From: Planctomycetia bacterium
Lineage (GTDB): Bacteria; Planctomycetota; Phycisphaerae; UBA1845; UTPLA1
Assembly: GCA_015200345.1 (NCBI GenBank)
Contig: CP054187.1
Span: 1,658,470-1,722,469 of the forward strand
Length of the DNA: 64,000 nt
Direction: 5' to 3'
In this document: one piece after another, positions 1 through 64,000 of the stretch
How the letters are laid out: each line of letters starts with the position of its first letter
How positions within the stretch are numbered: position 1 is the stretch's first letter
The notes under the pieces: generated by a model
What the model was told of the DNA's origin: nothing
What the model saw: only the letters and a program-made list of their open reading frames with translations
The model's database searches: none
Translations under genes and position numbers: made by a program

Positions 1-2
1 CG

Positions 3-1319
3 CCGAACGACCGCGCCCAATCCCTCGGGGTCTTTCTGCTTTTGGTCGTCGCCATCCTTCTGGTCGCCGGAAAAAAACTTCAACTGTCTCAATGGTCCGC
101 CTCCGCCGACGACAACGCCGCCATCGCCGAGGCCATGGCCTGGCGCGCCGGCCGGCTCGACCTCCCCCACGAAGGCCGCGACGCCGCCGTCGATCGCATG
201 CACGATACGGCCTGGTACAACAACAAGGTCTACAACATCTTTCCGCCGCTGATGGCTTTCTTAAGCTATGCCGCCGCTCCATTGAACCAGGCACTCTCCG
301 GCCGGCCTGACTTTTGGCAACCGATGCTTTACGCGCTGCTCGCCTTCGGTCCGCTTCCGTTGCTGGGCTTCCTGGTGTTCCGTCGCGCCACGAACTCGGA
401 TTGGCGGGGCGCATTGATTACGCTCGTCTGGATCGCCGGCTCACCGCTTCTCCCCGCGCTGGGCGAAGCACGCGGCGCTTACCTCGGCTCGCTCAATCAC
501 GTCTTCTCGCAGACCGGCCTGCTCCTCTTGCTCTGGGATGTCCTCGGAAAACGCCGAATCTGGCTCGGATTGATCGGTCTCGCCGTCGCGGTCTGGAGCC
601 GGCAGATGACCGCGCTCTATGCCCCCGCGCTCCTCTGGGCCGCATGGCGCGGGCCGGCAGATGCGCGCGGTTTCTCGCGAAACAAGCGCGCCTTCGGGAC
701 GATACTCGGGCTTGCGATGATTGCCGCACCACTGCTTACTCTCAACTACCTCAAATTCGGCAACCCCCTGCAATTCGGCTACGGCTACATTTACGAAAAC
801 CGGCCCTCTGGTTACGTCGAGGATCGCTTCCGCGCCCACGGGGTCTTCTCGCACCATTTCATTCCCGAGAACGCATACTACCAGTTCGTCGCACCGCCAC
901 GCGTCGCCCTCGGACTGGATGGCCTCCACGTCAGCGAGACGAACAACATCGGCACAGGAATTGTCTGGACGACGCCCATCGTGCTCTGGCTCTTGATCGC
1001 ACTGCCTCGTTGCCTCGCGCAGGCTCCCGCTCGCATCGCGCTCCTGTGCAGCCTCGCAGTCATGCTCGGCGACCTGTGCTATCACAGCCCCGGCTTCCTC
1101 CAGAGCGGCTACAGCCGCTTCGCGATGGACTACCTGCCCGTTTGGCTGGTTCTCGCGGCGCCCTGCATGTTCGACCCGCCACCCAACCGGCAGACCGACC
1201 GCTGCGACTCGGCATGGGGCTGGCGAAACTGGCTGACGGCCGCCTGTGTTGCGTGGAGCCTCTTTTACTTCCAAACTATCACCCCCGACGCGTATTTCCG
1301 TGGAGTGGTCGGAGGCTAA
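3..1319 (+). CDS. Multi-pass membrane protein, glycosyltransferase-like (5' partial)
   Basis: The reading frame is open to the left edge of the window, so the N-terminus is missing; a TTG at 42 is possible but unlikely as the true start. At least eight hydrophobic segments alternate with short polar loops. An early loop (residues near 25-65 of the visible part) is rich in Asp, Trp and Tyr, followed by FPPLMAF. This layout resembles the GT-C membrane glycosyltransferase superfamily (ArnT/PMT-like), but I see no diagnostic catalytic motif, so the specific activity is unknown. The stop TAA at 1317 directly abuts the ATG of nuoF, and the nuoF Shine-Dalgarno lies inside this gene, so the two may be co-transcribed although unrelated in function. 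Confidence 0.6.
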   Translation, partial: PNDRAQSLGVFLLLVVAILLVAGKKLQLSQWSASADDNAAIAEAMAWRAGRLDLPHEGRDAAVDRMHDTAWYNNKVYNIFPPLMAFLSYAAAPLNQALSGRPDFWQPMLYALLAFGPLPLLGFLVFRRATNSDWRGALITLVWIAGSPLLPALGEARGAYLGSLNHVFSQTGLLLLLWDVLGKRRIWLGLIGLAVAVWSRQMTALYAPALLWAAWRGPADARGFSRNKRAFGTILGLAMIAAPLLTLNYLKFGNPLQFGYGYIYENRPSGYVEDRFRAHGVFSHHFIPENAYYQFVAPPRVALGLDGLHVSETNNIGTGIVWTTPIVLWLLIALPRCLAQAPARIALLCSLAVMLGDLCYHSPGFLQSGYSRFAMDYLPVWLVLAAPCMFDPPPNRQTDRCDSAWGWRNWLTAACVAWSLFYFQTITPDAYFRGVVGG

Positions 1320-2666
1320 ATGGCAAAGTTCGAACCGGTTCTGTTAAGAAACGTGGGCGTGCCCGACTCCCACAAGCTCGACGTCTACCGCTCGCGCGGG
1401 GGGTATGCCGCCGCGAAGAAGGTTCTCACCGAATGGACCCCCGACGCCACCGTGGAATTCATCAAATCCAGCGGGCTGCGCGGCCGCGGCGGCGCCGGGT
1501 TCCCCACCGGCATGAAATGGTCGTTCCTCCCGGCGGATCGCACCATCACTTACCTTTGCGTCAATGCCGATGAATCCGAGCCGGGCACCTTCTGCAACCG
1601 CGTGCTCATGGAGCACGACCCCCACCAGTTGCTCGAGGGCATCCTTATCGCCGGCTACGCCACGCGAACGACCGTCGCGTACATTTACATGCGTGTAGAG
1701 TTTCACGAGCAGTTTCACCGGCTCCAAAAAGCGCTCGATGAAGCCTACGCCGCCGGCTTGTTCGGCAAGAAGCTCTTTGGCACCGATTACAACCTCGAAT
1801 GCTACATCCATCGCGGCGCGGGGGCCTACGTCTGCGGCGAGGAAACCGGCCTGATCGAGAGCCTGGAGGGCAAGCGCGGCTGGCCGCGAATCAAGCCGCC
1901 CTTCCCGGCGATAGAGGGACTGTTCCGCCGGCCGACCGTCGTGAACAACGTCGAGACGATCTGCTGCGTGCCACACATCGTTGAGCGGGGTGTGGACTGG
2001 TTCAAATCCCTCGGTCCCGAAGGCTCCAGCGGCCCGAAGCTCTACACGCTTAGCGGCCCCGTGAAGCGGCCCGGCTGCTTTGAAGCCCCGCTGGGGATCC
2101 CCTGCCGCGAACTGATTTTCGGCGAGGATTTCGGCCAGGGCATGCTCGACGGCAAGCGCGTCAAGGGCTGCATCCCCGGCGGCCTGTCGGTCGGCGTGCT
2201 GACCGAGCAAGAACTAGACTGTCGTCTTGATTTCGACGACGTCCGCAAGTACGGCTTGCTGGGCCTTGGCACGGCCGGCGCGATCGTCATTCCGCACGAT
2301 GCCGATATCCGCCAGGTTCTGGCCAATATCGCCCGGTTTTATTCTCACGAAAGCTGCGGCCAGTGTACCCAGTGCCGCGAGGGAACGAACTGGCTGTACA
2401 AAATTGCGATGCGCATCGCCCTGGGCGCCGGGCGGATCGAGGACCTGGACCTGATCGTCGAGGTCACGAAGAACATGGGCATGATGCCCGGCCTGTCCAT
2501 CTGCGGCCTGCCGGACGGCGCAGCGTTCCCCATACGTACTCTCGTGGAAAAGTTCCGTCCGGAGTTCGAGGAACACATCCGCCGGCAGGAGCCGGGTCGA
2601 GTGCATCAGGTCCTGAAGCGATTGAACCCCGCTGTATACGAGTTGCCCATTCTACGCGGTAGCTGA
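1320..2666 (+). CDS. nuoF: NADH-quinone oxidoreductase subunit F (NADH-binding, FMN/4Fe-4S)
   Basis: This is the 448-residue subunit of the peripheral arm of complex I that oxidises NADH on FMN and passes electrons to the N3 [4Fe-4S] cluster. The glycine-rich GRGGAGFPTG motif at residues 55-64 is the FMN/NADH site. A second Gly-rich segment, YICGEETG-like (read here as YVCGEETG), follows near 170. The cluster ligands are in SCGQCTQC (near 345-351) and a later Cys in SICGLPDG. The start is set by GGAGG eight to nine bases upstream. The usual partner nuoE is not upstream and nuoG is 5.6 kb downstream, so the nuo locus is split here. Length and motifs are normal, so it should be functional. Confidence 0.97.
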   Translation: MAKFEPVLLRNVGVPDSHKLDVYRSRGGYAAAKKVLTEWTPDATVEFIKSSGLRGRGGAGFPTGMKWSFLPADRTITYLCVNADESEPGTFCNRVLMEHDPHQLLEGILIAGYATRTTVAYIYMRVEFHEQFHRLQKALDEAYAAGLFGKKLFGTDYNLECYIHRGAGAYVCGEETGLIESLEGKRGWPRIKPPFPAIEGLFRRPTVVNNVETICCVPHIVERGVDWFKSLGPEGSSGPKLYTLSGPVKRPGCFEAPLGIPCRELIFGEDFGQGMLDGKRVKGCIPGGLSVGVLTEQELDCRLDFDDVRKYGLLGLGTAGAIVIPHDADIRQVLANIARFYSHESCGQCTQCREGTNWLYKIAMRIALGAGRIEDLDLIVEVTKNMGMMPGLSICGLPDGAAFPIRTLVEKFRPEFEEHIRRQEPGRVHQVLKRLNPAVYELPILRGS

Positions 2667-2713
2667 ACGAACCTGCGCCGCCGCACGAAATCGCCAGGAC
2701 GCTGAAACCCGGC

Positions 2714-2810
2714 ATGGATTCTTTACGACTCGCTAAAAAAGGTCCTGCTCATCGGGTGGGACGCCGCCGATTGGAAAGCAATCCACCCCCTGCTTGACGC
2801 CGGAGAGATA
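2714..2810 (+). pseudogene. N-terminal remnant of an alkaline-phosphatase-fold phosphodiesterase
   Basis: An ATG at 2714 opens a frame reading MDSLRLAKK. After the A6 run at 2735-2740, one extra base moves the match into the next frame, which reads VLLIGWDAADWK and then AIHPLLDAGEI. This is clearly homologous to residues 9-31 of the intact phosphodiesterase-TPR protein encoded at 4017. Homology stops exactly where the MITE-like repeat begins at 2811. It is therefore a dead copy with at least two lesions, a frameshift and a truncation. The rest of the gene is not seen between the repeat and the PEP-CTERM gene. It was probably a paralogue of the 4017 gene. Confidence 0.75.
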
Positions 2811-2944
2811 CTACAAGCTGTTCAAAACCCCCTCTCTCTTTCAGCGTGAGGGTCGGGGGTGAGGGTGAATCATTTCGGTTGAACTACTTTTCCCTCACCC
2901 AACCTCTCCTCCAAGGGGGAGAGGAGTTATGAAACCAGTTCTAG
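2811..2944. repeat. MITE-like palindromic repeat, copy 1
   Basis: This 134-bp element runs from CTACAAGCTGTTC to CCAGTTCTAG and is repeated, with roughly 85-90% identity by eye, at 44158-44294. The ends are imperfect inverted repeats of about 26 bp. Internally it carries the CCCTCACCC...CTCTCC-loop-GGGGAGAGG palindrome found in many GC-rich bacterial genomes. It encodes no protein. It truncates the phosphodiesterase remnant immediately upstream. Mobility is inferred from the two copies and the disrupted gene; I could not identify a target-site duplication with confidence. Confidence 0.8.
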
Positions 2945-3130
2945 GCAATCAGGAAATTACCGGACCAACGATAAATAACATAATACAATACATAGACTTA
3001 CAATCTATTGACCTGCGGCTCTCCCTTCGGTCCGAACGAGCCGAAAGCGATCAGAGATGAAAATCTTGTACTCCCGGGTTCCTCCACCGAAGTACCCGCA
3101 AAAAAAATTTAACTTGCCCCCCATGAAGCC
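2945..3130. other. Non-coding, locally AT-rich spacer
   Basis: The stretch between the repeat and the PEP-CTERM promoter is strikingly AT-rich around 2965-3012 compared with the rest of the window and contains an A8 tract near 3103-3111. I see no gene, RNA or convincing terminator. It may be debris from the lost phosphodiesterase paralogue or an upstream promoter element. Confidence 0.4.
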
Positions 3131-3160
3131 TTGACTTCAAGACATCATTTGTGGTAGATT
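3131..3160 (+). promoter_or_regulatory. Candidate sigma-70-type promoter of the PEP-CTERM gene
   Basis: A -35 TTGACT (3131-3136) and -10 TAGATT (3155-3160) are separated by 18 bp. A start site near 3167 would leave a leader of about 70 nt before the ATG at 3238. The upstream DNA is AT-rich, which would favour strong expression. Confidence 0.5.
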
Positions 3161-3237
3161 GCCGTTTGTGAATGGGGAGGAAGCACCCCAACAATAAAGA
3201 ACCGAAAGGTATCGAACACAATTCTGGAGGAGAGAAC

Positions 3238-3891
3238 ATGAACAGTCTGCAAACCCTTCTGTCGAAGTTTGACAAGCGCTGGCTGGGTGCCGGTGCGGCG
3301 GCTGCCGGCGCTGCTGTTGCCACGCAGGCAACCGAGGCGGCCATCGTTCACACGCCGAACGCAAACATCAACATTCCTTCCACGACGGCGGGCATTTATC
3401 TGAACGTCGTGACGGGTGTGTTCAGCACAGCGCCTGCCAGTGCTCCGGGTTGGGACGTCAACCCGTGGAGCAGCTCGACGCTTAGCTATTTCAACCCGTC
3501 AGCGCCCTCCGGTGGCGTCTATGTGCTCCGCGTCGGTGGTGGCGCGGTCGGCAACCTGCCCATTGGCACGACCATCGGTCCGACCCCCGGCGGCGGCCGA
3601 ACCTACGGCAGCGGTTCGGCACAGGTGACCGGCAACGATCCGCACATCCTCAACAGCGACCAGAACTGCATCGGGTTCCGCTTCCAAAATGAAGCCAACC
3701 AGAACCAGATTCACTACGGCTGGATGAGGATCTCGCTCGCCGGCGCGTTGAATGGGCAGCCCCGCACGATTACCGAGTACGCTTACGAGAGCGTCGCTGG
3801 CGCAGAGATCGGCTGCGGTATCGTACCGGAACCGAGCACGCTCGCCCTGCTGGCCCTCGGCGCGGTTGGTCTGATTCGCCGCCGCAAGTAA
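3238..3891 (+). CDS. PEP-CTERM sorting-domain surface protein
   Basis: This is a 217-residue secreted protein. The start at 3238 is chosen over upstream in-frame codons because GGAGGAG lies directly before it and the signal-like segment (Ala-rich, residues about 17-33, ending TEAA) then sits at the N-terminus. The C-terminus has the complete PEP-CTERM sorting signal: VPEPSTLALLALGAVG followed by LIRRRK, i.e. PEP motif, hydrophobic helix and basic tail. In this family, exosortase recognises that tail and anchors or releases the protein at the surface; no exosortase gene is in the window. The central part is Gly/Ser/Thr/Pro-rich with no domain I recognise. The gene stands alone, with its own promoter and a strong terminator. 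Confidence 0.9.
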   Translation: MNSLQTLLSKFDKRWLGAGAAAAGAAVATQATEAAIVHTPNANINIPSTTAGIYLNVVTGVFSTAPASAPGWDVNPWSSSTLSYFNPSAPSGGVYVLRVGGGAVGNLPIGTTIGPTPGGGRTYGSGSAQVTGNDPHILNSDQNCIGFRFQNEANQNQIHYGWMRISLAGALNGQPRTITEYAYESVAGAEIGCGIVPEPSTLALLALGAVGLIRRRK

Positions 3892-3939
3892 TATCCCGTC
3901 GTAGCTCTATTGCCGACGGCGATGTGTTCGATATCCTTA

Positions 3940-3979
3940 GCCGGTGCTGTCCTTCGCGGGACGGCACCGGCTTTTTTTT
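3940..3979 (+). terminator. Rho-independent terminator after the PEP-CTERM gene
   Basis: A 13-bp stem (GCCGGTGCTGTCC at 3940-3952 against GGACGGCACCGGC at 3959-3971, one G-U pair) with a 6-nt loop is followed by a run of eight T. It is the clearest intrinsic terminator in the window. Confidence 0.92.
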
Positions 3980-4016
3980 GATCCAGCTTTTTAACTGGCG
4001 TTCAATGGTGCAGTGA

Positions 4017-6053
4017 ATGGCGGCTCAACAACTTGCCCAGCGAGTGCTTCTCATCGGTTGGGATGCCGCAGACTGGAAAATCATCTCCCCGCTCGTCGAT
4101 GCAGGCCAGATGCCGGCCTTGTCTGCCCTGATCGACGGCGGCACCATGGGCGAGATCGCCACGCTGAATCCGCCGCTCTCGCCGATCCTCTGGACCTCCA
4201 TCGCCACCGGCAAACGCGCCTTCAAACACGGCATTCGCGGCTTCGTCGAACCCATCGACGCGGCCCCAGGCGTCCGCGCCGTCAGCAGCACCTCGCGATC
4301 CTGCAAAGCGATCTGGAACATTCTCCATCAAGCCGGCCATACGCCGCACGCCGTCGGATTCTTCGCCTCGCATCCGGCCGAGCCGATCCGCGGCGTCTGC
4401 ATCAGCAATCAGTTCGCCGAATCGCCGCCGAAGAATCCCACGGACCCGTGGCCGCTGCCGGTGGAGGCCGTTCACCCCGCGTCGAAGGCGGATGCGTTCG
4501 GAGCGCTTCGCGTTCACCCGTCCGAGATCGGTGATGACGTGCTGCGCGAGTTCATCCCGCGGCTGGACGAGGTGGATCGAACGCGCGACGATCGTCCCGC
4601 AAAGCTCGCCGCCGCCCTCGCAAAAGCCGCCACCCTTCAAGCCGCGACCACGACGATCCTCGAAAATGAGCCGTGGGATTTCGTCGCGACCTACTTCGAC
4701 GCCATTGACGTGATCTCGCACCATTTCATGCCGTTCCACCCGCCGCGCATGCCGCACATCGACGAGCGGGATTTTGAGCTGTATCAGCATGTCATAACGG
4801 GCATCTACAAGTTCCACGATCTGATGCTCGCGCGACTCGTCGAGCTGGCCGGGCCCGACGCCTCGATCATCGTCCTCTCGGATCACGGTTTTCACAGCGA
4901 TCACTTGCGCCCCGTCGCCGATCCCGCCGCGCATCATGCATCTGATCCATCCGCGGACGCTGCGATGGACGCCGCGTGGCATCGGCCGCTGGGCGTGTTG
5001 TTCATGCACGGACCGCACGTTCGCAAGGACGATCGCATCTTCGGCGCGACGCTACTGGATATCGCGCCGACCATTCTGACGATGTTCGGTCTACCGGTCG
5101 GGCAGGACATGGACGGCAACGTGCTCGTGCCCGCGTTTGATACGCTGATCGAGATTGAGCGAATCGAAAGCTGGGACGCGGTCGAAGGCGACGCCGGAAT
5201 GCACCCCCCCGGCAAGCGTGAGCAGCCGTTCGATCAGGCGGCTGTGATGCAGCACCTGGTGGACCTGGGCTACCTCGAAGCGCTGGATCAGGATGCGAAG
5301 AAGAACGCCGACGCGGCGATCCGCGAGGGCAATTTCAATCTGGCGATCAGCTACATGGAGGCCGGCAAGCTGAACGACGCGTGCCGCCTGCTGGAGCCGC
5401 TGCATGATGCCCATCCCGACGAGCCCCGCTACGCCACGCCTCTGGCACGTTGCTTGCACTACCTGGGCCAGCCGCAGCGGGCATCCGACATCATCGAACG
5501 GCTCGTCGCGCGGCACCCGGATCTGCCCGACGCGGCGCTGCTGCTGGCGGCCGTGCGGTTCAACCTCGGGCGACAGGAGGAGGCCATCGAGCTGCTGACG
5601 CACGCGGCGGCGCGCAATCCGAACGATGCGCGCGTTCACCACATGCTGGGCGGGGCGATGCTTAGCATGCAGAAGTGGAAGGAAGCGGAGGCCTGCTACC
5701 AGAAGGCGATTGCTCTGAACGAAGCCGACCATGAATCCCTGAACGGTCTCTCCTTCGCGCTGCTCAAGCTGGGTCGATTCGAGGAAGCGGCGGAAGCGGC
5801 GTTGCGAGCAGTTGGAATTCAGCATTTTTTCCCCGTGGCGCACATGCACCTGGGGATGGCGCTGACGAATCTGAAGGAGTTCCGCCGGGCGCTGGGTCCG
5901 CTGGAGTTGGCCGTGTCGATGCAGCCGAATCTGCTGGACGCGCATCGTTACCTGGCGACGATCCACCGGGAGTTGATGAACTGGGACCTGGCGAAGAAGC
6001 ACCGCATCGCGGCGGAAGAACTGATGAAACACCTGCCGCCGCAGAATCGCTGA
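4017..6053 (+). CDS. Alkaline-phosphatase-fold phosphodiesterase fused to TPR repeats
   Basis: This 678-residue protein has two parts. Residues 1 to about 400 belong to the type I phosphodiesterase/nucleotide pyrophosphatase branch of the alkaline phosphatase superfamily. The first metal-binding Asp is in LLIGWDAADW, the nucleophile Thr region is LSPILWTSIATGK, and the late metal site is SDHGFHSDH. Residues about 430-670 are tandem tetratricopeptide repeats. There is no signal peptide, so it is probably cytoplasmic. In characterised relatives the first domain hydrolyses phosphodiesters or pyrophosphates; the substrate here is unknown. No strong ribosome site precedes the ATG. A truncated paralogue lies 1.2 kb upstream, and a second TPR gene converges on its end with a gap of only 21 bp. 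Confidence 0.88.
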   Translation: MAAQQLAQRVLLIGWDAADWKIISPLVDAGQMPALSALIDGGTMGEIATLNPPLSPILWTSIATGKRAFKHGIRGFVEPIDAAPGVRAVSSTSRSCKAIWNILHQAGHTPHAVGFFASHPAEPIRGVCISNQFAESPPKNPTDPWPLPVEAVHPASKADAFGALRVHPSEIGDDVLREFIPRLDEVDRTRDDRPAKLAAALAKAATLQAATTTILENEPWDFVATYFDAIDVISHHFMPFHPPRMPHIDERDFELYQHVITGIYKFHDLMLARLVELAGPDASIIVLSDHGFHSDHLRPVADPAAHHASDPSADAAMDAAWHRPLGVLFMHGPHVRKDDRIFGATLLDIAPTILTMFGLPVGQDMDGNVLVPAFDTLIEIERIESWDAVEGDAGMHPPGKREQPFDQAAVMQHLVDLGYLEALDQDAKKNADAAIREGNFNLAISYMEAGKLNDACRLLEPLHDAHPDEPRYATPLARCLHYLGQPQRASDIIERLVARHPDLPDAALLLAAVRFNLGRQEEAIELLTHAAARNPNDARVHHMLGGAMLSMQKWKEAEACYQKAIALNEADHESLNGLSFALLKLGRFEEAAEAALRAVGIQHFFPVAHMHLGMALTNLKEFRRALGPLELAVSMQPNLLDAHRYLATIHRELMNWDLAKKHRIAAEELMKHLPPQNR

Positions 6054-6074
6054 CGGGACCGCTGCCGATCGGGA

Positions 6075-8078
6075 TCAGTATCGAAACGCGGATTTTTTCT
6101 CATACAGCGCAAGGCGCTCGCGGAAGCGAGCCATCCGGCCTTGCGAGGCGCTGGTGGTCTTGAGGCTCAAGACCTCCTGCATGATCTGGACCGCGCGGGG
6201 GAAGTCTCCGGATTCGGCGTATGCCGCGGCCAGGGTGTCCAGCACTTCCGGGTTTTTGTGACCGGTTGCCTTGTCGGCCAGCATCGCCAGACGCAGGGCT
6301 TCGGCGCCCTGGCGAAGCGCCGCCTCACTCGAAGTCGCGCGAATCCACGCCAGCATGTTGGCGAGCGACGTGTCCCGATCGGCGATTTTTGTGTTGTCCC
6401 GGAAGAACTGCTGGGCGGCTTGAGCCGATTGGCGGTGCAACGCCTGCACCACACGCGACATCGCCCCGCGGACGACGCCTCCTTCATCCGTCTCGATGCA
6501 ATGCTGAATAAGCTGGAACGCCTTGGCATAGTCGCCCTTCCTGCCCCAGCGTTCAACCGCGCCGGCGACCGTGCCGAGGGGATCCCGATAGCGCTCGGCC
6601 GACTGCGCGTAGTTACCGCGCGCCAGAACATCGGCAAACTTGAGGAACACACCCGGTTCGATCGGCATCAGCGGATCGGCCCGCCAGGCGCCGAGGACAT
6701 ACAGAAGTTTGCCGATCAGTTCGCAGTCGTACTCCTCGGGTGAATCGAACGCGCGCAGGGCGTTGGGATAGGACTTGCCGGCGGTCTCAAAATCATCCGT
6801 GAGGAGATAGGCCGCAACCAGCCCCACGCAGGCCCCGGGGTGTTTGCGTTGTCGCACAATGACTTGCTGGAAATAGTTCGGCGCATCGGAGGAGTGGTTG
6901 AGCAAAGCCACGATACCGGTTTGAGCGAGCAAATCCAGATCATCGGGCCGGTTCTTGAGGATGATCTTGTATTGCTGGGCGGCCTCGTCGTAGCGTTTCA
7001 ACTCGAGCAGCGCCTGGGCATACAGTTGACGATTTTCATCGTCGCCGCTGAACTGCGAGAGGTAGTCCTTGAAATGCTTTAGCGCCAAGTCCATCTCTTG
7101 CCGGAAATAGTGAAGGCGACCCAGCAGCTTGTTGGCCTGATCGAGATAGCGAGGATATTTGCGAAGCTCGGAAACGACCGAGATCGCCAAGTCGAATTCA
7201 CCCACGTCGATCAGCTGCGCCGCCACGTCCAGCAGCCATTCGGGCTGGGCGCCGATGCTCATCATGCGGATGTAGAGGGGATCCCGCACGACGGGCGGTT
7301 CGCGGCCCTGTTTTTCGGCATCGGTGTGAATCCCGGCGTTGACGCGGTCTCCCTTGGCCTCCAGCAACTTTGCCAGCGCTCCATGGGCCCGAGCGAACTT
7401 GGGGGCGCATTCCAGGGCTTTCTGGTAGTGCTTGATCGCTTCGTCGTTCTGCTTTTTCAGCCTTGCGCATTCTCCAAGCCCGAAATGCACACGGGGATCC
7501 TTCGGTGATAAACTCGCCGCCTTCTGATAAAGCACCTGTGCTTCATTTAGATCCTTCTCACGGATCAGATCGGCCAATCGTACGATGACCGCCGGATAGT
7601 CCGGGTCCATCCGGTAGGCGCTCCGGTAGGCTTCCACCGCCCGGGAGAACTCGTACGAATCCTCCAGCGCCATCGCAAGGTAATACTGCCACTTCATCTC
7701 ATTGGGAGCCAGACGCGCAGCCCGCTCCAGGAACTGGATGGCCGGAGTAGATTTGGAGAATCGCTGGCAGAGAATCCCCACCTCGCCGATTTTCTCGGGG
7801 TTGGACGGGTCGGCCTGGGCTGCCTTGTAAGCATCTTCCAACAGCCGAGTATCTTCCGCCGGCAGTCCCAGGAGATCCACGACCGGCAGCGAGGAATCAG
7901 CCTTGGCGGCCGGGCCGGAGGATCCGGAACTCTCGGCGGGCATTGAAGTCGATTGAGCCTGCCCCCCCGCCAGCGCGCCCAGCCACGCAAACAGGATTCC
8001 GGCGTATCGAGCGGGAGGTTGAAATCGAACATTTCGTCCACGGAGCAAGAATCGCATTGGCATGGTGTGCGTCGTCAT
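6075..8078 (-). CDS. Secreted TPR-repeat protein
   Basis: The protein is about 667 residues from the ATG at 8078; in-frame ATGs at 8063 and 8057 are alternatives. The N-terminus (MPMRFLLRGRNVRFQ, then a hydrophobic segment ending GGQAQ) looks like an export signal, followed by a Ser/Pro/Ala linker. The rest, from about residue 55, is a long array of TPR-type helical pairs with typical spacing (for example W-Y-LA-ALE and P-FGLGECARLK). No enzymatic motif is visible. A scaffold or assembly role in the periplasm is the usual expectation for such proteins, but the partner is unknown. It is divergent from nuoG across a 222-bp region that carries a promoter and palindrome, so the two may share control. 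The frame stays open much further upstream over nuoG, but that part is antisense shadow. Confidence 0.8.
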   Translation of the reverse strand: MTTHTMPMRFLLRGRNVRFQPPARYAGILFAWLGALAGGQAQSTSMPAESSGSSGPAAKADSSLPVVDLLGLPAEDTRLLEDAYKAAQADPSNPEKIGEVGILCQRFSKSTPAIQFLERAARLAPNEMKWQYYLAMALEDSYEFSRAVEAYRSAYRMDPDYPAVIVRLADLIREKDLNEAQVLYQKAASLSPKDPRVHFGLGECARLKKQNDEAIKHYQKALECAPKFARAHGALAKLLEAKGDRVNAGIHTDAEKQGREPPVVRDPLYIRMMSIGAQPEWLLDVAAQLIDVGEFDLAISVVSELRKYPRYLDQANKLLGRLHYFRQEMDLALKHFKDYLSQFSGDDENRQLYAQALLELKRYDEAAQQYKIILKNRPDDLDLLAQTGIVALLNHSSDAPNYFQQVIVRQRKHPGACVGLVAAYLLTDDFETAGKSYPNALRAFDSPEEYDCELIGKLLYVLGAWRADPLMPIEPGVFLKFADVLARGNYAQSAERYRDPLGTVAGAVERWGRKGDYAKAFQLIQHCIETDEGGVVRGAMSRVVQALHRQSAQAAQQFFRDNTKIADRDTSLANMLAWIRATSSEAALRQGAEALRLAMLADKATGHKNPEVLDTLAAAYAESGDFPRAVQIMQEVLSLKTTSASQGRMARFRERLALYEKKSAFRY

Positions 8079-8198
8079 GAAAGACCATTGGAACTGCCGC
8101 GTTTCGACCGCCTTGGAACGGCCTGGCAAAGGCTGTGATTTTATCCGAACCGCGCGGGCAACGCCAAGAAAGGCTTCAGTTTGCCAAGCCCGGTCGAA

Positions 8199-8220
8199 GT
8201 TTGTGACGTTATTCACAAAC
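8199..8220. promoter_or_regulatory. CRP/FNR-family type operator, perfect palindrome
   Basis: GTTTGTGA and TCACAAAC flank a 6-bp spacer (CGTTAT) as a perfect 8+6+8 inverted repeat. The core TGTGA-N6-TCACA is exactly the consensus recognised by CRP in E. coli, and CRP/FNR-family regulators bind close variants. It overlaps the -35 hexamer of the promoter reading toward nuoG. The regulator itself is not in this window. Confidence 0.7.
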
Positions 8221-8240
8221 CAGCCGATTCGCATTATAAC
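8212..8240 (+). promoter_or_regulatory. Promoter for nuoG-nuoN
   Basis: TTCACA (8212-8217) and TATAAC (8235-8240) each match five of six consensus bases and are 17 bp apart. A start near 8247 gives a leader of about 54 nt before the nuoG ATG. The CRP-type palindrome is centred about 38 bp upstream of that start, so it could act as a class II-like activator site or as a repressor site. Confidence 0.65.
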
Positions 8241-8300
8241 GAAGCGAAATCGGCGCAGTTCTGCGGCAGCAGGACGGGACTCGCGCAGGTCTGGAGTGGC

Positions 8301-9926
8301 ATGCCCAAGATCATTGTCGATGGCAGGGAAGTCGAATGCCGGGATCGCATCCCGGTGCTGCAAGCCGTTCTGGAGGCGGGGTGGGACGTTCCCCATTACT
8401 GCTATCACCCGGGTCTTTCCATCGTGGCGTCGTGCCGGCTGTGCCTGATGGAAATGAAGATGCCCAATCCGAAGACCAAGGCGATGGAATGGGCGCCTCG
8501 GCTGATGCCCAGTTGTCAGACGCCGGTCAAAGAGGGGATGGAAGTCCGGTTCGACTCGGAGAAGGTGCGTGACAATCAAAAGCACTGCATGGAGTACTTC
8601 CTGCTGAACCACCCGCTGGATTGCCCGGTGTGCGATCAGGCGGGCGAGTGCTATTTGCAGGATTACAGCCTGAAGTTCGGCGAGGCGACCAGTCGCATGG
8701 TCGAGGCGAAGAACAAGAACCCCAAGAAGGACATCGGCAGCAAGACCTTGTTGTACCAGGATCGCTGCGTGATGTGCTCGCGGTGCGTTCGGTTCTGCAA
8801 CGAGGTGGCAGGCACGGGCGAATTGGCGATCGTGAACCGGGGGAGCCGGGCGGAGATCGACGTGTTCCCCGGCGTGCCGCTGGAAAATCGGCTTCAGGGC
8901 AACGTGGTGGACCTCTGCCCGGTCGGCTCGCTGCTGGATAAAGACTTTTTGATGGATCAGCGGGTATGGTTCCTTCGCGGGGGCGATTCGATCTGCCCGC
9001 TGTGCGCCACGGGCTGCGCCATTCGCGTGGATCAGAACAACGGCACGGTCTATCGCGTCAAGCCGCGCTTCAACCCCGGCGTGAACGACTGGTGGATCTG
9101 CGACGACGGGCGATTCGGCTGGAAATACGCGCACGATGAGAAGCGCCTGAATCAGTTGATGGTGCGGCGCGGCCTGGAGGTTGATTCACCGGAGTGGAGC
9201 GCGCTGCCGGGGATCGTGCGCGTGCGGCTGGAGTCGCTCGTGCGATCAGCGGGTGGCGAAAAAATCGCGGTGCTGCTCTCGCCGTTCATGGCGTGCGAAG
9301 AGGCATGGATGCTGGCGTCGTTTGTGCGGTCGATCGCACCGGAGAGCACGCTGGCGATGGGGCCGGTGCCGTATGAGGGCGAAGACGACACGTTCCCGAA
9401 GGGATCGAGCAACGGCGCGGCGGTGAAGTTCCGCGTGCTGGCAGAAAAATGCCCGAATCGCCGGGGAATTGAGATGATCCTCGCGTCGCTGGGCGGAAAT
9501 CGCGCGACGTTCGAGGAGTTTACGAAGAAGGCGGGTGAAGGGGCGTTCGCCGGGGCGTGGATCGTCGGCGGCTATCCCAAGCCGTGGCTGACGAAGGAAC
9601 TGGAGGGCGCGCTCGGCAAGATTGAGACAATTTTCGCGCAGGACCTTTTCCCGAGCGCGCTGACCGGCGCGGCCACGATCGTGATGCCCAGTTGCTCGTG
9701 GGCCGAGCGGTCGGGCACGTTCCTCAACGCACAGAACAAGGTGCAGCCGTTCGAGGCGGCGATCGCGCCGATCGAGGGTTGCCAGAGCGATGGACAGTAC
9801 CTGCACGCGATCTGGGGCGGGCAGGGGCTGTATCAGGCGGCGAAGGTGCGCGAAGCCATGGCGAAGTCGATGCCGGCCTTCGCCTCGATCCATGTCCCCC
9901 CGCCCATGCCGGAGCACGCGCACTGA
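8301..9926 (+). CDS. nuoG: NADH-quinone oxidoreductase subunit G (short form)
   Basis: The 541-residue product starts at ATG 8301, behind GGAG at 8293; upstream in-frame codons lie across the promoter and are rejected. It carries the iron-sulfur chain of the complex I peripheral arm. Ligands seen are [2Fe-2S] C34, C45, C48, C72; the His-ligated cluster H104, C108, C111, C117; [4Fe-4S] C156, C159, C162 with a later Cys in VVDLCPVG; and an extra CPLCATGC motif near 230 typical of the molybdopterin-oxidoreductase-like domain. It is much shorter than the roughly 900-residue E. coli protein because the C-terminal domain is reduced, as in many bacteria. Its stop overlaps the nuoH start (TGATG). Confidence 0.95.
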   Translation: MPKIIVDGREVECRDRIPVLQAVLEAGWDVPHYCYHPGLSIVASCRLCLMEMKMPNPKTKAMEWAPRLMPSCQTPVKEGMEVRFDSEKVRDNQKHCMEYFLLNHPLDCPVCDQAGECYLQDYSLKFGEATSRMVEAKNKNPKKDIGSKTLLYQDRCVMCSRCVRFCNEVAGTGELAIVNRGSRAEIDVFPGVPLENRLQGNVVDLCPVGSLLDKDFLMDQRVWFLRGGDSICPLCATGCAIRVDQNNGTVYRVKPRFNPGVNDWWICDDGRFGWKYAHDEKRLNQLMVRRGLEVDSPEWSALPGIVRVRLESLVRSAGGEKIAVLLSPFMACEEAWMLASFVRSIAPESTLAMGPVPYEGEDDTFPKGSSNGAAVKFRVLAEKCPNRRGIEMILASLGGNRATFEEFTKKAGEGAFAGAWIVGGYPKPWLTKELEGALGKIETIFAQDLFPSALTGAATIVMPSCSWAERSGTFLNAQNKVQPFEAAIAPIEGCQSDGQYLHAIWGGQGLYQAAKVREAMAKSMPAFASIHVPPPMPEHAH

Positions 9927-11137
9927 TGATTGACGGCGTAAAAAACATCCTGGCCGACCAGTTCTGGTTCAGCCTGATTTTGTCGGGCGCGGCGCTGGGC
10001 GGGATCATGACGGCCGTGGCGTACGGGATTTTGCTGGAACGGAAGATCGCGGCGTGGATGCAGGATCGGTACGGTCCGAATCGCGTGGGTCCGTACGGTT
10101 TGTTGCAGCCGCTGGCCGACGGACTGAAGTTTCTGCTGAAGGAAGACATCATCCCGCGGAACGTGGATCGCGTGCTGTTCGTGCTGGCGCCGCTGGCGAT
10201 ATTTGTGGTGGCGCTGATCGGCTTCGCGGTGATCCCGTGGGGCGGGACGTTCAAGTGGCCGTGGATGGCGGCCGACGCCGCGCCGCTGAAGGTGCAGGTG
10301 GCGAGCATTGATATTGGACTGTTGTATATACTCGCGGTCGCGTCGCTGGGGGTGTACGGCGTGGTGCTGGGCGGGTGGGCGAGCAACAACAAGTATTCGT
10401 TCTACGGCGGGATGCGCGCGGCGGCGCAGATGCTTTCGTACGAAATCCCGATGGGGCTGGCGATACTGACGGTCGTGCTGACGGCCGGGGCGCTGCGGCT
10501 GGAGGATCTGGTCGCCTATCAGGCCGGGCACTGGTGGATCGTGGCGTATCACCCGTTGGTGGCGTTGATTTTCTTCACGACGGCGCTGGCGGAATCGAAC
10601 CGCATGCCGTTCGATCTGGCCGAGAGCGAGCAGGAGCTGGTCGGCGGGTACCACACGGAATACAGCGCGATGAAGCTGGCGTTGTTTTTCCTCGCGGAGT
10701 ACGCGCACATGATCACGTCGAGCGCGCTGATGGTGTGCCTGTTCTTCGGCGGCTGGCGCGTGCCGGGGTGGACGTGGCTGAACGAGGATCCGTCGGTGCT
10801 GGCGATGCTGGCGCGGGTCGGGGCGATGTCGGGCAAGATCTTCCTGTTGATCTGCGTGTACATGTTCATCCGCTGGACGATCCCGCGGTTTCGGTTCGAC
10901 CAGTTGATGCGTCTGGCGTGGAAGAGCCTCGTGCCGATGTCGATGGCGCTGGTGGCGCTTCAGGGCGCGGTGATCTACTACGGTTGGCCGCAATGGTTCA
11001 CGCTGATCGGCAACGGGTCGATTCTGCTGATCGGCGGCGCGGTGAGCGCGCTGGGCGGCAAGCCGATCACAGGCCGGCAGCAGAGCCTGGGTCCGGTGGG
11101 CCGGTCGCCGGGGCGGGAGGCGATGAGCCATGTCTAG
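9926..11137 (+). CDS. nuoH: NADH-quinone oxidoreductase subunit H (membrane)
   Basis: This 403-residue polytopic subunit (ND1 homologue) forms the junction between the peripheral and membrane arms and part of the quinone site. Family signatures are ERKIAAWMQDRYGPNRVGP near residues 35-53, followed by LQPLADGLKFLLKED, and the acidic quinone-chamber loop FDLAESEQELVGGYHTEYS. The ATG overlaps the nuoG stop, implying translational coupling, and the 3' end overlaps nuoI by eight bases. It is slightly longer than the usual 320-350 residues, with extra hydrophobic sequence at the C-terminal side. Confidence 0.95.
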   Translation: MIDGVKNILADQFWFSLILSGAALGGIMTAVAYGILLERKIAAWMQDRYGPNRVGPYGLLQPLADGLKFLLKEDIIPRNVDRVLFVLAPLAIFVVALIGFAVIPWGGTFKWPWMAADAAPLKVQVASIDIGLLYILAVASLGVYGVVLGGWASNNKYSFYGGMRAAAQMLSYEIPMGLAILTVVLTAGALRLEDLVAYQAGHWWIVAYHPLVALIFFTTALAESNRMPFDLAESEQELVGGYHTEYSAMKLALFFLAEYAHMITSSALMVCLFFGGWRVPGWTWLNEDPSVLAMLARVGAMSGKIFLLICVYMFIRWTIPRFRFDQLMRLAWKSLVPMSMALVALQGAVIYYGWPQWFTLIGNGSILLIGGAVSALGGKPITGRQQSLGPVGRSPGREAMSHV

Positions 11138-11681
11138 CGGTCGGGACTGGAAACAGACAGACGTAGTTTATGTGACGCAGCCGCCGCTGTCGATGGGCGA
11201 GCGGTTGTACCTGCCGCAGATTTTCGGCGGGATGAAGACGACATTGCGGCACCTGTTCAAGAAGCGGCTGCGCGACGAGACGGTGGTGCAGTATCCCGAA
11301 CAGAAACGCACGCTTCGCAAGGAGATTTATCGCGGCGTGCATCGATTGAATCGCGATGAGCAGGGCCGCGTGGCGTGCGTGGCGTGTTTCATGTGCGAGA
11401 CGGCCTGCCCGGCGCACTGCATTCACATCGAGGGGGCCGAAAGCCCCTGGCCCGACCGCGAGAAGTACCCGATCCAGTTCGACATCGACGAGCTGCGGTG
11501 CATCTACTGCGGCATGTGCGAAGAGGCCTGCCCGGTCGATGCAATCGAGTTGACGCCGGAGTATCATCTGGTCGGCGGCTCGCGTGAGGAGATGATCTTC
11601 GACAAGGAAAAGCTGCTGATGGTGTTCGATCGAACGAAGGACGAGAAGCCGCGGAAGGGTCCGGCGATTACGGGGTATTAG
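11130..11681 (+). CDS. nuoI: NADH-quinone oxidoreductase subunit I (two 4Fe-4S)
   Basis: The 183-residue ferredoxin-like subunit carries clusters N6a and N6b that deliver electrons to N2. Two classic motifs are present: CVACFMCETACP and CIYCGMCEEACP. The LRKEIYRGVHRLNRDE lead-in and YHLVGGSREE tail are typical of the family. The start has a good ribosome site (GGGAGG) and overlaps the end of nuoH by eight bases. Length is normal. Confidence 0.96.
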   Translation: MSSGRDWKQTDVVYVTQPPLSMGERLYLPQIFGGMKTTLRHLFKKRLRDETVVQYPEQKRTLRKEIYRGVHRLNRDEQGRVACVACFMCETACPAHCIHIEGAESPWPDREKYPIQFDIDELRCIYCGMCEEACPVDAIELTPEYHLVGGSREEMIFDKEKLLMVFDRTKDEKPRKGPAITGY

Positions 11682-11735
11682 TGCGTGTTTCCGCTCGCGC
11701 AGCCTTCGTGATGCGCGACTCGGCTTGGTGGCGCA

Positions 11736-12518
11736 GTGCAGCCTGAACTGGTATATGGCATCTATGTCGTGTCGGCGCTGGGGGCGCTGGCGACGTACCT
11801 CGCGTTGCCCAAGGCGAGCGGCGGCGTGCGCCGCGGCGTGCTCTGGACGCTGATGGCCATCGCGGCCGGCGCGGGGCTGATGCTGCTGGGTCGCATCCTC
11901 GGCGAGCAGGCGGGGCGCGTGTATTTTTGCATTCTGGCGGCGTTGGCGCTGGCCGGCGGCGTGGGCGTCGTGACGCACAGCCGCCCGGTTTATTCGGCGC
12001 TGTTCTTCATCGTGGTGGTATTGAGCACGGCCGGATTGATGTTTCTCGTTGGCGCGGAGTTCCTCGGCGCGGCGCTGGTGATCGTCTATGCCGGCGCGAT
12101 CCTGGTTACCTACGTATTTGTCATCATGTTGGCACAACAGTCGGCCCCGACGACGGGCGGGCAGTTCGCGGCGGCACTGGATTACGACCGCTCGGCGCGC
12201 GAGCCGCTGGCGGCGATTCTCGCGGGGTTCGTGCTGGTCGGCGTCATCGGCGGCGCGATCGTGAAGCACGACTGGTCGAAGCTGGCGGCCGGTGCGGCGA
12301 AGTCCGCGGCAGCCGAAGGTTCCAGCAACGTGCTGGACCTTGGCGGCCTCCTGATGTCGCCACAGTTCGCAGTGAGCGTCGAGCTGGCCGGCGTGCTGCT
12401 GATGGTGGCGATGATCGGCGCGATCGCGATCGCGCGAAAGAAAGTGCCGCATGCAATGGAAGACGCGGGCGAGGAACGCCGCCCCGGCGAGATCGGGCGG
12501 CATGTGAAGCCGTTCTAA
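11736..12518 (+). CDS. nuoJ: NADH-quinone oxidoreductase subunit J (membrane)
   Basis: The 260-residue product has five predicted membrane helices. ND6-family features include SRPVYSALFFIVVVLSTAG and the EFLGAALVIVYAGAILVTYV segment, where the conserved Glu and the pi-bulge Tyr-Ala-Gly occur. The start is a GTG at 11736, 54 bases after nuoI; no better ATG is available before the first helix. The C-terminal tail is charged and longer than in E. coli. It lies in the nuo operon between nuoI and nuoK. Confidence 0.9.
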   Translation: MQPELVYGIYVVSALGALATYLALPKASGGVRRGVLWTLMAIAAGAGLMLLGRILGEQAGRVYFCILAALALAGGVGVVTHSRPVYSALFFIVVVLSTAGLMFLVGAEFLGAALVIVYAGAILVTYVFVIMLAQQSAPTTGGQFAAALDYDRSAREPLAAILAGFVLVGVIGGAIVKHDWSKLAAGAAKSAAAEGSSNVLDLGGLLMSPQFAVSVELAGVLLMVAMIGAIAIARKKVPHAMEDAGEERRPGEIGRHVKPF

Positions 12519-12640
12519 CGATGACGCGCGCAAGGTCGTCCAGGGCCGCGGCCATTTAGCAGGCGAGCTTGCTCGCTGTGGATGAAGAAGACGCAACGAC
12601 CGCACTGCTTGAAGCAGTGGCACACAATGAGAAGAGCGCG

Positions 12641-12943
12641 ATGAGCAGTGCGACGGGATTGATGGTGCTGGGCGCGGCCCTGTTCGGATTGGGCGTCGTG
12701 GGATTTCTCACGCGCCGCAATCTGATCGTGATGTTTCTCTGCACCGAGGTGATGTTTCAGGGCGTGCTGGTGAATCTCGTCGCGATGGGAGTGGTCTGGA
12801 AGAATCTCCAAGGCCAAATGTTCGGCCTGTATGTGCTGGTCATCGCCGCGGTCGAGGCGGGTCTGGGCCTGGCGATCGTGGTGATGCTGTACCGCCGGCG
12901 CGGGACGCTGGACGCGGAGAGTTGGCGTGGGCTGCGCGGGTAG
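12641..12943 (+). CDS. nuoK: NADH-quinone oxidoreductase subunit K
   Basis: The 100-residue, three-helix antiporter-like subunit (ND4L) is involved in proton translocation. The start at 12641 gives the standard length; an upstream in-frame TTG would add an unlikely charged leader. The family pattern is visible in LTRRNLIVMFLCTEVMFQGV, with the conserved membrane Glu of helix 2, and a second Glu in VIAAVEAGLGLAIVV. The 122-bp gap before it contains a small GCGAGC/GCTCGC palindrome near 12559-12577. Confidence 0.94.
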   Translation: MSSATGLMVLGAALFGLGVVGFLTRRNLIVMFLCTEVMFQGVLVNLVAMGVVWKNLQGQMFGLYVLVIAAVEAGLGLAIVVMLYRRRGTLDAESWRGLRG

Positions 12944-13012
12944 TTTGAAGTTGCTCGCCGGCGCGGCGGGCGATATCGCTGCGAGCGTGCTCGCGGCAAA
13001 CGAGTGGAAGTG

Positions 13013-15013
13013 ATGCATTTGAAACTGTGGGCCATTCTGGTTCCGATGCTGCCGCTGGCGGGCGCCGCCTGGGTCGGGCTGATCGGCTTGCGCGGGCTGC
13101 GCGACCGGTCGCACTGGCTGGTGCTGCTCGGTGTCGCCGGTGCGTTTGCCTGCTCAATCATACTGTTTCAGCGGGTCAGCGCGGTGGACCCGAACGATGC
13201 GCACGCAGTCGCTCAAATGGCGCAACCGCTCGTGATGTATTCGTGGCTAAGCGTCGGCGGCGGTTCGTGGCTGGATGTGTCCTTTCGCGTCGATCCGCTC
13301 ACGTGCGTAATGCTGCTCACGGTCACCGGCATTGCCCTGCTGATCGTCATGTACTCCGTCGGCTACATGCGCGACCACCACGGCCACGCCGAGCGCGGCT
13401 ACGAACGGTTCTTCGCGTTTCTCGGCTTCTTCGTCTTCTCCATGTGCATGCTCGTTCTGGCGGGCAATTTCCTGCTGCTCTACCTGGGCTGGGAACTGGT
13501 CGGCCTGTCGAGCTACCTGCTCATCGGGTTCTATTATCAAAAGCCCGAGGCCGCGGCGGCGGCGAAGAAAGCGTTTCTCGTCAACCGCATCGGCGACTTC
13601 GGCTTCGGTCTGGGCATCCTGCTGATCTATCTCACGTTCGGCTCGCTCGATTACCGAACGGTGTTCGGTTTTATCGAGCAGGGCATCAAGCCCGATGGCA
13701 CGGCCATTGAGGCGTGGCGGCTGACGGCGATCCCCCTGCTTCTCTTCTGCGGCGCGATGGGCAAGAGTGCCCAGATGCCGCTGCACGTCTGGCTGCCCGA
13801 CGCGATGGAAGGCCCCACGCCGGTCAGCGCGTTGATCCACGCGGCGACGATGGTGACGGCGGGCGTGTACATGGTCGCACGGTGCCACGTCATCTTTGCA
13901 TCCAGCCAGTACGCGATGTGGGTCGTCGGTTCGATCGGCGCGGCGACGGCGTTGATCGCGGCCACCATCGCCCTGACGCAATTCGACATGAAGCGGATCC
14001 TTGCGTACTCGACCTTGAGCCAGCTTGGGTTCATGTTCCTGGCGCTGGGCGTCGGAGCATTCGATACGGCGGTGTTTCACCTGTTCACGCACGCCTTTTT
14101 CAAGGCGCTGCTGTTCCTCGCTGCCGGCAGCGTGATGCACGCGATGAACGGCGTGATCGACATTCGACGATTTTCCGGCCTGCGGCGCGACCTGCCCATC
14201 ACGCATGGGACGTTCCTGGTGGGCGGTCTGGCGCTGGCGGGCTTCCCGTTGTTGTCGGGCTTCTGGAGCAAGGATGAGATTCTGCACGCGGCCCTGGGCA
14301 GCGGCGTGCCGTGGCTCGGCTGGATCGGCCTGTTCACGGCGCTGCTGACAGCGTTCTATACGTTCCGAATGATCTTCATGGCATTTTACGGCGCCAAGCG
14401 GCTGCCGGTCGAGGTGGAACACGCGCACGAAAGCGGCGCGTGGATGACGATCCCGCTAATGGTGCTGGCGCTTGGCGCGCTGGGCGTGGGTTACTTCGGC
14501 GTGACGATGCACGCGGGCGGCGCATTCGGCATGTTCGAGCCGCACGGCAGGTTTCACGCATTCCTCGCGCCGGTGTTCAGCGACTTGAAGACGATGGCAC
14601 ACGCCGCGGGACCCGGTGCGGAAGCCTCGCACGGCGGCGGGCACGCGCTGATGTACATCTCCGCCGGGCTGTCGATCTGGGGCATTTTCACGGCGTGGTT
14701 CTTCTACCTGCGCCGGCCGACGATCCCGCTGGCGATCGCGCTGTCGAGCGGCCCGATGTATCAATTGCTATATCGCAAGTACTACTTCGACGAGCTGTAC
14801 GATGTTGGGATTGTCCGCCCGCTTCGGCGGCTCGGCGATCTCTGCTACGCTGTGGACCGCTTCTGCATCAATCTGATTCTGTGGGTTATCGCCGCCGTCC
14901 CCCGCGCGATCGGCTACGGTCTCAAGACGTGGCAACAAGGCGCGTTGCAGGGCTACGCCGTCGGGATGGTGGTCGGCCTCGCGGTGATGTTGTGGTGGAT
15001 GGTGGCGGAGTGA
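13013..15013 (+). CDS. nuoL: NADH-quinone oxidoreductase subunit L (antiporter-like)
   Basis: This 666-residue subunit is the distal Mrp-antiporter-like proton pump, with the long lateral helix at its C-terminus. Recognisable segments are YLGWELVGLSSYLLIGFYY (conserved Glu), AMGKSAQMPLHVWLPDAMEG (Lys and the discontinuous helix), ALIHAATMVTAGVYMVAR, and FTHAFFKALLFLAAGSVMHA. The ATG at 13013 is preferred over GTG 13004 because it directly precedes the first helix. A His/Gly-rich linker near residue 540 precedes the lateral helix region. Confidence 0.95.
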   Translation: MHLKLWAILVPMLPLAGAAWVGLIGLRGLRDRSHWLVLLGVAGAFACSIILFQRVSAVDPNDAHAVAQMAQPLVMYSWLSVGGGSWLDVSFRVDPLTCVMLLTVTGIALLIVMYSVGYMRDHHGHAERGYERFFAFLGFFVFSMCMLVLAGNFLLLYLGWELVGLSSYLLIGFYYQKPEAAAAAKKAFLVNRIGDFGFGLGILLIYLTFGSLDYRTVFGFIEQGIKPDGTAIEAWRLTAIPLLLFCGAMGKSAQMPLHVWLPDAMEGPTPVSALIHAATMVTAGVYMVARCHVIFASSQYAMWVVGSIGAATALIAATIALTQFDMKRILAYSTLSQLGFMFLALGVGAFDTAVFHLFTHAFFKALLFLAAGSVMHAMNGVIDIRRFSGLRRDLPITHGTFLVGGLALAGFPLLSGFWSKDEILHAALGSGVPWLGWIGLFTALLTAFYTFRMIFMAFYGAKRLPVEVEHAHESGAWMTIPLMVLALGALGVGYFGVTMHAGGAFGMFEPHGRFHAFLAPVFSDLKTMAHAAGPGAEASHGGGHALMYISAGLSIWGIFTAWFFYLRRPTIPLAIALSSGPMYQLLYRKYYFDELYDVGIVRPLRRLGDLCYAVDRFCINLILWVIAAVPRAIGYGLKTWQQGALQGYAVGMVVGLAVMLWWMVAE

Positions 15014-15070
15014 GAAAAGGCGAAACGCAGGAAGTTGGGTGCATCAGGCACGCGACGAAAAGGAAGCTGA

Positions 15071-16813
15071 ATGTCGTTTCTGGCAACTAGCTGGATAGGC
15101 GAGCACATCCTGTCGCTGGTGATTTTTTTCCCGGTGGCTTGCGCGATGGTGCTCTACTCGCGCCGCGCGTGGGAGCCGGCCGCGATTCGACGCTTCGCGC
15201 TGACGTCGTCCGTGCTCACGCTTCTGCTGGCGGTCGCCGCGACCATGCTCTATCTGGAAGAGAGTCTGTCGGCGCGATTCACCGGCGGCTACGGCCTCGT
15301 GGAGCGCGCCGATTGGATCATCGGACAAAGCGGCGCCGTGGCGCTGCAAATCCAATACTACCTTGGCGTCGACGGCATCAGCCTGCCGCTCGTGCTGCTC
15401 ACGGCATTCCTGACGCCGCTGGCCATCTGGGGCAGTTACACGGGCATCGGCGAGCGCCACCGCGAGTATTACTCGCTCATGCTCATGCTGCTTGGAGCGA
15501 TGCTCGGGGTGTTCTGCGCCCGCGACCTGCTGCTTTTCTACGTCTGCTTCGAGTTCACGCTGATCCCGCTTTACTTCCTGATCGGCATCTGGGGCGGATC
15601 CCAGCGGGCCAAGGCCGCCAATATGTTTTTCCTCTACACGCTCGCGGGCAGCATGCTCACCTTTGCGGGCGTGCTCTATCTCGGCTGGCAGGCGTCGCAG
15701 GCGCCGCTCGCGCCGGGCGGCACACACGCTTTCACGTTCGACATGGATGTGCTCGGCCGGCTCGCGAGCGAGGGGGTTCTGTCGCTCAACGCGCAATGGT
15801 GGCTGTTTCTCGCGTTCTTTGCCGGGTTCGCCATTAAGGTGCCGCTGTTTCCATTCCATACATGGCTGCCGCTGGCGCATACCGAAGCGCCAACGGCCGG
15901 CAGCGTTCTGCTGGCTGCGGTGCTGCTGAAGCTGGGCACGTACGGATTTCTGCGGTTGAGTCTGCCGATGCTGCCCGACGCGGCGCTGGCCCTGGCCCCG
16001 GCGATGGCGACGCTGGCCGTGGTGGGGATCATCTACGGCGCGCTGGCCGCCTGGGTACAGACGGATGTCAAGAAGCTCGTCGCCTACTCGTCCGTCTCGC
16101 ACCTGGGCTTCTGCCTGCTGGGCATGTTCAGCCTCAAGATGGCCGGTCTGACCGGTTCGCTTTTGTACATGATCAATCACGGGCTATCGACCGGCGCGTT
16201 GTTTCTCATCGTCGGCATGATCTACGAGCGTTATCACACGCGCGAGATGGCCGAGATCGGCGGTCTCGCGCGCAAGATGCCCATCATGGCGTTCTTTCTG
16301 ATCGTGTTCACGATGTCGAGCATCGGTCTGCCGGGGTTGAACGGCTTCGTCAGCGAGTTTCTCGTTTTGCTCGGCACGTTCACGTCGGCCAGCAAATCCG
16401 GCGGCACGCCGGTCGGTCCGTTGAAGCCGGTCTATGCCGTGTTCGCCGCGAGCGGCATCCTGCTCGGCGCGATTTACATGCTGCACATGGCCGGGCGCGT
16501 GCTGTTCGGCCCGCCGAAGGAGCCTGAACACGGGATGGATACGTCCACCGGATTGACGCAGGACCTGACGCGGCGCGAGGTGGGCATTCTCGCACCGATC
16601 GCCCTGGTGTGTCTGTTCCTCGGCGTATATCCCAGACCGGTCATGAACATGATGGAGCCATCCCTGAACGAAGCCGTGCTCACGAAGGTGCTGGGGCCGG
16701 CGAGCGAGGACGCCGCCGGCAATGCGCTCGCGGATAACAGCGGCGCAATCGCTTACCCGTCGCACTCGCGCGTGGCTGTGACAGACGTACCGACGGAAGG
16801 AGGCCGCCCATGA
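15071..16813 (+). CDS. nuoM: NADH-quinone oxidoreductase subunit M (antiporter-like)
   Basis: The 580-residue ND4 homologue is a second proton-pumping subunit. Its signatures include LLFYVCFEFTLIPLYFLIGI (conserved Glu), FAIKVPLFPFHTWLPLAHTE, and VKKLVAYSSVSHLGFCLLG. The hydrophobic domain ends near residue 500, after which there is a charged tail. The gene starts 57 bases after nuoL, and its last four bases overlap the nuoN start, so nuoM and nuoN are probably translationally coupled. Confidence 0.95.
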   Translation: MSFLATSWIGEHILSLVIFFPVACAMVLYSRRAWEPAAIRRFALTSSVLTLLLAVAATMLYLEESLSARFTGGYGLVERADWIIGQSGAVALQIQYYLGVDGISLPLVLLTAFLTPLAIWGSYTGIGERHREYYSLMLMLLGAMLGVFCARDLLLFYVCFEFTLIPLYFLIGIWGGSQRAKAANMFFLYTLAGSMLTFAGVLYLGWQASQAPLAPGGTHAFTFDMDVLGRLASEGVLSLNAQWWLFLAFFAGFAIKVPLFPFHTWLPLAHTEAPTAGSVLLAAVLLKLGTYGFLRLSLPMLPDAALALAPAMATLAVVGIIYGALAAWVQTDVKKLVAYSSVSHLGFCLLGMFSLKMAGLTGSLLYMINHGLSTGALFLIVGMIYERYHTREMAEIGGLARKMPIMAFFLIVFTMSSIGLPGLNGFVSEFLVLLGTFTSASKSGGTPVGPLKPVYAVFAASGILLGAIYMLHMAGRVLFGPPKEPEHGMDTSTGLTQDLTRREVGILAPIALVCLFLGVYPRPVMNMMEPSLNEAVLTKVLGPASEDAAGNALADNSGAIAYPSHSRVAVTDVPTEGGRP

Positions 16814-18414
16814 CCTCCCTGCTGGCCATGCACCCGCTGCTGATGCACCTCATGCCCGAGGTGGTTCTCGTCTGCGGCGCGTCGGCGATCCTTCTCCTCG
16901 GCCTGGGTTCCGCCCAGCGCGGGAAGACTCGTTCAGCCGAGTTGGCCTTGCTCACGCTGCTGGGCGCGCTCTGGTCGGCCTATGTGATGGAAGACAATCC
17001 CCCGGCACCGGTCAGCGGGTTGTGGGAAAGCAGTCTCGTCTGGTACGCGCGCATGGTGTCGATCGGCGTGGGTGTGTTGATTCTCATGGTGAATCGCCAC
17101 GTGCCACGCTCCGAGGAGAGCGCCGAGTTCTTCGCGCTGACGTTGTTCTCGATTGCGGGCATCTCGCTCGTGACGGTCGCGAACGACCTGATGCTGCTGT
17201 TCCTCGCGCTGGAGCTGGTCAGCGTGCCGACGTATGTGCTGGTCGGCCTGTCCCGACGATCGATTCATTCGCAGGAGGCAACGGGCAAGTATTTCTTCCT
17301 TGGAGCTTTCGCCGCAGCCATCACGCTTTACGGCTTTTCGTTTTTGTATGGCGCGGCCGGCACGATGCAACTTTTCAGCCGCAGCGCAAGCCAGCCATGC
17401 ATCGCGTCGGTGCTCTCCGATCCGACCATGGCCTCCAACAAGCTCGTCATGCTCGGACTGGTGCTTTCGCTGACGGGGCTGGCGTTCAAGCTGGCGGCGG
17501 TGCCGCTGCATTTCTACGTGGCGGACGTCTATCAGGGGGCGGCCGCGCCGGTGAGCGGGCTGCTGGGTTTCGTGCCGAAGTTCGCGGGCGTTCTCGCGAT
17601 CATTCGCCTGTTGAGCCTGACCGGCTGGGTCTTCGATCAGAAGCTATACGGTCTGCTGTGGGTCATGGCGGCCGCGACGATGCTGGTGGGCAACACGCTC
17701 GCGCTGATGCAGCACAACGTGAAGCGCATGCTGGCCTATTCCAGCGTCGCACACTCGGGCTACATGCTGGTCGGATTGGTCGCCGGGCCGGGCGTGGGCG
17801 AGTCGGTGGTGGCGTCGCCGCTGCGCAACGGACTGGTGGCGGTGTTGTTTTATGTCGCGATCTACGGCGTGATGAATCTTGGGGCGTTCGCGGCGCTGGC
17901 GTTTTTCCGGCGGCGCGACGAGGACGCCGACGAGGACCGCTCGGCCGAATCCGTCGAGGAGCTTTCGGGCGCGGCGCGGGAGCATCCGTGGGCGAGCCTG
18001 TGCCTGGCGTTGTGCGTGCTGGGACTGATGGGTTTCCCGCTGACGGCCGGGTTCCTCGGCAAGCTGTACATCTTCAGTTCGGCGATTTCGGCGGGCGCGG
18101 TGACGATGCGACACGATGCCATGCTGGGGCTGGTGATCTTCGGCGTGCTCAATTCGGCCATCGCGGCGGCGTATTACCTGCGGATCATTGCGGTCGTGTA
18201 TCTCGGCAAGCCGGCCGAGGGCGGTCGGGTTGCGGGTTGCCACGCATTGAAGGGCGCGTTGGTGCTGTGCGCGATTGCAGTCGTGGGGTTGTTCGTGCGG
18301 CCAACGATTTTGTTTGAGCAATCAAGTCGCGCCGCCGAGGACGTGCACGTGGCCGCGCCGCACACGGCGGAAGCGGTGGCGGAGAGGCGCTTGCGAATAG
18401 CGAATAGCGACTAG
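16810..18414 (+). CDS. nuoN: NADH-quinone oxidoreductase subunit N (antiporter-like)
   Basis: The 534-residue ND2 homologue is the third antiporter-like subunit of the membrane arm. The family is shown by LMLLFLALELVSVPTYVLVG, AFKLAAVPLHFYVADVYQGA, and VKRMLAYSSVAHSGYMLVGL. GGAAGGAGG precedes the start, which overlaps nuoM by four bases. The stop codon lies inside the left arm of a long inverted repeat. It is the last nuo gene here. Confidence 0.95.
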   Translation: MTSLLAMHPLLMHLMPEVVLVCGASAILLLGLGSAQRGKTRSAELALLTLLGALWSAYVMEDNPPAPVSGLWESSLVWYARMVSIGVGVLILMVNRHVPRSEESAEFFALTLFSIAGISLVTVANDLMLLFLALELVSVPTYVLVGLSRRSIHSQEATGKYFFLGAFAAAITLYGFSFLYGAAGTMQLFSRSASQPCIASVLSDPTMASNKLVMLGLVLSLTGLAFKLAAVPLHFYVADVYQGAAAPVSGLLGFVPKFAGVLAIIRLLSLTGWVFDQKLYGLLWVMAAATMLVGNTLALMQHNVKRMLAYSSVAHSGYMLVGLVAGPGVGESVVASPLRNGLVAVLFYVAIYGVMNLGAFAALAFFRRRDEDADEDRSAESVEELSGAAREHPWASLCLALCVLGLMGFPLTAGFLGKLYIFSSAISAGAVTMRHDAMLGLVIFGVLNSAIAAAYYLRIIAVVYLGKPAEGGRVAGCHALKGALVLCAIAVVGLFVRPTILFEQSSRAAEDVHVAAPHTAEAVAERRLRIANSD

Positions 18415-18522
18415 CGAAAAAATGCAGAATGTAGATTTGAGAATGTAGAAAAGCGATACCGCTCCGAGCACCGACTTGGAATTTCGACCGTTTTCCTTTC
18501 GCTATTTGCCATTCGCTATTTC
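18395..18522. repeat. Long inverted repeat spanning two convergent gene ends
   Basis: The left arm at 18395-18419 reads GAATAGCGAATAGCGACTAG then CGAAA; the right arm at 18497-18522 is its near-complement with a few mismatches. The intervening 77 nt include two GAATGTAGA-type repeats. The stop codons of nuoN and of the DUF1501 gene both fall inside the arms. It could form a bidirectional terminator-like hairpin, but there is no T-run and this is inferred from pairing only. Confidence 0.55.
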
Positions 18523-19853
18523 TTCAGAAGCTTGATCGGCGCGAAGGTTCCTCCCAGGATTTGCCTTGCGTTGGCCCCCAGCCAGTGTTGCAGCACCGTC
18601 GCATAGACCGCGCGAAAGTCGATCTGCCACTTCACGTCGCCGCGGTCCAGCTTGTTCGCGTCGAGACTTGGGTGTTGGCCGACCAGGCCCGGCTGCACGC
18701 CGCTGCCCACGACGAAGAGCGGCGCGGCGGCGCCGTGATCGGTGCCCTGCGAGGCGTTCTCCGCGACGCGGCGGCCGAACTCGCTGAAGGTCATGATCAG
18801 CACGCGGTCGAGCAGCCCGTCGGCTTTGAGCGATTGCACAAACTCGGCCAGCGCGTCGCCGAGCTGCGTCATGAGCTGCTGGTGCCGGCCAAGCTGGCCG
18901 GCGTGCGTGTCGAACCCACCGAGTGACACATAATAGACACGCGTCGGTAAATCAGCGGCGATCATGCGATGAACCATCGCCAGTTGCTGGCCCAATTGCC
19001 CGCCGTTGCGACGCACTTTCCCACCGACCGGGCTGCGACCCAGCCGCGCCGCGCGACCGCTCCCGCCGCCCGCGGCCTGTTGAATCTGCCGGGCGCTGGC
19101 TCGCGCGTCCATGGCCGTGCGCTGAAGGAATGCCAGCGCGCCCGCCTCGGTCAGGCGGTCGGCTCCTTTCGGAATTTCTACGGCTTCGTTCAATGCCTCG
19201 AAAGCCTCCTGCCCCGCACGCGAACCATCCGGCCCGCGCCAGGAGAGTTGATCGGGCTGGTCGAAGCTGACCGGGCTGAAGCGGCGGCCCTGCAAGGCCA
19301 GCGGCGCCTCGGTGGTCAGCGCAATGCCCAGTCGCGGATCGCACGGGTCCTTGCCGCTGCACGTGCAATCGAAGTACCGGCCGATCCAGCCGTCATGGTG
19401 CTGCCCGTTGGGCGAGGCGGTTGACCAGATGTCGGTGGCGACGAAGTGCGAGCGATCGGGATTGGGATAACCCACGCCCTGCACGATGGAGAGCAGACCA
19501 TCGTCGAACAGTTGCTTCATCCCCGTCGCGGCGGGATGCAACCCGAGTTTGTCGGTGAGCTTCAGCGCGTCCTGCTTCGCGATGGCGATGCGCGGCCGGG
19601 CGCGGTAGTAAGCATCGTTGGTGTAGGGAATGACGGTGTTAAGTCCGTCGTTGCCGCCGGCAAGCTGCACGACGACAAGTATGCGCTGGTCATCGCGGCG
19701 GGCCGGTTTTTTGCCGCGAACGGAACCGGGTTCGGCCGCAAAAAGCGACGACGCCGTCGCGTCGATAAACGCCGGGACGGTGGCGGCGCCGGAGAGAAGC
19801 GTCAGTCCGCGAGCGATGAAGTCCCTTCTCGTATGAATCATGGGTTCAGACAT
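18516..19853 (-). CDS. DUF1501 family protein with Tat-type signal
   Basis: The 445-residue product from ATG 19853 is preceded by GAGG at correct spacing; a longer frame adds only unstructured sequence. The N-terminus has a twin-arginine motif (TRRDFIARGL) and a hydrophobic stretch, so it is probably exported folded. DUF1501 proteins have an alkaline-phosphatase/sulfatase-like fold and are abundant in planctomycetes; motifs here include QLAGGNDGLNTVIPY near residue 62 and VLIMTFSEFGRRVAEN near 360, followed by DHGAAAPLFVVG. Biochemical function is unknown for the family. It sits directly downstream of a DUF1800 gene, the standard partner arrangement. Confidence 0.88.
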   Translation of the reverse strand: MSEPMIHTRRDFIARGLTLLSGAATVPAFIDATASSLFAAEPGSVRGKKPARRDDQRILVVVQLAGGNDGLNTVIPYTNDAYYRARPRIAIAKQDALKLTDKLGLHPAATGMKQLFDDGLLSIVQGVGYPNPDRSHFVATDIWSTASPNGQHHDGWIGRYFDCTCSGKDPCDPRLGIALTTEAPLALQGRRFSPVSFDQPDQLSWRGPDGSRAGQEAFEALNEAVEIPKGADRLTEAGALAFLQRTAMDARASARQIQQAAGGGSGRAARLGRSPVGGKVRRNGGQLGQQLAMVHRMIAADLPTRVYYVSLGGFDTHAGQLGRHQQLMTQLGDALAEFVQSLKADGLLDRVLIMTFSEFGRRVAENASQGTDHGAAAPLFVVGSGVQPGLVGQHPSLDANKLDRGDVKWQIDFRAVYATVLQHWLGANARQILGGTFAPIKLLKK

Positions 19854-19983
19854 GGGCAACCTCGCTTGAAATTTAGATTGGCGCCCTCGAGCACACTCGT
19901 GGCCTGTCGCACGCCACTTCTCCAATCTCCATTTTACATTCTACGCTTACCGTTGAACGGATTCGCCGCATGTTCCCGGTGCT

Positions 19984-21531
19984 TCAACTCAACTGATACT
20001 CCGGCATGCTGACGATCAGGTGGAGCAGGAGCCGGACGGATGCGGCGTCAATTTGGCCGCTCTCCGGGAGTTCATCTTTCAACGCACGAATGAGAATCTG
20101 CCGCCTGCCCTGCGCGATCTCGCGCTGGAGCAGCCGGCGAACGAAGTAATCCACGACGGCCTCGGGGGAATCGAGCTTGTTCGCGCGGATCATCGGGAGC
20201 GGATCGAACGGCGGTTGAGCGGCGTCAGCCAGCCTCGCGTCCATCGCCTCGCCGCCGAGCGTCGCCTCCAGTTGTCGGCGCATCGCGGCGCGCCGCGCGC
20301 GTTCGCGCGGGTTGTCGGTGCCGTCGAGAATCATGCCGACGAGGTTGTACCGGTTGAAGAGCGTGCTGGTGCTGATCCAGGATGCGCCGCCGTCCCAGCC
20401 CTTGACGTTGGGCGGCTGCATCAGTTGCTGCCCCATTTGTCGCAGGGCGACGTTGATCGCGAGCGTGTCGCGCGGTGGCACTTCCAGCATGCGCATCGTG
20501 CCGACGACGAGCTCCACCGGGCTTTTGATGTGCGTGAATCGCGCCTTCTCGCCGTAGAACAGATCGCTTAGAAACATCTCGCGCAGCATCGGTTTCAAGT
20601 CGTACTTGTTTTTTCGCAGCGTCCTGGCGAGCGCCTTCACGACATTGGGCGGCGGGTCCTCGTGCGCGAAGAACGTCCAGAACTTCGCCGCCAGGAACTC
20701 GGCCGTTGCCGGCTGTGCCAGAATTATGTCAACAATGTCGGCGGGGCCCCACGGCCCGGTGCGCCCCAGGAAGGTCTTCACGCCGTCGTCGTGCTGCCGG
20801 CGGTTGAAGGTCGTCTCGCCGGTCGCCGGATCGATCTGGATGCCCGTGAGCGCGCGCGCCGCCTCCTTGATGTCCTTCTCGGTGTAGTGCCCGCTGCCCA
20901 TCGTGAACAGTTCCATCAGCTCGCGGGCGTAGTTCTCGTTGGGCTTGCCCTTTCGATTCTGCTGCGAGTTCAGGTACAACACCATCGCGCCGTCGGCCGT
21001 CACATCGAGCAACAGATCGCGAAAGTTGCCGGCGGCGTGTTTGCGGAACAGCTCGTTCTGCTGGTACAGCAGGTAGCTCGACTTCACCTCGCGAAAGCCG
21101 CTGGTGAAATGGCCGTGCCAGAAGAGGACGAGCTTTTCCTGCAACGGGCGCGGCGTGGCGACCATGGTCTGAATCCACCAGTCGAGCACGCGTGTAAGCT
21201 GCGCCGCCGACTCGCGCCGCAGGCGCATTTGTTCGCGCTGGCGCTCCTGCTCCGACATTTCCATGCGCGCCATGCGATCGGGCCGCGCCGCGCGCGCGAC
21301 CTCAATCGGCAGCGTTTCGTCCGGCTCGTTCTCGTAATTCAGCAGATAATCGACGGCCTTGCGCCGGCCCATCTGATGCAGGAAGTCGATCTGCTCGGGC
21401 GTGCCGCCGAAGCCGGCGCGGCGAAGGAGGTGCGCGGCGTGATCGCGCGACCAGTCGTTGGAGGAATAAAGCTGGCCCGTCGGCGCAGTCCCGGCCAACG
21501 TCAACATCATGGCAAACATCATGTTCAACAT
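19984..21531 (-). CDS. DUF1800 family protein
   Basis: The 515-residue product starts at ATG 21531, which has GAGG upstream; an alternative is ATG 21561. A short hydrophobic N-terminus (MLNMMFAMMLTLAGTAP) suggests export. DUF1800 signatures include HLLRRAGFGGTPEQI near the start, LFWHGHFTSG near residue 150, and NENYARELMELFTMG near 210, then EAARALTG. The family nearly always occurs with DUF1501 and its activity is unknown. The two genes are 130 bp apart on the same strand and probably form one unit. Confidence 0.88.
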   Translation of the reverse strand: MLNMMFAMMLTLAGTAPTGQLYSSNDWSRDHAAHLLRRAGFGGTPEQIDFLHQMGRRKAVDYLLNYENEPDETLPIEVARAARPDRMARMEMSEQERQREQMRLRRESAAQLTRVLDWWIQTMVATPRPLQEKLVLFWHGHFTSGFREVKSSYLLYQQNELFRKHAAGNFRDLLLDVTADGAMVLYLNSQQNRKGKPNENYARELMELFTMGSGHYTEKDIKEAARALTGIQIDPATGETTFNRRQHDDGVKTFLGRTGPWGPADIVDIILAQPATAEFLAAKFWTFFAHEDPPPNVVKALARTLRKNKYDLKPMLREMFLSDLFYGEKARFTHIKSPVELVVGTMRMLEVPPRDTLAINVALRQMGQQLMQPPNVKGWDGGASWISTSTLFNRYNLVGMILDGTDNPRERARRAAMRRQLEATLGGEAMDARLADAAQPPFDPLPMIRANKLDSPEAVVDYFVRRLLQREIAQGRRQILIRALKDELPESGQIDAASVRLLLHLIVSMPEYQLS

Positions 21532-21752
21532 GGGCGATTCCTCACATGGGCTGCCGATCATGACGCCAGAGGCCCCGCCGCCATGCCGCCCCTGGCCGCC
21601 AGCTCGCCCCCGGCGTCCTGCCACGCCAACAAGCCGATTTCGCATGCCATCGTGTCGTTCCAGCATGGCCATCAAAAGGGGCGCAGCCATGCTGCTCTCG
21701 ATGCCCGGCCAAACGACCGCCATACGGTATTATTTCGGCCTCGCGGCGCGAG

Positions 21753-22868
21753 TTACTCTTTTGGCGGCAGAACGCGGCCCAACAAGGCCATGTCGTTCTG
21801 TTTACCGGTCGGAAAGATGGTGACGCTCAACGGGGCCGTCTTGAACTCCTGATCGGTCAGGAGCGTGCTGGCCGAGCCGGTCGTGTCCATGAGGGCGGTC
21901 ACGTCGGCCACGTGATTGAGGCCGAGCAAGTGCCCCATCTCGTGCGCGGCGACGTTGCCGATGGCGACGCCGATGCCGTCGGCGCTGGGCCGGGGGTTAA
22001 AGGGGTCGTCGAAGTTGTTGGTAAAGACCAGCCCGTCGTCGCAGCGGTCGCGGTTAGCGGCGTCGACGTCCTGCGCGACGCCGAACTTGGTCTCGCTGAA
22101 CGCGCCGAAGAAAATGGTTGACGTACAGACCGGCGGTGCCGGGTCGTCGGTTGTCACGATCACAAGACTCGTGTTGCGGAAGTTCTGCTGCACCGTCTCG
22201 ATGATCTTCGCCTTGATCTGATCCGTCTTCCCGGCGTAGGCCGGATCGATGTTCGCGGCGTCGAACGGCTCGGTGGTGTACGTCCGATCACCAGGAATGG
22301 TAATCACGCCGCCGTCGAAATCGAGCATGACGATCTGCTGCGCCGGCGTGGGGATCGCCTGGCCCTTTCGCACTTCCACGTCTCCGACGTACGCGCCGGT
22401 CTGATCGCCGAAGAAGTATTTCGTGACGGCGAGGTAGTACGGCTCATCCGCGACCGTCACCACCTCGTCAATGTACGATTCGATCTTTCCGGCGGACAGG
22501 TCCAGGTCGTCGTTCAGCGCGAAGACCTCCTGCTGCGAATTGAAGATGCAAATGATCGGGTCGAGATTGCTGCCCGAGGCGGGGCGCACGCTGACGATCA
22601 CACGATCACCGGGTTCAAGCCGGCCGAGGCTGTATACATCGACCTTGCCGTTCGTAATGTTGCCGGAGATCACGGCCTTGCCCTGCGCGTCGAGCGGCAA
22701 CAGCGCGGCGGAATCGAAGTCTTTCCCCGGAGCGACGCCGCCGGGCAACATCGGAGCAAAGAGATCGCACCCCGCGACGAGCAGTCCGAAGGCCACGAAT
22801 CCGAGCACTTGATTGCAGTGACCGCCGCGCCGACCGTTTTGATGTGAGCGTGGATTTGAAAGATTCAA
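21753..22868 (-). CDS. Lipoprotein metzincin-type metalloprotease
   Basis: The product carries HEMGHLLGLNH, a full metzincin zinc site (HExxHxxGxxH) near the C-terminus, and a nearby ALMDT that fits the Met-turn. The N-terminus has a lipoprotein signal ending LLVAGC. The region after it (about 70-190) resembles a bacterial pre-peptidase beta-sandwich (GDRVIVSVRP...). The frame is open to ATG 22937 and ATG 22922, but 22922 lies inside a TATAAT box, so I place the start at TTG 22868, which has GGAG eight bases upstream and puts the signal near the N-terminus; this start is uncertain. It is the last gene of the beta-barrel/NHL/cytochrome operon and may process envelope proteins. Confidence 0.72.
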   Translation of the reverse strand: MNLSNPRSHQNGRRGGHCNQVLGFVAFGLLVAGCDLFAPMLPGGVAPGKDFDSAALLPLDAQGKAVISGNITNGKVDVYSLGRLEPGDRVIVSVRPASGSNLDPIICIFNSQQEVFALNDDLDLSAGKIESYIDEVVTVADEPYYLAVTKYFFGDQTGAYVGDVEVRKGQAIPTPAQQIVMLDFDGGVITIPGDRTYTTEPFDAANIDPAYAGKTDQIKAKIIETVQQNFRNTSLVIVTTDDPAPPVCTSTIFFGAFSETKFGVAQDVDAANRDRCDDGLVFTNNFDDPFNPRPSADGIGVAIGNVAAHEMGHLLGLNHVADVTALMDTTGSASTLLTDQEFKTAPLSVTIFPTGKQNDMALLGRVLPPKE

Positions 22869-22920
22869 GGCAACGCGCTCCGAATACCGGCGAGGGATCA
22901 GGCGAGGAGGACGACGCCCC

Positions 22921-22926
22921 ATTATA
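22921..22926 (-). promoter_or_regulatory. Perfect -10 box (TATAAT) before the metzincin gene
   Basis: On the minus strand the sequence GCGTATAATGGGG lies about 50 bp before the proposed TTG start. No good -35 is found at 16-18 bp, so this is a candidate internal promoter only. Confidence 0.35.
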
Positions 22927-22965
22927 CGCGATGGCACCGGCGAAAGCGAGCAAACCCGGCGAGCC

Positions 22966-24678
22966 TTAGGGGTTGCTATAGGTGAAATTCACATGATTGA
23001 CGCCGTGGCAGGTGAGCGTGCAGGAACCCTGGAATCGGCCCGTGTCGATGAAGCGGCGCTGACCGCCGACGATGCGCAAGTCAAAGTTGATGAGCGCGCT
23101 GTGGTTGGCCGGGCTGCCCGAGACACCGTGCGGCGCGTGGCACGACGAGCAGGGCGTGCGGCCGGTGACAACGTGCCGATTGTGGAAGCTGAAGCTCTGG
23201 TCGCCGAGGATGCTGGTGCGATCGTGGCAGCGATAGCACAGCGCGTAGGCCTGGGGCGATTCCATCGTGAAGTCGGCGGTTTCATAGTTTTCCACGAGCA
23301 GCCAATCGAAGCGTGAGCCGTGCGGCCCGTTCGGTCCGCCGCCGCCGAGGTTGCGCGCGTCGGGATTGTTGTGGCAGCTCTGGCAGCTCAAGACCTGGTG
23401 TGCGAATGGGTTGATCAGGCTGGGGACTTCGCCGGAGTTTCGCGCGGGGCTGACGACGGGATGAAGCGACGCGTTGGTCGGGAGGAACTGGCGGCGCACG
23501 TTGCCGAAGTTGTCACGCTGGCGGGGAATGCGGTCCTGCATGAACACGGGATTATCGCCGTGGCAGCGGAAGCAGACTTCGTAATAGTACCTCGCCCGGT
23601 CAGTCGGCGTACCGGCGACGGTGACGCCCTTCACGAACTCCATCGGCGGCGGCACAAGCACGCCGCGCGGCTCGAACACCGGCACGAGCGAGCCGATCGG
23701 GTTGTCGCGCACGGCATGGGGATTGTGGCAATCGACGCACTCGCTGTGCGGAGGCATCGCCAGGTGATTCTCCGCCGGGTCGTGCAGGTCGAGCAGGCGA
23801 TTGAATCGGTGCGCGCTACGCAGGTTCAGCACGCCCTGGATGTCGCGCCCGTTCAGGCCATTGTGGCAACTGATGCATAGCTCGCTGGGCCGGTCGTTCA
23901 ACAATCGCTCGCGGTGCTGCGCGTTGTGCGACGTATGGCATGAATAGCACGCGGCGTCGGCCATGGTCGCGAACGGCAGGGCCTCGCCGTTGGTGACGGT
24001 AACGGGCACCGAGCGCGGCGCAAGGGCGTGAGCGCTCATCTGCCAGCCGTCCATTTTGTGGCAGGTGTTGCAAAGCGCGCCCTGTCGCTGGGTGACGCGG
24101 AGAAAATCGCCCAGCTCGTTGTTATGCGGGTTGTGGCAGGCGGTGCATTCCATTTCGCCACGCTCGCCGAGCTTGATGCGCTGGGAGACCAGGTCGGGCG
24201 AGCGAAGCTGGTGATCGCGCGCCGCCAGTTGGCGATCAAATCGGAAGCCGATCGGATGATCGTCGGAGAGATCGTTCGTGAGATTCGAGCGACCCGAGGT
24301 CAGGAACGGCTGGTTCATCGGAATCGGATCGGTCGGCGGGCGACTCAACACCATGCCGAGCGCGATGGAGCCGTCGTGGCAGGAGAGGCACATCTTGCTC
24401 GGCCCGCCGGGTTGATCGATGCGGGCGTCGGTCGTGCTGCTCTGGTAGATGCGATAGTAGGTCGTGGGGTTGTAGCGGTTCCAGAGCGGGGCCTGCGGGC
24501 TGGCGTTGTGCGGCGTGTGGCAGAAGATGCAGACCTCGCCCTCGTCCAGCGCGCGGATCGTGCCGGGTCCGGTGGCCGAGAGATTGTGCACCGAGTTGAC
24601 GACGCTCTCATCGGCGCGGGCGGTGTGCGCCCATGCGGTCGTCAAGAACAAGACCATCGTGAGTCGTGTCGTTTTCAT
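22966..24678 (-). CDS. Secreted dodecaheme-type multiheme cytochrome c
   Basis: The 570-residue protein has a signal peptide (residues 1-22, ending ARA). I count eleven CXXCH heme sites, starting with CIFCH and CLSCH, plus one CTLTCH (CX3CH) near the C-terminus. Many sites follow the doubled-CXXCH layout with downstream HN or HNxH histidines (for example CTACHNPHNNELGDFL), as in periplasmic or surface electron-transfer cytochromes. There is no catalytic domain I recognise. The start overlaps the end of the NHL lipoprotein gene by four bases (ATGA), so the two are translationally coupled. It probably conducts electrons with its operon partners, the beta-barrel and the propeller. Confidence 0.9.
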   Translation of the reverse strand: MKTTRLTMVLFLTTAWAHTARADESVVNSVHNLSATGPGTIRALDEGEVCIFCHTPHNASPQAPLWNRYNPTTYYRIYQSSTTDARIDQPGGPSKMCLSCHDGSIALGMVLSRPPTDPIPMNQPFLTSGRSNLTNDLSDDHPIGFRFDRQLAARDHQLRSPDLVSQRIKLGERGEMECTACHNPHNNELGDFLRVTQRQGALCNTCHKMDGWQMSAHALAPRSVPVTVTNGEALPFATMADAACYSCHTSHNAQHRERLLNDRPSELCISCHNGLNGRDIQGVLNLRSAHRFNRLLDLHDPAENHLAMPPHSECVDCHNPHAVRDNPIGSLVPVFEPRGVLVPPPMEFVKGVTVAGTPTDRARYYYEVCFRCHGDNPVFMQDRIPRQRDNFGNVRRQFLPTNASLHPVVSPARNSGEVPSLINPFAHQVLSCQSCHNNPDARNLGGGGPNGPHGSRFDWLLVENYETADFTMESPQAYALCYRCHDRTSILGDQSFSFHNRHVVTGRTPCSSCHAPHGVSGSPANHSALINFDLRIVGGQRRFIDTGRFQGSCTLTCHGVNHVNFTYSNP

Positions 24679-25802
24679 GGCACGTTTTGCGTCGTCGGGG
24701 CATCGCCCGCTCCGAGAAACTGAAACACCTGCACCCGCCGATTGTACGTATCGGCGATCCAGATACGATCCCGCTCATCAATCGTGATGCCCGACGGCAG
24801 GTAAAACTCACCCGGACCGAGGCCCTCCTGGCCCCAGGCCATCAGCAATCGACCGTCGCGCGAAAAAATCTGCACGTTTTCGAACTGATTGTCCACGACG
24901 TACACATGGCCCTGCGAGTCGAAGGCAAGGTCGCGCGGCATCGAAAAATCTCCCGCAGCGTCGCCCTTCCGGCCGAACATGCCAAGCGGCGAGCCGGTCT
25001 CGGCCAGCAACTGAACGCGGAAATTCATCGAATCGGCCACGGCCATTCCGTAACGCGGATCAAACGTCAGGCCTGCGGGATAATTGAACTCGCCCTGCGA
25101 CGCGCCGCGCCGGCCGAGCGTCCGCTTCCGGGTGCCATCCCCCCCGATCACGTGACACACGTGGGCCGCGGAATCCAGGACAAACAAATCGCCGCTCGCC
25201 GGATGCACGGCAATGGCTGACGGCCGCTTCAATCCTTCGATGACAAGTGTTCGCCGATATCGACCATTCGAGTCAAACTCGAACACCCCGGGGCGTGCGC
25301 TATCCGCGACGAACAACGATTCACCGTGTAGCGCCAGGTCGATCGGAAACCCAAACGGCGCGCCGCCCGCCGATGTGATCGTCTGAAACTCCCGCGTTGC
25401 CACGTTCAACCGATACACAGCTCGCGCCTGGCCATCCGCCACGAAGACGACCTCCCCGCGCGCGGCGACCGCCGTCGGCGTCGAAAAGTTTGTCACCGGC
25501 GGCGGGCCTTCGAGGGCCGATTTGACGGCGGCCCAGCCGGTCGGGCGACGATCCAGCGACTGCTCACCGATTAATTCGCCGATGTAACGGATGCGCGGAA
25601 CATCGGGCGCCTTCGGCCAGACGATAGCCGGCGCGATGTCAGGAAAAACCGGTTTCTGGGGGCGCTGACAGGCCGCCATCGCGCCCAGCGCGAGGAAAGC
25701 CCAAACAAAGCGAGTGCGGTGCTGCCGATGCCCCGCCGATGAAACGCAGGCGAGACGCCCGTGCCACAAGTTGCCTTCGCGCGTAACCCATCGCATCGTC
25801 AT
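24675..25802 (-). CDS. NHL beta-propeller lipoprotein
   Basis: The 375-residue product starts at ATG 25802, which overlaps the stop of the beta-barrel gene (ATGA); the longer open frame is rejected for that reason. The signal ends at a lipobox (LGAMAAC near residue 45). From about residue 100 there are six NHL-type blades, with motifs such as RPSAIAVHPASGDLFVLDSA, GEFNYPAGLTFDPRYGMAVA and YLPSGITIDERDRIWIADTY. Such propellers bind proteins or ligands and have no catalytic residues. Its tight coupling to a beta-barrel upstream and a 12-heme cytochrome downstream suggests a structural or chaperone role in a cytochrome complex. Confidence 0.88.
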   Translation of the reverse strand: MTMRWVTREGNLWHGRLACVSSAGHRQHRTRFVWAFLALGAMAACQRPQKPVFPDIAPAIVWPKAPDVPRIRYIGELIGEQSLDRRPTGWAAVKSALEGPPPVTNFSTPTAVAARGEVVFVADGQARAVYRLNVATREFQTITSAGGAPFGFPIDLALHGESLFVADSARPGVFEFDSNGRYRRTLVIEGLKRPSAIAVHPASGDLFVLDSAAHVCHVIGGDGTRKRTLGRRGASQGEFNYPAGLTFDPRYGMAVADSMNFRVQLLAETGSPLGMFGRKGDAAGDFSMPRDLAFDSQGHVYVVDNQFENVQIFSRDGRLLMAWGQEGLGPGEFYLPSGITIDERDRIWIADTYNRRVQVFQFLGAGDAPTTQNVP

Positions 25803-27931
25803 GATCGCGGCTTTCCGATGATCGGTATCTCGCGGCGGACCTTGACCCACAGCGCGGCGGTGTTGTCGGTGCTTGTCGGCAGATCGAGCATATCGTATTC
25901 GGCTTCGACCAGCAGCGTGAACAGCCCCAGCTTCCACGAGACCGACGCCGTCAGGTCCACGCCGTTGGTCTCGCCGAAGAGGGAGTCGTTCTGGAAGCGG
26001 TAGAGCGCGGTGGCGTTGGCCTCGATGCTCGGCGCGAACGTGTAGCGATAGAACGCGCCGAGATCCAGCAACGTCGTATCGCGCGAGTCGAAGTTCTCGT
26101 TGCCATCGAAGCGAAAATGCGAAAGCGCTCCGCGCAGCGCCGCCTGCTGCTTCAGATCCTGTAACACCGTGACATCGCCGGTAAAGTGCCCAGCCTGGTA
26201 CGGATCGATGCCGTCGTGGTTGTACTCGTATTCCGCCGACGCGGCCCAGCGGGGCTTGCTGATCGCGACGCCGAGCCGGTGGCGGTTGATGTCGCGTTCC
26301 TGAAAAACGAGATAGCGATCATCCGACAGGTCTTCGTCCTGGAGCGACAGAGCGTAGTACGGCTCGATGCCGTTCTTGAACCGGTGCGCCAGGCGCAGAT
26401 CGATGCGATCGCGCGTCGTGCCGTAGTCGTTGAACGCGCGATACGAGTACGTCACCAGCACGGTCTGACCATCGACGATCATGCCGGTCGGGTTTCGCAC
26501 CAGTGACGTCAACTCGCCCTGCTTCACGATGGCGTAGTCGCGCCCGGCGAGAAACAAGCGCGACCGGTCAGCCGCCATGACCACGAGTGTCGCGAGGTTG
26601 ATGTTGCGCTGTGCGAGATACACCGGCAGCGGATCGCGGAAAGTAAGCGTCTCTTCAATCGTGATACCGTCTCGACGACCGTCGGACGTACGCGTCTGCG
26701 AGTGATGGTACGACAGATTCGCGCTGGACCGCCCCCAGGCGTTTTCCTTTGAGAAGGTCGAATTGAACATCGAGCCCCATTCGGTGGCGTCGGCGTTGCG
26801 GTCGGCGCGCTGCTCAAGGGCGTACAGGTTGATCGTGTTGGTCAACGATTTGAACAGCGTATGGGTCAGGCCGGCCTCACCGCGGAACGTCTCGGTCGAG
26901 AGGTCGAAGTAATTCTGCTTGAGGTACTGGGTGCGAAAGAGCGAGAAGAGATCATCGGTGTGCTGGAACCGCAGTTGCGGCGCGACTTCGACGGCGTCGC
27001 GCGGGAGATCGCCGCGCTCCTCCTCGACGCGCACGAACGTATCCAGCCGGCTGCGCCGGTCCTCGCCGAACTGGATCGCATCATTCAGGGCGAGGTAGTT
27101 GCGCGTCGTGGTGAACGAGTCCCGCGTGCCGGAGTAGCGGTCGTTGCGGTTCTCGTACTCGTAGTTGATGTTGAGCGAATGGTCCTCGGTGGGGTTCCAG
27201 GTCGCTTCGTAGCGCAGCGTGTCCTCGGCGAGTTCCTCGTCGTCGGTCAGATAGCGCGAATCACTGGTCAGATCGTCGTACAGGTGATCAAACGTCAACT
27301 GCATCGGCAGCTTCGGATCGTTGAAAATCAGCGCCGCGCCGTAGCGCTCCCGCGTGCGGTCCAGGCTCGGCAGAAACGGCCGCTGGAGCCGATCCCGCAG
27401 TTGCGAGGCATTCGCGGTCGCGGAGAGCCTGCCCTGCGGAAAAGCATGCAGACGAAGGTCGTACTCCAGCAACGTGCCGTCCGGATCGCGCGAAAGATCA
27501 AATCCCGGCCGCGATTCCTTGTAGTCCTCCTGCGAGAGTCCGCCTCGAATCATGGCGTCGTACAGCAGCACTTTTTCGCTGACGATGCTGCCGCTGGAGG
27601 AGAGGCCGAGGTATTCTTCAAATCGCGTGGACCGGTTCTTCTGGTCGTAGCGCGCGAAGGGCCCGCCGATGTCGGTGCGGACGGTCCGGCGCATGGCCTC
27701 GAAGTTCGCGCCGAGTTCAGCCGTCAGCTCCTCCACCTTCAGGAGGGGGCCGCGCGGCGATTGCAGGCTCAAGGGACCGGGCGACTCGGTCGTGGATTCG
27801 CCGGCCGACCCATCCGCTGCATCGGCTACGGCATGACGCGCCTCGCCGCTTGAAGCATCTGCCATCGCGGATGCAACGCATCCAACGAGCAGCAGGACGG
27901 CGACAAGGAACAGTGCTCTGCGAATCAGCAT
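25799..27931 (-). CDS. Predicted outer-membrane beta-barrel (candidate porin of a cytochrome conduit)
   Basis: The 710-residue protein has a signal peptide (MLIRRALFLVAVLLLVGC, then VASAMA; a lipobox reading is possible). Most of the remainder alternates polar and hydrophobic residues in strand-length segments rich in Tyr, Arg and Asp, such as YEATWNPTEDHSLNINYEYE and SFTTTRNYLALNDAIQFGED, which is typical of large outer-membrane barrels. No TonB-dependent plug is evident. It is the first gene of a four-gene operon with an NHL lipoprotein, a 12-heme cytochrome and a metalloprotease. By analogy with porin-cytochrome complexes it could house a cytochrome across the outer membrane. The sequence shows a barrel-like pattern only; the family is not identified. 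Confidence 0.7.
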   Translation of the reverse strand: MLIRRALFLVAVLLLVGCVASAMADASSGEARHAVADAADGSAGESTTESPGPLSLQSPRGPLLKVEELTAELGANFEAMRRTVRTDIGGPFARYDQKNRSTRFEEYLGLSSSGSIVSEKVLLYDAMIRGGLSQEDYKESRPGFDLSRDPDGTLLEYDLRLHAFPQGRLSATANASQLRDRLQRPFLPSLDRTRERYGAALIFNDPKLPMQLTFDHLYDDLTSDSRYLTDDEELAEDTLRYEATWNPTEDHSLNINYEYENRNDRYSGTRDSFTTTRNYLALNDAIQFGEDRRSRLDTFVRVEEERGDLPRDAVEVAPQLRFQHTDDLFSLFRTQYLKQNYFDLSTETFRGEAGLTHTLFKSLTNTINLYALEQRADRNADATEWGSMFNSTFSKENAWGRSSANLSYHHSQTRTSDGRRDGITIEETLTFRDPLPVYLAQRNINLATLVVMAADRSRLFLAGRDYAIVKQGELTSLVRNPTGMIVDGQTVLVTYSYRAFNDYGTTRDRIDLRLAHRFKNGIEPYYALSLQDEDLSDDRYLVFQERDINRHRLGVAISKPRWAASAEYEYNHDGIDPYQAGHFTGDVTVLQDLKQQAALRGALSHFRFDGNENFDSRDTTLLDLGAFYRYTFAPSIEANATALYRFQNDSLFGETNGVDLTASVSWKLGLFTLLVEAEYDMLDLPTSTDNTAALWVKVRREIPIIGKPRS

Positions 27932-28120
27932 GACCTGGAACCGGGCACGACTTGCGACGAGCCGATACTGCTTGAGTCTGGAGCGTCCGGCTCGGGCATC
28001 TCGCCTTGACGCCGTCAGGCAGGTATCCTACCGAGGCGCTGGGTTTGCGTCGTCGAACTTTTCGATGAACGCGCCTCGCATGCGGTCTGCAACCCGGCCA
28101 CTTTCCTGCGAGCAGCACAT
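27932..28120. other. Divergent intergenic region of the first cytochrome locus
   Basis: This 189-bp region separates the beta-barrel gene (minus) from the tetraheme gene (plus). A TTGACG at about 28006 is present, but I find no well-spaced -10, so promoters here are only presumed from the gene arrangement. Short minus-strand frames across it look like chance. Confidence 0.4.
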
Positions 28121-28804
28121 ATGAAGCACACCGCGACAGATTGGCGTCCTGTTCGATTAGGGACAATCACGCTGGGTGCGGTATTTTGCGCGGTTCTTGT
28201 CGCCTGCGCCGCACGACCAGCCGCCCAAAACGCACCTCCAGATTCATCGGCGGAAACCGGCGGTGGACCCGCAGCCGTCGAAGAGCCGTCCGAGCTGTAC
28301 GCCGGCGGGCTGACCGGTAGCAAGCACGACTTCTCCTTGAGCGACGGGCGCTGGAAGGACCTCTGCACGCCCTGCCACACGCCGCACGAACCAACGCCGC
28401 CAACGGCAGCGCCCCCCGGCGCGCCGCCCGTTCGATTCGTGAGTTACGCGGCGGATCCCACGACCCTGGACCGCTCGTCGGTGCTGTGTCTAAGCTGCCA
28501 CGATGGCGTCACCGCGCAGGATGTGTTCAGCGGCGCGCACGCCCTCTCGTGGGCGACGCCGCTGGGGACGAGCACCCTGCCGATCAGCGGGCGGGTCAGC
28601 CACCCGATCGGCGTTCGGCTCCCGCTGGGCGACCCGACCTATCGCAGCCCGGCCGAAGTGCAGGCGAGCGGACGGATCAAGCTGCCGGGCGGGCGCGTGC
28701 AGTGCATCTCCTGCCACGATCCGCACAACACCGACCGGCATCCCGCGATGCTGGTTCAATCCAATCGCGGCAGCCAATTGTGCCTCGCATGTCATCGCAT
28801 TTGA
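28121..28804 (+). CDS. Tetraheme lipoprotein cytochrome c
   Basis: The 227-residue protein has a signal with a lipobox (AVLVAC near residues 24-29) and four CXXCH sites: CTPCH, CLSCH, CISCH and CLACH at the very C-terminus. The final segment, VQCISCHDPHNTDRHPAML then VQSNRGSQLCLACHRI, is nearly the same as that of the tetraheme protein at 56147-56854, so the two are paralogues. It is the first gene of a plus-strand pair; the following NHL gene overlaps its 3' end by 16 bases. It is probably a membrane-anchored periplasmic or outer-membrane electron carrier. Confidence 0.9.
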   Translation: MKHTATDWRPVRLGTITLGAVFCAVLVACAARPAAQNAPPDSSAETGGGPAAVEEPSELYAGGLTGSKHDFSLSDGRWKDLCTPCHTPHEPTPPTAAPPGAPPVRFVSYAADPTTLDRSSVLCLSCHDGVTAQDVFSGAHALSWATPLGTSTLPISGRVSHPIGVRLPLGDPTYRSPAEVQASGRIKLPGGRVQCISCHDPHNTDRHPAMLVQSNRGSQLCLACHRI

Positions 28805-29946
28805 AATTCCACCGAGCCGTCCTTGGCGCGACGCTGGCGGCGCTGCCGACGATGGTCTGCGGCTGCGCGAGCGGTGGGACCGCTTTTCGATCGCAGGTTT
28901 CATGGTACGCCGCCGCCTCGCCGGGTCTGAACAACTCATCGGATCAAGTAAATCAGACAACGGGGCCGCGTGCTCTGGCCCTCGGCAACCTGCGGTTTGG
29001 GCGGGAACCCTCCGAAACCCGGCAGGCATTGGCGGAATTCTTCCTCGGGGAGCGCATCGAGCGCGGCCCCGGTCTCGTCAAGCCCGGTGCAATCGCGCGA
29101 CATCGAGACGGATTGCTGATTTCCGACGCCGGGCTGGGCACGCTGGTTCGCTGGACTCCTGCCGCGCAAGCGCTTCAACCGGCGCTGGCCTCGACGGATC
29201 CGATTCGCGCTGCCGCCATCGCCGCCTGCGAAAACGGTGATTTTCTCGTCGCGATCCCCGCGGCGTCGGCGGTTCATCGGTACGACGCGCGCGGTCGGTT
29301 GATTCGAAGCTATTCGTTGCCGAGCGAGTTTCGACCGATGGGCGCGGCGCAGATCGGCGGCGAAATTTGGGTGACCAACGCGGCGCGACATGTCATTGAG
29401 GTCTTCGATTCGGCAAGTGGCTCGCATGGGCGCGCGATCGGGCGGCGCGGGCACGGACCGGGCGAGTTCAACCTGCCGCTGGGCATCGCGGCGTTGGCGA
29501 AGGATCATCCGCTCGCGGGCGGCGGCGCGGTGGTGGTGGACGCGTTCAACGCGCGTGTGCAGGTGCTTGATTCGAGCGGCCGATGGATGCACGACCTGGG
29601 CGGACCGGGCGATGTCACGGGTCGCTTTGGCAGGCCGATCGGGGCGGCCGTCGGACCGGATGGAGCGCTCTTCGTGCTTGATGCGGCCTCGCAGCGCGTG
29701 CACGCGTTCGACGGGCGAGGCAACGCCCTGCTGGCATTTGGTCGTCAGGCGACCGACGCACACTCGCTGCTGCTTCCGAGCGGGCTGTGCGTGGTGAGTT
29801 CGCCTGATCTGGCGGACGAGCTGCCGCGCGAGACGGGCCTTGCATTAAGACCTGCCTATTATATTTGGGTCTCGGAGCAAGTCGATCGGCCCGGAATACG
29901 GGCTTATGCGTGGTTTCCTGAAGCGGCCGGGCGCGTCGCGCCCTAG
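28789..29946 (+). CDS. NHL beta-propeller lipoprotein without heme domain
   Basis: The 385-residue product starts at ATG 28789, overlapping the tetraheme gene. A lipobox-like VCGCAS lies near residue 25. NHL-type blades follow, for example GEFNLPLGIAALA, GRFGRPIGAAVGPDGALFVL and LLPSGLCVV. It is homologous along its length (LGNLRF...LISDAGLGTLVRW; the terminal GIRAYAW) to the N-terminal half of the NHL-8-heme protein at 54153-56171, but it ends where that protein begins its hemes. Its stop overlaps the stop of the convergent small lipoprotein gene. Confidence 0.87.
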   Translation: MSSHLKFHRAVLGATLAALPTMVCGCASGGTAFRSQVSWYAAASPGLNNSSDQVNQTTGPRALALGNLRFGREPSETRQALAEFFLGERIERGPGLVKPGAIARHRDGLLISDAGLGTLVRWTPAAQALQPALASTDPIRAAAIAACENGDFLVAIPAASAVHRYDARGRLIRSYSLPSEFRPMGAAQIGGEIWVTNAARHVIEVFDSASGSHGRAIGRRGHGPGEFNLPLGIAALAKDHPLAGGGAVVVDAFNARVQVLDSSGRWMHDLGGPGDVTGRFGRPIGAAVGPDGALFVLDAASQRVHAFDGRGNALLAFGRQATDAHSLLLPSGLCVVSSPDLADELPRETGLALRPAYYIWVSEQVDRPGIRAYAWFPEAAGRVAP

Positions 29947-30155
29947 TCGTCAAGGCACTCGAAAAAATCGTCCCACGCCTCGCCGATCTCTTCGTTGTCG
30001 TCGGCGTCGTCCAGATCGTCGAACAGGTTATCCAGACAGTCGCCGTCGACGACGCCGCAACCGGCGGTCAAAGGCAGCGACGCACCCAGCGCCAACAGAC
30101 ACAACACCGACCCCATCGACCGCCGTGCAATGCGTTTGAGCGTTTCCGTTCGCAT
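29943..30155 (-). CDS. Small acidic lipoprotein
   Basis: This 70-residue protein has a basic N-terminus, a hydrophobic segment and a clear lipobox (LTAGC near residue 33). The mature part is about 38 residues, strongly acidic (CLDNLFDDLDDADDNEE), and contains two further Cys. No homologue family is recognised. The gene converges on the NHL gene, the two stops sharing CTAG. A weak AGGGG site lies upstream of the ATG. A Ca- or metal-binding surface peptide is conceivable but not shown. Confidence 0.6.
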   Translation of the reverse strand: MRTETLKRIARRSMGSVLCLLALGASLPLTAGCGVVDGDCLDNLFDDLDDADDNEEIGEAWDDFFECLDD

Positions 30156-30201
30156 GGAATGAAACCCCTGGATACGTACTCGGTCGACGGCGCGCCGCGT
30201 T

Positions 30202-31260
30202 TCAGTTCCCGCCGGGCGCCAGCCTCCGCCGGATCATCTCGGCCCGGGCGATGCTGCGCTGCTCACCCGTCAGCCGGGCACCCTGCACCTTTTGCAGGTG
30301 CGCAGGTTGCGTCATCAGGAACAAGTCATTGATCGTCTGAATGGTGACATCCTTGATCCGGCCGAGGTGAACCCCCAACCGCAAGTGCGACAAATGCAGC
30401 ATCGCTTCTTCGCTGCTGATCGTCCGCGCGTGCCGCAGCGTGCCCAGCGAGCGCCAGACGCGATCGTCCAGCGAAATCGCTCGCTCTGCCGCGAGCGTGC
30501 GCCGCGCTTTCTGTTCGTATTCGATGATTTTCGGGATGACCGACAGGCGAAATTCGTTGATCGTGTCTTCCTCGGTGCGTCCAAGCGTCACCTGGTTCGA
30601 CACCTGGAAGAAGTCGCCCGCCGCCTCGGTTCCCTCACCAAAAAGGCCTCGCACCGCCAGGCGCATGTCGCGCGCCGCGCGAAAGACGCGCTCGATCTCA
30701 CCGGTCAGCTTCAGACCCGGCAGGTGCAGCATGACCGAGACGCGAATGCCCGTGCCGACGTTCGTCGGGCAGGCGGTGAGATAGCCGTAGCGCGGGTGGA
30801 AGGCGTACTCGATCTTGCTTTCAAGTTTGTCGTCCAGCGCGTTGATGTCGCGCCAGATCTCGTCGAGTTGCAGCCCGCTGCGGAGGACTTGAATCCGAAG
30901 GTGGTCTTCCTCGTTCACCATGACCGACACGTTCTCGGTCTTGCTGATGGCGACGCCGCGGCTGCCCTTGCCTTCGGCCAGATTGCGGCTGACAAGATGG
31001 CGCTCGACCAGGACCTGCTGGTCAAGATCGCTGATGGCGTTCATGTCGAGAAACGCGCCGGCGGCGCCGCCGGCGGCCGAGACGACGTGCGGGCGGAGCA
31101 TTTCCATGAGTTCGCTGCGCTGGTTTTCGCTGGTTCGGCTCAAGAACGGATAGCCCGCGACGTTGCGCGCCAGGCGCACGCGTGAGCTGATGACGATCTC
31201 GTTCATCGGCCCGGTGCCGCGCAGCCATTCACCGGCGTGTCGTACCATTTCATCAAGCAT
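30202..31260 (-). CDS. mcsB: Protein-arginine kinase McsB
   Basis: The 352-residue protein belongs to the phosphagen (guanidino) kinase fold family. It reads NEIVISSRVRLARNVAGYPF near the N-terminus, EEDHLRIQ near 118, the active-site Cys in YLTACPTNVGTGIRVS near 160-175, and FQVSNQVTLGRTEED, all typical of McsB. In Firmicutes McsB phosphorylates arginines to mark proteins for ClpCP and to inactivate CtsR. It is immediately downstream of mcsA, its activator. No ctsR, clpC or arginine phosphatase gene lies in the window, so the downstream pathway must be encoded elsewhere. Confidence 0.93.
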   Translation of the reverse strand: MLDEMVRHAGEWLRGTGPMNEIVISSRVRLARNVAGYPFLSRTSENQRSELMEMLRPHVVSAAGGAAGAFLDMNAISDLDQQVLVERHLVSRNLAEGKGSRGVAISKTENVSVMVNEEDHLRIQVLRSGLQLDEIWRDINALDDKLESKIEYAFHPRYGYLTACPTNVGTGIRVSVMLHLPGLKLTGEIERVFRAARDMRLAVRGLFGEGTEAAGDFFQVSNQVTLGRTEEDTINEFRLSVIPKIIEYEQKARRTLAAERAISLDDRVWRSLGTLRHARTISSEEAMLHLSHLRLGVHLGRIKDVTIQTINDLFLMTQPAHLQKVQGARLTGEQRSIARAEMIRRRLAPGGN

Positions 31261-31290
31261 GAAGCGATGTCCCCGGGCACGCGGCCCGAA

Positions 31291-31788
31291 TCAGCTTTCC
31301 TCAAGCTGCCGGATGCGATCACGAATGCGAGCGGCTTCCTCGTACTGCTCGGAATCGACCGCACGGGTCAGCTCGCGCCGCAACCGCACGAGGTCGTTCT
31401 CCGCCGCGCGCGGCGCGTTGAGCCGATTGGGCACCTTGCCGATGTGATGACTCGCGCCCTCGTGGGCGCGCTCGATCAGCGGCACGAGCGCCTTCTCAAA
31501 CGCATCGTAATCGTGCGGGCAGCCCAACTGGCCCTGGTTCCGAAACTCAACAAACGTCAGCTTGCAGTGCGGACAGGCCAGATCCGCCAACTGCTGGATC
31601 ACCGTCTTGTTCATCACCAGACCGGTGATCAACTCCCCGAGTTGCACGTGCGCCGGCGCCTTCGGCAGGATTCCCTCTTCCTGCGCGCAGCGTTCGCACA
31701 GGTGGCGCTCCTGCTTTTCCCCTTGCACGATGTCAGTCAGGTGGACCGTCGCCTGCTGCTTCTTGCAGACTTGGCAGTTCATATTCAT
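31291..31788 (-). CDS. mcsA: McsA, zinc-binding activator of McsB
   Basis: The 165-residue protein has two zinc-type CxxC pairs at the N-terminus (CQVC and CERC) and a second set (CPHC and a single Cys in LGCPHDY). The C-terminus has a UvrB/UvrC-type helical motif (LRRELTRAVDSEQYEEAARI near 138-157). McsA activates and tethers the McsB kinase. It ends 30 bp before mcsB in the same direction, so they are probably co-transcribed. Confidence 0.92.
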   Translation of the reverse strand: MNMNCQVCKKQQATVHLTDIVQGEKQERHLCERCAQEEGILPKAPAHVQLGELITGLVMNKTVIQQLADLACPHCKLTFVEFRNQGQLGCPHDYDAFEKALVPLIERAHEGASHHIGKVPNRLNAPRAAENDLVRLRRELTRAVDSEQYEEAARIRDRIRQLEES

Positions 31789-31917
31789 CTGGCGAAGACA
31801 CTCCGTCGGACGCGCCGACCCCCACCGACCCCGTCGGCAGCCGTCTCGCGCAATCCTCGCGCTCTCGATATTCTATCGTCAATTATGGGCCGTTGCATCA
31901 CTTCCCCCCGCCGGGCT

Positions 31918-32289
31918 TTATGGATAATAGCTCGCCGCGCAGCGCCGCGTCTCCCACACGCGAACCCACCCCACGCGCAACCCGTGCGCCAGCCCCGCCG
32001 ACAACCGTTCCGCGATATACCGAGCTACCTGTTCCGTCGTCGGATTGATCCCTGCAAAGGCCGGGTGCTCGTTCAAGTGCCGGTCGTGCAACTCCGCCAC
32101 GATCCCATCCAGCTTCGGCTGGAGCACCGTGAAATCCGCCAGCCAGCCGGACGAATCCAGCTCGCTCCCTGACACGCACGCCTCGACCTGCCAGTTGTGG
32201 CCGTGCAGCGGTTCCAGCGAGCCATCGGGCAAACGGAGCTGATGCGCGGCGGAGAATTCGGCGAGAAGCGTCAACTCATAGTGCGGCAC
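31918..32289 (-). CDS. 6-pyruvoyl-tetrahydropterin synthase family protein, PTPS-III-like
   Basis: The 123-residue protein starts at GTG 32289 with GGAGG six bases upstream. Zinc ligands are H16 (SAAHQL), H29 and H31 (HGH). The Cys that usually precedes the HGH motif in QueD and PTPS-II is missing; instead E26 gives EPLHGH, matching the ExxHGH pattern that defines PTPS-III, a group known to replace dihydroneopterin aldolase (FolB) in folate synthesis. The downstream DRHLNEHPAFAG and PTTEQ motifs, and E113, are conserved. It overlaps the next gene by 19 bases. Folate rather than queuosine function is the better guess. Confidence 0.8.
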   Translation of the reverse strand: MPHYELTLLAEFSAAHQLRLPDGSLEPLHGHNWQVEACVSGSELDSSGWLADFTVLQPKLDGIVAELHDRHLNEHPAFAGINPTTEQVARYIAERLSAGLAHGLRVGWVRVWETRRCAASYYP

Positions 32290-33695
32290 GATCCCCTCCC
32301 ATCCTGCTCGACGCCGATCCACGCAAGCATCATCGCGGGGAGTCCCTGAAGAAACAAGCGCGACGGCGTCTGGTCGTTCAATGCGAAACGCGCCTCGTCG
32401 GTCAGCACAAAGATGCTCGCGATGAACGCGAGCAATCCTGCCGTCAGCCACGCGGCCGCACCGGTTCCGCGCGCGAAGCCGCTTCTCAAACAAGCTCGCA
32501 CAATGCAGCCCAGCAGAAGCGCGCCCAAGACCGCGACGGCCGGCCCCAGCGACAGCCACGCCAGCCCGTGCCGCATCAGCGCCGCCCACGCCTCTGGATG
32601 ATAGCGGATTGTCGTCATGGCCCGGCCCTGATCGCCGAAGTCCACCACCCATGCCGTGATTGCGGCACCAGCCACCAGCGCGAAAGCGGCAATCAAACAC
32701 ACTCGCCGCGGCGCGTTTTGCCAGAACGCCGCGCCGGCCATCCCGAACACCAGCAGCGTCAGCACTGCATAGCCGATCCCTTCGCGCTTCGTGCACGCCG
32801 CAGCCGACGCAAAGGCAACCGCCAGGACGAAGTCCGTGACACATCCAAGCTGCCGCCATCGCAGCAGCGCACCGACCGTTGCACTCACAAAGCAAGCCAA
32901 CGGCAAATCGGCGTAGCCCGGCCGATAGACATGAATGCACGCGAGCGGAATCGAGCCGGCGAGATACGCCGCAATGATCGCCCGACGGCGGCAGCCGATG
33001 GATGCCAGCGCCCCGCCGACGACACCAATCAGACTCGCATAGAATAAGATCCACGTCAGCCCGACGAGCCCTTCGGACCACTGCCCCAAGCACATCGCAG
33101 GCCACGCTGCGATCAGCGGCAAGAGCGGCGGGTAATTCGTGTACGAGCCCGCCTGGTAAAACGGCGAAACGGGGTCCAACGGCAGCGTTCCCAAACCCGC
33201 AATCACCTTCGCCTTGTAGAGCCAGATCGTGTAGGCGTCGTCGGCGCGAATCGGCACGTCCAGCGCCACGCCGACAAAGGTTATCAGTCGCGCGGCAGTC
33301 AACACGGCCATCAGCGCAACGGCGATGGCGAACCACGCCGATGCGCCGCGTGACAAAGGCCCTTCCAGTCGTTTCTCGGCTGTTGCGACGGGAGGCACGG
33401 ATTCTCTCGCCGGATGGCCGGTGATGGCATCGCGTTCGGCCCGGCGGCGGCGATGCGCCTTCACCCATTCGATCGCGACGCCCATCGCCATGAGAACGAT
33501 GATCGTGCCGATGACCTGGATGCGACCCGCAAGCGCCGACTGACCGTACAGCATCGCGGCGAGAAGGACCTGCCCCAGCAGCCACCCCGCGCCGATTCGC
33601 CAACCCCGGCTTCGCTTAGACGAATCAAGCAGCGCGAGCAAACCCATCCCCGCCGTCCACGGCAGACCCATTCCAAACAGGAGCGTCAGGCTCAT
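32271..33695 (-). CDS. Multi-pass membrane protein, GT-C glycosyltransferase-like
   Basis: The 474-residue product starts at ATG 33695 behind GGAGGAGGG. About eleven hydrophobic helices are visible. The first large loop contains RADDAYTIWLYKAKVIAGLG, followed by YTNYPPLLPLIAAW, a layout similar to Dol-P-Man/ArnT-type glycosyltransferases with acidic residues in loop 1. The precise substrate is unknown. The start overlaps the upstream membrane-protein gene (ATGA) and the end overlaps the PTPS-III gene, so the three form a compact unit. Confidence 0.65.
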   Translation of the reverse strand: MSLTLLFGMGLPWTAGMGLLALLDSSKRSRGWRIGAGWLLGQVLLAAMLYGQSALAGRIQVIGTIIVLMAMGVAIEWVKAHRRRRAERDAITGHPARESVPPVATAEKRLEGPLSRGASAWFAIAVALMAVLTAARLITFVGVALDVPIRADDAYTIWLYKAKVIAGLGTLPLDPVSPFYQAGSYTNYPPLLPLIAAWPAMCLGQWSEGLVGLTWILFYASLIGVVGGALASIGCRRRAIIAAYLAGSIPLACIHVYRPGYADLPLACFVSATVGALLRWRQLGCVTDFVLAVAFASAAACTKREGIGYAVLTLLVFGMAGAAFWQNAPRRVCLIAAFALVAGAAITAWVVDFGDQGRAMTTIRYHPEAWAALMRHGLAWLSLGPAVAVLGALLLGCIVRACLRSGFARGTGAAAWLTAGLLAFIASIFVLTDEARFALNDQTPSRLFLQGLPAMMLAWIGVEQDGRGSCRTMS

Positions 33696-34882
33696 CGCGC
33701 GACCCTCCTCCCAAGCAAGAAAACATCGGAGTCCATTGAGGCGACGCGTTCGAAGGGCGAGTTCGGATTCAGGGCGGCTTCGAATCGATCGCCGTTCGCC
33801 CGGATGGCCGCGACGTAGTCCGCTTGCGACGGATCCTTGACACGACGAAAGGTCGGCGCGAGCAGGTAATCCAGCCGGTGCGCCGGATAGAACGGGTCGG
33901 CGGCGACGACGGCATAGGTCGCGCCGGGCGGCGCATGGTGGCGCATGGCTTCCGCGGCCCAGGCGATGTCCTCGCCCCACAGGTGGGCTTGCTGTTGCAC
34001 GGGCGTCAACGACGCAAACACGTCACGCTCGGTGCGCGCCTGCCGCGCGAGATTCCACGTTGCCCAGCCGTCGACCACGAACCACGCGATCAGCAACGGC
34101 GCAAGACACGCGAACCGGGAGAGCGGTCGCCGCCTCGCCGCGGCCCACGCCCCGGCCAGACCGATCAGCGTCAGAACGAACTCGAGCAGCATCCGGTTCA
34201 GCGCTCGCCCCAGGATCGTCGGCCCGCGCAGGAAGTTGACGGAATGATTGGCGATCGGCTCCGGCTCGATGAACGATTGCCACGCCAGCGCGAGGCGCTG
34301 CGCGGCAGGCGGATTGGGCAATTCCAGTTTGATAAGCCGCACTGCGGTGAGCGGCTCATCCCGGCCGACGATTTGCACGCCGAGGCGATGAATCCGCACG
34401 GGCGGCACCGGCATCGACCGATCGATCGTGACGGGCGCTGGTGTCAGATTTGTGGCACTCTCCGCATAGCGATAGGCCTCGCCGGGCGACTCCTGCCAGA
34501 GCATGCGAACAAGAACCGGCGCCGAGTCCCTTCCCGGTGAGACCATCGACGGAAACGCCAGGCTGACGCGCAGCACCGGCGGCGTGTCGAACACCCACGC
34601 GACCGGTGGCAAGATCACGCTGATCGGCCGATCGCCCTGCATTTGAAGCGTCAGCCCCTGCTCATTCAGGGACGCGAGATGGGCGTTGATATCCGCGCCG
34701 ACGAGAGACGCCTCCGTCGTCGGCGTCCATGACCACGGGGACCACGGCATCATGAACGGTTGCGCGAGCAAGGAAGTGCCAATCAAGGCCATCAGGCAAT
34801 ACGTACAGAATCGCACCGACCGCGATAAGAACGGGCGCGTCGGCGATGCGACGACAACGGGGTTGTTTGGATCGATCGTCAC
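33692..34882 (-). CDS. Membrane protein of unknown function
   Basis: The 396-residue protein has one hydrophobic segment near residues 25-45, a large probably extracytoplasmic domain, and two or three further helices around 230-275, ending in a soluble C-terminal domain (AAEAMRHHAPPGATYAVVAA then DPFYP). I do not recognise the family. The layout and coupling to the downstream GT-C-like gene (four-base overlap) suggest a partner in surface glycoconjugate metabolism, but that is context only. Confidence 0.6.
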   Translation of the reverse strand: MTIDPNNPVVVASPTRPFLSRSVRFCTYCLMALIGTSLLAQPFMMPWSPWSWTPTTEASLVGADINAHLASLNEQGLTLQMQGDRPISVILPPVAWVFDTPPVLRVSLAFPSMVSPGRDSAPVLVRMLWQESPGEAYRYAESATNLTPAPVTIDRSMPVPPVRIHRLGVQIVGRDEPLTAVRLIKLELPNPPAAQRLALAWQSFIEPEPIANHSVNFLRGPTILGRALNRMLLEFVLTLIGLAGAWAAARRRPLSRFACLAPLLIAWFVVDGWATWNLARQARTERDVFASLTPVQQQAHLWGEDIAWAAEAMRHHAPPGATYAVVAADPFYPAHRLDYLLAPTFRRVKDPSQADYVAAIRANGDRFEAALNPNSPFERVASMDSDVFLLGRRVAR

Positions 34883-34962
34883 GGCTCGCTATAGTAAGCC
34901 CCGGTGTGAGAATCGACGAATCGTAAACCGCACCCGCGTTCGGCATCGTCGCCGCGGCAAGC

Positions 34963-36528
34963 ATGCAGGGACAGCCCGTGCCGAGTTATTTTCCCAGTCT
35001 GTCACAATTGCAGCCCCTCGTCGGGCGGGGGCGCACCGCGCCGGTGTTTCGCCGATTGCTGGGCGATCAGTTGACTCCGGTCAGTGCGTTTGCCCGATTG
35101 AGCGCAGGTGCTCCGCGCGCGTTCCTGCTCGAGAGCGTCGTCGGCGGCGAGAAGATCGCCCGGTACAGTTTCGTCGGTGCGAACCCGCGCACCCTGTTCC
35201 GCGCAAAGGATCGAACCGCGACCATCCAGCGCGATGGCGCGATCACGCACACCTACCCCGACCTCGCCGATCCGCTGGCCGAACTGGCGCGGCTCGTGGA
35301 CGAGCATCGATCCGCATCCGACGGTGCGGCCCACGTCGAGTCCGTGACGCTGCCCCGTTTCACCGGCGGCGCGGTGGGCTTCGCCGCGTACGACGCGGTG
35401 CGCTACCACGAACATCTCCCCGCACCCCCGCCGGATGATCGCAATCTGCCCGATCTGGACTTCGGCATCTACGATGAAATGGTCATCTTCGACCATGTGA
35501 ACAAGACGCTGCTCCTGGTCGGGCACGTGCCGCTGGACGCACCGAACCTCGCGGACGCTTATCACTCCGCCTGCGGTCGCATCGACGCGCTCGCGGCGCG
35601 ACTCACCGCCGAATCGGCTTCGCTTCGAACGGACTTCCCGCTCGATGCCGCGCCCGATCTTCCCTTCACGAGCAACGTGCCGCGCCCGCAGTTTGAAGCG
35701 ACCGTGCGCCGCGCCATCGAATACATCCGCGCCGGCGACATCTTCCAGGTCGTCTTGAGTCAGCGGCTGCGTGTGCCATCGGCCGCCGATCCCTTTGACG
35801 TGTACCGCGCCTTGCGCGTCGTGAATCCGTCGCCGTTCATGTTTTTTCTTCGCACGCCCGATTGCGTGTTGATCGGGGCCAGCCCGGAAATTCTCTGTCG
35901 CGTCGAGGACGGCACGATCACCAATCGGCCTCTGGCCGGAACGCGTCGCCGCGGGCACACGGCCGAGGAGGACGCCGCGCTGGAGCGCGAGCTGCTGGCC
36001 GACGCCAAGGACCGGGCCGAGCACATCATGCTCGTGGACCTGGGCCGCAATGATGTCAGTGTTGTGTCACATCCCGGCACGGTGCGTCTCACCGAGTGCA
36101 TGACCGTCGAGCGCTACAGCCACGTCATGCACCTGTCGAGCAACATCACCGGTCGCCTCGCGGCGGGGAAGACCGCGATCGACGCCCTGAAGGCCGCCCT
36201 GCCGGTCGGCACGGTCAGCGGCGCGCCGAAGGTTCGCGCCATGCAGATCATCGACGAGCTGGAGCCGCATCGCCGCGGGCCGTACGGCGGCGCGGTCGGT
36301 TACCTGGATTTCGCCGGAAATATGGACACTTGTATCGCCCTGCGCACGCTCGTTGCCCGGACCGGACCGGACGGCTGGAACTACGACGTGCAGGCCGGCG
36401 CGGGCGTCGTCGCCGACAGCGACCCCGGCGCGGAATGGGAAGAGACGATGAACAAGGCACGGGCCATGATGCGCGCCATCGCCCTCGCCGCAGCCGATCC
36501 GAGCGAATCCGGCGATCGATCCGATTGA
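34963..36528 (+). CDS. trpE: Anthranilate synthase component I
   Basis: The 521-residue enzyme makes anthranilate from chorismate and ammonia in tryptophan biosynthesis. The N-terminal domain has the LLES motif (55-58) of the tryptophan feedback site. The C-terminal chorismate-binding domain has IRAGDIFQVVLSQRL, GASPEILCRVEDG, RPLAGTRRRG, LVDLGRNDV, and PVGTVSGAPKVRAMQIIDEL. GTG 34978 is an alternative start. It is monocistronic here; trpG/trpD are absent, and a tRNA-Leu gene follows 49 bp downstream. Confidence 0.95.
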   Translation: MQGQPVPSYFPSLSQLQPLVGRGRTAPVFRRLLGDQLTPVSAFARLSAGAPRAFLLESVVGGEKIARYSFVGANPRTLFRAKDRTATIQRDGAITHTYPDLADPLAELARLVDEHRSASDGAAHVESVTLPRFTGGAVGFAAYDAVRYHEHLPAPPPDDRNLPDLDFGIYDEMVIFDHVNKTLLLVGHVPLDAPNLADAYHSACGRIDALAARLTAESASLRTDFPLDAAPDLPFTSNVPRPQFEATVRRAIEYIRAGDIFQVVLSQRLRVPSAADPFDVYRALRVVNPSPFMFFLRTPDCVLIGASPEILCRVEDGTITNRPLAGTRRRGHTAEEDAALERELLADAKDRAEHIMLVDLGRNDVSVVSHPGTVRLTECMTVERYSHVMHLSSNITGRLAAGKTAIDALKAALPVGTVSGAPKVRAMQIIDELEPHRRGPYGGAVGYLDFAGNMDTCIALRTLVARTGPDGWNYDVQAGAGVVADSDPGAEWEETMNKARAMMRAIALAAADPSESGDRSD

Positions 36529-36577
36529 CAGCTTCGCGTGGCGCCGCTAGGCTTTCTTCCCCTCGAAGCACCCCCCA

Positions 36578-36663
36578 GCCCGGGTGGCGGAATTGGCAGA
36601 CGCGCCAGGTTGAGGGCCTGGTTCCGGTTATACGGAGTGCAGGTTCGATCCCTGTCCCGGGCA
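36578..36663 (+). tRNA. tRNA-Leu (GAG anticodon)
   Basis: This 86-nt class II tRNA has acceptor GCCCGGG pairing with CCCGGGC, D-loop GGCGGAATTGGCAGAC, anticodon stem CCAGG/CCTGG around TTGAGGG (anticodon GAG), a long variable arm, and T-loop TTCGATC. CCA is not encoded. Confidence 0.97.
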
Positions 36664-36721
36664 GTTACTTCCTACCTGGTTTGATAACAGCAAACATGGT
36701 ATGTGCAGCGCGACCGGCAAT

Positions 36722-37513
36722 CTACGGTTGCGCCGCCGTCGCGGGGGCAATCGCGCCGTCCGGCTCGGCCGGCTGTGACGTCGCGCCGCTTTGGGAAAAC
36801 TTACGGTAATCCTCGATCGTGCTCTGCATCACGAGAATCTCAACGCGGCGGTTCTCGGCCTGCTGCGTTTCACTCACGGCTTCCTTCACGATCGGCTCAT
36901 ACGGGCCCACCGCGACGAGCCGCAATCGCTCCGGCTCGACGCCTTTGGCGATCAGCCGCTCGCGCACGGCCCGCGCTCGGGCGAATGACAGCTCAATGGC
37001 ATCGTTGTGCGATCCGGGGTCGTCCGGCTCGGCGAAGGTGTGGCCGCGAATCTCCACGCGATTGCGATAGCCGCGGATCTTCTCGGCGATTTGATCGAGC
37101 AGCGCCAGCGCGACCGGACCGGGCTGGGACTTGTTCGGCTCGAAGCCGATGCGGCCGCCGATGGTGACCTCCAGTCCATCGCGAATCTTGCGCACCTTGT
37201 ACTGTTTCCCGATGGACGACGCCTGGTCGGAGTAACCGTAGTTGGCCGGCATGGGCGGCAATTGAAGCGTTTGAAGCATGAGCAGGAGCGATTTGAAATC
37301 CACCGAGTTGTCGGGCATCCAGCCTTTTTGCCCCGGCGCACCGAGGGCTTCGCGGATCGACTCCATCGCGGTCATCATCATCTGCTCGTCGTCATCGAAG
37401 TTGGCCATCGCGGCCAGCAATACGAAAAAGCACAAGAGCAATGACATCAGATCGCCGTAGGTCACGACCCATTCCGGCGCTCCGGACGGTGCGGCGGGCT
37501 TTTTCAGTGCCAT
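36722..37513 (-). CDS. motB: Stator protein MotB (OmpA-domain)
   Basis: The 263-residue protein has one membrane helix near residues 17-38 with the essential ion-carrying Asp (D21 in TYGDLMSLLLCFF) and a C-terminal OmpA-like peptidoglycan-binding domain, seen in VEIRGHTFAEPDD and LSFARARAVRERLIAKGVEP, ending NRRVEILV. MotB pairs with MotA to power the flagellar motor; H+ or Na+ use cannot be decided here. It follows motA in the same direction with a 75-bp gap. No flagellar structural genes are nearby, so another ion-driven machine is also possible. Confidence 0.92.
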   Translation of the reverse strand: MALKKPAAPSGAPEWVVTYGDLMSLLLCFFVLLAAMANFDDDEQMMMTAMESIREALGAPGQKGWMPDNSVDFKSLLLMLQTLQLPPMPANYGYSDQASSIGKQYKVRKIRDGLEVTIGGRIGFEPNKSQPGPVALALLDQIAEKIRGYRNRVEIRGHTFAEPDDPGSHNDAIELSFARARAVRERLIAKGVEPERLRLVAVGPYEPIVKEAVSETQQAENRRVEILVMQSTIEDYRKFSQSGATSQPAEPDGAIAPATAAQP

Positions 37514-37588
37514 GTGCGTTTCCCGTGAATCCGGCGCGTGCAGGACGCACCCGATGCCTCTTCCATGTTTTGCTTCGCCGGTTTCGTC

Positions 37589-38365
37589 TCACGCCGCCTT
37601 GGCACCGGCCTGCCGTGCGGACGGCGAGAGGAAAACCATCAGCTTCGACTCGAGCATGCGCGGGTTCTCGCCCGCCTGAAGTCCGACGATGCCCGCCTGG
37701 GCGATCGTCAGGTTCAGCATCTCGCTGGCGTGCGTGTTGTTCAGCTTGTCGGCCAGCGGCAGACACACCATGTTGGCGAGCACCGCGCCATACATCGTCG
37801 TCAACAACGCGACGGCCATACCCGGTCCGATCTTCTTCGGGTCGTCCATGTTCTGAAGCATGATGACCAGACCGACCAGCGTTCCGATCATGCCGTAGGC
37901 CGGCGCGTACTTGCCTAGCAGGTCTAGCACCTGCTTGCCCTCTGCGTGGCGCGCGTCGATCGCCATCAGTTCGTACTCCATGGTCTGCTTGACGATCTCG
38001 GGATCGGTGCCGTCGATGACGAGTTGCAGGGCGTTGGCGACGAACTTGTTATCGATGCTGGCCACCTGGTTCTGAAGCGCCAGCACTCCCTCGCGGCGGC
38101 TGATGTCCGCGAGTTTGACAAATTGCTTGATCATTTCATCGGCCGGGCGATTTTTGTTGAAGAGCGCGTTCTTGACGATGCCCATCAGCCCGAGGAATCG
38201 GTTGAGCTTGACCGAGAGCAGCGTCGTCGCGATGCCGCCGCCGACGACCATCACGAACGACGGTGTATCCCAGAAGCCGCTCGGATCGCCGCCCGATCCT
38301 GATATCATCGCCCAGAGAAAGATCGCCACGCCGGCGATGAATCCGATGAGTGTTGCGAAGTCCAT
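37589..38365 (-). CDS. motA: Stator protein MotA
   Basis: The 258-residue protein has four predicted membrane helices and the family cytoplasmic loop between helices 2 and 3. Motifs include FVMVVGGGIATTLLSVKL, MEYELMAIDARHAEGKQVLD, and the helix 3-4 pair APAYGMIGTLVGLVIML and PGMAVALLTTMYGAVLANMV. Length suits the PomA/MotA group with short loops. It is upstream of motB in the same direction and both probably share a promoter in the 198-bp region at 38366-38563, where I see no other feature. Confidence 0.93.
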   Translation of the reverse strand: MDFATLIGFIAGVAIFLWAMISGSGGDPSGFWDTPSFVMVVGGGIATTLLSVKLNRFLGLMGIVKNALFNKNRPADEMIKQFVKLADISRREGVLALQNQVASIDNKFVANALQLVIDGTDPEIVKQTMEYELMAIDARHAEGKQVLDLLGKYAPAYGMIGTLVGLVIMLQNMDDPKKIGPGMAVALLTTMYGAVLANMVCLPLADKLNNTHASEMLNLTIAQAGIVGLQAGENPRMLESKLMVFLSPSARQAGAKAA

Positions 38366-38563
38366 TTCGTTCTGCCCCGTAATCCGTTACGCCTGCCCCG
38401 GTTCCCGCCGACTCGACCGGCCCCGGAGACCGACACCTTATCGGCGCACAAAAGGCGTGAGGTTACTCCGGACTTGCAGCCGATCCGCCAAACGGGAAGG
38501 TCCGAAAATCAACTCCTGATATCCGGGCAAAGCGGCACAGAGAGAATCGAAACAGGCACGGAC

Positions 38564-40543
38564 TCACGGCTTCGGGCCGGTCTGCTGCTCCAGCGCTCGC
38601 AGGGCGGCCAAGGCGCCGGCGTGGCCCGGCTGGCGCGCCAGCACGTCACGGTACTGGTCAGCCGCTGCCTGGGCTGCGCCGCGCTGCTGCAGGGCAAATG
38701 CCAGGTTCATCCGCGCGGGGATCAGCCCGGGGTCCAGTTCGAGTGCGCGGCGGAAATAGACGATTGAATCATCAAGCCGGCCTTGTCGCCCAAGTACGCC
38801 GCCCAGGTTGGTCAGCGCTGGCGCGTACGAAGGATCCAGCGTCAGGGCGCGCTGAAACCGTTGCACGGCCTCGTCCAGGCGCCCCAGATCGCGCAAGGCC
38901 AGCCCCAGGTTGTTCTGCAGCGCCGCGTCGTCGGACCGGAGTGCTTCCAGCATGCTGTACTGCGCCAGGGCTTCGGCCGGGCGGCCGGCATCCAGCAGCA
39001 ATCCGGCAAGATTCAGCCTCGCGTCGCGATCCTCGGGATCGCACGCCAGCGCCCGCTCATAACACGCTACCGCTTTTGCGGGCTGGCCGGTGTATTCGTA
39101 ATGGTGCCCGAGGCCAAAGTGCAGCTTGGCCGCGCGCGGTGCGCCGATCAGCATGTGCTGATACAGCGCCTCGGTGGAGCGCCACGGGCGAATCGTTGCG
39201 CGCGTCACGGCGAACTCGGCCGCGATGACCACCAGCCCCGCCGCCAGGACAACCTGCTTGAGTGCGAGCGGCGCGACCCATTCCGCCAGAGCGGCTCGCA
39301 GGCCCGCCGCGAGCGGCAGGAGCAAGCCGATCGCCGGCAAATAGACGTATTTATCCGACGCCACAACCACCGTGAAGCCGATCACTCCCAGCGTCGGAAA
39401 GATCATCGTGAAGAAAATCATCGCTCCGACAAGCGGGGCGGCCGTCCAGCGCCGCGCGACAAGAATCAACGCAACGAAGAGGAGCGGCGTCAGGATCAAC
39501 CCGGCCAGCACCGTCGGATGCGATGGGGATAACGGCTCTGGAAATGCGTAAAACGCAGAGAGGTCCGCGGGCCAGAGAATCTTCCCCAGATAGAACGCCA
39601 CATTGTGACAAAGCATCATCGAAATGCGCGACCAGCCCTGCTGCGACGGCGCCTGCACGTACGTCGCGGATTGCGACCGATACGTGACCACCGCCGACAC
39701 GATGCCCAGCGCCAGCAGCGGCAGCTTTTCGATGATCGCCCGCCCCCACGCCCGATTCGGCGGCCAGGCCGGCACGCGCCGCAGCGGCCACACATCCATC
39801 AGCAGCATCGCCAACGGCAGCGGCGTGCTGGTCGGCTTGGACATCAGCGCAAGCAGATAAAAACCCAGGGCGGCCCCGATTCGCCGACGTCCACCCCCCG
39901 GCGCGGGTCGTTCTGTGGCGAACCGCGCCGGATCGGACGGCCCGACGTATGCGATGAGCGACAGCAGCGCAAACATCGTCGCAAGCAGCGTTTTGCGCTC
40001 GCCCACCCACGGGATCGGCTCGACCGTCAGCGGATGCACACCGAAGATCAGCGCGGTCAGAGCGGCCGACCCGACGACGGCCCATGAATTCGACCCGTTT
40101 GTCGCGAGCGCCCGGCCGTCAAGGGGACGCTCCAAGACCTGCTCGCGCTCCGCGCTGCGCCGCAACATGCGATGCAGCAGCACCATGATTAGTGACGTGT
40201 TAATGACATGTAGCAGCAGGCTCGTCCGATGAAAAGGCCGCAACTGATCCGGCCGGCCGCCCAGTGCCACGTCGAGCATGAGCGAGATCATGGCCAGCGG
40301 CTGGTAGTATCCGCCGACGGTGGATGGGTTGAGCACCTCGATCACGAAGCGCCGGGCGCTGTCCCAGCTCGGGTGGCGCACCAGCGGATTGTTGATGAGA
40401 TACTGATGGTCATCCGGCGCGAGGGCCTCGGCGTCCAGCGCCGGCGCATGCGCCGCGGCCGTGACGAGGGCGAGAAGCAGCACGACCGCCGGTAACCAGC
40501 CTCGCCCGCGCGTGACTCTCCGGTCTACCATCACGGAAACCAT
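38564..40543 (-). CDS. TMTC-like membrane protein with C-terminal TPRs
   Basis: The 659-residue protein (ATG 40543, or ATG 40531 as alternative) has about ten helices in the first 430 residues and TPR repeats in the remainder. The N-terminal loop has DDHQYLINNPLVRHPSWDSA and YYQPLAMISLMLD, as in TMTC-type O-mannosyltransferase-like proteins. The repeats are clear in LHFGLGHHYEYTGQPAKAVA and ALTNLGGVLGRQGRLDDSIV. The bacterial members are poorly characterised; protein glycosylation is a guess. Nothing adjacent clarifies it. Confidence 0.75.
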   Translation of the reverse strand: MVSVMVDRRVTRGRGWLPAVVLLLALVTAAAHAPALDAEALAPDDHQYLINNPLVRHPSWDSARRFVIEVLNPSTVGGYYQPLAMISLMLDVALGGRPDQLRPFHRTSLLLHVINTSLIMVLLHRMLRRSAEREQVLERPLDGRALATNGSNSWAVVGSAALTALIFGVHPLTVEPIPWVGERKTLLATMFALLSLIAYVGPSDPARFATERPAPGGGRRRIGAALGFYLLALMSKPTSTPLPLAMLLMDVWPLRRVPAWPPNRAWGRAIIEKLPLLALGIVSAVVTYRSQSATYVQAPSQQGWSRISMMLCHNVAFYLGKILWPADLSAFYAFPEPLSPSHPTVLAGLILTPLLFVALILVARRWTAAPLVGAMIFFTMIFPTLGVIGFTVVVASDKYVYLPAIGLLLPLAAGLRAALAEWVAPLALKQVVLAAGLVVIAAEFAVTRATIRPWRSTEALYQHMLIGAPRAAKLHFGLGHHYEYTGQPAKAVACYERALACDPEDRDARLNLAGLLLDAGRPAEALAQYSMLEALRSDDAALQNNLGLALRDLGRLDEAVQRFQRALTLDPSYAPALTNLGGVLGRQGRLDDSIVYFRRALELDPGLIPARMNLAFALQQRGAAQAAADQYRDVLARQPGHAGALAALRALEQQTGPKP

Positions 40544-40587
40544 AGAAGCGGCAAGTAAAATAAAAAGCCCGAAGCGGATTCACAACG

Positions 40588-40603
40588 GTCCGAGCGCTCG
40601 GAC
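40588..40603. repeat. Perfect 16-bp palindrome downstream of tRNA-Thr
   Basis: GTCCGAGCGCTCGGAC is an exact palindrome between tRNA-Thr and the start of the TPR gene, both minus-strand. On that strand GGGCTTTTTATTTT follows about 20 bases later, so a role in tRNA transcript termination is possible but weakly supported. Confidence 0.35.
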
Positions 40604-40635
40604 AGATCAGAGGCTGCTGGCGGTATCGGAGAAAC

Positions 40636-40707
40636 AGCCGACGGTGGGATTTGAACCCACGACCTCAGCTTTACGAAAGCCGTGCTCTACCGCTGAGCTA
40701 CGTCGGC
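40636..40707 (-). tRNA. tRNA-Thr (CGT anticodon)
   Basis: The 72-nt gene on the minus strand has acceptor GCCGACG pairing with CGTCGGC, D-arm GCTCAGCGGTAGAGC, anticodon loop TTCGTAA (anticodon CGT), and T-arm GTGGGTTCAAATCCCAC. CCA is not encoded. Confidence 0.96.
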
Positions 40708-40864
40708 GCGGTACCTCGAAAGGAGTCCGGGCAGTATAGTCGCCGCGGCCAAACTATCAATCCGAAGCATTTTCCGTAATGCGAGAGAGCCCGTCAAGGG
40801 CGACGTCGACGCTCCGGAGTCGAGTCACGATCGTTCGGCCCTGGTATCGCTGGCGTGGCGTTTC

Positions 40865-43800
40865 TTACGGGCACGTGTCTGCGGCGAGCAGCTTCGTCAC
40901 CAGGGCATCGGCATCCGTCAGGTCGAGCATGTCGTCCTCGTTGACATCGGCCACGCACAACTCGAGCGAGCCAAGGGGCGGATCGGCCAGCAGGCGAATG
41001 ATGAATTCGTTGATATCCAACCCGTCGATCGTGCCATCACTGTTGCAGTCGCCGGGGCAGCAGAAGACGGAAGCCGGGGGGCACGTCGCGTAGCCCGGGA
41101 GGATCAGCGCCGTGAACGCGCCGAGGTCCAGCCCGTCGACGGCGTTGTCACCGTTGACATCGGCGCGGCAGAATTGCGGATCGGCGGGCAACGGCGGATT
41201 GAGCACGGCGTTGATCAGCGGATCGAGATCGATCAGGTCGAGGTCGCCATCGCCCTGCATGTCGCCCGGGCAACATGGCTGCGGGCAAGTGACCTCCTGG
41301 CAAAGGATTCCGCTGCCCTGAAAGACGCCATTGGCGAAAGAACACGCCGTGGAGTCAAGGAACTGGCACGAGCCGTCTGGCAAGCAACACGCACCGGGCG
41401 GCTGAAGACACGGATTGGGATCGCAGGTCGTTGCCGGCCCCTGAAAGGTGCCGCCGTTGCCGTTGCAGTCGATCTCGGTTTGCTCCTGGCAGCTTCCATT
41501 CGGATGGCAGCACGCGCCCAAAGGTTGCGGGCAGGGGTTGGGGGAGCAGGTCGCGCCGACGGTGAAGACGCCGCTTAGGCCGTCGCACTCCGCTTCCGTC
41601 ACGACGCTGCACACGCCGCCGGCCTGACAACAGGAGCCGGTCGGTTGGGGGCAGTTGTTTGGCGTGCAGGTCGTCGCGGGTCCGCTGAAGGTTCCCATCG
41701 CGATGATGCAATCGGCTTCGACAAGTTCCTCGCAATGGCCGTCGAGAAAACAGCAGGCGCCATAGGGATCACATGCCACGGTGATGTCGCCCGTGCCGGT
41801 CTCGCCATTCACCCCGCCGATGCGCACGAGATAGCAATTGCCCGCTTCCACGGGGAACGTCACCAGCGGCGCGCCGTTGGGCGAGCAGCCGTCGTTGTCA
41901 CAGGTGATCGGCGCAGCGCCGACCGGGCAGGCGCAACCGTCATACACGGCCATTGCGGCGTTGAAGTTCGCCCCGCACAGGTCGATGGTGACTTCGCCGT
42001 CACACGTCGCGACGTAGTTGTACCAGACGTCGTTGGTGATCAGCGCGCAGGGCGGATCGGGTGTATCGGCCGGACCGTCGGTGCTCGCGGAGTTGGTGAC
42101 GAACGGCGTGACGCCTTCGCCCAGCGTGAGCGCGCCGGCACAGGGATCGTTCTCCGGCGGCGGGCAGGTAATCGGCGAACAAAGCTCGCCGGGTGTGAAG
42201 ACATCCGGCGCGATGCACGCCGCGGCGGGGAGGACTTCGCAGGTGTGATCGGCATGGCAGCAGGCGCCATGGCCGGCTGGCACGCAATCAATTTTGAGAT
42301 TGCCCGATCCGGTCGCGCCGGCGACGCCGCCGATGCGAAGGAGATAGCAATTGCCCATTGTCACGGGCAGGCTGACCTTGCTCGCGCCGCCGGGCGTCAT
42401 GCAGCCGTCATCGTTGCAGGCGAGCCGCGGCCCGAGGACGGGAGGGCAGAAGCACGAGTCATAAACCGCCAACGCGGAATTGAAGTTTGTACCATCGCAG
42501 AGACTGATATGCAGCGTACCGGTGCACTCGGCGGTGTAGGAATACCAGATGTCGTTGGTGATGACCGGGCAGCCGGGTCCGGCGTCGGGCGGTCCGTCGG
42601 TGGTCGCGCCGAGCGTGGAGAAGGGCAAGAAGCCGCTGGTGATCGTGAGCTTGAATTGACAACTGTCGTTGACCGGCGGGCATTGGACCGCAGCGCACGT
42701 TCCGGCGGTCCAGACGCCGTTCATGTTTTCACAGTCGAGAATCGAGAGGTCTTCGCAGGTTCCATCGGGCTTGCAGCAGGCGCCGGGCGTGGTGTCGCCG
42801 CAGGGCGGGACGAGATTCGCACAGAGCGTGTCCGGCACGAAGCGTTCGTCCAGGTCCTGGCAATCGGCGATGCCGACGTTGTCGGTGCATACTGCAGTAG
42901 TGTCATTGCAGCAGGCGCCGATCACCGGTGCGCAGGGTGGATTAAGCAGAGAACAGATCGTGCCGATGTGGAAGACGTCGAATGGTCCGGCGCACTGGGT
43001 CACGCTGGAGACGGTCGTACACACGCCGGTCTGGGCGTTGCAGCACGCGCCGACGTCGGTGACGGTCTTTTGCCCGTAGAGTTGGAACGACAGTTCACGC
43101 GCTTCGCCAGCGGCCGGCGCCCCCGGAGCGGCGCAGAAGCCGAGATTGCCGGGATTGTTCGTCCAGCTGTTAATGTTCACAGCCGGGAAGTACACCTTCG
43201 ACATCGACACATCGAATGGCAGATCGGCCGAGAGCATCCAGGCGCTCTGCGGCGGGGCATGGTGCCGAGGGACGACGCTGATCCAATACGTGTGATTCTT
43301 CGCGACGAGCAGATTGACGGGGATGTCCACGACGTAGGCCGGGCGGCAGGAATTGACAAGCGTCTGATTCTCCAGCTCGGCCATCGGGACCAGTTGCGAG
43401 GCGACAACGGTGCCGGTGTGCCCGCCCATTTCGTTGGGCTGGCCGGATGGAATGTTCCCGATGGCATTCTCATAGATGGTGACGTAAACACCGCCGGTCC
43501 AAGTCGTGGTCGGTGTGGCCGCCGGAGCGCCGCTCTGGAAGAAGTGAAACGCGACGCGGACGGTCGAGATGCGCGCGATGGTATCCGGCGAGACGGCATC
43601 GGTGATCGAGAAATCATCCGCAGCCGCGGCGATGAACTTCCACGGCGGGAGTGCCTCGCTCCACTGACTCGCGGGATTGCCGAAATCGTCGATCGGCGCG
43701 CCGTTGTCGAAGAGCAACTCGCCGGGCGGCGTGTTGCCGCGCAGGCGAACCGGCATCTCGCGCCAGACGGCATCGGCCGCGATGCCCTTCTCGCCCGACA

Positions 43801-43990
43801 CCGGGCTGTTCTGCGGCGTGGAGAATTGCGACGGACCGCCGGCGGCGGCTGGGTTGCCCTGGCTGTTGGGCTTGATCTGCGAAAGCGTCAGAGCAGGCGA
43901 CCCGAGCAGGCATGCGAACGCAACCATGAAGGTGTGGAGCATCCCCCCCACGGCGCAGCGCCGGCTGGTCCCCAAGTAGCCCTTTGTCAT
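40865..43990 (-). CDS. Large secreted Cys-rich repeat protein with dockerin-like C-terminus
   Basis: The 1041-residue protein has a signal near residues 15-38. The centre contains eight short modules beginning G[AS]CC with spaced Cys (for example GACCLPDGSCQFLDSTACSF) and two copies of a roughly 110-residue beta-rich module (ITNDIWYSYTAECTGTLHIS and ITNDVWYNYVATCDGEVTID). The C-terminus has four Ca-binding loops of dockerin type (DGDLDLIDLDPLINAV, DNAVDGLDLGAFTAL, DGTIDGLDINEFI, DDMLDLTDADALV). Such dockerin-like ends are frequent in planctomycete secreted proteins and may mediate assembly. No catalytic domain is seen. Start ATG 43990; ATG 43942 is an alternative. Confidence 0.82.
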   Translation of the reverse strand: MTKGYLGTSRRCAVGGMLHTFMVAFACLLGSPALTLSQIKPNSQGNPAAAGGPSQFSTPQNSPVSGEKGIAADAVWREMPVRLRGNTPPGELLFDNGAPIDDFGNPASQWSEALPPWKFIAAAADDFSITDAVSPDTIARISTVRVAFHFFQSGAPAATPTTTWTGGVYVTIYENAIGNIPSGQPNEMGGHTGTVVASQLVPMAELENQTLVNSCRPAYVVDIPVNLLVAKNHTYWISVVPRHHAPPQSAWMLSADLPFDVSMSKVYFPAVNINSWTNNPGNLGFCAAPGAPAAGEARELSFQLYGQKTVTDVGACCNAQTGVCTTVSSVTQCAGPFDVFHIGTICSLLNPPCAPVIGACCNDTTAVCTDNVGIADCQDLDERFVPDTLCANLVPPCGDTTPGACCKPDGTCEDLSILDCENMNGVWTAGTCAAVQCPPVNDSCQFKLTITSGFLPFSTLGATTDGPPDAGPGCPVITNDIWYSYTAECTGTLHISLCDGTNFNSALAVYDSCFCPPVLGPRLACNDDGCMTPGGASKVSLPVTMGNCYLLRIGGVAGATGSGNLKIDCVPAGHGACCHADHTCEVLPAAACIAPDVFTPGELCSPITCPPPENDPCAGALTLGEGVTPFVTNSASTDGPADTPDPPCALITNDVWYNYVATCDGEVTIDLCGANFNAAMAVYDGCACPVGAAPITCDNDGCSPNGAPLVTFPVEAGNCYLVRIGGVNGETGTGDITVACDPYGACCFLDGHCEELVEADCIIAMGTFSGPATTCTPNNCPQPTGSCCQAGGVCSVVTEAECDGLSGVFTVGATCSPNPCPQPLGACCHPNGSCQEQTEIDCNGNGGTFQGPATTCDPNPCLQPPGACCLPDGSCQFLDSTACSFANGVFQGSGILCQEVTCPQPCCPGDMQGDGDLDLIDLDPLINAVLNPPLPADPQFCRADVNGDNAVDGLDLGAFTALILPGYATCPPASVFCCPGDCNSDGTIDGLDINEFIIRLLADPPLGSLELCVADVNEDDMLDLTDADALVTKLLAADTCP

Positions 43991-44157
43991 CGGCCTGCCT
44001 TCCCAGTAACTCCTGACACACCAAGCGCTTGAAGTCGGTGGGATGTTTTCGGCGTGGATGCGTCCCCTCTTCGACGCTCATTTTACCCACTTTCTGATTC
44101 TAATCCTAGCCTAATTGTCCTGTTGCTTGAGTCTCATAAGTGGTTGGTGGCCCGTGA
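43991..44157. other. Upstream region of the Cys-rich gene, no gene seen
   Basis: This segment holds the presumed promoter of the 40865-43990 gene (minus strand). An AT-richer patch lies at 44080-44130, but no hexamer pair is convincing. Confidence 0.3.
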
Positions 44158-44294
44158 TTACAAGCTGTTTCAACAAACCCCTCTCGCTTTCAGGGAGAGG
44201 GTCGGGCAGAGGGTGAATCATTTCGGTTGAACTACTGTTCCCCCTCACCCAACCTCTCCCCCAAGGGGGAGAGGAGTTTTGAAACCCGTTCTAG
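44158..44294. repeat. MITE-like palindromic repeat, copy 2
   Basis: This 137-bp element matches copy 1 at 2811-2944 end to end, including GGGTGAATCATTTCGGTTGA in the middle and the GGGGGAGAGGAGTT...GAAAC..GTTCTAG end. It lies in the intergenic space between the Cys-rich gene and mfd and interrupts nothing visible. The internal stem CCTCTCCCCC / GGGGGAGAGG is perfect here, whereas copy 1 has a mismatch. Confidence 0.8.
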
Positions 44295-44403
44295 TGTTCA
44301 GTTGCCGGACGCCGGTGGCCGGTAAGAGGGCGAATCGCCGCATACGAGGGGATGCGTCGCGGAAATGTGAGCGTTGCGGGAAATCCGAACGAACGGTTCT
44401 TCG

Positions 44404-47400
44404 TCAAGCATTCCGCTCGCGGCGGCGGCGCTTCCGTGGAGCATCGGCCGGTAACTGATTCGGCGTCACGGGAACAGGGCCGGATGGCGTTCGTGTAGCG
44501 GAGCGCGCCGGCTCGGGCGCAGCGTGCGAGGCCGCGCTGGCCGCCGCGGCGGCGCGGGGCGAAACACCGGCGACCGCTGGCGGCGATTCCAGGCCGGTGC
44601 GCTCACCGCGAAAGAGGTTCTTCAAAATGGCGAGCAGCGAGTCGGCGCTGAAATAGACATCCGGAACGCGCCAGTGGATCGTCCGGCCGTCGGGAATGCG
44701 CACCGACCCGCCGCGATTCGTGAAGAGCGGCTCGATCTTTCGGACTTCACCGTCGAAGGTGAAAACGATGTCCGGCTCTTTTTTGATAATCGTCTTGATT
44801 GACCAGCCAGCGGCCCGAACTTTGATTTCCGTCAGCGTCAGGAGCGTCTCAACCGATTTCGGATAGCGCCCGAAGGCGTCGATCAGATCGCGCGCGAGCA
44901 GATCCACGTCGTCGGCCGTGCGACAGGCCGCGACGCGCCGGTAGCACTCCATGCGCTGACGGTCCGACGGGATGTACCCGCGCGGGATGTAGGCCTCGAC
45001 GTCCAGCTCGACGTGCACGGCCACGCGCTGCGACGGCGCTTCGCCGCGCAGGCGCTTGACCGCCTGCTCGAGCAACTGGCAGTACATTTCGTAGCCGACC
45101 GCCGCGATGTGGCCCGACTGTTCGGGGCCGAGCAGGTTGCCCGCGCCGCGGATTTCCAGATCGCGCATGGCGATGCGAAAGCCAGCGCCCAGCTCGCTGT
45201 ATTCCTCGACGGCCTTGAGACGCTTCGCCGCCGTGCTGGTCAGCGGGCGATTGGGGGAAAGCATGAGGTAGCAATAAGCGCGGTGCTTGTACCGCCCGAC
45301 GCGGCCGCGAAGCTGGTGCAGATCGGCCAGACCGAACAGCTCGGCGCGATCGATGAAGATCGTGTTGGCGCTGGGGATGTCCAGCCCGGCCTCGATGATG
45401 GACGTGCTCACGAGCACGTCGGCCTCGCGGTTGATAAAGCGCGTCATGACCTCTTCCAGTTCGTCGGACGGCATCTGCCCGTGGCCGACGAGGAAGCGCG
45501 CCTCGGGAACAAGCGTCATCAGCTTCGCCGCGACGGTGTGAATGCTCTTGACGCGGTTGTGAACAAAGAACACCTGCCCGTCGCGGTTCAGCTCGCGGAT
45601 GATCGACTCACGTATGAGGTCATCGCTCCACGAAACGACGCGTGTCGAGATCGAACGGCGGTCCATCGGCGGCGTCGCCAGGCTGCTGATGTCGCGCAGG
45701 CCGATCATCGACATGTGCAGGGTGCGCGGGATCGGCGTCGCCGAGAGCGTCAGCACCTCCACCGTCGCGCGGAGATGCTTGAGCCGCTCCTTCTGCTCGA
45801 CGCCGAAACGCTGCTCCTCATCAACGATGACCAGCCCGAGATCGGCGAACCGCACGTCGCGCGAGAGGATGCGATGCGTGCCGATCAGCACGTCCACCTG
45901 ACCCTTGCGCACCGCGGCGACCATCTCCTTCTGTTCAGCCGACGTGCGATACCGGTTCAGGCAGCGCACCGTGAACGGGTACTCCGCGAAGCGCTCGCTG
46001 AACGTGCGGAAATGCTGCTCGGCCAGCACGGTGGTCGGCACCAGCACAGCCACCTGCTTGCCGAATTCGACCGCCTTGAACGCCGCGCGCATGGCCAGTT
46101 CCGTCTTGCCGTACCCCACATCGCCACAGAGCAAACGATCCATCGCGCGGGGCATCGCCATGTCACGCTTGATGTCGGCCAGCGCCGTCAATTGATCCGG
46201 CGTCTCGGTGTACGGAAACGATGCCTCAAATTCCTTCTGCCAGCGCGTGTCGGCCGGATAAGCCACGCCGCCCTCGGCATCGCGCGACGCGGCCACGCGG
46301 AGCAGATCGGCCGCCAGGTCCGACACGGCCTCCTCCACGCGGGCCTTGGTCTTCTGCCAGCGCGTGCCGCCGAGCTTGGAGAGGGTCGGCCGCGCGCCCT
46401 TCGCCCCAATGTACTTTTGTACGAGGTCGATCTGTGACGCGGGCACGTGCACGACGCCGTCATCGGCGAAGCGCAGGGTGAGATACTCCTCGCTCTTGCC
46501 GGAGCCGCCCTTCGCGGCGGTGCGCATCCCGGTGAAGCGGCCGATGCCGTGGACGACGTGGACGACGTAATCGCCCTCTTCGAGATCGAGGAAACTCTCG
46601 ATGGGGCGACCGGCGGCGATCTTGCGAATGCTCCGTTTAAGCGTGTAGCGGCGGAAAAGTTCGTGATGCGGGACGACGGCGAAGGCGCGCGGTGACGTCG
46701 CATCCGACGCGATCCAGCGAAAGCCGCGGTGGATCGTGCCGAGTTGGAGAACAATGTTCGCGGCGGCGTTGCCGGTTGGCTCGATTGCTTGCGCGATCGG
46801 GTTCCGGATTTCGACGGCCTGCGCCGCCGGCTCCTGGGGTACGATGGATTGGGCGATCAACTCATTCAATCGCTCGCGCTCGCCGTCGTTGTCGCAATAG
46901 ACATAGACGCGTTGCTGTTTCGCCAGTTGCAGGAGTTGCAGCACGGCATCGGTCGATTTGCCCTCGAAGGTCGGCAGTCCCTCGCAGGTCAGCTCGAAGG
47001 TGTCCGCCGCGGAGGCGGACTCGGACGCGAAACGGCTCACGTGCAGCACGGCGAACGTCGCGAACTGTCGCAGCAGCGCCTCGATGGTGTAATGCCCGAC
47101 CGGATTGCCGAGACGCTCCAGCACCGTGCGGCCGATCTCGGCGATTTCGAGCGATTCGTGCAGGACGATGATCGTATCGGGCGGGAGATAATGCGTGAAC
47201 GTTGTGGTTTCTCCCGGCGTGCGCCCCGGCGGCGGTGGCAGCGTGATGCGCGCGGATGGCAGCGTGCGCGTCGAGCGTTGCGTGCCGACCTCGAACGGGC
47301 GGATCGACTCGATCTCGTCGCCGAAGAATTCGATGCGCAGCGGATCGGCGTCGATGGTGGCGAAGATGTCCAGGATGCCGCCGCGCAGCGCGAAGTCGCC

Positions 47401-48009
47401 CGGTTGCTCGACCTGGTCCAGCCGCGTGAAGCCACGGGCGACGAGGTAATCCGCGATGGATTCGGGCGTGCGCTCCTCGCCGACCGAGAGTGTCATCGTA
47501 TTGGCATCCAGCGCCGACGCGGCCGGGACGGGCTGCATGAGCGCCTGGATCGGCGCAACGATGATCGGTCGCTCGCCGCGGCGCAAGGCTTCACAAAGTC
47601 GCGTGCGCTCGGTGTTGATCTCGCCCGACCCCGCGCCCTCGCCGGGAAGTGTTTCCCACGCGGGGAGAAGCTCGACCACGGGTGGTTCAACGGGGTCCGG
47701 TCGATCGCTTGCGCGATCGGCTCTTTGGACGAAGATGGTTTCGAGATCGTCGCGCGCTTCGTCGGCCTGATCGAGGTGCGCGGTGACGAAAAGCAGCGGA
47801 CGATGGAGTTGCCGGCTAAGCAGGCCCGCCAGAATGGGCGCGCACGATCCCCACAGCCCGTGCGCCGCGAGGGGGGGCCCTCCCGCCTTCAATCGCGCCG
47901 CCAGGGCCGCCACGCGGGCGTCCACGGCGATGTCGTGCCAAGGCAGCACGATTGCATTATCGCATTCGCCGTCGGCTTTCGCAATTCGCGGCCCTTCGCC
48001 GCCGTGCAA
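44404..48009 (-). CDS. mfd: Transcription-repair coupling factor Mfd
   Basis: The 1201-residue ATP-dependent translocase releases stalled RNA polymerase and recruits UvrA. Domains seen in order: UvrB-like N-terminal module (PLAAHGLWGSCAP; VELLPAWETLP), the RNA-polymerase-interacting CarD-like domain (EEGDYVVHVVHGIGRFTGM near 495), helicase motor with Walker A GDVGYGKTELAMRAAFKAV near 640 and VDEEQRFGVEQK near 735, a RecG-like TRG element, and the C-terminal UvrA-binding-mimic domain. The last 70 or so residues are an Ala/Pro/basic extension that is not conserved. The start may instead be an internal GTG near residue 21 (VLPWHDIAV). Confidence 0.95.
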   Translation of the reverse strand: MHGGEGPRIAKADGECDNAIVLPWHDIAVDARVAALAARLKAGGPPLAAHGLWGSCAPILAGLLSRQLHRPLLFVTAHLDQADEARDDLETIFVQRADRASDRPDPVEPPVVELLPAWETLPGEGAGSGEINTERTRLCEALRRGERPIIVAPIQALMQPVPAASALDANTMTLSVGEERTPESIADYLVARGFTRLDQVEQPGDFALRGGILDIFATIDADPLRIEFFGDEIESIRPFEVGTQRSTRTLPSARITLPPPPGRTPGETTTFTHYLPPDTIIVLHESLEIAEIGRTVLERLGNPVGHYTIEALLRQFATFAVLHVSRFASESASAADTFELTCEGLPTFEGKSTDAVLQLLQLAKQQRVYVYCDNDGERERLNELIAQSIVPQEPAAQAVEIRNPIAQAIEPTGNAAANIVLQLGTIHRGFRWIASDATSPRAFAVVPHHELFRRYTLKRSIRKIAAGRPIESFLDLEEGDYVVHVVHGIGRFTGMRTAAKGGSGKSEEYLTLRFADDGVVHVPASQIDLVQKYIGAKGARPTLSKLGGTRWQKTKARVEEAVSDLAADLLRVAASRDAEGGVAYPADTRWQKEFEASFPYTETPDQLTALADIKRDMAMPRAMDRLLCGDVGYGKTELAMRAAFKAVEFGKQVAVLVPTTVLAEQHFRTFSERFAEYPFTVRCLNRYRTSAEQKEMVAAVRKGQVDVLIGTHRILSRDVRFADLGLVIVDEEQRFGVEQKERLKHLRATVEVLTLSATPIPRTLHMSMIGLRDISSLATPPMDRRSISTRVVSWSDDLIRESIIRELNRDGQVFFVHNRVKSIHTVAAKLMTLVPEARFLVGHGQMPSDELEEVMTRFINREADVLVSTSIIEAGLDIPSANTIFIDRAELFGLADLHQLRGRVGRYKHRAYCYLMLSPNRPLTSTAAKRLKAVEEYSELGAGFRIAMRDLEIRGAGNLLGPEQSGHIAAVGYEMYCQLLEQAVKRLRGEAPSQRVAVHVELDVEAYIPRGYIPSDRQRMECYRRVAACRTADDVDLLARDLIDAFGRYPKSVETLLTLTEIKVRAAGWSIKTIIKKEPDIVFTFDGEVRKIEPLFTNRGGSVRIPDGRTIHWRVPDVYFSADSLLAILKNLFRGERTGLESPPAVAGVSPRAAAAASAASHAAPEPARSATRTPSGPVPVTPNQLPADAPRKRRRRERNA

Positions 48010-48063
48010 TCGTGAATCGCAGGACCAAAAGCCTTATCATGCAAGGGGAACCCTCCGGGGCAT

Positions 48064-48765
48064 GTGATTCGCGTGACGCTGACTCCGCCATTTGACCTGT
48101 CCGATGCGCCGAAGACCCTGCGCGCGCATCACGCTTCGCCGACGACTGGCCACGGGCATCCGACGCGCGTCGAGACACCGCGCGTTCGATCGGCACATGC
48201 TTCAGCAGCCCACTCGGTGCACTACCTCACCCGCTTCGACGCATCCGCCGCCGCGACGATCTGCTCGTGGGTGCGCAGCCCCGCTGAATTAACATTCCTC
48301 GCCCCCGGCACGGCCCCGCCGCTGACCGCCGAAAAGGTCGCCGCATGGGGACGCGAACGCGCCAATCGGCTCTTGCTGTGCGCGGCGGATCGTGCACAGG
48401 CGGTCGGCTATGGCGAATTGAATCCGATGGTCCATCGGGCGGATCAGATGTGGATCGGGCACTTGATCGTGAATCCCGACGTTCGCGGAATGGGCATCGG
48501 GCAGCGGTTCACGCAGGCGCTGTTGGCCCGCGCCTTTCTGCAATATGGAGTGGCCGAGGTGCTGCTGCTGGTCTTCCCGGAAAATCGTCCTGCGTTGGCG
48601 TGCTATGAACGCTGCGGCATGGTCGTCACCGGGCGCGAACACAAACTCTTTGAAGCCACCGGGCAGCGACACCTGTTCCTGCGCATGAGCATCAAGGCGG
48701 CACGGTTCCACCGCTGGGTCGAGCGCGGCAGAATGCCTCCGACCCCCCTTCCGTTTCACGCCTGA
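48064..48765 (+). CDS. GNAT-family N-acetyltransferase
   Basis: The 233-residue protein (GTG 48064) has a long low-complexity N-terminal segment and a GNAT fold from about residue 55. The acetyl-CoA pyrophosphate loop is VNPDVRGMGIGQRFTQALLA near 137-156, followed by the strand VAEVLLLVFPENRPALACYE and ERCGMVVTGRE. Substrate unknown. It is divergent from mfd across 54 bp and converges on the cytochrome gene at 48791. Confidence 0.85.
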   Translation: MIRVTLTPPFDLSDAPKTLRAHHASPTTGHGHPTRVETPRVRSAHASAAHSVHYLTRFDASAAATICSWVRSPAELTFLAPGTAPPLTAEKVAAWGRERANRLLLCAADRAQAVGYGELNPMVHRADQMWIGHLIVNPDVRGMGIGQRFTQALLARAFLQYGVAEVLLLVFPENRPALACYERCGMVVTGREHKLFEATGQRHLFLRMSIKAARFHRWVERGRMPPTPLPFHA

Positions 48766-48790
48766 CCAACCAGCGGTGTGCGGCGGTCGC

Positions 48791-51700
48791 TCAACGCCCA
48801 CGGCGCGCGGGATCGTGAAAGAATAGGAATCGCTCGAGCGCGTCGAACCCGTGACAGGTCGTACACACATTCGGCGCGCGGAACGGGCGAAGCATGAGCC
48901 GGGCCGAGCGAAGCGCCTCGCGCGAGCGATCCGGACCGCTGAATTCCGCATCGGGCAGATACCCGTGCGGCGTGTGACAGGTGCGGCACGCGATCTGCCC
49001 CTGCGATGCGGGGCGGCCATTGACGTCGTAGAGCGGCAGATTCCCATCGCTCGGTCCGTCAAAGATGTTCAACATGGGCACGTCGGGATGGGTCGCGATC
49101 ATCGGCGGACGAGCCGTGCCGCCGTCGCGATGACAAGCTTCACAGCGCTGATCCGACGCGTGCATGGCCGCGAAGTTGATCGTCTCGCGCGGAGCGGCCG
49201 CCTGCGGCATCGCGCGGGGCCTTCCTGATTCCTCCACGACCGTGAGCGATCTCGGCCAGAGAAGATCGTCCTCGATGGCTGTGGGCATCGCGTGCACCGA
49301 ATGACAGGGCAGACACGCTTGCGCCGGCAGTTGCTTCGATTCGAACGTCGCAGCCGCGTGAGCGGTCAGGGGGATGGCCGATGCGTCGGCGTGACAGGTG
49401 ATGCAGAGGCTGCTCGCGGGCGCGCCGGCTGCGGTGCGCAGGAATTTGTGCGCCGCTCCGTCGGCGGCATGTGGATTGTGACAGGTGCGGCAGCCGACGG
49501 CGGACGCCTCGGTTGAGGCGGAGCGTGCGAGCGGCAAGCCGCCGGTCGCGAAACCGGCCGGCACGATGCGCGGGTGCATGGCCGCGTGATTGGACTGTTT
49601 CATGCGTTCGCCCTCGCCGCCATGACCCCAGGCCGCGCCGGGATGGCAGGCGATGCATGATCCGTCGGATGCGGCGTCGGCGGGGGACGCGGCGAAGGTA
49701 AAAAGTCCTTTGTCGTCTTTTCCATGCGGTCGGTGACAGGCAAGGCAGGTGTCTTCGCGAAGCGCAGCGGCCTGCGGCCATTGGTTTCCCGTGCTGCGAA
49801 AATCGTGCGGCCCGCCGGAGAGCGCCGCGTAATCGGCGTGGCATTTCAGGCACAAGCCTGGCGTCGGCTCACGAAGGAACTGCCCCAGCGCCGGACGATT
49901 CGGCTCATGCGGCCCGTGCGGATCGTGGCATTCGACGCAGGCGGCCTTCGGGTGATTGAAGCTCCCGAGCGCCTTCTCACCGGCGCAGCGGCCTTCCTGG
50001 TGGCAGGTGATGCACTTGCCGCCGCCGGGGTCGAGGTCGCTGATCTCCGGCGAGCGCGCGTAGCGATGAAACAGGTGGCATGAACTGCACGGCCCGCCCG
50101 TCTGGGCGGTCATGCCCAGCCGGTTGCGCTCCTCGGGGAAGGTTCTGCGCAGATCGTGCGGCGTGTTAAAGACAGATGTCTTCTCCGAATGGCAGCCGAC
50201 GCAGAACGAGCCGTCGGTCAGTTCGGCCGCGAGCATGAACCGCTCGCCCTTGCCGTGATGCAGTTTGTGACACGAGAGACAGATAAGCCGGTCCTCGGGG
50301 CCCAGGCGCGTGCCGAGCGCCGCGACGGCCGCCTTCTGCGCCGCGTTGGCGACCGGGCTAAGCGGGTGTTCGGTGTGATCGCCGTCGCGAAACATGCCCG
50401 GTCGCATCTGGTCGTGGCAGGAGAGGCACAGCTGATTGGACTCGGTGCCCATCACGAGCAGGTGATCGTGGGCGGCGCCGTGCGGCGTGTGGCAGACGTT
50501 GCAGGTCAGTTCGCGCGGATTCGGGCCGACTTTCGCGCCGGCGGCGATCAGATCATTCGGCACGGCCCAGGGCATGCCGCCGGTCGGGTGCGTGCCGCGC
50601 TGGGGTCCGCGGGTCTTGTCGGCGTGACAGGTGACGCACATTTCGCCCGAGGTGTTCAGCATTCTCAAAAAGACCGATGTCTTTAGATTGCCGGACAGGT
50701 CACCTCCCGCGTGCGCCGAATGACACGTTCGACAGGCAATCTTGCCGTCAACCAGCGGCAACTGCGGCGGGACGGTCATCTCCGGCAGCGGCACGATATC
50801 GGTCCGATGGCCGTGCTCCAGCCAGACGCGCCGGCGCGAATCGACGATCGATCCGTCGTGACACGACAGGCAGGTGTGCGGCTGGCTGACGTAGGGATGA
50901 ATCGGATCATCCGCGGGCGGGTCAATCAATTCCGTGCCGCGCTTCTGTGCCAGCGGCTCGACCCATTCCAGGTGGCAGACCGTGCAGGCCCGCGCCTGCC
51001 GCCCGACGACGCTGGGCCGCGAGGAATCAGGCTGTGCAGCCAAGCGATGCGGGCGGCCCGATTCGATTCGGCGAGTGATGTCCAGCTTTCGAACGCGGCA
51101 GGCGTCCAGTTCCACGACGTATAGATTGCCCGACGCATCAAACGCCATGCCCATGGGCGCGGCGAGCTTCAGGGGTTGTCCCGCCCCATCGCGCAGAACG
51201 TCGACGAAACGCCCCGTCGGCGTAAACACCTGCACGACCCCCATGACGCTGTCGCTCACCCAGACATTCCCATCGGCATCCAGCGCCACGCCCTTGGGGC
51301 GATACAGCATCCCCGGCTCGACGCCGTATTGCGCGATCGTTGTCACCACGCCGCCGGTATCGCTGAACACGCCGATGCGGCCGTTCAAGACATCCGTCAC
51401 ATACACATTCCCCCTCGCGTCCCGTCCCAGCATGAACGGATAGTGCATCTGCCCCCGCGCCTCGCCTTGGCGGCCGGCCAGCGCGTGCGTGCCTCGCTTG
51501 ACATCGTGACGAATCAGCACGTGTCGATTGTTGTCGACCGACCAGACCACTGCGCCATCCGGAGAGACGGCCACATCCGTCGGATCGGCCGGGTGGTCGT
51601 TCGGTCCGGCGGGCAAAGGAATGATACGAATCAGCTCGACGGGTGCGTCAGCGGCCACTAGGACCTTCGCGACGACGATCCGCGCGTTGCCTGCGTCAGC

Positions 51701-52126
51701 GATCCAGAGGTTGCCTGACGCATCGACATCAATGCCGACGGGATGAGACAGAGATTCGCTGCCGACGCGCCGAATCTCGCGGGCGATGTCGCCGCTGGCG
51801 TTGAATATCACGATTCGATCATTCACACCATCGACGACGAACACGCCTGCGTCGCGCGCGACAGCAACATCCGTCGGCATCAGCAGGCCCGGCGTGGACC
51901 GGTCGGTGAAGTCCAACGCGATTTGTGCCAGAAGTGGAACATCCGGCGTGTTCGACCCGGGCTGCGTCGTGGTAAAACCAGCAATCGGCGCGTCAGCATG
52001 CTGCGCAAAAATCCGCGCCACACAGAATAAACCGAGCCAGATCGCAACCACCAGAGAAAATCGACCCCCACGGTGCAGCGAGTGGGCATCGCGCGAAGTG
52101 AATACTCTGAAAAAACGCTGCGGCAT
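48791..52126 (-). CDS. NHL beta-propeller fused to a 20-heme cytochrome c
   Basis: The 1111-residue product starts at ATG 52126 with GAGG six bases upstream; an upstream open frame is antisense shadow. The signal region is near residues 20-42 (LVVAIWLGLFCVARIFAQ). Residues about 60-365 form an NHL propeller (LMPTDVAVARDAGVFVVDGV, LSHPVGIDVDASGNLWIADA, YRPKGVALDADGNVWVSDSV). From about residue 380 to 1090 I count 20 CXXCH sites, beginning CTVCH and ending CTTCH, many as doubled CXXCH units with downstream HPH or HGH histidines. It is unusually large for a doubled-CXXCH protein. It is divergent from the NapC-like gene, with a 95-bp shared region. A long-range electron carrier is the best inference. 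Confidence 0.9.
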   Translation of the reverse strand: MPQRFFRVFTSRDAHSLHRGGRFSLVVAIWLGLFCVARIFAQHADAPIAGFTTTQPGSNTPDVPLLAQIALDFTDRSTPGLLMPTDVAVARDAGVFVVDGVNDRIVIFNASGDIAREIRRVGSESLSHPVGIDVDASGNLWIADAGNARIVVAKVLVAADAPVELIRIIPLPAGPNDHPADPTDVAVSPDGAVVWSVDNNRHVLIRHDVKRGTHALAGRQGEARGQMHYPFMLGRDARGNVYVTDVLNGRIGVFSDTGGVVTTIAQYGVEPGMLYRPKGVALDADGNVWVSDSVMGVVQVFTPTGRFVDVLRDGAGQPLKLAAPMGMAFDASGNLYVVELDACRVRKLDITRRIESGRPHRLAAQPDSSRPSVVGRQARACTVCHLEWVEPLAQKRGTELIDPPADDPIHPYVSQPHTCLSCHDGSIVDSRRRVWLEHGHRTDIVPLPEMTVPPQLPLVDGKIACRTCHSAHAGGDLSGNLKTSVFLRMLNTSGEMCVTCHADKTRGPQRGTHPTGGMPWAVPNDLIAAGAKVGPNPRELTCNVCHTPHGAAHDHLLVMGTESNQLCLSCHDQMRPGMFRDGDHTEHPLSPVANAAQKAAVAALGTRLGPEDRLICLSCHKLHHGKGERFMLAAELTDGSFCVGCHSEKTSVFNTPHDLRRTFPEERNRLGMTAQTGGPCSSCHLFHRYARSPEISDLDPGGGKCITCHQEGRCAGEKALGSFNHPKAACVECHDPHGPHEPNRPALGQFLREPTPGLCLKCHADYAALSGGPHDFRSTGNQWPQAAALREDTCLACHRPHGKDDKGLFTFAASPADAASDGSCIACHPGAAWGHGGEGERMKQSNHAAMHPRIVPAGFATGGLPLARSASTEASAVGCRTCHNPHAADGAAHKFLRTAAGAPASSLCITCHADASAIPLTAHAAATFESKQLPAQACLPCHSVHAMPTAIEDDLLWPRSLTVVEESGRPRAMPQAAAPRETINFAAMHASDQRCEACHRDGGTARPPMIATHPDVPMLNIFDGPSDGNLPLYDVNGRPASQGQIACRTCHTPHGYLPDAEFSGPDRSREALRSARLMLRPFRAPNVCTTCHGFDALERFLFFHDPARRGR

Positions 52127-52221
52127 CGTGGACCTCGGCGGTCGATTCGCTGAACATGATAGACGCATGACCGCGCCTTGCCTATCGACGAAGCAGCGCG
52201 CGCGGCACGAGGAGCGTACGC

Positions 52222-54075
52222 ATGGACCAAACGCCGCCGCTTGATTCGAACAACCATGTCGACTCCAACGTGACCGGTTCGATCGGCGAGAACGCGCCGC
52301 GAAACCCAGGAGGATCCGTGAACCATCCAGCCGCACCGACGAAGAAAAAACGTTCACGCATGAAGCTGCTGGTCGTCTCGGGGCTGGGGCTGATGGTCTT
52401 TGCGGCAGCGAGTATCGGCGGTGCGGAGTATTACACATCGCGGCCGAACTTCTGCGGGTCATGCCACGTGATGGACCCGTACTTTGATTCGTGGTCGCAC
52501 GATGTCCACGGGAAAAAAGCCGGCGTTCTGTGCGTTGAATGCCACTACGCCCCCGGCGAGCAGCACACGGTTCGCGCCAAGTTCCGCGGGCTGTCGCAGG
52601 CAGCGAGCTACTTCAGCGGGCGATACGGCGCGGGTCGACCGCGCGCCCACGTCAACAACGGAAGCTGCCTCACCTCGGAGTGTCACGGTGATGGCAACGG
52701 CACGCGTCTGGCCGATGAGCACATGAACAAGTCGCTGCTGATCGGCGAGCCTCGCACCGAAACGCGCCTCATCGCCGGCCTGCCGACCGAGGTCGAGCGG
52801 AAGCCGACCGTGCGATTTGTCCACGCCAAGCACCAACTCATCGACGAGCGCATCACGCTGAACAAGCGCGATCTCACGGTCGTTGGTGATCGCCTGCGCA
52901 AGGCCCTCCCGCCCGAGGCGTTCAAGCGGGTGGAAGCCGCCGTGCAATCGGTAAAGGATGCCTCCCGTCGCCAGGCCGATCTGATCGCCTTGTTGAAGCA
53001 ACTGGGACACGACGCCCACTCCGCCGACGCGCTGGAGTTCATGCGGCTGGAGCACATGCGCGTTCGGCTGGCGCAGTTGGCCGATCTGAACTGCGCCGCG
53101 TGTCACACCTACGACGCCGGTGGTTCGAATCACTTCCGCGTCGATACGACGACGTGCTTCACCTGCCATTTCACGCACCAGGCGTTCAATCGTGACACGG
53201 GCGAATGCCTGAAGTGCCACGAGCCGCCGACAAGGCAGATCGTGGTGCATGCCCCGGTCGCCGGCACGAGTACCACGGCAGCCGCCGGCGCGCTGATGGA
53301 CCACCAGGACATCGTCGCGCGCGGGATTGACTGCGCCAGTTGCCACGCGGACGTGATCCAGGGGCAGTCGGACGTGACGGCGCGCGACTGCACGCACTGC
53401 CACGACCAGTCAAAGTTCATCGAGGAGTTTGAGGCCCGCACGACCCAGACCGTCGAGGAATACCACCGCGTCCACGTCGGCGGGCAGCACGCGCGATGCA
53501 CCGATTGCCACCGCACGATTCATCACGCGTTGATCGAGCCGGAGTTCGTCGGAAGCCGCGCCGAATTTCTCAAGCCCGTCGTCGACGACTGCCAGCATTG
53601 TCACCCCTCGCACCACCGCGAGCAGGTCGAGTTGCTCATGGGCGTCGGCGGCGCGGGGATCGACCGGCCGATGCCCAATGCGATGTTCGGCTCGCGGCTG
53701 AACTGCAAGGCGTGCCACAGCGAACCGGGGAGCGATTTCAAGGGCGACCCGCTGGTGAAGGCGACGGAGGAAACCTGTCTCAAATGCCACGGAGAAGACT
53801 ACCGGACGGTCTTCCAGCAGTGGCGCGGCGAGATCGCCAGCCAGCTCGCCGAGGCGCGGGCGGCGCTGCAACGCGTGGACGATCGCATCAAGGCGGTCGG
53901 CGTGCGGGCGCAATCGCTGCCGCCGCGGATTCGCGACGGGATCGAAAACGCGCGAACAAACATCCGTCTGATCGAAACCGGCAACGGCGTGCACAATCGC
54001 ACCTATGCGGTCTCGTTGCTGGATCTCGCCTCGCGTGATCTGGACGCAGCCCTGGCGGAGTTGAGTCGGTTGTAG
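52222..54075 (+). CDS. NapC/NirT-like membrane-anchored multiheme cytochrome
   Basis: The 617-residue product has a cytoplasmic basic start, one membrane helix near residues 47-68, and then FCGSCHVMDPYFDSWSHDVH and LCVECHYAPG, the NapC/NirT-family quinol-dehydrogenase pattern. I count 11 CXXCH sites plus one CLTSECH (CX4CH) near residue 154. The heme-rich part ends near 520; the last 90 residues are helical and charged, perhaps a coiled coil. ATG 52222 has GAGGAG upstream; GTG 52318 has a perfect AGGAGG and is an equally plausible start. NapC-type proteins oxidise membrane quinol and pass electrons to periplasmic partners, here most likely the neighbouring multiheme proteins. Confidence 0.88.
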   Translation: MDQTPPLDSNNHVDSNVTGSIGENAPRNPGGSVNHPAAPTKKKRSRMKLLVVSGLGLMVFAAASIGGAEYYTSRPNFCGSCHVMDPYFDSWSHDVHGKKAGVLCVECHYAPGEQHTVRAKFRGLSQAASYFSGRYGAGRPRAHVNNGSCLTSECHGDGNGTRLADEHMNKSLLIGEPRTETRLIAGLPTEVERKPTVRFVHAKHQLIDERITLNKRDLTVVGDRLRKALPPEAFKRVEAAVQSVKDASRRQADLIALLKQLGHDAHSADALEFMRLEHMRVRLAQLADLNCAACHTYDAGGSNHFRVDTTTCFTCHFTHQAFNRDTGECLKCHEPPTRQIVVHAPVAGTSTTAAAGALMDHQDIVARGIDCASCHADVIQGQSDVTARDCTHCHDQSKFIEEFEARTTQTVEEYHRVHVGGQHARCTDCHRTIHHALIEPEFVGSRAEFLKPVVDDCQHCHPSHHREQVELLMGVGGAGIDRPMPNAMFGSRLNCKACHSEPGSDFKGDPLVKATEETCLKCHGEDYRTVFQQWRGEIASQLAEARAALQRVDDRIKAVGVRAQSLPPRIRDGIENARTNIRLIETGNGVHNRTYAVSLLDLASRDLDAALAELSRL

Positions 54076-54152
54076 GAAGTGAACGAAGTGGCCGCCGGTT
54101 GGATACCGGCGCCACAGGGTGCATGAGGAGCAGTGCCCACTCTACGCCAGCC

Positions 54153-56171
54153 TCACTTCTCATGACACGCCAGGCAGAGCGTGGCGCTGGGGACGCGCAG
54201 CGCCGCGTGGGCATCTTCCGCCGCGACCGACCGTTGCCCGAGATCCGAGCCGGCGGGAAACAATTCCGGCTGATGCGGGTTATGACAGGTGTAGCAAGTA
54301 ACGCGGTCGCCGCCCAGGGGCAGGCCCGACAAGGTATCACCCGAGCCGATTGTTGACGCATCCGCCACCGCGCGACTGGATGCCAGCCAGTTGCGGACCT
54401 CATCCGTCACAGGTCGATCCACGTGGCCGCGCTCGGAGACGTCCCAATGCCGGACGTGACATGCGAGGCACCCCTGCGACGACTCCGTCCGCAGCAGCGA
54501 ATGCCCGCGCCGCGCGCCATCGGCCGGCACGTCGGGAGCGTCCGTATGACAAAACAAACACGTGCGTGAATTGACCGCGCCGCTTGCATCGACCTGCCGG
54601 TGCGGACTGAACTGCCACGAGGCATCCTCCACGTGGCAGGTGCGGCAATAGGAATCAGCCCGATCCGATTCGTACCCGCGCAGCATCGCCGGATTGTCCG
54701 CCGGCCGCCGCGCCCCCGCATCACAATGTTGACGAATGTCGTGACACGTCAGACAGGTCAGCCGGCCCGCGTCGGTCGGCCAGTCTTCGGGCGTTGTCAC
54801 CGTGGCCGTCCGCGCGAGCCTTCCCGTCGGGTGCGGTTCGTCGTGGGCCTTTCTGCCCTCGTGGCAGGCGAGGCATGTTTGATCGGCCTTCGCAACGGGA
54901 ATCGCCTGCGGCGCGCCGTCGCCTGAAGCGTGACACGCGTTGCACTGCGTGGACGACCAGTGCGGATTGATCGCCGGCTCGACGCCCTCCACCAGCGGAC
55001 GCGATCGGACGGGTGGAGCAGCGATCCGGGCCGTCGCGGCGTGGTCGCGGCCCCACGCGTACGCGCGCAGCCCCGGTTCGACGTAGCGCTCGGCGACAAC
55101 GATGTAGTAGTCGGCGTCGAATCCATCCGGCGGCGCGGTCGCCTCGCCCGGCAAGTGTGACACAACGGCCAGACTGGAAGGCGAAACCAGCTTCTGTGAT
55201 TCGTCGTCGGCGTCGCCAAAGACCGCGATCACTTCGCCGCGATCATCAAACGCCTGCACGCGCCCCAGCTTCGCATCGACGACGAACAACGTACCATCCG
55301 GCCCGAAGCCGGCATCGCGAGGCAGGGAAAAGCAGCCGATCCCGTCTCCGGCGCGCCCAATCGTCCGCTGCCATGTCCCATCGGGCGCGAACCGTTGCAC
55401 GCGATGATTCATCGTATCGACGATGCATACCCCGCCATCGGGCGACACCGCGAGATTCGTCGGATAACGAAACTCGCCCGAGGCGTCGCCGTTTCGCCCG
55501 ATGGAACGAAGCCATTTGCCCGACGCGCCGTGGTAAACCTCGATGCGATGGGCCGTCAGATTGCTCACCCAAAGTTCTTCACCGACGAACGCCAATCCGC
55601 CGGAGCGAAACTCCACGCCCGCCGGCGCTGCGCACGAGGTCTCGTTCCCGGCCGCGTCGAGGATCGTGACTTCACTCCCTGCGACCCCGGAACAGGCGAC
55701 CGCCAGACTGCCATCGGGCGCGGTCGCGCAGGCGAGCGGAGAACACGCCTTCTGCCACGATCGCATCGAGGCAGAGGACCGATCGCCGACAGACCAGAAA
55801 AGCAAGTCGTTCCGTTCGGCATCGACGACAACCAAATCATGCTCCGCCGTCGCGCGAACGTGAATCGGCTTTCCAAGTTCCTTTGTCGGCGAATCGTCGA
55901 CGCCGAACACCAGCGACGCCAGCCCATCGATCCGGGGGCCCTGCGTCCGCGGCATCCGAAGATTGCCCAGCGGCGCCGCGCTGCGAGGTACGATCGGCTC
56001 ACGCGGTGCGGCTTTCGCACCTGCCACCGGCGCGGATAGGCCCGCCGTCTCGGACGATGCCCCCGACGACAGACGCCGTTCGCAGCCGCCGAGCGCGATT
56101 CCCATCAGCACGGCCAACGCCAGCGTGAGCCGCAGCGCGTGGCCGATCAGAGTCGATGGCACGACAGGCAT
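54153..56171 (-). CDS. NHL beta-propeller fused to octaheme cytochrome, lipoprotein
   Basis: The 672-residue protein has a lipobox (GIALGGC near residue 29), an NHL propeller from about residue 65 to 390 (GEFRYPTNLAVSPDGGVCIV; FSLPRDAGFGPDGTLFVVDA), then eight CXXCH sites from about residue 409 (CNACH) to the C-terminus (CLACHEK). The propeller half is homologous to the heme-less NHL protein at 28789-29946, including the end of that protein (GLRAYAW). The start overlaps the upstream tetraheme gene by 25 bases. The same gene order (tetraheme then NHL) is found at 28121-29946. Confidence 0.9.
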   Translation of the reverse strand: MPVVPSTLIGHALRLTLALAVLMGIALGGCERRLSSGASSETAGLSAPVAGAKAAPREPIVPRSAAPLGNLRMPRTQGPRIDGLASLVFGVDDSPTKELGKPIHVRATAEHDLVVVDAERNDLLFWSVGDRSSASMRSWQKACSPLACATAPDGSLAVACSGVAGSEVTILDAAGNETSCAAPAGVEFRSGGLAFVGEELWVSNLTAHRIEVYHGASGKWLRSIGRNGDASGEFRYPTNLAVSPDGGVCIVDTMNHRVQRFAPDGTWQRTIGRAGDGIGCFSLPRDAGFGPDGTLFVVDAKLGRVQAFDDRGEVIAVFGDADDESQKLVSPSSLAVVSHLPGEATAPPDGFDADYYIVVAERYVEPGLRAYAWGRDHAATARIAAPPVRSRPLVEGVEPAINPHWSSTQCNACHASGDGAPQAIPVAKADQTCLACHEGRKAHDEPHPTGRLARTATVTTPEDWPTDAGRLTCLTCHDIRQHCDAGARRPADNPAMLRGYESDRADSYCRTCHVEDASWQFSPHRQVDASGAVNSRTCLFCHTDAPDVPADGARRGHSLLRTESSQGCLACHVRHWDVSERGHVDRPVTDEVRNWLASSRAVADASTIGSGDTLSGLPLGGDRVTCYTCHNPHQPELFPAGSDLGQRSVAAEDAHAALRVPSATLCLACHEK

Positions 56172-56854
56172 AGCGCGCTCCGTTCATTGGACTTGACCAG
56201 CATAGCCGGGTGACCACCCGCATGATGAGGATCGTGACACGACACGCATTGCACGCGCCCCTCGGGCAGCCGGATGCGCCCGTCGCGCGTGACGGCGTTC
56301 GTGGCCCGATAGCGCGGGTGATCGGAAGGATAGCGTCCGCCGATCGGGTGGCCGGCCAGTGCCGCGGAACGTTCCTCGCCGGGTTCGAAGCGCGCGAGAC
56401 GCGCGGCGTGTGCCGTGGTAAATACATCTGTCGCGATAACACCATCGTGGCAGCCCAGGCACACGAGGCTGTGGCGATCCAGCTCACGATCCGCATCCTG
56501 CGCCAGCACGGCGGCCGCGCGAGGGAGTCGATCCGCCGGCGGCCGCGCCGCGCCGTCCGTCATGCCTTCGGGCGTGTGACAGGTGAGGCACAGGCTTCGC
56601 GCGTCGCCACGGCCGTTGGAGAAATCATGCGGTCCGCCGAGTAAGCGGCTGGCGTAGGAGGCGCTTTGCGCCGGTAGCGATGCCGCCGATCGCGACGCCG
56701 ATTCCTCTCGGCCGGATCGCGTCGCCTCGGTCCGGACCGGCCCCGGCGATTCCAGGCAGGCCGTCACGAGCGTGTGCGCAGCCGCCGCACACGCCAGCAT
56801 CCACACGCTTGGGCGCGGGCCTCCGCTCGCTCTGCATCGATGGGGAATCGCCAT
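56147..56854 (-). CDS. Tetraheme lipoprotein cytochrome c (paralogue of the 28121 gene)
   Basis: The product has about 235 residues from ATG 56854; the frame is open further upstream but that part looks like chance sequence. The signal ends in a lipobox-like LVTAC. Four CXXCH sites are present: CLTCH, CLGCH, CVSCH and the C-terminal CLSCHRL. The last 40 residues (RVQCVSCHDPHHAGGHPAML then VKSNERSALCLSCHRL) closely match the tetraheme protein encoded at 28121-28804. The LLGGPHDFSNGRGDARSLCLT segment fits doubled-CXXCH proteins. The gene overlaps the start of the NHL-octaheme gene. Confidence 0.88.
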   Translation of the reverse strand: MAIPHRCRASGGPRPSVWMLACAAAAHTLVTACLESPGPVRTEATRSGREESASRSAASLPAQSASYASRLLGGPHDFSNGRGDARSLCLTCHTPEGMTDGAARPPADRLPRAAAVLAQDADRELDRHSLVCLGCHDGVIATDVFTTAHAARLARFEPGEERSAALAGHPIGGRYPSDHPRYRATNAVTRDGRIRLPEGRVQCVSCHDPHHAGGHPAMLVKSNERSALCLSCHRL

Positions 56855-57026
56855 GGCAAGCGTCAATCGTATGGAAGCGACCGAGCGGGGGCAATCAGTA
56901 CCGGAACAGGCGATTCGCAGAAACCGGAAATATTGCGCGATTCCACGCACGGCTTGCCGCGGAGGGGTTTCGCGAATAAGTTGATCCTACGCAACGCATT
57001 TCAGGAAGAAAAGGAGCCGTGAACTC

Positions 57027-57845
57027 ATGCCGCGCCGAATTCCATCCAACTCCATGCCATTCGTTCGCACGCGCATCTTGCGCCGGGTAATAGCCTGTGT
57101 CTCCTCCATCGCCGCCGCGTTGTTCCTCGCGGCCGCTGCCTGCGACAAGCAGCCCGCGCCGCCGCCCGCGAAGCCGACGGCTCCGCAAACCGCCGACAAG
57201 GATCTCGAAGCCCTTCGGGATAAAGTCGTCGGGCAACCGGGCAATGCCGCGCTTCCGCCGAATCACCCGCCGATCGGCGGCCAGCCCGCAGCCGCCAGCG
57301 CTCCCGCGCAGGATGGGATGCCGCCGGGGCACCCGCCGATCAATGCCGCGCGACCGGCCGCGCCCTTCGCAGCAATGAGCGCCGACCCACCGAAGTATGA
57401 TGTCCCCGAAGATTGGAAGGCCCAGCAGCCACGAACTCCGATGCGCAAGGCACAGTACGCGCTGCCGGGAGATGCCGGCGATGGGGAGATGATCCTCTTT
57501 TATTTCGGTCAAGGTGAAGGCGGCGATATTGAATCCAATCTTGCGCGATGGAAAGCGATGTTCGCGACAGCCGATGGCCAGCCGGTGCCGGAAGACGCCT
57601 GCAAGGTGGAGCGCCTCACCGTGAACGATTTGAAAGTCACCACGCTGGACGTCTCGGGCACTTACCGCGAGCCGGCGATGATGAACCCGCAGGCGCCGCC
57701 CGAGCGGCCGGGCTATCGCATGTTGTGCGCGATCGTGGAAATGCCCAACGGCAACTGGTTCTTCAAGGGGACCGGGCCAGCCGCCACGATGGCGCGCCAT
57801 GAAGCGTCGTTTCGCAAACTGGTTCAGTCCTTGAAATCCAAATAG
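57027..57845 (+). CDS. Lipoprotein with PPxHPPI repeats, unknown function
   Basis: The 272-residue protein has a lipobox-like LAAAAC near residue 39, followed by a Pro/Ala-rich linker with two His-containing repeats (LPPNHPPIGG and MPPGHPPINA near 76-112). The C-terminal 150 residues form a compact domain (YDVPEDWKAQQPRTPMRKAQ, EMILFYFGQGEGG, GNWFFKGTGPAATMARHEAS) that I do not recognise by name. AAGGAG lies ten bases before the ATG. It sits between the cytochrome island and the cbb3 cluster on the same strand as the latter; metal binding by the HPP repeats is only a guess. Confidence 0.7.
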   Translation: MPRRIPSNSMPFVRTRILRRVIACVSSIAAALFLAAAACDKQPAPPPAKPTAPQTADKDLEALRDKVVGQPGNAALPPNHPPIGGQPAAASAPAQDGMPPGHPPINAARPAAPFAAMSADPPKYDVPEDWKAQQPRTPMRKAQYALPGDAGDGEMILFYFGQGEGGDIESNLARWKAMFATADGQPVPEDACKVERLTVNDLKVTTLDVSGTYREPAMMNPQAPPERPGYRMLCAIVEMPNGNWFFKGTGPAATMARHEASFRKLVQSLKSK

Positions 57846-58122
57846 CGGCGCGGCGTTCGCGAGGCATTCGGCTTGCTCGCGATCCCGAATCCGGCCGCTT
57901 GCGTCAAACCCCATTTCCATAGATCGCTGCGTGGAATTGCGCAGGCTTAAGGCCGAAGTGCGCACGGGTCCGCGCGCGGTTGCGAGACAAGCGAATGCCT
58001 CAAGCGCTGGGCAGACTGTTTAATAAGCCATTGCAAAAATCGGCGAGGTTGTATATAGGTCACGGACTTAATCGCACGGCGCAGAACACGCCGCGACCAT
58101 TCTGGCCCGTAGGTGAGCAAGC
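57846..58122. other. Upstream region of the cbb3 oxidase cluster
   Basis: This 277-bp region has no gene. A candidate promoter is TTGCAA at 58031-58036 with TATAGG at 58054-58059 (17-bp spacer) or TATATA at 58052 (15 bp). I find no FNR-type TTGAT-N4-ATCAA box, although cbb3 genes are often oxygen-controlled. Confidence 0.4.
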
Positions 58123-58761
58123 ATGGACCCCAGGACCAGCGCGAGCGAAGCCAAGCAGCGAGAAATCGACGCGCTCCAGCAGCGATTGGCGGAGCTGCAA
58201 GCGGACCTCGCCGTGGTAAGTCAGCACATGGACTGGGTTCCACGGCAGTATTACACGACCTATCACATTCTCGCCGGCATGGTGCTGGGGCTGGCCGGCG
58301 CGATCACCAGCCTGCTGTTCAACATCATCGGCGCGGCGATGGTCGGCAAGCACCCGCTGGAGTTGATCCGCGTATACCTCACCTTCCCGATGGGCGAGAA
58401 GGCCCTGGAGGTGCAGAGCGGGTTCGTGCTGGCGGCAGGTTGCTGCCTCTATCTTGGCACCGGGATGATCGGCGGGATACCGTTCCACATGATCTTGAGC
58501 CGCTATTTTGACCGCGCCGGCGGCGGCAAACGGTTCGTCGTCGCGTCGGTCCTGGCGCTGGGTGTCTGGCTGATCAACTACTATGGGTTGATCGCGTGGC
58601 TGCAACCGGCCCTGATCGGCGGCAACTGGATTCTGGAGCGCGTGCCGGTCTATGTCGCAATAATGACACATCTCATCTTCGGCTGGACGCTGCTGGCCGT
58701 CGACCAGTGGGGGCGTTTTGTCCCGCGCGCCGCGCGATACTCGGGGTCCGCCGCGTCATGA
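58123..58761 (+). CDS. Four-helix membrane protein of a cbb3 oxidase cluster
   Basis: The 212-residue protein has an N-terminal coiled-coil-like stretch (EIDALQQRLAELQADLAVVS near 14-33) and then four hydrophobic helices (about 48-70, 100-122, 140-160, 178-198). No cofactor ligands are obvious. It is the first gene of the oxidase cluster and overlaps the diheme cytochrome gene by four bases (ATGA). I do not recognise the family; an assembly or anchoring role is inferred from the position. Confidence 0.7.
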   Translation: MDPRTSASEAKQREIDALQQRLAELQADLAVVSQHMDWVPRQYYTTYHILAGMVLGLAGAITSLLFNIIGAAMVGKHPLELIRVYLTFPMGEKALEVQSGFVLAAGCCLYLGTGMIGGIPFHMILSRYFDRAGGGKRFVVASVLALGVWLINYYGLIAWLQPALIGGNWILERVPVYVAIMTHLIFGWTLLAVDQWGRFVPRAARYSGSAAS

Positions 58762-59795
58762 AACATCTCCTGTTCATCGCAACCGGTATCGCATTGCTCG
58801 CGCTGGCCGCCGCGCCGGGGTGCAAGCCCGCGCCCGCCGACGACGAAGACACGTCCCGCCCCGCGGCCTTCGGCTATCAGCAGAGCGTTCACGACGCGCT
58901 GCTCGAAGAAGGGCGCTCGGCCTACCTGCAATATTGCGTCGGCTGTCACGGCGATCGGGGTGACGGCAATGGTCCGGCCGCCAAGTTCCTGCATCCGCCG
59001 CCCCGCAACTTCATCACGGCCAATTACAAGTTCAGCTCCGCTCGCGCCGGCCGGCTCCCGACCGATGCCGATCTGAAACGCACCATCACCCTGGGCCTTC
59101 GCGGATCGGCCATGCCGGCTTTTCGACTCCTTTCCACGCGCACCGTCGAAGCGCTCGTGACTTACCTCAAGAGTCTCTCGCCCCGCTGGAAAGAGGAAGA
59201 CGCCTCGATGCCCGTGCCGCTGGTTGATGATCCTTACCGGCGCGAGACCGACAAGACCGAGGCCATCGCCCGCGGCGAGGCGCTTTATCATGGTCTGGCC
59301 ATCTGCTGGTCCTGTCATCCCGCTTACGTCCCCGAGGCGAGGATCAACGAATACATCGTTTCGTTCGGCAACCCTGCGCGGGAGGGATTCCGGCCGAACC
59401 TGCATCTCGCCGAAGCGAAGCCGAACAGCGAGGGCATCGTGCTGTATCCGCCGGATTTTCTGCGCGACTTCGTCCGCGCCGGCACCAGCCTGGAAGACTT
59501 GTACCGCTCCGTCGCCGCCGGCATCACCAGCACCGCCATGCCGACCTGGTACGACTCGATCGACATTCCGGGCGCGAATCCCGGCGATCCGCCGCGTGCG
59601 TCCGCCGGCGATCTGTGGGCCATTGCGTATTACGTGCAAGACTTGCTCAAAAAGCGCCCGCCGCTTCTGAAGCCCAATGAGTTCAACGTCCGCGCGCACG
59701 CGCAGGGCATTTACCTGCACGGACCGCCGCCCAAGCCGACCCAGCCGACGACGCCTGAATCAGAGCAACCCACGAACTTTGAGCCGGATTTTTGA
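58758..59795 (+). CDS. Diheme cytochrome c lipoprotein of the cbb3 cluster
   Basis: The 345-residue protein starts at ATG 58758 (overlap with the previous stop). The signal ends in a lipobox-like AAAPGC near residue 22. Two class I cytochrome c domains follow: CVGCHGDRGDGNG at about 60 with Met ligand in GSAMPAFR, and CWSCHPA at about 182 with Met ligand in TAMPTWY. The first is typical of terminal-oxidase-associated cytochromes. As no full CcoP (diheme subunit III) is present, this protein may supply the two hemes of that subunit, or act as its donor. Confidence 0.85.
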   Translation: MKHLLFIATGIALLALAAAPGCKPAPADDEDTSRPAAFGYQQSVHDALLEEGRSAYLQYCVGCHGDRGDGNGPAAKFLHPPPRNFITANYKFSSARAGRLPTDADLKRTITLGLRGSAMPAFRLLSTRTVEALVTYLKSLSPRWKEEDASMPVPLVDDPYRRETDKTEAIARGEALYHGLAICWSCHPAYVPEARINEYIVSFGNPAREGFRPNLHLAEAKPNSEGIVLYPPDFLRDFVRAGTSLEDLYRSVAAGITSTAMPTWYDSIDIPGANPGDPPRASAGDLWAIAYYVQDLLKKRPPLLKPNEFNVRAHAQGIYLHGPPPKPTQPTTPESEQPTNFEPDF

Positions 59796-59837
59796 CACCA
59801 CGCGCCCTGACCGGCGCTCACCGAACCGGATCGCACC

Positions 59838-61259
59838 ATGACGACGCCCGCTTCCGCCGCCGTGCCCCACGACGACGCACCCGCTCGCCCAACTCATGAG
59901 CTGGTCGATCAACAGATGGTGCTGTTTCACCTGATCGCTGCACTGGTCTTTCTCGGTGTGTCGATCCTCGCGGGGTTTCTTTACTCGTTCCAGTTCCTCC
60001 AGCGCTATCCGCTACCCGGGATCGAACTGTTCTCCCCCGGCCGCTGGCGGCTGGTTCATACCAACGGTGTCGCCTACGGGTTCATTGCCAACGCCTTCCT
60101 CGGCGCGCTGCACTGGATGATCCCGCGACTGACGATGCGCCCGGTCTACAGCCGCAAGCTGTCGCTGTTCATTTTCTACGCATGGCAGGCGGTCGTGCTG
60201 GTCACTGCCGGCGGGCTGCTCGCCGGACACGCGCAGGCGCTCGAATGGGGCGAGACGCCCGTCTATGTTGATCCCGTCGCGCTCGTCGGCCTCGTGCTGG
60301 TGGCGATCAACTTTTTGAAGCCGATCTTCGCCACCACCGGTCCGATGTACGTCGCCCTCTGGTATTTCATCGCCGCGTTCATCTGGACTGTGCTGGTCTA
60401 TGCCATGGGAAATTTCATCCCCGAGTATTTCGTCGGCGGCTCGGCGGCCGGCGCGATCGGCGGCATGTTCATCCACGACCTCGTCGGCCTGTTCGTTACC
60501 CCGCTGGGTTGGGGCATGATGTACTACTTCGTACCGATCCTTCTCAAGAAACCGATCTGGAGCCACGGATTGAGCCTCGTCGGTTTCTGGGGCCTCGCGT
60601 TCTTCTACCCGCTGACGGGCATTCACCATTTCCTCTACAGCCCGATCCCGATGTTTCTGCAATACGGCGCCGTCATCACCACCATCGCCATCGAGCTGGT
60701 CGTCGCCACGGTCATCGTCAATTTCTTCCTGACGATCCGCGGCCGCGGCGACGCCCTGCGGACCAGCCTGCCGATTCGCTGGTTCTACACCGGCATGATC
60801 TTCTACTTCACGACGTGCCTGCAATGCGCATTTCAAACCACGATGACGTTTCAGAAGATCATCCACTTCACTGACTGGGTGGTCGGCCACGCGCACCTCG
60901 TCATGTTCGGCGTCTTCGGATTCTGGCTGCTGGGCATGATGGTCTATCTCATCCCGCGCGTGTTGAATGTCCCGTGGTACAGCGCATCGCTCAATAGCTG
61001 GCATTACTGGCTGACGGCCTTCGGCACGCTCATCATGTTTCTTGACTTACTCGTCGCCGGTCTGGTGCAGGGGTTCCTCTGGCGCGATCTCGCCCCGTGG
61101 GAGGAGTCGATCCGCGCGTCGATGCCCTTCTGGCTCGTGCGCACCTTCAGCGGCATCATGATCGTCGTTGGGCAGTTCATGTTCTTCTACAACGTGTACA
61201 TGACTTGGCGCGCCGCGGCGAGCAGACCGGCCCGCGCACCGGCGCCGGTTCCCGCGTGA
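59838..61259 (+). CDS. ccoN: cbb3-type cytochrome c oxidase subunit I
   Basis: The 473-residue catalytic subunit has twelve predicted helices. His ligands are present for low-spin heme b (H74 in VHTNGVAYG and H353), CuB (H213, and H263-H264 in GIHHFLY), and high-spin heme b3 (H351 in VGHAHL). The family reduces O2 with high affinity and pumps protons. The N-terminal 20 residues are a soluble extension. It is followed 21 bases later by ccoO. Confidence 0.95.
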   Translation: MTTPASAAVPHDDAPARPTHELVDQQMVLFHLIAALVFLGVSILAGFLYSFQFLQRYPLPGIELFSPGRWRLVHTNGVAYGFIANAFLGALHWMIPRLTMRPVYSRKLSLFIFYAWQAVVLVTAGGLLAGHAQALEWGETPVYVDPVALVGLVLVAINFLKPIFATTGPMYVALWYFIAAFIWTVLVYAMGNFIPEYFVGGSAAGAIGGMFIHDLVGLFVTPLGWGMMYYFVPILLKKPIWSHGLSLVGFWGLAFFYPLTGIHHFLYSPIPMFLQYGAVITTIAIELVVATVIVNFFLTIRGRGDALRTSLPIRWFYTGMIFYFTTCLQCAFQTTMTFQKIIHFTDWVVGHAHLVMFGVFGFWLLGMMVYLIPRVLNVPWYSASLNSWHYWLTAFGTLIMFLDLLVAGLVQGFLWRDLAPWEESIRASMPFWLVRTFSGIMIVVGQFMFFYNVYMTWRAAASRPARAPAPVPA

Positions 61260-61280
61260 TTCCCGGAGGGTTCGGACCGC

Positions 61281-61967
61281 ATGTTTGAATCGAAAGCAGG
61301 CGTGTTTCTCATCGCGGGGATCGGCTTCTTCGCGCTCTCGTTCCTCGTCATGGGACTGCTGCCCTGGACGATCTACTACAACGAGCCGGAGCTGACGGTC
61401 GATCAGATCGCCGCCAAGGGGATCCTCCCCGATTTTGTCGACCTGGCCGAACGTTTCCCCGATCAGTTTAAGGATTACTTCGGCGAGGTCAGCGAAAAGT
61501 CCTTTGCCGAAGCACTGGCGCTGGGCCACAAAATCTACGTTGCAGAGGCCTGCTGGCATTGCCATTCCCAGTTCATCCGGCCTGTCTCGAACGAGGACCT
61601 TCGCTGGGGGCCGGTCTCGCACGCCCTGGAGTACCAGAATCGCTTGCAGCGCCCGGTGCTCTTCGGCACGCGGCGCGTCGGGCCGGACCTCTCGCGAGAA
61701 GGCGGGGTGCGCAGCAACGACTGGCACATCGCACATTTCTGGGATCCGACCAGTGTCACGCCCAGCTCGGTCATGCCCTCCTACAAGTGGTTCTTCGACG
61801 GTGACGGCTATCCGAACAAGCGCGGCATGGCGATCATCACGTACGTCCAATGGCTGGGAAGCTGGCTGAAGGAATATCCGTACTATCATGGGGATGGACC
61901 CAGCGGACCGACCACGCAGCCGGCCTATCCGCCGCGAACGGCCGCCAGCCAGCCCGCCGCCGGATGA
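61281..61967 (+). CDS. ccoO: cbb3-type cytochrome c oxidase subunit II (monoheme)
   Basis: The 228-residue protein has one N-terminal helix (residues 7-29) and a periplasmic cytochrome c domain with CWHCHSQFIRPV at 91 and a Met ligand in SVMPSYKWFF near 163, the FixO/CcoO pattern. It feeds electrons from a c-type donor to CcoN. A Pro/Thr/Ser tail follows residue 205. Located directly after ccoN. Confidence 0.94.
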   Translation: MFESKAGVFLIAGIGFFALSFLVMGLLPWTIYYNEPELTVDQIAAKGILPDFVDLAERFPDQFKDYFGEVSEKSFAEALALGHKIYVAEACWHCHSQFIRPVSNEDLRWGPVSHALEYQNRLQRPVLFGTRRVGPDLSREGGVRSNDWHIAHFWDPTSVTPSSVMPSYKWFFDGDGYPNKRGMAIITYVQWLGSWLKEYPYYHGDGPSGPTTQPAYPPRTAASQPAAG

Positions 61968-61984
61968 GAAAAGGAGCCGACACC

Positions 61985-62308
61985 ATGCAACGGGCCTCCG
62001 ATTCCAGAACCAAGACGATCGTCGTCGTGACGATCGGCGTGCTGATCCTTCTGCCCGCCGCCTATGGATTCATCGAGAAGCTCACGCTCTTCATCCTCGC
62101 CGTGAAGCGCGACCTGATCGCCGGGTTCACGATCATTCCCGTGGTGAATTACCTGATCGTGACGGCCGGCATGGCCTGCCTGTTGATCTGGGCGGTGGCC
62201 CACGGCATGTTTCGTCGAATCGAGCAACCCAAGTACACGATGCTGGAGCGCGAAGAAGAGATCGACCGCCTCGACGCAAGCGAGAACCGAACGGGGGAAG
62301 ACCGATGA
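61985..62308 (+). CDS. Small two-helix membrane protein of the cbb3 cluster
   Basis: The 107-residue protein starts at ATG 61985 with AAGGAG eight bases upstream. It has helices at about 12-30 and 52-73, with a charged C-terminal tail (MLEREEEIDRLDASENRTGE). No heme or metal ligand motif is visible and I cannot name it. Its stop overlaps the next start (ATGA). Small accessory proteins in cbb3 clusters include CcoQ, CcoH and CcoS; this matches none with confidence. Confidence 0.7.
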   Translation: MQRASDSRTKTIVVVTIGVLILLPAAYGFIEKLTLFILAVKRDLIAGFTIIPVVNYLIVTAGMACLLIWAVAHGMFRRIEQPKYTMLEREEEIDRLDASENRTGEDR

Positions 62309-62487
62309 GCCAGCACACCGATCCGACCACCGCGAGCAATGCCGCGCCGCAGGACGAAAATCGATTTCACACCTACGTCACGCATCACATTCCGTGGTAC
62401 GTCCGCGCGATGTGGATCGCGTTCTGGATCGGGCTGGTCTGGTACCTCGTCGCTTACGCGATTCCGAACGCAAAGAATTATTTCTAG
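62305..62487 (+). CDS. Very small membrane protein, CcoP/CcoQ-like helix
   Basis: The 60-residue product has a soluble start (SQHTDPTTASNAAPQDENRF) and a single helix near 34-54 (WYVRAMWIAFWIGLVWYLVA). The helix and preceding HHIPWYVRAMW resemble the N-terminal anchor of CcoP, or a CcoQ-type peptide, but there are no hemes. It overlaps the previous gene by four bases. It is real by context although short. Confidence 0.68.
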   Translation: MSQHTDPTTASNAAPQDENRFHTYVTHHIPWYVRAMWIAFWIGLVWYLVAYAIPNAKNYF

Positions 62488-62605
62488 CGGCCTGATCGGA
62501 AGAATCGAAACAAGAGCATGAGTTCTCCCCTCGCTAAGAGTTCGTCCACCAGGCTCGGGCCGAATTGGATCCGGGCTTTATACTTCGCTCGTTAGCGAGC
62601 CGACC

Positions 62606-64000
62606 ATGAACGCCTGCCACTTCTGCCATTTGCCGATGCCCGCGCGAGGCAGCGCCGCCACGCCGGACGCGGATCGCTTCTGCTGCATCGGCTGTCGAAT
62701 CGCCGCGGAGATCACCCGCGCGCGGGGCGAAGGCGGGCAGGCCGCATGGATCATGGCCCGCCTCGGCATCGCCGTCTTTCTCACGATGTCCGTCATGGTC
62801 ATGGCGACGTATCTGTACGGCTACGAATGGTCGGCTCGCGCCGGTCCCACGACACCGGCGCACGGCGAGATGCCCTCGGCCTTGGCCGGCGTTGTTCGCT
62901 ACATATGTCTTATTTTTGCAACGCCGGTATTCTTCATCCTCGGAATTCCCGTGTGGAACAGCGCCGTGGCGAACGCGCGCCGCGGGGTTGCTTCCACCGA
63001 TCTGCTCATCGTGCTCGGCGTCGCCGCGGCGTACATTTACTCCTACGTCTCCACCCTGCGCGGCGAGGGCGGCGTCTACTTCGAAACCGCCTGCATGATC
63101 CTCGTCTTCGTCACGCTTGGCCGCTACCTCGAAACCTCCATGAAGCTCCACGCCTCCGATGCCGTCCGCGGCCTCGAATCGCTTTTCCCCGCTTCCGTCT
63201 CCGTTCGGAACGACGCCAACCAGATCACGACCCTGCCCCTGTCCGCCGTACGCGCCGGCCAGAGCATCGTTGTGCCCGCCGGTCAGCGCATCGCCGTCGA
63301 TGGCATCATTCTCGATGGCGCGTCGTTCGTGGACGAGCAACTTCTCACCGGTGAAAGCGCACCGGTCGCTCGACGAATCGGTGACGCCGTTCGCGCAGGC
63401 ACGCTCAACACCGACGGCGTGCTCGTGGTTCGTGCCACGCGCGTCGGCGAGGAAAGCACCCTCGGTCGACTCGTTCGTCTGCTCGACGACGCACGACGAA
63501 GCAAGGGCCGGTACGAGCGCCTGGCCGATCGGATCGCTTCGTGGCTGATTGGCGCCACGATCGTAACCGCCGCGCTCGGGGCCTATCTCGGCGCGATGCG
63601 CGGCGGCCTGGAAGAATCGCTCATGACCGCGCTGGCGGTATTGCTCATTGCCTGCCCCTGCTCGCTGGGCATCGCCACGCCGCTGGCGATCTGGGTCGCG
63701 CTGGGCGCGGCCGCGGCCCGGCGAGTGCTGTTCACGGGTGGTGAGGCGATCGAAAAGCTCGCATGCGTGCGAACCGTCTGCTTCGACAAGACCGGTACGC
63801 TGACCGGGGGCACGCCCACGGTTGCGAGTTTCACGGCGAGCGAGGCGGATTCGGAAACGGTTCTGCGCACCGCGGCTGGGATGGCTTCACTTAGCACGCA
63901 CGCGCTGTCGCGCGGAATTGCCGATTACATTGCGCTGCGCCGTGTAACGCCCGCGCGATTCGGCAACGTACAAACGCTTCCGGCGCGCGGCCTGATCGGT
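62606..64000 (+). CDS. ccoI: Copper-type P1B ATPase CcoI/FixI-like (3' partial)
   Basis: The frame runs from ATG 62606 to the window end (465 codons, no stop). It begins with a metal-binding segment (CHFCHLP at 4-10; CCIGC at about 26-30), as in FixI/CcoI-type ATPases. Helices follow, then the actuator TGES near 249, the intramembrane CPC near 350 and the phosphorylation motif DKTGT with D394. In this group the pump loads copper into the cbb3 oxidase. It is 118 bp after the small CcoP/Q-like gene; the gap has a short GCTCG-TTAG-CGAGC hairpin with no T-run. Confidence 0.9.
   Translation, partial: MNACHFCHLPMPARGSAATPDADRFCCIGCRIAAEITRARGEGGQAAWIMARLGIAVFLTMSVMVMATYLYGYEWSARAGPTTPAHGEMPSALAGVVRYICLIFATPVFFILGIPVWNSAVANARRGVASTDLLIVLGVAAAYIYSYVSTLRGEGGVYFETACMILVFVTLGRYLETSMKLHASDAVRGLESLFPASVSVRNDANQITTLPLSAVRAGQSIVVPAGQRIAVDGIILDGASFVDEQLLTGESAPVARRIGDAVRAGTLNTDGVLVVRATRVGEESTLGRLVRLLDDARRSKGRYERLADRIASWLIGATIVTAALGAYLGAMRGGLEESLMTALAVLLIACPCSLGIATPLAIWVALGAAAARRVLFTGGEAIEKLACVRTVCFDKTGTLTGGTPTVASFTASEADSETVLRTAAGMASLSTHALSRGIADYIALRRVTPARFGNVQTLPARGLIG

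Follow-up and report, generated by a model that had tools for sequence, protein, structure and literature searches.

The locus studied here raises the question of whether four adjacent multiheme genes of an uncultured planctomycete belong to a path that takes electrons across the cell envelope. Our analysis of the window (the whole stretch of DNA analysed, 64,000 nucleotides long) suggests that they do: judged by its genes, this planctomycete group seems to possess all the links of a chain of heme proteins by which electrons could move from the inner membrane out to the surface of the cell.

The island of four multiheme genes

The open reading frames of the island were listed as 48791-52462 (minus strand), 52222-54075 (plus), 54153-56171 (minus) and 56147-56950 (minus); they encode the proteins that we call H20, NapC12, N8 and H4b, respectively. 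A start for H20 at 52462 was rejected because the reading frame from there overlaps the NapC12 gene by 241 bases; the ATG at 52126, with a signal peptide directly after it, is a plausible start. H4b probably starts at 56854, matching the end coordinate of the first-pass annotation. We count a fifth gene, that of S272, with the island since its homologue is the same-strand neighbour of the H20 gene in several relatives.

H20, 48791..52126, minus strand: NHL propeller followed by 20 CXXCH motifs; about 1111 amino acids; predicted to be secreted
Intergenic gap separating the divergent H20 and NapC12 genes, 52127..52221, no strand: 95 bases, reckoned from the corrected H20 start
NapC12, 52222..54075, plus strand: N-terminal transmembrane anchor, then an NrfH/NapC-like part (CHxM, CX4CH) and additional multiheme sequence; 12 heme sites in all
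N8, 54153..56171, minus strand: predicted lipoprotein; NHL propeller fused to eight heme sites
H4b, 56147..56854, minus strand: OmcE-family tetraheme protein and predicted lipoprotein; Glu in place of one distal His
S272, 57027..57845, plus strand: predicted lipoprotein with PPGHPPI motifs

The first-pass annotation had counted 44 heme sites in the four adjacent genes, one of them CX4CH, and the motif counts bear this out: H20 has 20 CXXCH motifs, NapC12 has 11 together with CLTSECH (the CX4CH), N8 has eight and H4b has four. The motifs are not there by chance, because all 20 sites of H20 (15 homologues) and all 12 of NapC12 (18 homologues, with identity down to 31%) are invariant. A cytochrome c assembly gene was also found. 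The annotation was right, too, to see two NHL-heme fusions, NHL repeats exceeding the Pfam cut-off in two proteins, while its two lipoproteins are probable (N8 and H4b, by prediction). The NHL part of H20, a putative periplasmic or outer-membrane bridging cytochrome, matches TRIM71 (E 1.8e-45), and its propeller was modelled with confidence over most of residues 61-350. The heme part was modelled poorly (mean pLDDT 50.8), which is counted against the conduit proposed below.

NapC12 had been described as NapC/NirT-like, a description that held: it scores 44.7 bits with the NapC/NirT profile (PF03264; Cytochrom_NNT) against a curated cut-off of 24.1. Its N-terminal hydrophobic anchor and FCxxCHxM motif are conserved across the 18 homologues and align with NrfH, which was the only match of the NapC12 profile in the PDB. 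We regard NapC12 as a putative quinol dehydrogenase. It shares its transmembrane anchor and NrfH-like CHxM part with cytochromes of the NapC, NirT, NrfH and ImcH types (ImcH by description) but, unlike them, carries an additional multiheme part fused to the NapC part, with 12 sites altogether, one of them CX4CH.

The NapC/NrfH-like part is similar to the quinol dehydrogenase that serves nitrite reduction, and cytochrome c554-like multiheme proteins are encoded at a third locus, in another part of the genome. Both facts fit an alternative in which the genes encode respiratory enzymes of the periplasm or outer membrane that reduce nitrogen or sulfur oxides, with catalytic subunits among the multiheme proteins. 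We consider this most improbable. A motif scan found the catalytic heme motif CXXCK in no protein of the window, and distal histidines are conserved in a number sufficient for nearly all hemes, so that bis-histidine ligation is mostly possible. NapC12 falls below the cut-off of the NCBIfam NrfH equivalog (45.7 against 134.2 bits) and has no CXXCK (NrfA-type) partner among the linked proteins, the NrfH, TorC, NrfB and DmsE models gave matches below their cut-offs only, and the island is linked to a large barrel and to OmcE-family proteins. Catalytic nitrite or sulfur enzymes, a match to which the first-pass annotation had said would tell against an electron conduit, were rejected for the lack of CXXCK and the sub-threshold enzyme models.

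The barrel locus and the OmcE relatives

The window holds another set of heme and NHL genes at 22.9-29.9 kb, the first locus:

A12, 22966..24678, minus strand: 12-heme cytochrome (11 CXXCH and one CX3CH); N-terminal approximately 200 amino acids homologous to OmcE; UetJ-like
N1, 24675..25802, minus strand: NHL lipoprotein; its start and stop overlap the barrel and A12 genes
BB, 25799..27931, minus strand: outer-membrane beta-barrel of 710 amino acids with about 26 long strands
H4a, 28121..28804, plus strand: OmcE-family tetraheme protein and predicted lipoprotein, with its four distal His intact
N2, 28789..29946, plus strand: NHL lipoprotein that lacks a heme part; paralogous (37%) to the NHL part of N8

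A12 (11 CXXCH and CTLTCH) and H4a (four CXXCH) bring the total to the 60 sites that had been claimed for both loci together. The AF2 model of BB (pLDDT 85.5) is a large barrel, and its fold matches include LptD, TonB-type receptors and MtrB. The TM-scores with MtrB are low (0.35-0.38, at 8% identity), which we count against the conduit. BB had no Pfam match, MtrB_PioB included, and no sequence match in the PDB. The Mtr and Pio complexes also link a large outer-membrane barrel to multiheme proteins; here, in contrast, the barrel lacks the MtrB Pfam match and no DmsE/MtrA or OmcA/MtrC model scored above its cut-off.

OmcE is a nanowire subunit of Geobacter. Nearly the whole chain of the filament protein, with its four CXXCH motifs, aligns with the H4 family (E 6.4e-27, residues 17-232 of 232) and with the N-terminal third of A12 (E 6.5e-44) when their profiles are compared with PDB entry 7TFS, which is OmcE (PMC12954529). 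All four distal histidines are present in the order of the OmcE family in H4a and the A12 N-terminus, and three in H4b. The proteins differ from OmcE in the lipoboxes of H4a and H4b, in the distal histidine lost from H4b and in the fusion of the OmcE-like domain of A12 to eight more hemes; the likeness is one of sequence.

Gene linkage and the quinol-side entry

The island is not a self-contained four-gene system: linkage ties its homologues to genes of the first locus and to a CbcL-like pair. Other genomes of the order place the island genes next to those of the first locus (barrel, two NHL lipoproteins, 12-heme and 4-heme proteins), and in G021, G039 and G051 a single cluster holds both halves. 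The divergent layout of H20 and NapC12 also recurs in most relatives that carry both. Nor are the multiheme proteins of the genome confined to the window, another multiheme locus lying near 2.74-2.75 Mb. The third locus encodes a CbcL-like cytochrome b/multiheme pair; the likeness is by domain make-up, its multiheme protein having a cytochrome b561 domain, as CbcL does.

The barrel was present in 32 of the 33 genomes with H20 and 12 of the 28 without it, and the CbcL-like protein in 31 of 33 and one of 28, respectively (raw counts, uncorrected for relatedness). That 12 genomes have the barrel without H20 is counted against the conduit.

The first-pass annotation had staked its conduit on the NapC-like gene being kept in homologous neighbourhoods, and this stood in part: the gene directly adjoins that of H20 in 14 of the 20 genomes carrying NapC12, but it is missing from 14 of the 33 H20 genomes, some of them drafts. 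Since 12 of those 14 carry the CbcL-like cytochrome b/multiheme protein, two entries are possible, of which NapC is one. In several other genomes a distance of 1-2 kb separates the H20 gene from the CbcL-like one.

A proposed electron conduit and its known counterparts

A quinone-to-surface electron conduit is well supported because the island is linked to the barrel locus, OmcE relatives are present, the gene content is Uet-like and H20 occurs beside either quinol-side module. The trans-envelope pathway suggested at first pass thus gains in strength, the same predicted system including a barrel, OmcE-family tetrahemes and a second quinol-side module. We think it probable that the island supplies the inner-membrane and periplasmic half together with a pair of surface lipoproteins, and the first locus the outer-membrane half. 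Quinol would be oxidised by NapC12, or by the CbcL-like pair encoded elsewhere in the genome; electrons would pass to secreted H20, bridging the periplasm, cross the outer membrane through a Uet-type complex of barrel and 12-heme protein with NHL lipoproteins, and leave at the surface by way of the OmcE-family tetrahemes and N8. Gene content, conservation of hemes and ligands, barrel fold, OmcE homology and gene linkage form the computed basis of this model; cellular location, the order and outward direction of electron flow and the nature of the partner outside (a mineral, humics or a second cell) are what we infer.

The same conduit could run inwards: Fe(II), Mn(II), conductive minerals or a partner cell would donate the electrons, and the cbb3 oxidase encoded nearby would finally accept them. 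The stretch at 58.1-62.0 kb encodes a cbb3-type CcoN/CcoO and a diheme cytochrome, and NapC-type proteins can work in either direction (CymA/MtoC). The adjacent oxidase could mean inward flow and is counted against the conduit, though it stands apart from the system in a sister species; no cbb3 genes were recognised beside the island in the same-genus genome G001, which leaves a functional coupling of the two unsupported. RuBisCO is absent from this genome and present in only five of 61 relatives, so there is no sign of Calvin-cycle lithoautotrophy, and in Geobacter it is outward systems that typically use CbcL-like and NapC modules. Uptake is possible but doubtful as an explanation, and between the two directions we lean somewhat towards outward flow.

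The statement that no system with this combination had been described went too far, since Uet, undecaheme porin-cytochrome clusters, NapC/ImcH-containing porin clusters and the NHL/cytochrome clusters of Desulfovibrio ferrophilus are all on record. Uet (undecaheme electron transfer), of Ca. Tenderia and some Gallionella, comprises the NHL proteins UetHI, the beta-barrel UetC, the tetraheme UetA and the 11-12-heme UetJ, and inward flow has been proposed for it in cathode-oxidising Ca. Tenderia, of the Tenderiales (PMC10734462). The first locus (22966-29946) fits this set by gene content, with a barrel, an 11-12-heme protein with doubled CXXCH, a tetraheme and two NHL genes linked. No open reading frame with three CXXCH, as a counterpart of the triheme UetDEG, was found in the window, and no UetB-type prolyl isomerase among the neighbouring genes scanned with Pfam, a part of those in the window. 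Compared with Uet, NapC12, H20 and N8 are additions. In D. ferrophilus, multiheme proteins proposed to be at the outer membrane are likewise encoded beside NHL proteins (DFE_0448-0451 and DFE_0461-0465), but no porin is apparent there (PMC9769857). Mutants with these NHL-linked multiheme genes deleted showed unimpaired reduction of Fe(III) oxide (PMC9769857), which is counted against the conduit.

Most of the parts are of known kinds; the novel elements are the fusion of an NHL propeller to 20 hemes, the lipoprotein that joins NHL to eight hemes, and the presence of both together with a 12-heme NapC protein in Phycisphaerae. Predicted extracellular electron transfer is thereby extended to an uncultured lineage of that class, in which one conserved 20-heme protein may pair with either of two quinol-side modules. 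We know of no settled account of the joint that connects OmcE-type nanowires with the electron chain at the outer membrane, and the conserved pair of barrel and 12-heme protein, the latter starting with an OmcE-like domain, is a directly testable candidate for that joint. A more specific reading, which we judge rather unlikely, is that this domain of A12 is a built-in first wire subunit on which H4a and H4b dock, the barrel complex being the socket for an OmcE-type chain or filament, the NHL proteins assembly or surface-binding parts and H20 the periplasm-spanning feeder. If true, it would describe how a cytochrome nanowire connects to the membrane.

Gene sets and their arrangement

In the genome that bears the window (3.88 Mb, one contig) one system is spread over three loci, and its genes recur as linked sets in order-level relatives:

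Set (a), BB-N1-A12: outer-membrane barrel, NHL lipoprotein and 12-heme protein; stop and start codons overlap in the window.
Set (b), H4-N8: tetraheme and NHL-8-heme protein, or separate tetraheme, NHL and 8-heme genes; usually divergent from set (a).
Set (c), H20 (NHL propeller with 20 hemes) divergent from NapC12 (NapC/NrfH-like 12-heme protein); S272, a predicted lipoprotein, is often the immediate neighbour of H20.
Set (d), CbcL-like protein (multiheme with a cytochrome b561 domain), a 2-3-heme membrane-anchored partner and c554-like multihemes.

A single stretch holds all or most of sets (a)-(d) in three relatives (G021, G039, G051). In the window's genome, set (a) and one tetraheme-NHL pair make up the first locus (22.9-29.9 kb of the window), set (c) and a second such pair form the reported island (48791-56854), and set (d) lies at ~2.744-2.751 Mb. 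This third multiheme locus (L236:7730-14460; G000:C1 ~2743.7-2750.5 kb) encodes the CbcL-like protein, its 2-3-heme partner, and c554-like proteins of 8-9 and of 7 hemes. The two tetraheme-NHL pairs are paralogues, at 47% for H4a/H4b and 37% for N2/N8. In the tree H4a (28121-28804) falls close to family members that are linked to the barrel, and H4b (56147-56854) sits on a long branch that it shares with the sister species alone. The closest named records with orthologues are Phycisphaerae/Planctomycetota MAGs. S272 (57027-57845) is without a Pfam match, carries PPGHPPI motifs and is kept beside H20 in relatives. Beyond it, at 58123-64000, lie genes for a diheme lipoprotein (58758), the cbb3-type CcoN (59838) and CcoO (61281), and then a P-type ATPase (62606).

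Heme proteins, barrel and OmcE-family members

The heme counts of the first-pass annotation for the island proteins were exact, at 20, 12 (11 CXXCH and one CX4CH), 8 and 4, and by motif count the first locus adds 12- and 4-heme proteins. The only gene correction needed was to H20, which starts at ATG 52126 and has a clear signal peptide thereafter; the part of its open reading frame upstream of that position covers the 5' end of NapC12 in antisense. All 12 sites of NapC12, CX4CH included, are invariant in 18 aligned sequences (31-91% identity to NapC12), as are all 20 of H20 in 15 sequences (37-87%); judged from the alignments, this conservation shows the CXXCH/CX4CH motifs of both proteins to be genuine heme sites. 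NapC12 has a Cytochrom_NNT match that exceeds the cut-off, and its sole PDB match is NrfH. Conserved distal histidines are sufficient (23 for the 20 hemes of H20, 14 for the 12 of NapC12) and a motif search found no CXXCK in the window's proteins, which together favour electron transfer rather than catalysis. Structure prediction, proposed earlier for the NHL-heme fusions, modelled the propeller of H20 well but its heme part poorly. BB (25799-27931) has no sequence match in Pfam or PDB and is predicted as a confident barrel of ~26 long strands (AlphaFold2 pLDDT 85.5, pTM 0.70), with fold matches that include LptD, TonB-type receptors and MtrB, all at low TM-scores.

Profile comparisons assign the two tetrahemes, H4a and H4b, to the OmcE family, together with the N-terminal ~200 residues of A12 (22966-24678). 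The A12 profile matches 7TFS, the OmcE filament of Geobacter (PMC12954529), at E 6.5e-44, and the H4 profile aligns with residues 17-232 of its 232 (E 6.4e-27); the two profiles match each other at E 7e-38. The four non-CXXCH histidines are all kept across the family with the exception of H4b, where Glu occupies the distal His position of CHTPH, a change unique among 24 aligned OmcE-family tetrahemes apart from the sister-species orthologue and one that possibly leaves an open or Met-ligated heme.

Proposed electron donors and direction

Among 61 genomes, including drafts that can miss genes, the barrel occurs in 44 and H20 in 33; NapC12 is present in 20, and CbcL-like, counted from strong hits, in 32. 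Exceptions are few: H20 occurs once without the barrel and twice without CbcL-like, and NapC12 once without H20. Fisher p values for the H20-barrel, NapC-H20 and H20-CbcL pairs, which ignore common descent, run from 5e-6 to 7e-14. The first-pass annotation had tied its electron pathway to a neighbourhood that keeps the NapC-like gene; linked H20-NapC12 sets do recur in relatives, but 14 genomes have H20 without NapC12. CbcL-like is present in 12 of those 14, and in several of these (G006, G014, G025, G035, G038, G050, G053) it lies no more than 1-2 kb from H20 on the same strand. These observations suggest that H20 can accept electrons from either module.

For the proposed conduit the analysis shows which genes are present and linked, what they are homologous to and that heme ligands are conserved; cellular locations and the order and direction of electron flow are inferred. 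Quinol would reduce NapC12 or CbcL-like, either of which would pass electrons to H20, and H20 in turn to BB/A12 together with the NHL lipoproteins, from where the OmcE-like tetrahemes and N8 would carry them to the cell exterior. The conduit might instead run inward, for electron uptake, in keeping with the cbb3 oxidase genes that adjoin the island; in the sister species no such genes were recognised at the equivalent position. The absence of RuBisCO from the window's genome and the existence of two quinol-side modules slightly favour outward flow. What we regard as the strongest caution on the conduit reading comes from D. ferrophilus, where Fe(III) oxide reduction was unimpaired after deletion of NHL-linked multiheme genes (PMC9769857).

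Relation to described conduits

In gene content the first locus corresponds to the undecaheme electron transfer (Uet) conduit (PMC10734462), with which it shares beta-barrel, 11-12-heme, tetraheme and NHL proteins, although the trihemes are missing and no prolyl isomerase was seen among the neighbouring genes compared with Pfam. Homologues of A12 in Nitrospirota, an Eisenbacteria MAG and Acidobacteriota adjoin NHL genes and, in several cases, tetrahemes, so the A12-NHL(-tetraheme) cassette is widespread. Undecaheme porin clusters, other porin clusters containing ImcH/NapC-like proteins and Planctomycetota porin-cytochrome genes are already published (PMC13264449; PMC10732223). Three features are new: the fusion of NHL propellers to 20 and to 8 hemes, a Uet-like conduit in Phycisphaerae whose genes are linked to NapC12 and CbcL-like modules, and an OmcE-like domain recognised at the start of A12; no prior description of these three was found in the literature searched, mostly papers available without subscription. 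An evenly drawn sample of 392 genomes from the phylum, with scoring limited to the top candidates of each genome, gave no further H20 match at E <= 1e-150, so the fusion of an NHL propeller to 20 hemes seems restricted to this lineage. Proteins related to NapC12 with 16-21 CXXCH motifs, frequently with a 9-heme neighbour, occur in Bipolaricaulota, WOR-3, Acidobacteriota, Eisenbacteria and others (loci L146-L194); two Eisenbacteria MAGs (L187, L190) encode ~1080-aa proteins with 42 CXXCH each, near 18-heme NapC12-related proteins.
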